Virus record (IMG/VR): IMGVR_UViG_3300000101_000095
Span: 1-30,499 of that record
Length of the DNA stretch: 30,499 bases
DNA from: a virus
Strand: one strand, 5' to 3'
Positions 1 to 30,499 of this stretch are shown in pieces. The position numbers were made by a program, and so were the translations under genes. Numbering within the stretch: position 1 is the first letter of the stretch; each line of letters starts with the position of its first letter. The notes beneath the pieces were generated by a model. It saw only the letters and a list, made by a program, of their open reading frames with translations. It did no database searches and was not told the DNA's origin.

Positions 1-267
1 AGCAAATTTGGAGGAGACCCTTATGTGAGTATGGGAGACTATTCTGCCGGACGAGAAGATAATGATCCATTAAAAGGAAAAGCTTACGGTAAAGTTACTT
101 TTAGAATTAAGAGTGAATTTGAAGAGGACGAGTGGAATAAAGTAACAGGGTTTATAAAAAGCAAAGGTTTAGAAATTACACAGGATAGCAACTATTACGA
201 TATAGAGCCAGGAGAAAGAGAGTGGTTTCCATCTGTGAATTTTAATTTTAATAAAAAAGAAAGTTAG
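1..267 (+). CDS. C-terminal part of an unknown protein, truncated by the window start
   Basis: The reading frame is open from base 1, so the gene probably begins before the window. If it is short, the first start inside is GTG at 25. About 88 residues are visible, mixed charged and aromatic, with alternating strand-like and helical stretches (a K-V-T-F-R-I strand, then an acidic helix, then a K-G-L-E-I strand), which suggests a small alpha/beta domain. It ends in a lysine-rich tail. I recognise no catalytic motif and assign no function. The next gene starts 5 nt after the stop, so both probably share a transcript. The frame being open to the window edge, and no clear ribosome binding site before the GTG, favour the truncated reading. 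Confidence 0.6.
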   Translation, partial: SKFGGDPYVSMGDYSAGREDNDPLKGKAYGKVTFRIKSEFEEDEWNKVTGFIKSKGLEITQDSNYYDIEPGEREWFPSVNFNFNKKES

Positions 268-272
268 AGCAG

Positions 273-704
273 ATGAAACTAACTAGAATCCTTATAGGAG
301 AAATATTAGAATCAAACAGGGGTTTTGAAATAGAAATAGATAAACTTAAAGACAAAGGAGCTACATATTTAGGATCTGGCGATTATGGATCAGCTTACTT
401 ACTAGACGGAAAAGTACATAAAGTTACTACAGATGAAGTAGAATTAGAACATGCTCTACTATTAAATAAGAAAAAAACAAATAATTTTGTATACATCTAC
501 GACGTAGAGGTTATTGATACTAAGTTAGGAATAGTGGTAATGGAAGTACTGGGCAAACTAAAAGAAGATATCCCAGAAGAATTCGTTGAAGCTACCCAAA
601 TAGAAGCAGCCAGACTAGGAATAGACCCAGATGAATTAGACTTTGTAGGAGACAACATTATGGTGCACCCTAAATCAGGTAAATTAAAAATGATTGACGT
701 ATAA
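273..704 (+). CDS. Miniature protein-kinase-like protein with candidate capsid-targeting N-terminus
   Basis: This 143-aa protein carries the hallmarks of a protein-kinase-like fold in the right order. There is a glycine-rich loop G34-S-G-D-Y-G39-S-A-Y, a lysine at K50 in the next strand (V-H-K-V-T), Glu residues at 57/59 for the C-helix, a hinge-like V-V-M-E-V-L near 88-93, a D123-x4-N128 pair matching the catalytic-loop spacing (D-N-I-M-V), and a terminal I-D142-V in the place of the metal-binding Asp of the DFG motif. The protein stops one residue later, so the activation segment and most of the C-lobe are absent. It could be a minimal kinase, a phosphotransferase of the aminoglycoside-kinase type, or an inactive relic. 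The N-terminus (MKLTRILIGE, then ILE at 11-13) resembles a T4-type capsid targeting tag. Kinase homology is inferred from motifs only. Confidence 0.6.
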   Translation: MKLTRILIGEILESNRGFEIEIDKLKDKGATYLGSGDYGSAYLLDGKVHKVTTDEVELEHALLLNKKKTNNFVYIYDVEVIDTKLGIVVMEVLGKLKEDIPEEFVEATQIEAARLGIDPDELDFVGDNIMVHPKSGKLKMIDV

Positions 705-760
705 GTTGCTCATTACACTTATTTTTCGTATATTATAGTATAATAAGTACGTAAAATTAT

Positions 761-1684
761 ATGGAGTATTCTTTTTTATTGGGTTCTATTGAGAACTTAT
801 TAGGTAAATCTCATAAAAGAGCAAGATCTAACCATGCATTCCATTGTCCTTTCTGTAACCATCGAAAACCCAAGTTGGAAATTAATATGGCTACTAATGA
901 AAAAGGTCACAACCCTTGGGAATGCTGGGTCTGTCAAACCAAAGGCCGTACTATCAGATCGTTACTTAAACAACTTCAAACACCCAAGGCTCAAGCAGCA
1001 CTTATACTAAAGTACTTACCGAAAGGTTCAGAGATAGAATACACAGGACTATCTATTGTAGAGCTCCCTAAAGAGTACCAAAGACTAGATGAAGCAACAC
1101 CTACATCAGTCATAGCAAATTTAGTTAAAAAATATCTTTATGACAGAGGACTTACCGACAATGATTTTATTAAATATGGTATTGGATACTGCACAAGTGG
1201 AGAGTATGGCGGACGAGTTATTCTGCCAAGTTATTCTGGATCCAACAGGCTCAATTATTTTGTTGGAAGAAGTTTTGACGGCAATTACTTTAAGTACAAA
1301 AATCCGGAATCTTCCAAAGACATAATCTTCTATGAAAACTTAATAAACTGGGACTGTCCTATCATATTATGTGAAGGAGTTTTTGATGCTATATCAATAC
1401 GTAGAAATGCAATACCCATTTTAGGTAAGAGTATATCAAATGAATTATATAAAAAAATATTAACAAGTAAATTAACAGACATCTACATAGCACTAGATGA
1501 AGACGCTAAAGACGTAGCTTTAAAAATTGCTGAAAAACTTATAGCAGGAGGTTTTAGAGTATACCTAATTGAACTACCCGGTAAAGATCCTTCTGAAATG
1601 GGATTCCAAAACTTTACTGAATTAGTACAGAACGCAATAGAATTAGATTTTTCTAAGATAATGTTGCAAAAATTAAATTTATGA
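761..1684 (+). CDS. DNA primase (CHC2-type zinc finger plus Toprim)
   Basis: This 307-aa protein should make RNA primers for lagging-strand synthesis at the phage fork, as T4 gp61 does with the gp41 helicase. The N-terminus has a zinc-binding module with C29/C32 and C55/C58 (C-P-F-C and C-W-V-C). The centre has the primase N-subdomain pattern G-R-V-I-L-P then a V-G-R strand. The Toprim core is visible as I-L-C-E205-G-V-F-D-A and an acidic pair D246-E-D248 after I-Y-I-A-L. Length is close to T4 gp61 (342 aa). No helicase domain is fused. The start follows a 56-nt gap with an AT-rich promoter-like stretch (TTTTCGTATATTATAG). The stop overlaps the next start as ATGA, so the following nuclease is translationally coupled. 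Confidence 0.88.
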   Translation: MEYSFLLGSIENLLGKSHKRARSNHAFHCPFCNHRKPKLEINMATNEKGHNPWECWVCQTKGRTIRSLLKQLQTPKAQAALILKYLPKGSEIEYTGLSIVELPKEYQRLDEATPTSVIANLVKKYLYDRGLTDNDFIKYGIGYCTSGEYGGRVILPSYSGSNRLNYFVGRSFDGNYFKYKNPESSKDIIFYENLINWDCPIILCEGVFDAISIRRNAIPILGKSISNELYKKILTSKLTDIYIALDEDAKDVALKIAEKLIAGGFRVYLIELPGKDPSEMGFQNFTELVQNAIELDFSKIMLQKLNL

Positions 1685-2463
1685 TAAAACAGGGAATGAA
1701 CATTCTTGAACAGAATGAAAAGAAGAGATTAGATTTTAATCCACAACTAAAGCAGATTAATTTCTTAGATAGAAGAGTTTACAAGAGAAAAGAAGGAGTA
1801 TACTACCCTTCAGTTACTACAATACTTCAATACATGCCAAAGAATAAGTTCTTTGAATCTTGGCTTAAAGATGTAGGACACAACTCTGATTTAATTATGA
1901 GAAGAGCGGGTAAACAGGGAACACAAGTCCATGAAGCTTGCGAACAACTAGTACTTGGAAATGAAGTCTCATGGATGGATGACTACGGTAACGCTAGATA
2001 CTCCCAGATAGTTTGGGAAATGATATTAAAGTTTGCTGATTTCTGGAGAACTCATAAACCTGAATTAATATCCGCTGAAGACTTTGTATGGTCAGATGAA
2101 CACAAGTATGCAGGAACAGCAGATTTAGTAGTTAAGATGCATGGAGAAATATGGCTACTAGATATAAAAACATCTAACTCAGTACATAAGTCCTTTGATC
2201 TACAGCTTTCAGCATACGCTAAAGGATTAGAAGAAGCTAAAGGAATTAAAGTCGAACGTACAGGTATAATATGGTTAAAAGGCCACTCAAGAGGTCCTTC
2301 AAAGCAGAAAAATGTTATACAGGGAAAAGGGTGGAAAGTATTGCAGATAGATGAAATTGAAGAGAACTTTGAATTATTTAAGATGATATACAAACTGTAT
2401 TCACTAGAGAACCCTAATACGGAACCTATTTATAATAGCTACCCAACTACCCTTAAATTGTAA
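1681..2463 (+). CDS. PD-(D/E)XK exonuclease of the RecB/Cas4-like type
   Basis: This 260-aa protein shows the RecB-family nuclease signature: a P-S-V-T-T-I-L segment (43-49), G-T-Q-V-H84-E-A, then Y-A-G-T-A-D148-L-V-V, I-W-L-L-D161-I-K163-T-S, and Q175-L-x-A-Y179 as motif III. D148, D161 and K163 are the expected metal and catalytic residues. Such phage proteins act on DNA ends in recombination, repair or host DNA degradation. It overlaps the primase by ATGA, which supports a role in replication or recombination. The first residues (GMNILE then Q, Glu at position 10) also resemble the capsid-tag pattern seen elsewhere in the window, but an alternative ATG at residue 6 makes that uncertain. 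It is not a T4 gp46/47-type or lambda Exo-type protein by visible motifs. Confidence 0.82.
   Translation: MIKQGMNILEQNEKKRLDFNPQLKQINFLDRRVYKRKEGVYYPSVTTILQYMPKNKFFESWLKDVGHNSDLIMRRAGKQGTQVHEACEQLVLGNEVSWMDDYGNARYSQIVWEMILKFADFWRTHKPELISAEDFVWSDEHKYAGTADLVVKMHGEIWLLDIKTSNSVHKSFDLQLSAYAKGLEEAKGIKVERTGIIWLKGHSRGPSKQKNVIQGKGWKVLQIDEIEENFELFKMIYKLYSLENPNTEPIYNSYPTTLKL
2426..2433 (+). promoter_or_regulatory. CTATTTAT motif, candidate phage promoter element before the lipoprotein gene
   Basis: A perfect CTATTTAT lies inside the end of the nuclease gene, 34 nt before the lipoprotein ATG, followed by AATAGCTA. The same octamer and similar spacing occur before several other genes here. Being inside a coding region it could be chance, but its placement fits the set. 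Confidence 0.35.
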
Positions 2464-2467
2464 ACAT

Positions 2468-3274
2468 ATGAATAGAATACTACTCTTACTGCTATTAACA
2501 CTATTAACAGGATGTGCTTCTTTTCAAGTTAGCACTTTAAATCATGACCCAATATACTCTATTGAAGGCTCTGATGCTGAAATAACGGTAATTGATAATG
2601 AGTTTGAACTTCAACGATTACTTAGAACAGACTTTAACTTTAGATATGACTTTGCTCAATACGCAATAAGCCAACCTAGATCGTTTGATTGGAACAATAG
2701 AGTACTAGGTAATAGATATAGCTTTTATAATCCTTACTACAGCAGAACACAAATGTGGAATGATTGGGTCTGGGGTTATAATTGGAATTCACCTCATAGA
2801 TGGTCACCATTTGGATATGATCGATGGGGATATAACAACTATGGATACGGAATGGGTTGGTCGTATAGCTGGAACAATAGGCGTTGGTCAAGCAACAGTT
2901 GGAATAATACTTATGGGTGGAATAATCATTACGGATGGAATACCGGTAATAATTGGTTTTACGGTAATAATTATAATAGAAGAACAGCTACATCCAATAT
3001 AAACGGGAATCGAGGAAGAGTAGTGCAAACAGTAACAAGAAGTAGAAGAACAGTTAATACGAATAACAATGATAAAATTATCAGACTTAATACTAGAACA
3101 ATCAGACCGACCGAAAGCAGTAATAATGGCAGGAGGGGGAGGAGTAGGCAAATCGTACCTACTAAACCAGTTATCATTAGACAGCCTCCAACAGTACAAC
3201 CCAGACAAATACGTAGAGGATCCGGATCACCCGTATTACAACAAACTAGGTCCCGCATCAAACCAGGTAGCTAA
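2468..3274 (+). CDS. Predicted secreted lipoprotein, W/N/Y/G-rich
   Basis: The 268-aa product starts with a classic lipoprotein signal peptide: M-N-R, a leucine-rich stretch, then the lipobox L13-T-G-C16. Cys16 is the expected lipidated residue, placing the mature protein on a bacterial membrane. After an ordinary region (20-85) the chain becomes extremely rich in Trp, Asn, Tyr and Gly (about 90-170), then Arg/Asn-rich and finally Arg/Pro-rich. I recognise no enzymatic motif. Phage-coded lipoproteins are known to alter the host surface, for example T5 Llp blocks its own receptor, so superinfection exclusion is a reasonable guess but only that. The last 68 codons overlap the next gene in another frame; the low-complexity tail looks like an extension read over that gene. 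The neighbours are replication and internal-protein genes. Confidence 0.75.
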   Translation: MNRILLLLLLTLLTGCASFQVSTLNHDPIYSIEGSDAEITVIDNEFELQRLLRTDFNFRYDFAQYAISQPRSFDWNNRVLGNRYSFYNPYYSRTQMWNDWVWGYNWNSPHRWSPFGYDRWGYNNYGYGMGWSYSWNNRRWSSNSWNNTYGWNNHYGWNTGNNWFYGNNYNRRTATSNINGNRGRVVQTVTRSRRTVNTNNNDKIIRLNTRTIRPTESSNNGRRGRSRQIVPTKPVIIRQPPTVQPRQIRRGSGSPVLQQTRSRIKPGS

Positions 3275-4010
3275 AGATGTAGCAGCAGCTACCGGAGATA
3301 AGCAAAGCTTCGTTTGGGATACAACTGCATCAGGAACTAGGTTTATGTCTCAACTAGAGACTATGATAACTAGTGGATACGATATCTATATGGTTATGGT
3401 ATATGCCCATCCTATGATTTCATACGCTGCAAACTTCGAACGTTCAGAAAGATCTCTACCATCAGTAGCAGTCTTTTCAACTTGGAGGAATGCTTACCAA
3501 TTGATAGGAGAGTATCAAGAAAAGCTGAAAGGTAACTTATCAATCTATGTAAGTGATAGAGGAGGAAAATACTCTAAAGAAGTAGAAGACTTTAATAAAG
3601 CTGCAGAAGCAGGTGTAGATGGTATAAAAGAATACCTAACAGCATATAATGAAGAAACAGGAGCAGGAAAGTCAACATTCTTTAAACCAGTAGAAATGTC
3701 TAAAGAAGAGGAAACTGCGTTCAACCAAGCAATACAGAATGTAGAGTTTGATAACAATAACCGATCAGAAGATAAAGCAGTAAAAACAGTATTTTTAAAG
3801 GCATTTCAAAAGAACGGAGTTAGCCCCGGGGATGATAAGTTAAAAGCTGCAGTAAAGAAATATAGAGAAAATAAAGAAAAGTCTGATCAAAAAAATAATG
3901 ATATCTTAGAGAATATAGCAGAAATGTTATTTAGCCCTACATTCCAAGAACTATTAAAACATTCAGAGGTAGGAGAAATAGATAGAAACGTACAAGCATT
4001 TTTAGCATGA
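3069..4010 (+). CDS. P-loop kinase (zeta-toxin/AAA_33-like) with candidate capsid-targeting tag
   Basis: The 313-aa protein has a clear Walker A motif G22-G-G-G-V-G-K28-S-Y after a short V-I-M strand. Further on come a W-D-T-T pattern like the substrate loop of zeta-toxin and AAA_33 kinases, a Y-M-V-M-V-Y strand, and an Arg-bearing F-E-R-S-E-R lid-like helix. It is probably a small-molecule or nucleic-acid end kinase; the substrate cannot be read. The chosen start at 3069 lies 206 nt inside the lipoprotein gene. It is supported because it gives MIKLSDLILE|Q, with Glu at residue 10 as in the T4 IPIII capsid-targeting sequence, and because Walker A follows immediately. No later Met would retain Walker A except M20, directly before it. 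The C-terminal third is lysine-rich and helical. Its stop overlaps the next start as ATGA. Confidence 0.78.
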   Translation: MIKLSDLILEQSDRPKAVIMAGGGGVGKSYLLNQLSLDSLQQYNPDKYVEDPDHPYYNKLGPASNQVAKDVAAATGDKQSFVWDTTASGTRFMSQLETMITSGYDIYMVMVYAHPMISYAANFERSERSLPSVAVFSTWRNAYQLIGEYQEKLKGNLSIYVSDRGGKYSKEVEDFNKAAEAGVDGIKEYLTAYNEETGAGKSTFFKPVEMSKEEETAFNQAIQNVEFDNNNRSEDKAVKTVFLKAFQKNGVSPGDDKLKAAVKKYRENKEKSDQKNNDILENIAEMLFSPTFQELLKHSEVGEIDRNVQAFLA

Positions 4011-5656
4011 TAGCACTTTATCCCGGAGCTTACAAACCTCCACACAGAGGACATTTTAATGTAGTTAAGTCTCTTTTAGATAATTCATATAATGGATCAG
4101 TCTACGATAAGGATAACTATAAAGAAACCGGAACAGAACTTCTTAAGGGTAGAAGTACCAATAAACCAAAGGTAGATAAGGTATTAGTTTTTGTAGGAGC
4201 AGGTGAGAGAAACGGTATAACTAAGGAAGAGTCAATGTCTATTTGGAATATATACGCTAAGTATTTAGGAAATGTAGAAATATTAGACGGCGGTTCAAAC
4301 CCAATGTTTGCTGCAAAAGATTATGCCCAAGCTAACCCTAAATTAGAATTTGTCTCTGTAACAGGAATTAGAGGAGATAAAGATTTTGTTGACTTAAGAA
4401 GAGTTACCACATTTAAAAATGCTCCTAATGTAAACGGTTTAGCTTTAGCAGCAGAACCTGGATCAGGAATTAGAGCTACTGATTTCAGAAACACAATACT
4501 TTCAGGTAATTTAGATAAGGTTTTAGATTTTTTTCCTGAAGTTCTGCCTAAAGAAGAAATACTAAGCATATTAACAGACCTGAAAGATAAAATAGTATCT
4601 GAGGTATTAGCAAATAGTATCGAAGGATTTATTGATAATTACTTCATCAAAGAAGATACTGTAAATGAAATCGGAGATTTATCTCAAGAGCCATATAAAT
4701 GGTCAGCCTTCGCTAAACCCAAAGATTCCTCAGACCCTTATACGTATTATGACTTTAATACAGATAATGGCACTAAGTATCAAGTTATATTTAATCGAGA
4801 AGAATTCGGTAAGACAGTTAATTACGATATGTCATTTGTAGCTAAAGGTAAAGACGGTAAAGGATTCTCTGCAGATGCTCTTACTGGAGATAATGAACCA
4901 TTAAAGGTTATGTCTACAATAGTTGACATTACAAGAGAACAAATTAAGAAGGCTGGAGATGTTGAGTTTATTACATTCGAACCTACCAAAGGCAAATCAG
5001 GAGAAGAAGGAGCTAAAGGAAATACTCGAAGTAAGTTATATAAAATTATCATTAAGAAAAACTTTCCAAAAGCAAACGTTAGTGGAACAGACACTGTAGT
5101 TGTAGATATGACAGCATATTTAAACAATGACTTAAAAGAAGCAGTTGTAGGTGATAAAATCGAATGTGACAATTGTGATTGGAGTTGGGATATATCAAGT
5201 GGTGGAGATGATCTACATATATGCCATAAATGTGGACATGATAATGAACCTGCAGACAGTACAGAAGCAAAACTTGAATTAAAAGACTACATAGCATCAT
5301 TAACTGAGTACATGATAGATCAGGGTATGAATATAGTACCTCTTCCAGAAGTATTAATAAGGAAAGATGAAGTAAATGCTTCAAACTTTTTCGGAAGAAC
5401 AGCGTACTATGATCCTAATGCTAAAGAAATAGTAATATATACCACAGGAAGACATGATAAAGATATAGTAAGATCCTTTTCTCACGAAATGATCCACCAT
5501 ATGCAGAACCTAGATGGAACTCTTCACAATATATCGACACAGAATACTAATGAAGACGGTAAACTTTTAGAATTAGAAAAAGAAGCATACCTTTTAGGTA
5601 ATATTACTTTTCGAAACTGGGAAGATAATTTAAAAAATATAGAAGGAAAAAACTAA
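4007..5656 (+). CDS. Nucleotidyltransferase / zinc ribbon / HExxH metallopeptidase fusion
   Basis: This 549-aa protein joins unrelated domains. Residues 1-200 form a cytidylyltransferase-like nucleotidyltransferase: P-G-A-Y-K-P-P-H13-R-G-H16 is the HxGH ATP-binding motif, and S-G-I-R-A-T-D-F-R (153-161) matches the second nucleotide-binding motif of NMNAT-type enzymes. Residues about 225-375 are an unrecognised module. A zinc ribbon follows (C387/C390 and C406/C409), then a metallopeptidase-like domain with H493-E-M-I-H497 and a downstream E-K-E-A helix that may supply the third ligand. Hydrophobic-x-Glu sites, V-N-E221 and L-K-E378|A, fall between the domains, as expected if the prohead protease splits it. 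It is coupled by ATGA to the P-loop kinase, suggesting sequential kinase and adenylyl or cytidylyl transfer. Substrates of transferase and peptidase are unknown. Confidence 0.8.
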   Translation: MIALYPGAYKPPHRGHFNVVKSLLDNSYNGSVYDKDNYKETGTELLKGRSTNKPKVDKVLVFVGAGERNGITKEESMSIWNIYAKYLGNVEILDGGSNPMFAAKDYAQANPKLEFVSVTGIRGDKDFVDLRRVTTFKNAPNVNGLALAAEPGSGIRATDFRNTILSGNLDKVLDFFPEVLPKEEILSILTDLKDKIVSEVLANSIEGFIDNYFIKEDTVNEIGDLSQEPYKWSAFAKPKDSSDPYTYYDFNTDNGTKYQVIFNREEFGKTVNYDMSFVAKGKDGKGFSADALTGDNEPLKVMSTIVDITREQIKKAGDVEFITFEPTKGKSGEEGAKGNTRSKLYKIIIKKNFPKANVSGTDTVVVDMTAYLNNDLKEAVVGDKIECDNCDWSWDISSGGDDLHICHKCGHDNEPADSTEAKLELKDYIASLTEYMIDQGMNIVPLPEVLIRKDEVNASNFFGRTAYYDPNAKEIVIYTTGRHDKDIVRSFSHEMIHHMQNLDGTLHNISTQNTNEDGKLLELEKEAYLLGNITFRNWEDNLKNIEGKN

Positions 5657-5695
5657 CAAATAAGTTGGTTACTACCATATAAGTTCGTATATTTA

Positions 5696-5707
5696 AGTAT
5701 TAATACT
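5696..5707. promoter_or_regulatory. Perfect 12-bp palindrome in the leader of the HAD gene
   Basis: AGTATTAATACT is its own reverse complement. It lies 16 nt before the ATG at 5724, inside an AT-rich 67-nt gap after the fusion gene, next to ATATTTAA and CTATAAAT. It may be an operator or part of a promoter. AT-rich palindromes arise easily by chance. Confidence 0.3.
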
Positions 5708-5723
5708 ATAAATAAAAAAGGTT

Positions 5724-6314
5724 ATGAATACAAGCATTGTAGATTTATTAGAAGCACATCCTCCAACTTTAGAAGAAAAAACATCTAAGTATCAAATATA
5801 CTGTGATATGGACGGAGTATTAACAGATTTTGAAAAGAGATTTTTTGATAAAGTTAACGAAGTAGGTCCTGATTACTATCCTCTAAAGGATATTAAAAAA
5901 GTTATTAAGCCAAAAGATTTTGAAGCAATTTTTGGAATAGAAGAATTCTGGAAATTTATTGATAAAACCGTCGGAGTAGCATTCTGGGTGGGAATGGACT
6001 GGATGCCTAATGGAAGAACCTTATGGAGCTTTATTTCAAAATATAATCCAACATTACTAACTTCTCCTTCTAGAGACAATACATCTAGACTTGGAAAGAA
6101 CGTATGGGTTAAAAACCAGCTAACACCTAAACCTAAAGTTATATTTGCATACTCAGCAAGTAAACAAAAATTTGCTAGCCCTACAAGTATATTGATAGAC
6201 GATAAACCTTCTAATATTGAACAATGGAGAGCGAAAGGCGGTATAGCTTTTAAAGTAAAAAAAGGAGATATCACAGAAGCAATTAACGGATTAAAAGAGT
6301 TAGGATATGAGTAG
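5724..6314 (+). CDS. HAD-superfamily phosphatase with candidate capsid-targeting tag
   Basis: The 196-aa protein carries the HAD motifs: C-D28-M-D30-G-V-L-T-D for the nucleophile and acid/base Asp pair, L-L-T-S-P-S (111-116) as motif II, a lysine-rich segment around K130-K136 as motif III, and I-L-I-D159-D160-K as motif IV. Its size and layout resemble phage and bacterial 5'(3')-deoxyribonucleotidase-like enzymes, so dephosphorylation of a nucleotide is likely though unproven. The first residues read MNTSIVDLLE|A, with Glu at position 10 and Ala after it, matching a T4-type targeting and cleavage site; the HAD core begins well after this, at about residue 22. The start has AAGG close before it. 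The last 8 nt overlap the next gene. Confidence 0.82.
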   Translation: MNTSIVDLLEAHPPTLEEKTSKYQIYCDMDGVLTDFEKRFFDKVNEVGPDYYPLKDIKKVIKPKDFEAIFGIEEFWKFIDKTVGVAFWVGMDWMPNGRTLWSFISKYNPTLLTSPSRDNTSRLGKNVWVKNQLTPKPKVIFAYSASKQKFASPTSILIDDKPSNIEQWRAKGGIAFKVKKGDITEAINGLKELGYE

Positions 6315-6879
6315 TAAACTGAAAAAAGAATTTAAACATTCAGACGTAGAAAGAATCCGTAACATAGTTAACAAGGACTACACTGGTAAAACTAAAGCAC
6401 AGTCAGGATATAAAAGAATATACGAAAGCCATAAAGAAGGAGACATATGGGAAGAATCAGGGAAAAAATGGACTGTTAAAAACGGCATAAAGCAAAATAT
6501 TACTAAATTAGACGCTGCTAAACAAGCAGTTAAGGTACCATTAACTTGCCCTAAATGTGAAAAAGCAATAAAGTCTTATATTTCAAAAGAAGCATATAAA
6601 GTAAATAAGATGTGTTTTGATTGTGTGATAGATTGGCAAACAGAGCTTAGAAATAACGGTATGTTAGAAGAGTACCTCACCCACGCTAAAAAGGGTAACT
6701 TAAAGTACTATATAAATGAAATTGAAGATCAACTAAAAGACACATTAGAACAGACTAATGATTACGTTACTGAGCAAGGAGATATAGAAAACTGGAATAG
6801 CAGTAAAGAAAAAGAAAGAGCTATTGTATCTGAAAAAGTTACCGAATATATCTCGTACCTAAAGAATAAGCTAAATTAA
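6307..6879 (+). CDS. Unknown protein with a four-cysteine zinc-binding motif
   Basis: The 190-aa product overlaps the HAD gene by 8 nt, so the two are probably co-translated. It has a basic N-terminus, a G-D-I-W-E-E segment followed by a short beta-like W-T-V-K-N-G-I-K, then a zinc-ribbon-like pair C81-P-K-C84 and C103-F-D-C106. The C-terminal half is helical and rich in Glu and Lys. The cysteine spacing (2, 18, 2) suits a treble-clef or ribbon finger, so DNA, RNA or protein binding is plausible. I do not recognise a family and see no catalytic motif. TAGGA just before the ATG may serve as a ribosome binding site. No capsid-tag pattern is visible at the N-terminus. Confidence 0.72.
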   Translation: MSSKLKKEFKHSDVERIRNIVNKDYTGKTKAQSGYKRIYESHKEGDIWEESGKKWTVKNGIKQNITKLDAAKQAVKVPLTCPKCEKAIKSYISKEAYKVNKMCFDCVIDWQTELRNNGMLEEYLTHAKKGNLKYYINEIEDQLKDTLEQTNDYVTEQGDIENWNSSKEKERAIVSEKVTEYISYLKNKLN

Positions 6880-6882
6880 CCT

Positions 6883-6900
6883 CTATTTATTAGATATACT
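6883..6900 (+). promoter_or_regulatory. Candidate phage promoter, CTATTTAT-TAG-ATATACT
   Basis: CTATTTAT (6883-6890), a 3-nt spacer and ATATACT (6894-6900) sit in the 47-nt gap before the ATG at 6927, 36 nt after the octamer. The same two boxes with 2-3 nt spacing occur before the portal gene and before phoH. TATACT resembles a bacterial -10 box. Confidence 0.45.
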
Positions 6901-6926
6901 CAAAAGCTTTATATATCGTAAATAGC

Positions 6927-7283
6927 ATGACACAAAAACAACTACTTGAATCAGTACTAACTGAACTAGTTCACATAAAGAAACACATGCCCAATGGAGA
7001 ATTAAAATCCATGCAATCGGACATGAAAACCTTAAAAGAGGATGTATCGGACTTGAAGTATACCCTACTAAACCCAGAAGACGGAGTTATAGTTAAAACA
7101 AACAAAAACTCACAATTCAGAAGAAAAATGGAAATAGGTGAGAAAGAATTTACTTCTAAAATGATTGAAGTCCAAGATCTTAAGAGATGGAAAGATACTG
7201 TATCTAAAGCTCTATGGATTATATTTGGTATTTTAGCAGGTTTAGTATTTAAAGTTTTTGTTGAGCTGATAAAAATAAAATAA
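6927..7283 (+). CDS. Small single-span membrane protein with coiled-coil-like region
   Basis: The 118-aa protein has a helical, charged N-terminal two-thirds with heptad-like leucines (25-50) and one hydrophobic segment near the C-terminus (about 95-115, starting A-L-W-I-I-F-G-I-L-A-G), followed by a short basic end. This topology is seen in some holin- or spanin-like and envelope-associated phage proteins, but nothing here proves lysis activity, and there is no endolysin next to it. The N-terminus (QLLE|S at 5-9 and LTE at 11-13) loosely fits the tag pattern seen in other proteins of the window. A candidate promoter lies upstream, so it may start a transcript that includes the next small genes. 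Confidence 0.65.
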   Translation: MTQKQLLESVLTELVHIKKHMPNGELKSMQSDMKTLKEDVSDLKYTLLNPEDGVIVKTNKNSQFRRKMEIGEKEFTSKMIEVQDLKRWKDTVSKALWIIFGILAGLVFKVFVELIKIK

Positions 7284-7301
7284 AGATGAAAATAAAATAA
7301 A

Positions 7302-7502
7302 ATGCCTGTAAAAATTAAACCAAGTTCAAAAAAATACCTTAAAACCAGTAACGGTAAACTAACAAACCAGTGGGTATGGGAACATTACACTGTTAGCAGT
7401 ACATCAACAGTAGAACTAAAGAAGTACCTTACTAACCCATCGTATAAGAGAAAGAAAGCTGCAATAAAAAAAGAACTAATTAAAAGAAATGAAGAAATCT
7501 GA
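7302..7502 (+). CDS. Small basic unknown protein
   Basis: The 66-aa product is strongly basic (many Lys) with a W-V-W-E-H-Y motif in the middle and a helical lysine-rich C-terminus. It lies 18 nt after the membrane protein gene in an A-rich gap with no Shine-Dalgarno sequence, and its last 14 nt overlap the next gene. The tight overlap with two neighbours supports it being real. Basic charge suggests nucleic-acid binding, but I recognise no family. Confidence 0.6.
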   Translation: MPVKIKPSSKKYLKTSNGKLTNQWVWEHYTVSSTSTVELKKYLTNPSYKRKKAAIKKELIKRNEEI

Positions 7503-7689
7503 ACTAACTAAGTTAATTAAAGAGGTACTAGAAGAAGGTCCTCATGATCCGGTTAAACCCGGTATACTTAAAAAACGTTTAGGTAACCTATCTTGTTCTA
7601 AAGTTAGAAAAGCAAAATCAGGTTTAAAAGACAAAGGAACTCACTATGCAAAAGCATTACAAAGATATTTAAACTACCATTGTCAATAA
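7489..7689 (+). CDS. Small basic protein with capsid-tag-like N-terminus
   Basis: This 66-aa protein starts with an amphipathic helix MKKSELTKLIKEVLEE|G, containing I-K-E12 and L-E-E16 followed by Gly, which matches the prohead-protease cleavage pattern (hydrophobic-x-Glu then a small residue). The remaining 50 residues are very basic with a G-I-L-K-K-R-L-G helix and two cysteines (in S-C-S and the final H-C-Q). Cleaved, it would be a small basic peptide of the kind T4 packs with its DNA. The N-terminus closely resembles that of the 73-aa protein at 19389-19610. It overlaps both neighbours by 10-14 nt. The function is inferred from the tag and the charge only. Confidence 0.62.
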   Translation: MKKSELTKLIKEVLEEGPHDPVKPGILKKRLGNLSCSKVRKAKSGLKDKGTHYAKALQRYLNYHCQ

Positions 7690-8312
7690 AAATAGCAAAT
7701 ACCGCCCTTCATAGAGAAGCATACTTTACAAATCCAATAGAGGATGTAAGTATACTAAGAGATAAAACCTCAGTAGACTTATTTGACCAAAATGGATACC
7801 ATCTAACTAAAGCAGAACAAGCATACCTTTCTTACAATGGGTATGAACCAATAGCAAGAAGACATGAAGACTGCTTAAGGTACGACTGGTTACTTTGGGA
7901 TAAGAAAGAAGGTGCTCATATTAACCACTCAGACATATTTGAAAGGAAAGGATTCGATTCAACAGCAAAAGTTCAATTAGAGGCAATGTCAGAATATAAT
8001 CCTATGTTATGGAAACTTATTAAAATGAAACCTAAATGGGGAATAGACATATCAATAGACTATGTTTCAGAGCTTAAATGCTTTGAGGTATTTCATTACG
8101 AATGGGATTCATTTATATACGAAGAAGTAATTCAAAAAAAGTTGGAAATTGAGAAATTTATTCTTAACTTAGATTGGGATCAAACAGCTATAGATCTTTG
8201 GAAAGTTAAACATGAATGGATAAATTTAGATTTCTTTGAGCAAACCCAATGGAGAACAGATTTCTTTGGATTAGAGCCTGAGAAGTTTAAAAACGTTATT
8301 TGGGAAGAGTAA
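7680..8312 (+). CDS. Unknown protein rich in Trp and acidic residues, TTG start
   Basis: The 210-aa frame is open with good composition, rich in Trp, Phe, Asp and Glu, and includes several short aromatic motifs (Y-D-W-L-L-W-D, F-H-Y-E-W-D, L-D-W-D-Q-T). The best start is TTG at 7680, overlapping the previous gene by 10 nt; no in-frame ATG occurs for about the first 100 codons, so either TTG is used through coupling or the true start is further upstream within the 7489 gene. I recognise no domain and see no catalytic or zinc motif, nor a signal peptide or capsid tag. A candidate promoter for the following large gene starts immediately after its stop. Confidence 0.62.
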   Translation: MSIKIANTALHREAYFTNPIEDVSILRDKTSVDLFDQNGYHLTKAEQAYLSYNGYEPIARRHEDCLRYDWLLWDKKEGAHINHSDIFERKGFDSTAKVQLEAMSEYNPMLWKLIKMKPKWGIDISIDYVSELKCFEVFHYEWDSFIYEEVIQKKLEIEKFILNLDWDQTAIDLWKVKHEWINLDFFEQTQWRTDFFGLEPEKFKNVIWEE

Positions 8313-8313
8313 T

Positions 8314-8335
8314 CTATTTATTTATATAGCTATAC
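8314..8335 (+). promoter_or_regulatory. Candidate phage promoter, CTATTTAT variant
   Basis: CTATTTAT at 8314-8321 is followed by TTATATAGC and TATAC (8331-8335), in the 40-nt gap before the ATG of the 1342-aa gene (31 nt after the octamer). The downstream box is displaced compared with the best copies at 6883, 16582 and 25988. Confidence 0.4.
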
Positions 8336-8352
8336 AACATAAAACTAGTAAT

Positions 8353-11300
8353 ATGACTTACGAAGAATTAAAAACACGTTTAACCTCTGTTGAAACAACA
8401 CTACATCAACTACAAACAGCAGAATCTAAAGCGCTAACTACAACCTACGTAGAAGACTCTATAAAGCAGTTAAACATAGTACGTGAAAATATACTCTCAA
8501 AAATGAAAATATTAGAAGAAGGAGACGAAACTATGTTCGTTTCAACAAAAGGTGGAGACACTAAAGCAGTTCAGATGGATAGAAAAGCAGCAATGGACTT
8601 AAAAAAAGATCCAGCTATCACAGGAATAGATACAGCTAAAGGAGCAAAAATTAAAGAAGATGAAGGAATAAAGTTCTCTAAAGATGAAACAAAATCAATT
8701 GCTAAGTCAGTCGGTAAAGCACTAATTAAAGCTCTTAAGAAAGCAGGAGACGAAGTAGCAAGAATTAAAGCACATCGTTTAGAAGAAGGGAGTTTTGATA
8801 TACACATTATATACAAAGGTGAAAGTGGAGAAGACGAGTTTTCTTTTTATATTACTGATGATACGTTACACCTTGTAGATTTCTCTTTTGATAAAAAATT
8901 AGTAGAAGTAGGGGTTAAACCTTCCGGAGAAGCAATTGTTAATATAGATGTACTAGCAAACGAATTTATGAAACACTTCAGATCCTTAAACGAAGGAGAT
9001 TATGACCCAGACCAAATGCAAAAAGACGATGAAGAAGATCATGGAGTAGGTTACGACGATGAAGGTCGTCCATTAGGAGAAGGGTACGAAGATACAAAAG
9101 GTAAAGCACTTTATCCTATACTTAAAGCAGGTGCTAATGCAACCGGAGATGAAGTTGAAATGTACGTAAAATCATTAGCTAAAGATATTGAGTTAAATGG
9201 TAAAGAGCAGTACAAGGAGTTCACATCAGATGATTATGTTGAAGATTTTAAAAACTATATTGCTGATAAATCATTAAATGAAGGTGAAGGAGATGATCAT
9301 CATTATATTAAAGTAAAAGCACACGACTATAAGAAGGCTATGGCTATCTTAGATCAGAACGTAGATCCAACTTATGTTAAGATGGAGGTTGTTGACAATG
9401 ACGGAGCCGGTAATGTTATTATATACTTTATATTTAAACATGAAGCTGGTTTTGACGACATGTATGATGACTCAGAAAACCCAGATTCAGAATTTTATCA
9501 AGAACCAGATGAAGATCCACAAGCATTTATTTATGATGTAGTAATGGACTTAAGAGCAAACGATATCGAATTAGCAGATCATTCAGCAGATATGGATGAA
9601 GCAGTAGATAATAGTGATTGGGCTATGAAAATTCGTAATATCAACCAACACGGAAGACAAATGAAAAAGTTGGATAAAATGAAAAAAGTTACACCAAAAA
9701 TTAATCCCGACTATAAAAAAGCAATTGGTATCTCTCCTAGAGTAAAAGCAATCATAGATAAACTTGAAGCTAAAAGGGCTCAAGTGATGAGAGACATGGA
9801 GCAAGAGGCAGAACCACAAGGAGGACCTATTTCTGACAAATATGGAGACATGTTAAACAAGATAGATACTGCACTTGAAAAAGCAAGAGGTGGAAAAGTA
9901 GTTCACTATGATGACAGGCAGGTAGATACAAGTACAAATGAAAATGCAATAGATCCAGCAGAATATGGAGATATAGGTAAAGGATACCTTGCAGGATTTA
10001 AAAAACAACATACATTATCCTTAGATCAATTAGAGCAATTAGGCCGTAAGATAGTTAAGCAAATATATAAAGGAGACTTTCAAGCAGCAAAAGCTAAACA
10101 CCTTAGTGAGGCAGGATTTCCTGATGATAGTTTATTTACTTTTGGATTTGATTTAGATGAAATACAGTACGTAGTTGATTACTTACAAGCTAACTATTCA
10201 GAACAAGACTACGAACTTCATGTAGGAAGAGGAGATACTCATCCAAATGCAGTTACTTTAATTAATCCAAAAATGGAATATGATGCTGAACTAGGAGACT
10301 TATTAGATGGAGCAAAAGGAAGTGATCAAACAGACTATGAGGACTACCGCAGAGAAGAAGATGACTATGCCAATAATGAACTTCCAGAAGAAACTAAGAA
10401 GCTTAACGAATCAGCTTCTAGAGATTTAGATGAAATTTTTGGAGCATTAGGATATAGACAAGGTTTTGACGAATTTATAGAAGACAATCCTGGATGTGTA
10501 GAAGTAATAATGGAATGGATCGGAGGAATATCTGATTTTCAAGAAAAATTATCTCAAGAATACGATAATGAAGAGTTAGAAAATTTAGGATTTTACTTTG
10601 GCGATGATGATTATAACGAATCACTTCAAGAAGGAAGAGGAGATCTAGACACTATCGTAAGAGTAATTACTGATATGGCTAATGAAGACGGCATAACACC
10701 TAAAGAAGCAGCATTAGAAATAATAGAAGCAATTAGAGATGCATATATAATTGATGCTTACGATGAAGGAGTTGTCAAAGAATCACTTAATCCAGAAGTA
10801 TCAAAATCAGTAGATCGTTTTATCAAAGCAATGGCTAAGAGATACGGATATGGAGATCAAGATGCTGTATATGCTATCATGGCAGCTTTAAAACAAAGAA
10901 ACTTTGATGGAGTTAAAGAAGGAGACGGTCTATGGGCTAATATAAATGCTAAGAAGAAAAGAGGTGAAAAAGCATCTCACGGTAATTCAAAAGCATTTAA
11001 GGCAGCTAAAAAGGCAGGAAAAGCTTTAGCAAAGACTAAAGAAAGTGTATTAAAAGAATATACAGATCAAAGTTTTAAAGGCTCAGAAGTAATAGACGAT
11101 GCTAATAAGCGAGGACCAGATATGTTCGGAAAAGGTATATTTGCAGAGCTACTACCTAAAGGAGTTGCTAGTGAAAACGATGCTGTAGAGGCTTTAAAGA
11201 AACATGATAAGAGCGGTATTAAAGCAAGAATGGGACAATATGCACCAATGTTTGTTCACCTTCAATATCATGACATAGAGCATGAAGGCGTGGACTACAG

Positions 11301-12381
11301 AATGCATCAAACACAGTACTACAATAGTAACTTTAAAGATAAAGATCCAGACTTTAATCCTGCAGTATCTAAAATTACTTTATTCAAAGTTCTTGAAAAA
11401 GCTGCTTCTCACCGAGAAAGTAATAAAGAAGAAAACTTAGGTACTATTATTGTTAAGACAGCTGAGTACGTACAAGATCTTAGAAACTTACCTGGATTAG
11501 GGAAAAGAGTTAGTGAAGTAGTTAATGAATTAGATGGCAATAAATCAAAAGAGTTAGTGAAAAAAGCAGTAGCTGATATTAATGGAGCAATGTTTAATTT
11601 CAGACATTCAAATCCATTAAAAATGATTGCTGCTAAAGATAAAGACTTAAAGGTTAAATTAGATGCAATGCATAATGCTATATTTGATTTAGAAAAAGTA
11701 CTAAAAGCTAAGAATATAACAGAAGCTAAAGGAGGTCAAATTATGCCTGGAGATTATGTTAAAAATCAACACGGTAATATTTACCAAAGAGTAGATGGAA
11801 AAGTTGGTAAACATGATGCTTATGTTAGAGTCACTAACGGTAAAGCAGGTAAAAAGAAAACTGGCTTACATGACTCTTTTAAACTAACCTTAGTGAATAA
11901 AAGTGAATTAACAGAAGCATCAGTAGTAGAGCAATCCTGTAAAGTAGGAGACATTTTAACTAAAGATGGAAAAAAAGGAAAAGTAATTAAGCATTCAGAA
12001 ACACAAGCTACTGTAGACTTTGGAAACGGAGATGTATACGGTATAGCACATAGTAGAATCAAAGACGGTAAGATATTAAAAGAAGCTACTAGACAAGATT
12101 TAGGAATGTCTTCCTCAGTATCTAAACGTAGAGCTAAAGCAGAACTTAAGAAACCTGGAAATGATGGTTCTAAGGTATACGGATTAGATAAAGAAGGCAA
12201 AAGAGTTCATATTAAAAATATCAATGACGTAGATAAATTTAAGAAGTTTGAACTTGACGCTGATTTGAATGAAGTAATAAAGGAAGAAGCTACTTGCTGC
12301 GGTAAATGTGGTAGAGTGCACGTTAAAGGTAACTGTAAAAGACCTTACCTAAAAGGAGCTAAACACTGTAGAACTAAATAA
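8353..12381 (+). CDS. Giant modular protein, predicted internal-head polyprotein
   Basis: The largest product in the window (1342 aa) is acidic and clearly modular. It has a helical N-terminus (1-56), then many segments divided by hydrophobic-x-Glu sites followed mostly by Gly, Ala or Ser: Glu at 56, 145, 214, 243, 310, 586, 686, 760, 810, 856, 902, 1124, 1188, 1244 and 1307. T4 gp21 protease cuts after (I/L)-x-E, so the gp21-like protease coded downstream could split it into many pieces. Recognisable pieces are weak: a beta-rich KOW/SH3-like segment near 1195-1235 and a C-terminal Cys/His cluster (C-C-G-K-C-G ... C ... H-C) that may bind zinc. Segments 531-588 and 761-810 recur in the 821-aa protein. 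It is too long and irregular for a classical scaffold. Function unknown; the polyprotein reading is inference. Confidence 0.72.
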   Translation: MTYEELKTRLTSVETTLHQLQTAESKALTTTYVEDSIKQLNIVRENILSKMKILEEGDETMFVSTKGGDTKAVQMDRKAAMDLKKDPAITGIDTAKGAKIKEDEGIKFSKDETKSIAKSVGKALIKALKKAGDEVARIKAHRLEEGSFDIHIIYKGESGEDEFSFYITDDTLHLVDFSFDKKLVEVGVKPSGEAIVNIDVLANEFMKHFRSLNEGDYDPDQMQKDDEEDHGVGYDDEGRPLGEGYEDTKGKALYPILKAGANATGDEVEMYVKSLAKDIELNGKEQYKEFTSDDYVEDFKNYIADKSLNEGEGDDHHYIKVKAHDYKKAMAILDQNVDPTYVKMEVVDNDGAGNVIIYFIFKHEAGFDDMYDDSENPDSEFYQEPDEDPQAFIYDVVMDLRANDIELADHSADMDEAVDNSDWAMKIRNINQHGRQMKKLDKMKKVTPKINPDYKKAIGISPRVKAIIDKLEAKRAQVMRDMEQEAEPQGGPISDKYGDMLNKIDTALEKARGGKVVHYDDRQVDTSTNENAIDPAEYGDIGKGYLAGFKKQHTLSLDQLEQLGRKIVKQIYKGDFQAAKAKHLSEAGFPDDSLFTFGFDLDEIQYVVDYLQANYSEQDYELHVGRGDTHPNAVTLINPKMEYDAELGDLLDGAKGSDQTDYEDYRREEDDYANNELPEETKKLNESASRDLDEIFGALGYRQGFDEFIEDNPGCVEVIMEWIGGISDFQEKLSQEYDNEELENLGFYFGDDDYNESLQEGRGDLDTIVRVITDMANEDGITPKEAALEIIEAIRDAYIIDAYDEGVVKESLNPEVSKSVDRFIKAMAKRYGYGDQDAVYAIMAALKQRNFDGVKEGDGLWANINAKKKRGEKASHGNSKAFKAAKKAGKALAKTKESVLKEYTDQSFKGSEVIDDANKRGPDMFGKGIFAELLPKGVASENDAVEALKKHDKSGIKARMGQYAPMFVHLQYHDIEHEGVDYRMHQTQYYNSNFKDKDPDFNPAVSKITLFKVLEKAASHRESNKEENLGTIIVKTAEYVQDLRNLPGLGKRVSEVVNELDGNKSKELVKKAVADINGAMFNFRHSNPLKMIAAKDKDLKVKLDAMHNAIFDLEKVLKAKNITEAKGGQIMPGDYVKNQHGNIYQRVDGKVGKHDAYVRVTNGKAGKKKTGLHDSFKLTLVNKSELTEASVVEQSCKVGDILTKDGKKGKVIKHSETQATVDFGNGDVYGIAHSRIKDGKILKEATRQDLGMSSSVSKRRAKAELKKPGNDGSKVYGLDKEGKRVHIKNINDVDKFKKFELDADLNEVIKEEATCCGKCGRVHVKGNCKRPYLKGAKHCRTK
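9943..10116 (+). repeat. Shared module A, first copy (within the 1342-aa gene)
   Basis: Codons 531-588 encode a 58-aa module (I-D-P-A-E-Y-G-D-I-G start; G-D-F-x-A-A-K-A-K near the end, then L-S-E|A). The same module is at 20491-20664 with about two-thirds identical residues by eye, and both copies finish at a hydrophobic-x-Glu|Ala site. Confidence 0.8.
10630..10780 (+). repeat. Shared module B, first copy (within the 1342-aa gene)
   Basis: Codons 760-809 encode a helical 50-aa module starting G-R-G-D-L-D and ending D-E-G-V-V. Within it 10651-10775 aligns without gaps to 21088-21212 in the 821-aa gene, with 3 mismatches in 125 nt by my count. It is bounded by L-Q-E|G before and V-K-E|S after. 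Confidence 0.88.
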
Positions 12382-12382
12382 T

Positions 12383-13504
12383 ATGCATAAATTAGAGAAA
12401 CTTATATTAGAATCATTTGCAGAACTAACTGAAGAAAGAGAAGCAAAAACTCTAGGATTAGAGGAACTTCCTAAATCATTTAGAGCAAGTATTGAGAAAA
12501 GATACGGCGTTTCAAAATGGCCTGAAAAAGACTTTGTATCTTCAGATATGAAAACATATTTTAAAACTACATCTGTGGAGCCATCAACAGGTAACATAGG
12601 ACATAAACCTATTTCTTTACCTTCTTTTGAAGAGTTATATAGTAACTTCTCAGATATCGTAGGAGACATTAAAGGACTAATGGGCAACCAGGATATTAGG
12701 ACAGATAAAAAAGCTAGAGAGTTATTTGAATTAATTAAAACTAATTTCAGGAAACTGCAAAGGTACCTCAGAAACGAAAGACCTGACCAGTATGAGCTTA
12801 TGAAAATGAGACGCTCTATGGAAGAAGCAGTAGGTGATTTAGTTAAGTTAAAAGATAAGAACGGTAAAGGAGAAGAGCATGAAATTGAATCCGAGTTTAC
12901 AGATAGCCATAAACAAGACTTCTTTACTGTAAAAGGTAAGAAAGGTATATATGATAAACTAGACATAGTAAAGGAAGAAGGTGAAAAGAATGCAGTATTA
13001 GAAGATGCTACGGATATTATGATAAATAAATTCCCAACATTAAAAGCAGCTATTATTAAACTACAGACTGAAGATTTTAAATCATTTGTTAACTCAATTG
13101 ACTGGGTATCACCAAGACCTACAGCTTTTAAGGTAAACTTAACTAACGGACAGAGCTACACTTTAAAATGGTTAGGAGAAGGCTTCGAAGCACAGATACT
13201 AGGAAAAAGGTACTATATTAATAAAGTCAATGAATACCAACAGGCACTAGATAAATTAGCAGTACTGTATAAAGAAGGTCCAATTAAATCAGCAGAAGAA
13301 CCAGCAGAAACAGATACTGACTCCGGAAGCGGAGGAGGAAGCGGAGGAGACTTCCCGGGTGAAGATGGAGGTTCAACAGGAGGAGATAGCGGAGACTTAC
13401 CAGCAGATTTAGGAGGAGAAGAAACAGGAGAAGAAGGTGGAGGAGCTGATCTAACAGACGAACCAGTTGACTTTGAAGAACCAGCAGAAGAACCAGAAGC
13501 ATAA
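12383..13504 (+). CDS. Unknown 373-aa protein with capsid-tag-like N-terminus and acidic Gly-rich tail
   Basis: The protein begins MHKLEKLILE|S, with Glu at residue 10 as in the T4 IPIII targeting tag, and a second possible site (E-L-T-E) soon after. The middle (about 75-160) is helical and charged; about 240-290 looks beta-rich (T-A-F-K-V-N-L, Y-T-L-K-W-L, K-R-Y-Y-I-N). The last 60 residues are a low-complexity tail of Gly, Ser, Asp, Glu and Pro, comparable in style to acidic tails of single-strand-binding or scaffold proteins. I recognise no family. It begins 2 nt after the giant gene's stop, so they are co-transcribed. No enzyme motif is visible; an internal-head or DNA-binding role is only a guess from tag and tail. 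Confidence 0.7.
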   Translation: MHKLEKLILESFAELTEEREAKTLGLEELPKSFRASIEKRYGVSKWPEKDFVSSDMKTYFKTTSVEPSTGNIGHKPISLPSFEELYSNFSDIVGDIKGLMGNQDIRTDKKARELFELIKTNFRKLQRYLRNERPDQYELMKMRRSMEEAVGDLVKLKDKNGKGEEHEIESEFTDSHKQDFFTVKGKKGIYDKLDIVKEEGEKNAVLEDATDIMINKFPTLKAAIIKLQTEDFKSFVNSIDWVSPRPTAFKVNLTNGQSYTLKWLGEGFEAQILGKRYYINKVNEYQQALDKLAVLYKEGPIKSAEEPAETDTDSGSGGGSGGDFPGEDGGSTGGDSGDLPADLGGEETGEEGGGADLTDEPVDFEEPAEEPEA

Positions 13505-13522
13505 TATTTAATACAGACTACT

Positions 13523-13798
13523 ATGAAAGATACTTTTGATGTACATAAATGGAATAAAGCCCGTCATATAGACCAAGCTAAAATTGATAATATAAGCAAC
13601 GGACTAAACGAACAAGAAGATTGGCAAGGAAAAGAATGGAAAAATAGAAAACTTTTACTTGAAGTAGTAGAAGGTTTTCAAAGAGAACTAGAAGAAGTAG
13701 AGGATGTTAAACTATGGGATGACCAAACATCAAATGACTGGTGTCATGATGCAATTGAACAACTCTCAGCAGCAGCACAAAGTATAATAGGAGAATAG
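13523..13798 (+). CDS. Small acidic unknown protein
   Basis: The 91-aa product is rich in Trp, Glu and Asp with a predominantly helical pattern (W-K-N-R-K-L-L-L-E-V-V then an acidic helix). It lies 18 nt after the preceding gene and 4 nt before the next, in the same orientation, supporting a real gene. No metal-binding or catalytic motif is visible, and the N-terminus does not show the capsid-tag pattern, though G-L-N-E30|Q occurs inside. GGAG near its end is placed to serve the next gene. Function unknown. Confidence 0.6.
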   Translation: MKDTFDVHKWNKARHIDQAKIDNISNGLNEQEDWQGKEWKNRKLLLEVVEGFQRELEEVEDVKLWDDQTSNDWCHDAIEQLSAAAQSIIGE

Positions 13799-13802
13799 AG
13801 AT

Positions 13803-14999
13803 ATGAATCTTATAGATAAAGTCTTATTAGAATGGTCGTATAAGACCAAAAAAGGATATCCCGACATTAATAGTCAAGAGGATATGGATCTGTTTGAATC
13901 TATGTTTGGCTTTAATCTATCAGAAAGAAAAGGAGAAAATGAAGCTAAAATAATAAGCCAACTCGTTTCTAGGTTTCCTGGTAAATACGGTAAAATGTCT
14001 GATCCAATAAGGATAGCCAATAAAGAGGGTATCGATAGTAACGAGTTTATTAAAGATCTTAAAAGCGTAACTAACAATGAAATAGAAATAAAATCTATAC
14101 CTCCTAAAACATCACCTAATCCTAGCGGAAAATATTTCCTTTTTCAATTTAATTACGAAGAAAATGAAATTGGTATACTTCTAGCCAGCGGAGGCAATAA
14201 GGGTAATAAGTTTGAAACTGTAGTAGCTAACGACCTGCAAAAGTTTATAGAAGGTGAAAAAGATTTTACTTATCAATCTTTGATTGAAAATATGATTAAG
14301 GAATTTAAGTTAACTCCTACTAATTTTGAAATTAAAGAAGAAGGAAGTAGAAATCAAAGCAGACCTTTAATATTTACCCCAGACGGACCTTTATTAGGAA
14401 CTCCAATTAAAAGTGATGGAGATGCACAATCTATAGCGGAAACTTTAACTGATCTAACTTTAATAGTAAATAATAAACCAATTTACATATCCCTTAAATT
14501 TGGCTCTACATTAACTTTTTTCAACCCTGGTGTTAAAAAGATATTTACTGAAGAAGATATCAAATCAGGTAAGATTAAGACTGAAAGCGGTATTGCATTA
14601 TTAGAGACATTAGGAATAGATAATGAATTATTTTGTAGAGTATTCAACGAGTATGGGGAAGATGGATCAGGAACAAATTTCAGGGAGTACCACAAACTAG
14701 CAAATGCTGACCCAGAAAAACTGTACAATTTATTACACTCAGGTATAGGACACGGCTACTACATGTTAAAAGGTAGTGACTCAGGTGATACGAATTTATT
14801 TTTAGTAACTGAGGAGTACGTAAAAAAAGCATCAAGACCTACCTCAGGCGTCACTATACGTTACGGAGGAAAAGGAGGAACCGCAAAAAGAGTTGATATA
14901 GTATTTACAACAGCAGTCTATAGAATGACACTGAATATACGAAGTAAAAGTAAAAAGGTAGCTCCTACTAATATGATGGGAGACTATAAACCTATTTAG
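13803..14999 (+). CDS. Putative PD-(D/E)XK-like nuclease with capsid-tag-like N-terminus
   Basis: The 398-aa protein starts MNLIDKVLLE|W, again with Glu at residue 10. In the middle it shows a pattern that fits the restriction-endonuclease fold: a helix with E138 (K-F-E-T-V-V-A), then D217 in T-L-T-D-L-T-L-I-V, followed by a strand P-I-Y-I-S-L-K232. E, D and S-x-K in that order and spacing are the usual metal-binding and catalytic residues. The C-terminus is beta-rich and basic. The gene lies 2 nt before the terminase gene but does not resemble a small terminase subunit. Alternatives are a virion DNA-processing protein or an injected nuclease against host DNA. The fold assignment is from motif spacing only and should be held loosely. 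Confidence 0.6.
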   Translation: MNLIDKVLLEWSYKTKKGYPDINSQEDMDLFESMFGFNLSERKGENEAKIISQLVSRFPGKYGKMSDPIRIANKEGIDSNEFIKDLKSVTNNEIEIKSIPPKTSPNPSGKYFLFQFNYEENEIGILLASGGNKGNKFETVVANDLQKFIEGEKDFTYQSLIENMIKEFKLTPTNFEIKEEGSRNQSRPLIFTPDGPLLGTPIKSDGDAQSIAETLTDLTLIVNNKPIYISLKFGSTLTFFNPGVKKIFTEEDIKSGKIKTESGIALLETLGIDNELFCRVFNEYGEDGSGTNFREYHKLANADPEKLYNLLHSGIGHGYYMLKGSDSGDTNLFLVTEEYVKKASRPTSGVTIRYGGKGGTAKRVDIVFTTAVYRMTLNIRSKSKKVAPTNMMGDYKPI

Positions 15000-15001
15000 T
15001 T

Positions 15002-16576
15002 ATGGCACAAGACATAAAAAAAATAATAGCACAAGAGTATATCAAGTGTGCTAAAGATCCAGCATATTTTATGCGGAAATACTGTTATATACAGCACCCT
15101 ACCAGAGGACGTATATTATTTAATCTATACCCCTTCCAGGAAAAAGTACTACATCTTTTTAGAGATAATCAATACTTAATTACTTTAAAATCTAGACAGT
15201 TAGGTATCTCTACTCTAGCAGCAGCATATAGTCTATGGTTAATGTTATTTCATAAAGATAAGAACGTACTTGCTTTAGCAACTACTCAAGCAACTGCACG
15301 TAACTTAGTTTCTAAAACTATGTTTATGTATGACCAGTTACCTAAATGGTTAAAGCTGCCTGCAGTAGAAAAAAATAAACTATCTTTAAGGTTAAAAAAT
15401 GGATCTAAAATTACAGCTAAATCTTCTAACGCCGACGCTGCAAGGTCAGAGGCAGTATCATTACTACTTATCGATGAAGCAGCCTTTATTGATAACATTC
15501 AAGAAACGTTTACAGCAGCACAACAAACGCTAGCTACAGGTGGACAATGTATGGCTTTATCAACACCTAACGGTATAGGAAACTGGTTTCACCAAACTTG
15601 GGATAAAGCAGAATCAGGTGAAAATAGTTTTTTACCTATTAAGTTACCTTGGACAGTACATCCTGAAAGAAATCAAAAATGGAGAGAACAACAAGATCAA
15701 GATTTAGGTCCACGTATGGCAGGACAAGAATGCGATTGTGATTTCTTAGCATCCGGGGATACAGTATTTGAACCAGATGATATGATGTTCTATGAACAAA
15801 CTTACTTAAAAGAGCCTTTAGAAAAAAGAGGAGTAGATACTAATTTATGGATTTGGGAAGGTGTGGACTATACTAAATCGTATATGGTAGTAGCAGATGT
15901 AGCTAGAGGAGATTCTGCTGATTACTCTGCATTCCATATTTTTGACGTTGAAACTTGTACACAAGTAGGAGAATATAAAGGCAAACTTTCACCTAAAGAT
16001 TACGGAAACGTACTTGTAGGTATAGCAACAGAGTACAACCAAGCACTTTTAGTAGTTGAAAATGCAAACATAGGATGGGCTACTATAGAGCAGATAATGG
16101 AAAGACAGTATAGTAATTTATATTATAGCTCTACCTCTCAAATGGAAACAGTAGAATCATATATGTCCAAATTTGAAAGAGATAAACTAGTACCCGGATT
16201 TACAATGTCAGTTCGTACAAGACCACTTGTCATAGCTAAAATGATAGAGTATATTAGGGAAAGAGGTGTCACTATACAATCTAAGAGGTTAATAGGTGAA
16301 ATGAGAGTATTTGTATGGAAGAATGGAAAACCACAAGCACAGATTAACTACAATGATGACTTACTAATATCATGTGCAACAGCACTATACGTAAGAGATA
16401 CAGCATTAAGATTAAGACAACAGGGTATGGACTTAGCAAGAGCACAACTATCCTCCTTTCAGAATCTTAACGCAAAAAATAAAGCTGTAATGAAATCAGT
16501 TGGAAGTCAGCAAAATAATCCTTATCTTATAGATAACGGCTTTGGTGAACAAGAAGATATATCTTGGTTATTATAA
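15002..16576 (+). CDS. Terminase large subunit (T4 gp17-like)
   Basis: The 524-aa motor packages DNA into the prohead and cuts concatemers. The ATPase half shows K63-S-R-Q-L-G-I-S-T71, a deviant Walker A in which Ile takes the usual Lys place, as in many terminases of this group; Walker B L-L-L-I-D158-E159-A; and the coupling motif A-L-S-T-P-N-G. The nuclease half has V-V-A-D299-V-A-R-G-D, V-V-E353-N-A-N and N-D-D-L-L-I-S (452/453), matching the T4 gp17 acidic triad. It is shorter than T4 gp17 (610 aa), mainly at the N-terminus. The portal gene follows after 42 nt, so the sheath and tube genes (18, 19) that separate them in T4 are absent here. Confidence 0.95.
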   Translation: MAQDIKKIIAQEYIKCAKDPAYFMRKYCYIQHPTRGRILFNLYPFQEKVLHLFRDNQYLITLKSRQLGISTLAAAYSLWLMLFHKDKNVLALATTQATARNLVSKTMFMYDQLPKWLKLPAVEKNKLSLRLKNGSKITAKSSNADAARSEAVSLLLIDEAAFIDNIQETFTAAQQTLATGGQCMALSTPNGIGNWFHQTWDKAESGENSFLPIKLPWTVHPERNQKWREQQDQDLGPRMAGQECDCDFLASGDTVFEPDDMMFYEQTYLKEPLEKRGVDTNLWIWEGVDYTKSYMVVADVARGDSADYSAFHIFDVETCTQVGEYKGKLSPKDYGNVLVGIATEYNQALLVVENANIGWATIEQIMERQYSNLYYSSTSQMETVESYMSKFERDKLVPGFTMSVRTRPLVIAKMIEYIRERGVTIQSKRLIGEMRVFVWKNGKPQAQINYNDDLLISCATALYVRDTALRLRQQGMDLARAQLSSFQNLNAKNKAVMKSVGSQQNNPYLIDNGFGEQEDISWLL

Positions 16577-16581
16577 AGGAG

Positions 16582-16599
16582 CTATTTATAATATATACT
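16582..16599 (+). promoter_or_regulatory. Candidate phage promoter, CTATTTAT-AAT-ATATACT
   Basis: CTATTTAT (16582-16589), a 3-nt spacer and ATATACT (16593-16599) occupy the 42-nt gap before the portal ATG, 29 nt after the octamer. It has the same two-box layout as the copies at 6883 and 25988. Confidence 0.45.
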
Positions 16600-16618
16600 G
16601 AATCAAAATATTCATTGA

Positions 16619-18508
16619 ATGGCAGATAAATCACTATTTGGAAGACTACAAAGACTCTTCTCTTCTGATGTAATCATTAGAAACATTGGAGGTACTGAAT
16701 TAAAAGTAGCAGATGTTAATCAAATACAGACTACTGGAAATTTTGAAACTAACTCTTTAGTTGATAGATTCTCTAGATTACATATATATAATAATAAAAA
16801 TTTATTTAATCCTAGCATTAATTACCAAACTCTTCGTATACAATTATACTCGGACTATGAAGCAATGGATACAGACCCTATTATAGCATCAGCATTAGAT
16901 ATACTTGCTGACGAAGCTACACTAAAGAATGATATGGGGGAAGTACTATCAATAAAATCCTCAGATGAAAACCTTCAAAGAGTTCTTTATAATTTATTTT
17001 ACGACGTATTAAACATTGAGTTTAATTTATGGTCTTGGGTTAGAGGAATGTGTAAGCATGGAGATTATTTCTTAAAATTAGAAATAGCAGAAAAATTTGG
17101 TGTATACAATGTACTTCCCTATACTGTTTATAATATGAACAGACACGAAGGTGCTGACCCAGAGGAACCATCTAAAGTTACTTTTACAATAGATCCAAAT
17201 GGATTAGCATCTACTCAAGATCCTAATTATATTCCTAAAAGAGATAATAATGTTATAGCATTAGATAATTACGAAGTAGCTCACTTTAGACTTATATCGG
17301 ACCACCAGTACCTTCCTTACGGTAGATCCTTTATTGAACCAGCTAGAAAAATATACAAACAACTTACTTTAATGGAAGATGCGATGTTAATACATCGTAT
17401 TATGAGAGCTCCTGAAAAAAGAACATTCTTTGTAAATGTAGGTTCTATACCTCCAGCAGAAGTTGATCAGTTTATGCAAAAAACTATCAACACTATGAAA
17501 AAGACTCCTTATGTTGATCCAAAAACCGGACAATATAATTTGAAGTTTAATATGCAAAATATGATGGAAGACTTCTATATCCCAGTTAGAGGTGGAGATG
17601 CTTCTACTAGAATAGAGACTACCAAAGGACTAGACTACGATGGAACAAATGATATTCAATATCTACAAGCTAAAATGTTTGCTGCTCTTAAAATACCAAA
17701 AGCATATTTTGGATATGAAGGAGATTTAAGCGGTAAAGCTACATTAGCAGCAGAAGATATTAGATTTGCTAGAACAGTCGAAAGAATTCAAAAAATCGTA
17801 GAATCTGAATTAACTAAAATAGCACTAGTTCATCTATACACTCAAGGCTTTACAGGAGAAAGCTTAACAAACTTTGAAATAAACCTTACTAACCCGTCAG
17901 TAGTATACGAACAAGAAAAAGTAGCACTGCTAAAAGAAAAAATAGATTTAGCAAATCAAATGAAAGACTCTAAGATGTTCTCTACAGATTATATATACGA
18001 TAATATATTTAATTTATCTGAAGATCAATATAATGAAATGAGAGATTTAGTACGTGAAGATGCTAAAAGGACATTTAGAGTTGCTCAAGTAGAAGCAGAA
18101 GGAAACGATCCAGCAAAATCAGGAAGATCCTACGGTACACCTCACGATTTAGCATCCATGTACGGAAGAAGAGCTACATCAACAGAGAAAGGTGGAGGAC
18201 CTGGTAGCGTCCCTCCTGGATATAACGAGATAGGGCCTGAAGGAGGAAGACCTAAAGAAAAAGCATCGATATACGGTACAAATAATGATCCCATGGGTGG
18301 AAGAGATAGATTAGGAGTTCACGGTATGCACGGAGGATTCGAATCAGACAATGAAAATGTTGCTGAAACAAACACAACTAAAGCTCAAACTATATATCAT
18401 CAAATAAAAGATTCTTTTAATCAAAAGAAAGAAATGATATTTGAAGAGCAAAAAGAAACCACTTCTAAACTATTAGATGAAAATCAACTTAAAGATTTAG
18501 AGGACTAA
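16619..18508 (+). CDS. Portal protein (T4 gp20-like)
   Basis: The 629-aa protein should form the dodecameric ring at the unique vertex through which DNA is packaged and to which the neck attaches. Gene order terminase-portal-protease-scaffold-capsid supports this, as do T4-portal features in the chain: an early Y-S-D-Y-E-A-M-D-T-D-P-I-I-A-S-A-L-D segment, a central crown/wing region, and near 365-400 the conserved G-D-L-S-G-K-A-T-L-A-A-E-D-I-R-F-A segment with a following long helix. Length is higher than T4 gp20 (524 aa), with a Gly/Pro-rich stretch and a charged helical tail at the C-terminus (about 500-629). Start is at ATG 16619 without a Shine-Dalgarno sequence. Confidence 0.94.
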   Translation: MADKSLFGRLQRLFSSDVIIRNIGGTELKVADVNQIQTTGNFETNSLVDRFSRLHIYNNKNLFNPSINYQTLRIQLYSDYEAMDTDPIIASALDILADEATLKNDMGEVLSIKSSDENLQRVLYNLFYDVLNIEFNLWSWVRGMCKHGDYFLKLEIAEKFGVYNVLPYTVYNMNRHEGADPEEPSKVTFTIDPNGLASTQDPNYIPKRDNNVIALDNYEVAHFRLISDHQYLPYGRSFIEPARKIYKQLTLMEDAMLIHRIMRAPEKRTFFVNVGSIPPAEVDQFMQKTINTMKKTPYVDPKTGQYNLKFNMQNMMEDFYIPVRGGDASTRIETTKGLDYDGTNDIQYLQAKMFAALKIPKAYFGYEGDLSGKATLAAEDIRFARTVERIQKIVESELTKIALVHLYTQGFTGESLTNFEINLTNPSVVYEQEKVALLKEKIDLANQMKDSKMFSTDYIYDNIFNLSEDQYNEMRDLVREDAKRTFRVAQVEAEGNDPAKSGRSYGTPHDLASMYGRRATSTEKGGGPGSVPPGYNEIGPEGGRPKEKASIYGTNNDPMGGRDRLGVHGMHGGFESDNENVAETNTTKAQTIYHQIKDSFNQKKEMIFEEQKETTSKLLDENQLKDLED

Positions 18509-18510
18509 CC

Positions 18511-18528
18511 CATATTTATATATAGTAA
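18511..18528 (+). promoter_or_regulatory. Possible promoter, ATATTTAT variant
   Basis: ATATTTAT (18511-18518) followed by ATATAGTA lies in the 29-nt gap before the ATG at 18538. It differs from the CTATTTAT consensus at the first base and is closer to the start codon (19 nt), so it is weaker. Confidence 0.25.
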
Positions 18529-18537
18529 CCGTATATT

Positions 18538-19392
18538 ATGAAGATAAAACATTCAAAGTTTAAAAATACTGGTTTAATTTACGAACTGTTGGTTAAACAA
18601 ATAGCTGCTGATACATTGTCAAAGAATGAATCAGCCGCAGTAGGTATATTAAAAAAGTACTTCGGCGGAAATACTGTAATAGCAAAAGAGCTAAAACTGT
18701 ACGAATATATACTTAAAAATAATAGCCTTAGCGAAGCTAGAGCCGAAACAGTAGTTTCTACTATAACAGAAATATCTAGAAAACTTAATCAAAAAAGTTT
18801 AAAGGAATTTAAATATAAACTTATTTCTGAAATTAAAGAAAACTATAACATCGAAGACTTCTTCGCAATTCAGGTGAGAGATTATAAACCTTTAGCTGCT
18901 CTATATTGTTTATTAGAAGCACAAAATAATAATACCTTAGTTAACCCTGAATTTTTAGTTAATAATAAATTAACTGTATTAGAGCATTTAACATCAACAG
19001 AAGTTGATAAAGAATCAGTTAAAGATACATTGATAGAAGAGTATTCTAAATATGATAAAGATTTAAGATTATTAACATATAAGATACTATTAGAAAAATT
19101 TAATTCTAACTACAAAGACCTTCTACCAGAACAAAAAAATATTCTAAAAGAATTTATTACTTCGGTAAACTCTAAAACAAGGCTAAGGACTTTAGTTAAT
19201 GAAGAAGTAGAGAAGATCAGAAAAGAAGTAGACATACTAGCAGATAAGATCAAAGACGAAGTAATAAAAATAAAATTACAGGAAGTAACTAAAGGTATTA
19301 AAACTTTAAAGAAAACTGATAAAATTAATGATAACCACCTTATTAACTTAATGCAATATTACGATCTAGTAAACGAAATGCGTAAACTATGA
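18538..19392 (+). CDS. Helical 284-aa protein between portal and protease, probable head-assembly protein
   Basis: The product is almost entirely helical and very rich in Lys, Glu, Leu and Ile. It starts with a basic segment (H-S-K-F-K-N-T-G-L-I-Y-E-L-L-V) and has no enzyme motif. In T4 the place between portal and protease is held by the small prohead core genes 67 and 68, so a role in head core or scaffold is a positional inference; I see no sequence likeness to either. Several L-x-E positions occur (for example S-L-S-E|A) but no clean N-terminal tag. Its stop overlaps the next start as ATGA, so the following tagged protein is co-translated. Confidence 0.7.
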   Translation: MKIKHSKFKNTGLIYELLVKQIAADTLSKNESAAVGILKKYFGGNTVIAKELKLYEYILKNNSLSEARAETVVSTITEISRKLNQKSLKEFKYKLISEIKENYNIEDFFAIQVRDYKPLAALYCLLEAQNNNTLVNPEFLVNNKLTVLEHLTSTEVDKESVKDTLIEEYSKYDKDLRLLTYKILLEKFNSNYKDLLPEQKNILKEFITSVNSKTRLRTLVNEEVEKIRKEVDILADKIKDEVIKIKLQEVTKGIKTLKKTDKINDNHLINLMQYYDLVNEMRKL

Positions 19393-19610
19393 AACGTAGT
19401 AAATTAATTAAAGCAGTAAGAGAAGTTATAGAAGAAATGAGTACGACAGCTGGAGTAGGTGGCTATCAAACTCCATTTGCTTTTAAAAAAGGCAATAGCA
19501 AAAATAGCGCAACTAAACAAGCTGAAAGGCTTGGTTATAAAACTGTGAAACAAAAAAAAAGACCTTATAACACTAAAATGTTTGATTATCTAGATGAAAA
19601 CGTTAACTGA
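19389..19610 (+). CDS. Small basic protein with capsid-tag-like N-terminus
   Basis: The 73-aa protein begins with the amphipathic stretch MKRSKLIKAVREVIEE, holding V-R-E12 and I-E-E16, much like the 66-aa protein at 7489-7689. After this comes S-T-T-A-G-V-G-G-Y-Q-T-P-F-A-F, a Gly/Thr-rich linker, and then a strongly basic body (K-Q-K-K-R-P). It sits among head genes, overlapping both neighbours (4 nt and 17 nt). An internal head protein processed by the adjacent protease and bound to packaged DNA is the best explanation. T4 gene 67/68 products are similarly small, but I see no direct resemblance. Confidence 0.65.
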   Translation: MKRSKLIKAVREVIEEMSTTAGVGGYQTPFAFKKGNSKNSATKQAERLGYKTVKQKKRPYNTKMFDYLDENVN

Positions 19611-22059
19611 AAAATACAGAGGAGTACTAAACGAAACTTTTAATAAAAAGCAATTTGTTAGAGATGCTCGCATGGCATGGCCAAATTTAATATCTCAATT
19701 CAACGGATTTGAAGATACCATACAGATCCTTAAACAGAAAGGAATGATCTTTGAAGCTCCTAAAAAGGAAGTAGAAGTGCACAACTTATCTGATGAAGCG
19801 ATAAGAAGGGGTACGGATTACGAACTTGAAGCTATGGGCTTGATGTCTCAAGATAAAATCTCAGAAGAAGACCAGGTGAAAGCTAAAGATAAAGCAATTA
19901 AAAATTTAGAAAAAGATTCTCTACACTATATTAATATATTATCAGGAGAATCTTCTAAAGTAGATAAGCACGATAAATCTGTTGAAGCTAAAAAAGGAAA
20001 TGAGGTAGATACTTTCAACGGGATGAAAAAAGCTGAACTAAAAGAGAACTACACTAAAGAAAAGCTTCTAAAAAGATTAGGTGATGCAGACGATGCACGC
20101 ATTCAAACAGGAAATGGAAGAGAGTATATAATTTATAATCCTAATTCTAACAATGACGACAATGCTGCAATGTGGCATGATACCTCAGTTTTTGCCTTAG
20201 ATAGAGACGGAGGCGAGCATGAAATAGATTATACAGATATAGGATTGGTTATGGTACAAGAAAGTAACCAAGAAGAAGCAATTGCTAATTTTATTATTAA
20301 ACATTATACAAACCCTAAAACAGGTAAGAGTATAATTGATGATGAAATTATAGGTGACTTTTTCAAAACTCACCCTGAATCAAGAAACCAAGAACCTCAA
20401 GATGCATTAGACAACTTTGAAGAATTCTTATCAGTAAATTACGAATTACCTGGAGACTACATGCAAGAAAAAGTTGCTAACTCTGTAGAAGACGTAATCG
20501 ACCCAGCAGACTATGGAGCAATTGGAGCTGGATATCTAAAAGGGTTTAATAGACCTCATTCACTTAACCTTGATCAATTAGAAACGTTAGGAAGAAAAGT
20601 AGTAGACAGCCTCTATAAAGGAGACTTTGATGCAGCTAAAGCTAAATTTGTAGGTGAAGCAGCGATAAATGTAGAAGATGTAACACAAGAAGCTATGTCT
20701 GATCAACAAATGAAAGATATAGAAAAGTACGGTCAAGAGGATAAGGTAGTTAAAGTATTTAAACCTGGAGATAAATTCTCCACAGACTTTGATTACGAAG
20801 GTATGTTAGAGTTTGGATTAAAAGTAAGACTTAACACACCTATTAATACCCTACAAGCTTTATTTGACTCATTTGAAGATGTAAACTATCACTCAGAAGG
20901 AAGCCATTTATCTTATGCAATAGATGCTATAAAAGAAAGAGATAAAGTTGAAGCTTTAGATCATTTAAGAAGCTTTAAAAAAGCAATTAAGAATACATTA
21001 GTCAGTTTTAATGAAGGAGCTGATCCTAATAGGAATCAACTAGAAGAGACAGAAGCAGTAATTGATGAAGGTAGAGGGGATTTAGATACTATCGTAAGAG
21101 TTATTACTGATATGGCTAATGAAGACGGCATAACACCTAAAGAAGCAGCTTTAGAAGTAATAGAAGCAATTAGAGATGCATATATAATTGATGCTTACGA
21201 TGAAGGAGTTGTTAATGAAGGAAGAAAATCCAAAACATACGGCAAGATATCAGAAGGTAGAAGAAAAAAATCTACTGGAGGTAAAGTTGTTACTGAAAAC
21301 GATTATGAAACTGGAGGATATGTTGAAAGTATGGGACCTTTATTTGATAAAGGTGTTAACCTGTTAATAAAAGCTTGGGAAGAGTGGAAGATGGGACCAA
21401 TGACAGAGCCGGGTATGATAGAATTCGCTAAAAAAGACGTACTTAATTACTTAGAAACTCAATTTATGGTTGAGAATCTAGAAGAAAAGAAAGGAAAAGA
21501 TCACGATGGTGATGGAGATGTAGACGGAGACGATTACATGGCAGCAAAAGATAAAGCTATTAAGAAAGCAACAGGTAGAGATAAAATAGTTAAAGAAAAT
21601 ATTAAAGCTATTATTACTAAGGTACTAGAAGAAGGTACTATAAATGAAGCAGCAACTAACGAACTAGCTAAATTTGCAGATCAGTACGGAGGATTCGCAG
21701 GAATGAAGCAAGCTATTATTCAACTACAAGACGTAGTAACAGATATAGAATCATATTACGACAAAACAAGAAATAAGATACAGAAAGTATACGATACATT
21801 GGGTGATATTAGAAATGAAGAAGGATTAAAGGTTGGAGGTTTTTTAGCTCCTTCTATTGAATCAGCATTCAATAAAGACCTAAGACCGGTTACTAAAGCA
21901 GGATTTACTAAAGGGTTAGATACACCTAAAGTTAAAGTTATATCTCAAAGAGATATAGACAGAAACAACTCAGGTGAAGCTCCACTAGGAGAAGATGAAA
22001 AACCAACAGTATTCTCACCTCCTGTAAACGGAACATTAAGAGAAGGTAATAAACAATAA
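19594..22059 (+). CDS. 821-aa modular protein, predicted processed internal-head polyprotein
   Basis: This protein lies directly before the prohead protease. The N-terminus reads MKTLTE...GVLNE|T (Glu 14), tag-like. Hydrophobic-x-Glu sites followed by small or polar residues occur at Glu 151, 355, 492, 542, 554, 680, 685, 800 and 817, cutting the chain into apparent modules. Residues 300-357 and 492-542 repeat modules of the 1342-aa protein. Residues 636-647 (DHDGDGDVDGDD) form an EF-hand or dockerin-like calcium loop, followed by a basic helix. The last 130 residues are helical then Pro-rich. Composition is acidic. The location matches T4 core-protein genes, so it may be an assembly core component, a packaged polyprotein, or both. 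Exact function is unknown. Confidence 0.72.
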   Translation: MKTLTEKYRGVLNETFNKKQFVRDARMAWPNLISQFNGFEDTIQILKQKGMIFEAPKKEVEVHNLSDEAIRRGTDYELEAMGLMSQDKISEEDQVKAKDKAIKNLEKDSLHYINILSGESSKVDKHDKSVEAKKGNEVDTFNGMKKAELKENYTKEKLLKRLGDADDARIQTGNGREYIIYNPNSNNDDNAAMWHDTSVFALDRDGGEHEIDYTDIGLVMVQESNQEEAIANFIIKHYTNPKTGKSIIDDEIIGDFFKTHPESRNQEPQDALDNFEEFLSVNYELPGDYMQEKVANSVEDVIDPADYGAIGAGYLKGFNRPHSLNLDQLETLGRKVVDSLYKGDFDAAKAKFVGEAAINVEDVTQEAMSDQQMKDIEKYGQEDKVVKVFKPGDKFSTDFDYEGMLEFGLKVRLNTPINTLQALFDSFEDVNYHSEGSHLSYAIDAIKERDKVEALDHLRSFKKAIKNTLVSFNEGADPNRNQLEETEAVIDEGRGDLDTIVRVITDMANEDGITPKEAALEVIEAIRDAYIIDAYDEGVVNEGRKSKTYGKISEGRRKKSTGGKVVTENDYETGGYVESMGPLFDKGVNLLIKAWEEWKMGPMTEPGMIEFAKKDVLNYLETQFMVENLEEKKGKDHDGDGDVDGDDYMAAKDKAIKKATGRDKIVKENIKAIITKVLEEGTINEAATNELAKFADQYGGFAGMKQAIIQLQDVVTDIESYYDKTRNKIQKVYDTLGDIRNEEGLKVGGFLAPSIESAFNKDLRPVTKAGFTKGLDTPKVKVISQRDIDRNNSGEAPLGEDEKPTVFSPPVNGTLREGNKQ
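20491..20664 (+). repeat. Shared module A, second copy (within the 821-aa gene)
   Basis: Codons 300-357 match the 58-aa module at 9943-10116 along its length without gaps (I-D-P-A-D-Y-G-A-I-G ... G-D-F-D-A-A-K-A-K), ending at V-G-E|A. Many substitutions separate the two copies, unlike module B. Confidence 0.8.
21067..21222 (+). repeat. Shared module B, second copy (within the 821-aa gene)
   Basis: This is the second copy of the helical 50-aa module, bounded by I-D-E|G and V-N-E|G. 21088-21212 matches 10651-10775 with 3 mismatches in 125 nt by my count, so the copies separated recently or are kept alike by gene conversion. Confidence 0.88.
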
Positions 22060-22061
22060 CT

Positions 22062-22640
22062 ATGGCACAACTATTAATAGAAGTAACACCATTTAACTCT
22101 ATACTAAAGGAATCAAAAGAGAAACCGGGGGTATATGAGGTTGAAGGTATTATGCAAAGAGCAGTATCAAAAAACCAAAATGGTAGAACCTATAGTAAGG
22201 CTATTTTAGAAAGAGAATCAGAAAAGTACATTGAAGAGTTTGTTAAGAATGGGAATGCATTCGGAGAACTTGATCACCCTGAATCTCCAATTGTCTCCTT
22301 AAAGAACGCCTCTCATATAGTAAAAGAGTTATGGTGGAAAGGAAACGACCTTATGGGACGTGTAGAATTACTTAATACACCAGCAGGAAATATTGTAAAA
22401 GAGATAATTAAAGCAGGACATACCATCGGTATTTCCTCTAGAGGTACAGGATCAGTTAACCAGACCAACGAAGGTACTTTAGAAGTCCAACCGGACTTTG
22501 AATTAGTATGTTGGGATTTTGTTTCTAATCCATCTACACATGGGGCATTTATGAACCCAATAGCTCTTCAAGAAGGAAAAATGAAAGCTTCTAAGTATGG
22601 TAACTTAGATTCTATAATTAACGATATATTAAGGGCCTAA
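22062..22640 (+). CDS. Prohead maturation protease (T4 gp21-like)
   Basis: The 192-aa serine protease should degrade the scaffold and trim head proteins after hydrophobic-x-Glu. Visible active-site blocks are G-E-L-D-H72-P with the catalytic His, G-I-S-S-R-G-T-G-S (123-131) with the catalytic Ser 125 or 126, and C-W-D152-F-V-S-N-P-S, which is typical of the family. Possible self-cleavage sites are L-K-E17|S near the start and L-Q-E171|G near the end; T4 gp21 also cuts itself. It is a little shorter than T4 gp21 (212 aa). The 821-aa candidate substrate lies immediately upstream, the scaffold downstream, and the 173-aa protein starts at its stop codon (TAATG). Confidence 0.93.
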   Translation: MAQLLIEVTPFNSILKESKEKPGVYEVEGIMQRAVSKNQNGRTYSKAILERESEKYIEEFVKNGNAFGELDHPESPIVSLKNASHIVKELWWKGNDLMGRVELLNTPAGNIVKEIIKAGHTIGISSRGTGSVNQTNEGTLEVQPDFELVCWDFVSNPSTHGAFMNPIALQEGKMKASKYGNLDSIINDILRA

Positions 22641-23161
22641 TGATAACATTATCTGAACTTATTTTAGAAAGCGACGAAACTCAACTAGGATCTGAATTAG
22701 CTAAAGCGATAGAAGCTGAATTTGGAGAAGAAGGAGATGTTAATGAAGTTATAACCACAGTTGGTATACTATCATGGGCATTAGCTTCTAATACAGTTAT
22801 AGATATACTAGGTAAATACGCAGCAAAAGGTTTTAAGAAACTGGGTTTAGACAAAACAGCAGATAAAGCTGATGCCGTACACAAATGGGCACACAATAAT
22901 GAAGTTAATATAGTAAAAGCAATCAGCGGCTTTATGAAACCATTTATAAAGGATGAAAAAAAGAGACAATTAGTTGCTAAAGGATTATTTATTGCTATGT
23001 TAGCAGGATTAGGCGTAAAAGCCGGAATAGGTGCTCTAAACGCTTTAAGAGGAGCAAACGTAGCCACAGCTACAATATCAGCAATAAAAGCAGCACTAAA
23101 AGGAAGAGATATTGCAGTCGTTGGCGCTGAAATAGCAGGAGCAGTTGTAGCATCTACATAA
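22640..23161 (+). CDS. Hydrophobic 173-aa protein with capsid-targeting-like N-terminus
   Basis: The N-terminus MITLSELILE|S has the Glu at residue 10 and closely resembles the P-loop kinase and 373-aa protein starts and T4 IPIII (MKTYQEFIAE|A). An acidic segment follows, then hydrophobic stretches at about 37-57, 115-135 and 157-172 separated by a lysine-rich amphipathic region with H-K-W-A-H. It may be membrane-active or a hydrophobic helical bundle. It is translationally coupled to the protease (TAATG). A packaged protein that inserts in the host membrane on injection is conceivable but not shown; an assembly protein is the alternative. No family recognised. Confidence 0.68.
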   Translation: MITLSELILESDETQLGSELAKAIEAEFGEEGDVNEVITTVGILSWALASNTVIDILGKYAAKGFKKLGLDKTADKADAVHKWAHNNEVNIVKAISGFMKPFIKDEKKRQLVAKGLFIAMLAGLGVKAGIGALNALRGANVATATISAIKAALKGRDIAVVGAEIAGAVVAST

Positions 23162-23196
23162 TCACCAAGTTTTATTTAGTTTTTCGTAAATAGTAT

Positions 23197-23204
23197 ATAT
23201 TTAT
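23197..23204 (+). promoter_or_regulatory. Possible promoter, ATATTTAT variant in the scaffold/capsid leader
   Basis: ATATTTAT followed by ATACGAATATACAG lies 93 nt before the scaffold ATG, in the longest intergenic gap (23162-23297). TTTTCGTA just upstream also occurs before the primase gene. The consensus match is imperfect. Confidence 0.25.
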
Positions 23205-23256
23205 ATACGAATATACAGTCATCTATACTGTATTAAATTTGTAAAAACTTTCCTAT

Positions 23257-23275
23257 TACGATTACAATAATCGTA
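23257..23275 (+). promoter_or_regulatory. Hairpin in the 5' leader of the scaffold/capsid genes
   Basis: TACGATTA-CAA-TAATCGTA is a perfect 8-bp inverted repeat with a 3-nt loop, 22 nt before the scaffold ATG. No T-run follows, so it is unlikely to be a terminator. It could stabilise the abundant head-gene mRNA, be an operator, or affect translation. Confidence 0.45.
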
Positions 23276-23297
23276 GAAATCAAACAAAATTATTAAA

Positions 23298-24311
23298 ATG
23301 GCAAACAAAGATTTATTCAAGCAAGCTATTGCTGAAGCTAAATCTATCAGAGAAGCCGCTATTGCTAACGCTAAGGAAGCTTTAGAAGAGTCGTTAACTC
23401 CACATCTTAAGGATATGTTAGCTGCTAAACTTCAAGAAATGGATGATTCATCTGTTGAAGAAGAAGTAGTAAACGAAACTGAAGAAGTAGAAGAAGCTGT
23501 TGAAGAAACAGTAGAAGGAGAAGATCACTCAGATGAAGCACCTATGGAAGAAGTATCAGTGGAAGAAGCTGAAGATGAAGCAGAAGAAGTAGATGCAGAA
23601 GAAGCAGAGGATGACTCAGAAGAATCTGAGGACGAAGCTGGAGAATTAGAAGACGAAGAAGAAGTAGAGGTAAAGGACATGGAAGTGGACGACCTTAAAG
23701 ATCTTATTCGTGACATTATCGCATCAGAAATGGGCGGTGGTGAAGAAGAACTAGGCAACGACGACATGGATGCTGGTGCAGAATTTGAACCTGAAGGTGA
23801 TATGGAAGCAGGAGCAGAAGATGAAGAAATTGATTTAGACGAATTATTAGCCGAGTTAGAATCAGCATCTAACGAGGAAGTAGAAGAAGAAGTAACTGAA
23901 GAAATTGAAGAAGGAGAAAAAGAAGTTAAAAAAGAAGAAGTCAAGGAAGAAAATTCTGAATTGAATGAAGCTTTATCGACTATCTCGACTCTTCAGAATC
24001 AATTACAAGAAGTCAACCTTCTTAACGCAAAACTTTTATATGTTAATAAAGTGTTTAAGTCTAACAACTTAAATGAAGCACAGAAAGTTAACATTATTGC
24101 TGCTTTTGACAAAGCTGAAACAGTTAAAGAAGTAAAATTAGTATTCGAAACTGTTTCTGATAACATTGTAGCTAAAAAACCTGCAAAGGTTAATGAAAGC
24201 AAATTAGGTATGGCTTCTAAAGCTACCGGAACTACTGCTGCTAAACCAGAAGTAATTTCAGAAGTATCTAATGCAGTTAAAAGAATGCAAAAATTAGCTG
24301 GTATTATTTAA
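23298..24311 (+). CDS. Prohead core scaffolding protein (T4 gp22-like)
   Basis: The 337-aa protein is helical with a very acidic middle (about 50-215, mostly Glu/Asp), typical of phage scaffolds that fill the prohead and are later degraded. It starts with a helix (M-A-N-K-D-L-F-K-Q-A-I-A-E-A) and ends with N-A-V-K-R-M-Q-K-L-A-G-I-I, a short hydrophobic C-terminus of the type scaffolds use to touch the capsid protein. Protease-type sites occur at L-N-E224|A, L-N-E260|A, V-N-E300|S and I-S-E322|V, consistent with breakdown by the upstream protease. The leader is A-rich without Shine-Dalgarno sequence. The gene lies directly before the major capsid gene, as in T4. Confidence 0.9.
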   Translation: MANKDLFKQAIAEAKSIREAAIANAKEALEESLTPHLKDMLAAKLQEMDDSSVEEEVVNETEEVEEAVEETVEGEDHSDEAPMEEVSVEEAEDEAEEVDAEEAEDDSEESEDEAGELEDEEEVEVKDMEVDDLKDLIRDIIASEMGGGEEELGNDDMDAGAEFEPEGDMEAGAEDEEIDLDELLAELESASNEEVEEEVTEEIEEGEKEVKKEEVKEENSELNEALSTISTLQNQLQEVNLLNAKLLYVNKVFKSNNLNEAQKVNIIAAFDKAETVKEVKLVFETVSDNIVAKKPAKVNESKLGMASKATGTTAAKPEVISEVSNAVKRMQKLAGII

Positions 24312-24341
24312 TTATTAAAAAAACCAAAAAAAACTTAAATC

Positions 24342-25913
24342 ATGGAAATTAATTCATTATTAGAAAGCGCAAACGGATATAAAGCTCTTGCAGAAGATGC
24401 TAAACGTTTGGCTGACAAATGGTCTGCTTCCGGTTTACTTGAAGGATTGAAAGGCAAAGAAGCTGACACAATGTCAATTATGCTAGAAAATCAAGCAAAA
24501 CAAATCGTAGCAGAGCAATCATCGACTGGTACTGGTGCAATAGGTGCAACAGGAGCAGGAAACGAGCAATGGGCTGGAGTAGCTTTACCTTTAGTACGTA
24601 AAGTATTCGCTCAAATCTCATCTAAAGACTTTGTCTCTGTACAACCAATGAACCTACCTTCAGGTCTAGTATTTTATCTAGACTTTAAATACGGTACTGC
24701 TGGACACGGAAACAGTGGTAACATGTACGGTAACGTAACTGAAGCTGGAAACAAAATGGGAACTGATGTTGACGTATCTGGAGGTCTTTACGGAGCTGGA
24801 GCATACGGATATTCTATCGCAACTGCTTCTTTAGCATTATCAACTCAGTCTACTGGGTCTGTAGCTATGGATGTAGAAGACGTTAATTTTAACAACGGTA
24901 TCACATTAAGTGGACTTAAAAAAGTGAACGTTGCTTTATCAGGTCTTGCTGCAGGATACGACGCAGAAGGTATTAGAGCATTTAGATTGATTTCTCAATC
25001 TGTAGATATTACTGACTACCCGGAGTATACTAAAGTAAACGGATCTAACTTAGAATTCGTAGTTAAAGCTGCTTCAGTAAGCGAAGGATTTAACGGTGCA
25101 GTAAAATATCACATGCAACCAACTGATAGTACAAGAGGTGACTTTGAAGACACAACCGGAGCTATCAATATCCCAGAAATTAACGTTGAGTTAAAATCTG
25201 AGGCTGTTGTTGCTAAGACAAGAAAATTGAAAGCACAATGGACACCAGAGTTCGCTCAGGATCTTAATGCTTATCATTCAATTGACGCTGAAGCTGAACT
25301 TACTTCTTTATTGAGTGAGTATATTTCAATGGAAATTGATCTTGAAATCTTAGATATGTTGATCGGTGGAGCTGCAACTACTGAAAAGTGGTCTGCTCAA
25401 AACAACAGAATCTGGAACGGATCTGGTTGGGCTAACGCTGGATCAGACTTTTACAATACTCAAGGACAATGGTTCCAAACATTAGGAACTAAAATCCAAA
25501 AAGTATCTAACAAAATTCACCAGAAAACTTTAAGAGGTGGAGCAAACTTCCTAGTATGTTCTCCTTCTGTAGCAACTATCTTAGAATCTATTCCAGGATA
25601 TGCTGCTTCAACTGACGGAGATCAGGCTGAATTTGCAATGGGTGTACAAAAAGTAGGCGCATTAAACGGTAGATATAAAGTATACAAAAACCCTTACTTA
25701 ACTGAAAACACAATCTTAGTAGGATTTAGAGGTGGACAGTTCTTAGAAAGTGGTGCTGTATATGCTCCATATGTACCATTAATCATGACTCCTCTAGTAT
25801 ACGATCCATCTACCTTCACTCCAAGAAAAGGTATCATGACTCGTTACGCGAAGAAAATGATCAGACCAGAATTTTACGGTAAAGTATATGTTTCTGATTT
25901 AGGAACAATATAG
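24342..25913 (+). CDS. Major capsid protein (T4 gp23-like)
   Basis: The 523-aa product matches T4 gp23 (521 aa) in length, gene position and layout. It begins with a helical propeptide (M-E-I-N-S-L-L-E) and then shows the HK97-fold style segment W-A-G-V-A-L-P-L-V-R-K-V-F then P-M-N-L-P-S-G-L-V-F-Y-L-D. T4 gp23 loses 65 residues to gp21; here V-A-E58|Q just before a Gly/Thr/Ala-rich linker is the likely cut. Codon choice is more C-rich at third positions than in neighbours (many AAC, TAC, ATC), as expected for the most strongly expressed gene. It is preceded by a 30-nt A-rich leader and followed by a strong terminator. Confidence 0.95.
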   Translation: MEINSLLESANGYKALAEDAKRLADKWSASGLLEGLKGKEADTMSIMLENQAKQIVAEQSSTGTGAIGATGAGNEQWAGVALPLVRKVFAQISSKDFVSVQPMNLPSGLVFYLDFKYGTAGHGNSGNMYGNVTEAGNKMGTDVDVSGGLYGAGAYGYSIATASLALSTQSTGSVAMDVEDVNFNNGITLSGLKKVNVALSGLAAGYDAEGIRAFRLISQSVDITDYPEYTKVNGSNLEFVVKAASVSEGFNGAVKYHMQPTDSTRGDFEDTTGAINIPEINVELKSEAVVAKTRKLKAQWTPEFAQDLNAYHSIDAEAELTSLLSEYISMEIDLEILDMLIGGAATTEKWSAQNNRIWNGSGWANAGSDFYNTQGQWFQTLGTKIQKVSNKIHQKTLRGGANFLVCSPSVATILESIPGYAASTDGDQAEFAMGVQKVGALNGRYKVYKNPYLTENTILVGFRGGQFLESGAVYAPYVPLIMTPLVYDPSTFTPRKGIMTRYAKKMIRPEFYGKVYVSDLGTI

Positions 25914-25940
25914 AGTACTGTATTTTATTGGATTAAATTG

Positions 25941-25971
25941 AGAGGGGCTTTTTTAGCCCCTTTCTTTTTTT
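25941..25971 (+). terminator. Rho-independent terminator after the capsid gene
   Basis: AGGGGCT (25943-25949), a TTTTT loop and AGCCCCT (25955-25961) form a G+C-rich stem in AT-rich surroundings, extendable with one wobble and one A-T pair, followed by a T-rich run with one C. It is the only convincing intrinsic terminator in the window and lies 28 nt after the capsid stop. Confidence 0.92.
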
Positions 25972-25987
25972 ATTTAGTATTGAATTA

Positions 25988-26004
25988 CTATTTATTAATA
26001 TACT
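25988..26004 (+). promoter_or_regulatory. Candidate phage promoter, CTATTTAT-TA-ATATACT
   Basis: CTATTTAT (25988-25995) and ATATACT (25998-26004) lie after the capsid terminator and 30 nt before the phoH start. Because transcription from the capsid operon should stop just upstream, a promoter is needed here, which makes this the best-supported copy of the motif. Confidence 0.5.
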
Positions 26005-26025
26005 AATAGTAAACGTTATTTCCAT

Positions 26026-26712
26026 ATGTCTTCAAAGCATCATACAGACGAGGTCTTTGTCTCTAAAAGAAGGCCAAAAGGTCCTATCAAGTTTAACGTT
26101 TCTTTAAACGAAGAACAAAAACAAGCAAAAAGTTCAATTTTGGAATCTCCCATAACCGTTCTTAAAGGAATGGCAGGAAGCGGAAAAACTTTAGTTGCTA
26201 CTCAAGTAGCTTTAGACTTACTTTTTACAAAGAGAGTAGAAAAAGTGATAATAACACGTCCAACAGTATCAAAAGAAGATATAGGATTCCTCCCAGGAGA
26301 TATACAGCAGAAAATGGATCCTTGGTTAGCTCCAATTTATCACAACTTGTATATGTTATACAATAAAGAAAAAGTAGATAAAGAAATAGAAAAAGGTACT
26401 ATTGAGATAGTTCCATTTGCTTTTATGAGAGGTAGAACATTTGTTAACTCTTTTGTAATAGTAGATGAAGCTCAAAATGTAACACATAGCCAGATGGAAA
26501 CAGTAGTCGGAAGATTAGGAAAAGGTTCAAAAATGGTAATTTGTGGGGACATTGCTCAAATAGACTTAAAAGATAAAAGAGAAACTGGATTTTCTTTTTT
26601 AGCTAGGTTAGAAGAACAGGTCGAAGGGTTTGTAATACATTCATTACTGAAAAATCACCGACATGAAATAGTAACACCAATACTTAAGGTATACAAGACA
26701 TTTAGAGATTAG
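26026..26712 (+). CDS. phoH: PhoH-family P-loop ATPase
   Basis: The 228-aa protein has Walker A G48-M-A-G-S-G-K-T55, a conserved T-R-P-T-V-S-K-E-D-I-G-F-L-P-G segment (78-91), Walker B F-V-I-V-D-E-A-Q-N (143-151) and an I-C-G-D-I-A-Q-I-D sensor-like stretch, all typical of PhoH. PhoH proteins are common in marine phages and are ATPases with suggested RNA-related roles; their job in infection is not settled. The gene lies alone between the capsid terminator and the neck genes, with candidate promoters on both sides, so it is probably an independent transcript or the start of the neck operon. The start has no Shine-Dalgarno sequence. Confidence 0.94.
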   Translation: MSSKHHTDEVFVSKRRPKGPIKFNVSLNEEQKQAKSSILESPITVLKGMAGSGKTLVATQVALDLLFTKRVEKVIITRPTVSKEDIGFLPGDIQQKMDPWLAPIYHNLYMLYNKEKVDKEIEKGTIEIVPFAFMRGRTFVNSFVIVDEAQNVTHSQMETVVGRLGKGSKMVICGDIAQIDLKDKRETGFSFLARLEEQVEGFVIHSLLKNHRHEIVTPILKVYKTFRD

Positions 26713-26743
26713 AACATTACAGCTATCTTATTACAATACCTTA

Positions 26744-26751
26744 CTATTTAT
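26744..26751 (+). promoter_or_regulatory. CTATTTAT motif before the neck-protein gene
   Basis: A perfect CTATTTAT followed by TATAAAACTATAG in the 55-nt gap after phoH. It lies only 16 nt before the ATG at 26768, closer than the other copies, so a transcript start here would leave a very short leader. Confidence 0.35.
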
Positions 26752-26767
26752 TATAAAACTATAGACG

Positions 26768-27910
26768 ATGCCTAATATTAACATTTGGAATGGATCAAGT
26801 AACTTCTCCTCAGGTCAAACACCTTTTGGATTTTACGATTCTGATATTGAATTCTCAACAGATGCTGACAAAGTAGCTAAATTCTGTGCAACACGACTAG
26901 GTTACCCGTTAATGGATGTAGAGCTCCAATCAGGCTCTCTATATGCCTGCTTTGAAGAAGCAGTAACTGTGTACGGTAACGAAGTCTTTCAATATAAGAT
27001 TAGGGAAAATTATTTATCATTTGAAGGTGCTCCAACAGGTAGTACAGCAAATAACCAACTAGTTGAACCTAATATTAATCGTTTTGTACAAATAGCAAAA
27101 AATTATGGAACTGAAGCTCTTGTAGGAGGAAATGTAACACTGCACACAGGAAGTGTAGAATTAACAGGTTCAGTCCAAAATTATAACATGAATGACTGGG
27201 CAACCGCTGAATCAATCACAGGAGGTATAGAAATAAGAAGAATTTTTTACGAAGCTCCGCCTGCTATAACAAGGTACTTTGATCCTTATGCAGGAACTGG
27301 TACCGGAACAATGTCTATGATGGATCAATTTGGCTTTGGTAATATGAGCCCAGGAGTAAACTTTATGTTGATGCCTGCATCTTACGATGTATTAAAGACA
27401 CAAGCAATAGAATTTAATGATCAAATAAGAAAATCAACATTTTCTTTTGAATTAGTTAATAACCAATTAAAAATATTCCCCATACCTAACAATCCAGGTA
27501 AGTTGTATTTTGAATATATGAAACTTAGCGATAAATCAGCACTAAATTTTGATTCAAATACTGGTAATATTACAACAGTATCTGAAGTTCCATACAGTAA
27601 CCCAGAATATAACCATATAAACAGTGTGGGTAGACAGTGGATATTTCAATTTACTTTAGCTCTAGCAAAAGAAATGCTAGGATACGTTAGAGGTAAATAC
27701 CAAACAGTACCTGTACCTGGATCTGAAGCTTCTCTTAATCAAGCAGACTTATTAACAGATGCCAGAGCAGAAAAAACTGAACTATTAACAAATCTTAGAA
27801 GTATGTTATTGGAAGCATCAAGAGGAGCACAGATGGAAGCACAAGCACAAGAGTCTGACTTCTTAAGAGCTACATTAGCACAAGTTCCAATGACAATACA
27901 TGTAGGCTAA
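26768..27910 (+). CDS. Neck protein (T4 gp13-like)
   Basis: The 380-aa protein resembles T4 gp13 in two places: the N-terminal L-G-Y-P-L-M-D-V-E-L segment followed by a helix leading to V-Y-G-N-E-V-F, which in gp13 reads similarly with L-Y-G-E-Y-H-F, and the C-terminal region with L-A-L-A-K-E-M-L-G followed by a D-A-R-A-E-K-T-E-L helix, also present in gp13. gp13 closes the filled head and forms the neck with gp14. This version is longer than T4 gp13 (309 aa), with an inserted beta-rich stretch rich in Gly/Thr near 105-200. Its stop overlaps the next start as TAATG. The T4 assignment is by my recollection of gp13, not by alignment. Confidence 0.78.
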   Translation: MPNINIWNGSSNFSSGQTPFGFYDSDIEFSTDADKVAKFCATRLGYPLMDVELQSGSLYACFEEAVTVYGNEVFQYKIRENYLSFEGAPTGSTANNQLVEPNINRFVQIAKNYGTEALVGGNVTLHTGSVELTGSVQNYNMNDWATAESITGGIEIRRIFYEAPPAITRYFDPYAGTGTGTMSMMDQFGFGNMSPGVNFMLMPASYDVLKTQAIEFNDQIRKSTFSFELVNNQLKIFPIPNNPGKLYFEYMKLSDKSALNFDSNTGNITTVSEVPYSNPEYNHINSVGRQWIFQFTLALAKEMLGYVRGKYQTVPVPGSEASLNQADLLTDARAEKTELLTNLRSMLLEASRGAQMEAQAQESDFLRATLAQVPMTIHVG

Positions 27911-28209
27911 TGAAGTTATTAACGATTATAGAGCAGATAGTATTTAATACCTATGAAGGTATGGTACGAGTAATGTATAAAGAAGGTGAAAGCGAAGATT
28001 TAGCGGAGCTATTACGCGCTTTACCGGGGATTACCACCGTTACTAATGCCGGTTCATCATCGGAAATGACAACAATGACTTTTAAAGTAAAGTTAATCAC
28101 ACAGAAAGAAGGAAAAGAAGCATTTGAATCATTTAAACAGAATGCTACCAGTAAATACCCTAGTATAATAAAGATAGAAATAGCTAACGAAACTATAGAA
28201 GAGAAGTAA
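27910..28209 (+). CDS. Small unknown protein of ferredoxin-like pattern in the neck operon
   Basis: The 99-aa product shows a strand-helix-strand-strand-helix-strand order (M-V-R-V-M-Y, a helix with L-A-E-L-L-R-A-L-P-G, I-T-T-V-T-N, M-T-F-K-V-K-L, a helix, I-I-K-I-E-I), the pattern of a small ferredoxin-like domain. No active-site residues are evident. The start (MKLLTIIEQ) weakly resembles the tag pattern. It is coupled to both the gp13-like and gp14-like genes by TAATG junctions, so it is made with them and may be a neck accessory or assembly factor. Family not recognised. Confidence 0.68.
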   Translation: MKLLTIIEQIVFNTYEGMVRVMYKEGESEDLAELLRALPGITTVTNAGSSSEMTTMTFKVKLITQKEGKEAFESFKQNATSKYPSIIKIEIANETIEEK

Positions 28210-28694
28210 TGATATTTGGAAGCAGCAGAGACTTTGATTTATTGGTAAACATTAACAGGGAGCTGTTAAAAGATATTGTTGAACAAGAAATACTAATATA
28301 TAAATTAAGTATAACTGATACTTCAACAAATTTATACGGTGAAGCACTAGAAAAAACCTATATGGAACCTGTTAAGTTCAATTGTTTAATTACTAGAGGA
28401 GATCAAGTAATGGACATTAATGAATTAGGACCAGATTTAGGTAGAAATGCCTCATTTGCTCTTTTAAAACAAGACTTACAGGATGTACAATTAGTTACTG
28501 AGGTTGGAGATATTATAATGTGGCATGAAGATTACTACGAAGTAGATTTAGTTAAGGAGAACCAGTTATTTTACGGTAGAAACAACGACTATAATGTAGA
28601 AAGAACAGCAGGATACGGTTCATCTATATCTATTGTGTTAGATTGCCACTTAACCAGAGCAGATCGAGTTGGAATTGCTAGACAAAGATTGTAA
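28209..28694 (+). CDS. Probable neck protein (T4 gp14-like)
   Basis: The 161-aa protein lies between gp13-like and gp15-like genes, the position of gene 14 in T4. It has an early helix (L-L-K-D-I-V-E-Q-E-I), a Y-G-E-A-L-E-K-T-Y segment, and a beta-rich middle with L-V-T-E-V-G-D-I-I-M-W-H-E-D-Y-Y-E-V-D, which echoes the gp14 stretch of G-D-L-I-Y-F followed by F-E-I-N-W-V. It is shorter than T4 gp14 (256 aa). gp14 joins gp13 at the head-tail connection. The assignment rests on synteny plus a weak motif likeness. TAATG couples it to the 99-aa protein. Confidence 0.65.
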   Translation: MIFGSSRDFDLLVNINRELLKDIVEQEILIYKLSITDTSTNLYGEALEKTYMEPVKFNCLITRGDQVMDINELGPDLGRNASFALLKQDLQDVQLVTEVGDIIMWHEDYYEVDLVKENQLFYGRNNDYNVERTAGYGSSISIVLDCHLTRADRVGIARQRL

Positions 28695-28696
28695 TT

Positions 28697-29917
28697 ATGG
28701 CTAGAAAAAACAAACCAATACCAAAAAAACAAGCAGAACTATTGCAAAAGCAAATAGATCCAATACTGCCTACAGGAAAACCAGTAATACCTAATAATAA
28801 GAAGAGAGAAAATCAAATTAGTGTCAAGGGGGATACTGTAAAACGTTTTACGGTGGGTTTAAGAGATATAGATGAAACTATTATCTATTACTTTAACAAT
28901 GTTATTAAACCATCAGTTATACAAAATGGTTCCAAAGTAAACGTACCTGTCTTATACGGATCACCTGAAAGATGGAAATCAGTTCAAAAAGACGGGTTTT
29001 ATAGAGATAAAAACGGTAAGATACAAGCTCCTCTCATTATATTTAAAAGAGATTCAGTAGAAAAGAATAGAACACTTGGAAATAAGGTAGATCCTAACAA
29101 TCCAGTTAACTACGGCTTATTTAAAAAACAGTTCTCTAAGAAAAACGTATATGATAGATTTAGTGTAGTAACTAATAGACAGCCTATTGAAGAATACTAT
29201 GGTGTAATTATACCGGAATACGTAACTCTTACCTATTCTTGCGTTATATTTACAGATTATATAGAGCAAATGAATAAAATAGTAGAATCTATCAACTATG
29301 CATCAGATGCTTACTGGGGAGACCCAGAAAAATTTAGTTTTCGTGCTAGAATAGATGCATATACTACTACAACGGAGTTAGCACAAGGTCAAGATAGAGC
29401 AGCCAAAACTACATTTACTTTAACATTAAATGGTCATATAATACCTGACAGTATTAATGCTTCTCTAGCAGGAATGAATAAATTTTACTCTAAATCTTCA
29501 GTAACATTCGGATTAGAGATGGCAGGAAACTTAGAACAGTTAGTAGCTAAATCTAATACTAAGGAATCTGATAATGATTATAGATTCTTCGATCAAGGTA
29601 CATTAGGAGTACAGAGTTTCGGTATGACAAACGAACAAATTAACTACGTAAGCTTAAACAATACCTTTGTAGCAGATTTTACAACAAGCAACACCGCAGT
29701 ATTTAATAATAAACAAATCATTGATTCTCCAGCAGGATTTGAAACAGGAATCTCGAAATTTGCATTATTTATTAACGGATTAGTTATCCCAGCTGATTAT
29801 TTTTCAGTAATACAGTCAGGAAACAACGTATCTGCAGTAATACAAACAGGTCAAACAGAGTATTCACTAGATACTGGGGATGAAGTTGTATTAAGTGGTA
29901 AATTAAAGCAAATATAA
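28697..29917 (+). CDS. Probable tail-sheath terminator/stabiliser (T4 gp15-like)
   Basis: The 406-aa protein begins with a lysine-rich segment and then resembles T4 gp15 in order: V-N-V-P-V-L-Y-G-S-P-E-R-W (gp15 has I-R-V-P-I-T-Y-A-S-K-E-H-F), then L-T-Y-S-C-V-I-F-T-D-Y-I-E-Q-M-N-K-I-V-E (gp15: I-Y-E-L-S-I-F-T-R-Y-E-D-D-M-F-Q-I-V-E), and near 245 F-T-L-T-L-N-G-H-I-I-P before the tail. gp15 caps the contractile tail and binds the neck. The last 100 residues are an extra beta-rich domain (F-A-L-F-I-N-G-L-V-I-P) absent from T4 gp15. Recollected likeness rather than alignment, but the segments are collinear. Confidence 0.72.
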   Translation: MARKNKPIPKKQAELLQKQIDPILPTGKPVIPNNKKRENQISVKGDTVKRFTVGLRDIDETIIYYFNNVIKPSVIQNGSKVNVPVLYGSPERWKSVQKDGFYRDKNGKIQAPLIIFKRDSVEKNRTLGNKVDPNNPVNYGLFKKQFSKKNVYDRFSVVTNRQPIEEYYGVIIPEYVTLTYSCVIFTDYIEQMNKIVESINYASDAYWGDPEKFSFRARIDAYTTTTELAQGQDRAAKTTFTLTLNGHIIPDSINASLAGMNKFYSKSSVTFGLEMAGNLEQLVAKSNTKESDNDYRFFDQGTLGVQSFGMTNEQINYVSLNNTFVADFTTSNTAVFNNKQIIDSPAGFETGISKFALFINGLVIPADYFSVIQSGNNVSAVIQTGQTEYSLDTGDEVVLSGKLKQI

Positions 29918-29920
29918 GAC

Positions 29921-30499
29921 ATGGCATTAATACATTGGAAACAGATTGATGGTGACTTAAGCGGCTCAAGAGTTTTAACAGGAAGTCTTGTAGTTTCTGG
30001 AACAATATCCGCAGATGAATTTATAGGAATAGATCCATCAGCTATATTTACCGGATCTATATCAGCATCAGTAGCTCCTACAGGGAATGTCTTTACAATA
30101 AAGAGTGGAAGCAATGATTTAGTCACCGTAGACGAAAATGGTAACGTAATAGTAGAAGGATCTTTAACAGCACAAGAATTTTATACAGAAATAGTTAGTG
30201 CTTCTATTTTATTTGAATCAGGATCATCATTATTCGGTAATTCATTAGATGATACACACCAGTTTACAGGTAGTTTACTTATATCAGGATCTGATGGACA
30301 TCAAATATCAGGGTCACTAACAGTAAGCACTACAGAATCAGGCTCAACAGCAATAGTTTCTAATAACACAACAGTAGGTTACCCAACTTCTAACGAATGG
30401 CAAGATAATTTAGATGGATCTTACTTTGATATATTTAATCACAGTACACATATATCTGAAATATTAAGATTTATGGCCGGTGTAATGAGTTCATCTTTA
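29921..30499 (+). CDS. N-terminal part of a Gly/Ser-rich structural protein (tail fibre or similar), cut by window end
   Basis: From ATG at 29921 the frame stays open to the last base (193 codons). The chain has repeated short beta units of the form G-S-L-x-V-S-G-S (for example L-T-G-S-L-V-V-S-G-T, T-G-S-L-L-I-S-G-S, S-G-S-L-T-V-S), separated by Asp/Asn-rich turns, typical of trimeric beta-structured phage fibres and baseplate-associated proteins. N-terminus M-A-L-I-H-W-K-Q-I-D-G-D-L-S-G-S is probably the virion attachment part. It starts 3 nt after the sheath-stabiliser gene. The C-terminal receptor-binding or chaperone portion is not in the window. Confidence 0.72.
   Translation, partial: MALIHWKQIDGDLSGSRVLTGSLVVSGTISADEFIGIDPSAIFTGSISASVAPTGNVFTIKSGSNDLVTVDENGNVIVEGSLTAQEFYTEIVSASILFESGSSLFGNSLDDTHQFTGSLLISGSDGHQISGSLTVSTTESGSTAIVSNNTTVGYPTSNEWQDNLDGSYFDIFNHSTHISEILRFMAGVMSSSL

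Follow-up and report, generated by a model that had tools for sequence, protein, structure and literature searches.

Does one long gene of a marine T4-related phage furnish many head-internal proteins at once? According to the T4 model, each head-internal protein comes from a gene of its own. The window, meaning the whole 30,499 nt stretch of DNA analyzed here, encodes a 1342 aa protein (P0001) which a first-pass annotation had read as a head polyprotein processed by a gp21-type protease. Mosaic versions of P0001, spanning most of its length, are encoded by about 70 related viral contigs in IMG/VR. Taken together, the evidence makes it likely that this ORF specifies a head-internal polyprotein of about 12-15 exchangeable cassettes (ca. 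30-270 aa), all with (L/I/V)-x-E at the end. The genes concerned are as follows (a slash marks the position after a site Glu).

8353..12381, + strand: candidate cassette polyprotein P0001, 1342 aa
12383..13504, + strand: 373 aa protein with leader MHKLEKLILE/S, carrying cassettes in several relatives
19594..22059, + strand: candidate second polyprotein P0002, 821 aa, in the gp67/gp68 position, with cassettes shared with P0001
21070..21219, + strand: copy 2 of a 50 aa cassette, residues 493-542 of P0002
22062..22640, + strand: gp21-type prohead serine protease, 192 aa, the presumed processing enzyme, identified by its Peptidase_S77 profile

The product of 22062-22640 is a genuine S77 family member (Peptidase_S77 PF03420, 7.3e-36; phrog_207 head maturation protease, 1.5e-54). 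It is encoded in the same head cluster as P0001 and shares 77% identity with the protease of the isolated Flavobacterium phage vB_FspM_immuto, whose gene order is as in the window. T4 gp21 cuts at L/I-x-E (PMC9026906). All 15 Glu residues originally listed as sites carry L, I or V at P3, and the claim that mostly Gly, Ala or Ser follows also holds (13 of 15, the exceptions being E902 before Y and E1307 before V). P0001 contains 29 [LIV]xE motifs in total and 15 of the form [LIV]xE[GASQ] vs 5.1 expected, a count reached by 0 of 1000 shuffles; the latter set adds residues 792 and 1193 to the original list and omits 902 and 1307. An excess is also found in P0002 (10 vs 3.5, p 0.003), a scaffold-like ORF (9 vs 3.9 expected) and the major capsid protein (6 vs 2.0 expected), and none was seen in the terminase, portal and primase of the window. 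With all loci pooled, terminase and other helical proteins lie 1.7-1.8x over shuffles, and the raw motif count was therefore rejected as sufficient proof and is treated as supportive. Many of the 29 [LIV]xE are expected randomly and some fall in helices or strands, as they would if these were chance sites in an ordinary large structural protein; this reading is extremely improbable given the [LIV]xE[GASQ] excess, and is refuted by the breakpoint coincidence and the exact cassette duplication described below.

Comparison with relatives resolves P0001 into the following segments.

8353..8520, + strand: residues 1-56, conserved helical N-terminal segment (MTYEELKxRL..., from the N-termini of relatives), ending ILEE-56/G
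8521..8994, + strand: residues 57-214, best-conserved region, ending LNE-214/G (E214 in 29/29)
8995..9081, + strand: residues 215-243, acidic cassette YDPDQMQKDDEEDHGVGYDDEGRPLGE with the site at its end; a 90-96% identical peptide lies in the gp373-type gene of contig L052
9283..10110, + strand: residues 311-586, multi-part segment (GEGDDHHY..., QVMRDMEQEAEP..., IDPAEYGDIG...) ending LSE-586
10111..10410, + strand: residues 587-686, cassette corresponding to phrog_23411, a small protein elsewhere
10633..10782, + strand: residues 761-810, 50 aa cassette GRGDLD...VVKE, with a second copy in P0002
10921..11058, + strand: residues 857-902, basic cassette GLWANINAKKK... (pI 10.3), ending LKE-902/Y
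11059..11517, + strand: residues 903-1055, folded cassette ending VSE-1055 (E1055 in 21/21)
11725..12084, + strand: residues 1125-1188 and 1189-1244, pair of small basic β-rich cassettes
12085..12285, + strand: residues 1245-1311, basic cassette ATRQDLGM..., with related copies in the gp373-type gene of contig L046
12286..12381, + strand: residues 1312-1342, exchangeable Cys/His tail CCGKCGRVHVKGNCKRPYLKGAKHCRTK

Breakpoints at the motif, together with Glu-to-Glu duplication and exchange, bear out the idea that each stretch between two (L/I/V)-x-E sites is a unit of its own. Of 276 unique homology-block breakpoints, 43% have [LIV]-x-E within 4 aa where 16% would be expected (z = 12.0). Roughly one in two mapped breakpoints lies off the motif, in part due to alignment fuzziness. 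Eight control motifs at the same breakpoints gave z = -1.3 to 3.0, and none of [LIV].D, [LIV].K, [LIV]..E, [LIV]E and [AGST].E marks them. The 150 bp cassette at 10633..10782 is identical to 21070-21219 at 141 of 150 nt (94%), and homology ends on both sides; the duplicated stretch starts one base past the codon of one presumed cleavage Glu and ends with the next Glu codon. In relatives this 50 aa cassette has at least 6 different left and at least 6 different right contexts, and most other cassettes likewise have many different neighbors and LxE close to most of their ends. LxE stands at both ends of the 903-1055 and 1245-1311 cassettes in 21/21 and 19/19 cases, whereas an internal segment lacking border sites, used as a control, had it near its ends in 1/35 and 7/35.

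A common cassette pool is found in three gene contexts. A 311-415-type cassette has been relocated into the gp373-type gene of contig L024, residues 527-590 share 59% identity with window positions 20479-20670, and the Cys/His tail ends the gp373-type protein of L019 (78-79% identical); in immuto gp079 the Cys/His motif is internal. Units also stand alone: residues 569-631 of P0002 correspond to immuto gp069, where one cassette makes up a whole gene, and the 587-686 cassette is a 76 aa protein in Cellulophaga phage phiST as well as part of a 226 aa protein in L023. Immuto gp079 (841 aa) is the polyprotein N-terminal domain fused in frame with the gp373-type domain, and gp071 is encoded just ahead of the protease. 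Both gene fusion and fission are seen in immuto. P0002 and the gp373-type gene of relatives appear to be polyproteins of like kind drawing on one pool. Several cassettes are currently filed as separate PHROG families of unknown function. Immuto gp079, gp071 and gp069 are all annotated as hypothetical, with processing not described in the sources found, and the literature search turned up no proteomic study of immuto or phiST virions.

Conservation and structure prediction indicate which sites are likely to be used. Glu is kept in relatives at E214 (29/29), E310 (25/25), E586 (12/13), E760 (9/9), E810 (20/20), E856 (18/20), E902 (22/23), E1124 (7/7) and E1188 (5/5); E1055, kept in 21/21, was absent from the original list. 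In structure models of modest quality (pLDDT 65 and 53, shallow alignments), residues 1-58 form helices 3-22 and 30-56 with pLDDT below 50 at 56-58, and of the 11 sites that could be evaluated, 10 lie in linkers predicted to be disordered. The expectation that sites lie between folds thus stands for these ten and fails at E145, which is enclosed by a predicted hairpin (135-144/147-154, pLDDT 86-92) and is Glu in just 13/28 relatives; a cut there was considered and dropped, and E145 is probably uncut. The same probably applies to the [LIV]xE sites at 45, 185, 603 and 792, likewise in folded or helical parts, and the motif therefore over-predicts cuts. An additional cut at KIKE-102, within the best-conserved region, is possible. 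The last border was first placed at LNE-1307; the segment ahead of the Cys/His cluster more probably ends at VIKE-1311, because relatives and exchanged copies have LKE, VKE or NE immediately before the cluster.

For none of the cassettes was a function or a relative of solved structure identified. Pfam and PHROGs searches with the whole protein and ten single cassettes returned just unknown families or sub-threshold matches, a PDB sequence search gave no match to E 1, and Foldseek vs PDB gave none below E 0.001. The top C-half Foldseek match, a phage P1 head chain (E 0.01, TM 0.15), was not trusted. The top VIA match (Z 8.5) covers a partial ferredoxin-like arrangement (313-413) and long helices (1-57), possibly a common arrangement, and a PADLOC match to GajA (E 0.008) probably arises as an artefact of helical sequence. 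Enzyme or peptidase domains were not detected in Pfam, PHROG or PDB searches, although the chain may hold domains of a new type.

Small genes carry leaders of 8-15 aa ending in LxE that directly precede cassettes, such as the GLWANI cassette immediately after a leader in L031:5305-5940. In 184 non-redundant proteins the LxE position peaks at residues 8-15. Within the window, genes at 12383, 22640 and 3069 carry such leaders. Leaders seen here include MHKLEKLILE/S, MIKLSDLILE/Q and MITLSELILE/S. T4 internal proteins combine a constant tag with a variable payload (PMC3012670), and the T4 capsid-targeting sequence (CTS) has hydrophobic residues 4, 7 and 8 and Glu 10 (PMC9026906); in our T4 control the IPII/IPIII leader reads, as expected, MKTYQEFIAE/A. 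The leaders here resemble the CTS in sequence, sharing with IPI-IPIII a short N-terminus ending LxE, hydrophobic 4/7/8 and Glu 10. P0001 itself starts MTYEELKTRLTSVETT, has no leader-type LxE site within its first 40 residues and, unlike IPI-IPIII, is without a clear CTS.

Mosaic proteins with conserved linkers are known, and the motif also arises in helices by chance, so P0001 might be a domain mosaic that is never cut, its (L/I/V)-x-E being recombination-tolerant short linkers and the gp21 match incidental. We consider this unlikely: [LIV].E alone among the motifs compared marks the breakpoints, the joints otherwise vary (LQE, IDE, VNE, VKE, MKE), the N-terminal leaders end in the same motif, and a linker role does not explain fixed P3 and P1 with a free P2.

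A polyprotein cut by the prohead protease could alternatively be an enlarged prohead core or scaffold protein, similar to gp22/gp67/gp68, whose pieces exit before DNA enters and whose cassettes are filler. This possibility, which we rate as appreciable though the less probable one, has the same cleavage step and differs in product fate. P0002 lies between portal and protease, exactly the place of gp67/gp68 in T4; T4 gp22, gp67 and gp68 are each cut into several fragments (PMC9026906; PMC5694885); and the site density of gp22 is alike (12 sites vs 2.6 expected in our T4 control). Strong acidity of many cassettes would also fit, but others are basic or folded domains or bear the Cys/His motif, cassettes are conserved as units with up to 94% DNA identity and occur alone behind capsid-targeting-like leaders, and disposable pieces would need no precise unit-wise exchange. 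Further, the window already has a distinct gp22-like ORF, also acidic, at 23298-24311. Neither P0001 nor P0002 has a Pfam or PHROG core-protein match, P0002 corresponding by position alone. We somewhat favor a reading in which most products stay in the head as internal proteins, perhaps to be injected, rather than serving purely as discarded scaffold.

Resemblance to known systems is partial. P0001 and P0002 are like T4 gp22/gp67/gp68 in head-cluster genes, protease family, L/I-x-E rule and several cuts per protein (here predicted); T4 core proteins, however, are single-purpose and 80-269 aa long, whereas the proteins here, about 800-1500 aa long, are chains of exchangeable cassettes that recur in different genes. 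T4 internal proteins have one protein per leader, and here many payloads would share a chain between putative protease sites. Head proteins of SPN3US/phiKZ, processed by the gp245/gp175 protease, likewise have a Glu-ended motif and several cuts per protein, but these cuts strip propeptides off one mature protein, and cassette exchange is not reported in the available portions of these sources (PMC10052503; PMC5694885). Polyvalent proteins such as phage P1 DdrB are large and multidomain, some are head-packaged, and they are thought to be split after synthesis (PMC5512222; PMC9024508); they contain recognizable enzyme domains and, it is thought, embedded metallopeptidases, in contrast to the separate prohead protease presumed here and a chain with no known domain. 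In cyanophage ACG-2014f and Vibrio phage K566 the portal-protease interval has short ORFs only, and the long version is therefore not general among T4-like phages. Searches of mostly open-access literature found no phage head polyprotein built of cassettes.

We hypothesize that the head-internal precursor joins the prohead core and that the gp21-type protease (22062-22640) cuts after linker Glu residues as the head matures. Against this route into the head, P0001 is without the clear 8-15 aa leader of its neighbors. Once released, the cassettes, a good number of which are basic or form small folded domains, would remain with the DNA or exit the head. Cassettes could be swapped, duplicated, moved to other genes or leader-tagged with processing intact, because all start and stop at the same type of protease site. 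The wider proposal, a cassette system for head loading in which modules are strung together or leader-tagged, packaged, cut in the prohead and delivered with DNA, is put forward tentatively, at somewhat less than even probability.

One gene would probably supply at least a dozen small proteins of the head interior. If the wider proposal is true, tailed phages would have a way to deliver injected proteins as polyproteins. A cassette polyprotein would also be a different route to diversify the phage cargo carried into the host, with the protease site serving twice, as cut point and as exchange joint. Breakpoints would then reveal from evolution, with no need of biochemistry, what the prohead protease recognizes, and leaders together with cassettes would provide a rule to spot head-packaged proteins among the unannotated genes of marine phages.

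The first-pass annotation had read the 1342-aa protein (8353-12381, +) as a head polyprotein processed after (L/I/V)-x-E; this ORF and all 15 Glu residues were confirmed in the sequence. The + strand of the 30,499-base virus record carries a T4-type head cluster:

15002-16576, +, terminase
16619-18508, +, portal (Portal_T4, 1e-69)
22062-22640, +, gp21-type protease (Peptidase_S77, 7e-36)
23298-24311, +, acidic scaffold-like ORF
24342-25913, +, major capsid protein

Isolate Flavobacterium phage immuto (genus Immutovirus, L074) has a closely similar gene order, with gp079 corresponding to the 1342-aa protein and gp071 to the protein preceding the protease, each annotated as hypothetical. Given this match and 77% identity between the two proteases, the host is probably a flavobacterium. 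The acidic ORF matches immuto gp067 (L074:28448-29689), whose gene lies between those for the protease and the major capsid protein; its annotation is 'DNA polymerase phi-like protein', but a gp22-like scaffold is more likely. The major capsid protein starts with an LxE-like ladder (LLE-8, LLE, MLE, VAE, then QSSTGTG) resembling T4 gp23 and consistent with propeptide removal by the same gp21-type protease.

Passages of PMC9026906 and PMC5694885 give the gp21 cleavage rule as L/I-x-E and describe fragmentation of gp22, gp67 and gp68 in T4. [LIV]xE[GASQ] occurs 15 times in the 1342-aa protein against 5.1 expected from shuffles (0/1000 as high) and 10 times against 3.5 in a second polyprotein of 821 aa (19594-22059, +) directly 5' of the protease. 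The same comparison gave no excess in the terminase, portal and primase of the window. T4 gp22, a positive control, has 12 sites against 2.6 expected, while T4 IPII and IPIII have exactly one (MKTYQEFIAE/A; slashes mark predicted cuts). Motif counts were not taken as main evidence because terminase, like other helical proteins, also reaches 1.8x the shuffle expectation over the full set of loci.

An IMG/VR scan identified relatives at 70 loci, ranging from near-full-length orthologues to proteins with few blocks in common and differing in block order and gene location. A breakpoint was scored where a homologous block of at least 70% identity ended while both proteins continued; redundancy was removed via the flanking peptide. 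[LIV]xE lies within 6 aa of 52.5% of left block ends (22.2% expected, z 9.9) and 52.4% of right ends (21.3% expected, z 8.7), compared with z 1.9 and 1.2 for [non-LIVM]xE. Among 276 unique breakpoints, 42.8% have [LIV].E within +/-4 aa (16.3% expected, z 12.0), whereas control motifs reach z values of -1.3 ([LIV].D), 0.5 ([LIV].K), 2.3 ([LIV]..E), -0.2 ([LIV]E), 1.4 ([KR].E), 1.4 ([DE].E), -0.4 ([AGST].E) and 3.0 ([FYWM].E). Thus, gp21 specificity is recovered by evolution alone; the signed distance histogram centres on the Glu itself. Judged by these comparisons, the 1342-aa protein is a mosaic with joints at gp21-type protease motifs.

Individual cassettes, the segments between sites, illustrate this exchange. 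The 821-aa protein carries a second copy of residues 761-810 at its positions 493-542; the coding segments (10633-10782 and 21070-21219) share 141/150 nt, with 7 codon changes that are silent and 2 that alter the amino acid. Identity in the flanks drops to 2-9 matches per 15 positions, and at the left border the cleavage codon GAA is the sole codon in common. Residues 527-590 make up a second shared block, with 59% identity to 20479-20670; both copies end at a site (LSE/A and VGE/A). In further contigs, the 50-aa cassette almost always reads E/GRGD...[VI][KN]E/ and has at least 6 different left and at least 6 different right neighbours, including the Cys/His tail and the GLWANI and DHDGDGDVD cassettes. 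Across cassettes, neighbour clusters number 3-21 (left) and 2-22 (right), with LxE near most ends; for control segment 455-515, whose ends are not sites, LxE is near only 1/35 and 7/35.

Cassettes also move between genes. Four cassettes of the 1342-aa protein (Cys/His tail, ATRQDLGM, GEGDDHHY and YDPDQMQ) are also present in other contigs within proteins of the gp373 type, represented here by the 373-aa protein (12383-13504, +). Immuto gp079 fuses the N-terminal domain in frame to a gp373-type domain, with leader-like SELKEIMLE/A within the chain and the Cys/His motif mid-chain. Residues 569-631 of the 821-aa protein form a separate 75-aa gene in immuto. The 587-686 cassette has matches in a 76-aa protein of Cellulophaga phage phiST and in the central part of a 226-aa protein (L023:9677-10354). 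This 226-aa protein consists of SLRDWFKKEKW..., the 587-686 cassette and KYDTWPSAYASG..., three cassettes in all. Several PHROG families are hit along the chain, which suggests that families 23735, 23411, 727, 3477 and 38880 hold parts of the same cassette pool. Two long families, phrog_22379 and phrog_11470, each match at least 2 cassettes at separate positions, some weakly (GLWANI and AGPGF by both, DHDGDGDVD also by phrog_22379), raising the possibility of cassette polyproteins in phages beyond this group.

AlphaFold models of the two halves of the protein (36 and 29 sequences; pLDDT 65 and 53) largely bore out the expectation that sites lie in linkers. Sites 56, 214, 243, 310, 586, 686, 1124, 1188, 1244 and 1307 lie in or adjoin stretches of pLDDT <50, that is, 10/11 evaluable sites, counting site 686, which adjoins a modelled fragment end; residues 687-902, with sites 760, 810, 856 and 902, fall outside the evaluable set. 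This exceeds chance, as about one third of residues in the evaluable parts have pLDDT <50. The exception, E145, sits within a confident beta hairpin. Conservation agrees with this sorting: at least 95% of relatives have Glu at E214, E310, E810, E902 and E1055, against 46% at E145. Pfam, PHROG, PDB sequence, Foldseek and PADLOC searches returned no recognised function for any cassette. The 4007-5656 (+) protein, without Pfam match, has an immuto counterpart annotated as nicotinamide mononucleotide adenylyltransferase. Its Cys4 segment (CDNCDW...CHKCGHD) immediately follows LKE/A, and with an HExxH motif (FSHEMIHHMQN) it may also be cassette-built with a metallopeptidase-like part.

Among 184 non-redundant proteins of related loci, [LIV]xE/[ASGQ], with P2 limited to a set of residues, shows a sharp peak over residues 8-15, with 39 matches in two 4-aa bins against 0-8 per bin elsewhere. 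Examples are:

ORF at 12383, leader MHKLEKLILE/S
ORF at 22640, leader MITLSELILE/S
ORF at 3069, leader MIKLSDLILE/Q
cassette directly behind a leader, MKLAELKQLVRE/GLWANINAKKK

Such short hydrophobic leaders are common in these phages and are found in ORFs at 273, 3069, 5724, 12383, 13803, 22640 and 24342 and at many related loci. A small ORF at about 19390-19602 (+; MKRSKLIKAVREVIEEMSTTAGVGGYQTPFAFKKGN...), outside the 80-aa ORF list and between a 284-aa gene and the second polyprotein, has a similar start. The leaders resemble the T4 capsid-targeting sequence (CTS), in which hydrophobic residues 4, 7 and 8 and Glu 10 matter (PMC9026906), and would serve capsid targeting; they offer a possible means to list head-packaged proteins. 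The Zeta-toxin-like P-loop kinase at 3069-4010 (+; PF06414, 2e-10) may be head-packaged; P-loop proteins follow similar leaders in related loci (L042:6473-7408, MKLSKLILE/A; possibly L040:5293-6090, MISLINILKE/A). The 1342-aa protein carries no leader of this kind; its N-terminus is helical and conserved.

T4 has internal proteins tagged with a CTS. Several cuts per core protein are described for T4 and SPN3US in passages of PMC5694885 and PMC10052503. Large polyvalent proteins of other phages are thought to be split by their own peptidase domains (PMC5512222), whereas here a gp21-type protease is encoded in the head cluster. We found no description in the open-access papers searched of a head polyprotein with units exchanged at prohead-protease sites. 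The cluster holds a matching protease, cassettes are shared and tagged stand-alone versions exist. The 1342-aa precursor would be packaged into the prohead core and cut at gp21-type sites during head maturation, freeing a dozen or more products from one chain. T4 internal proteins are retained and injected, with anti-restriction roles (PMC12373910, PMC9391042). As cassettes are both acidic (pI 4.1) and basic (pI 9-10), the products may meet both fates, some retained and injected like T4 internal proteins and others discarded like gp22 and gp67 fragments.
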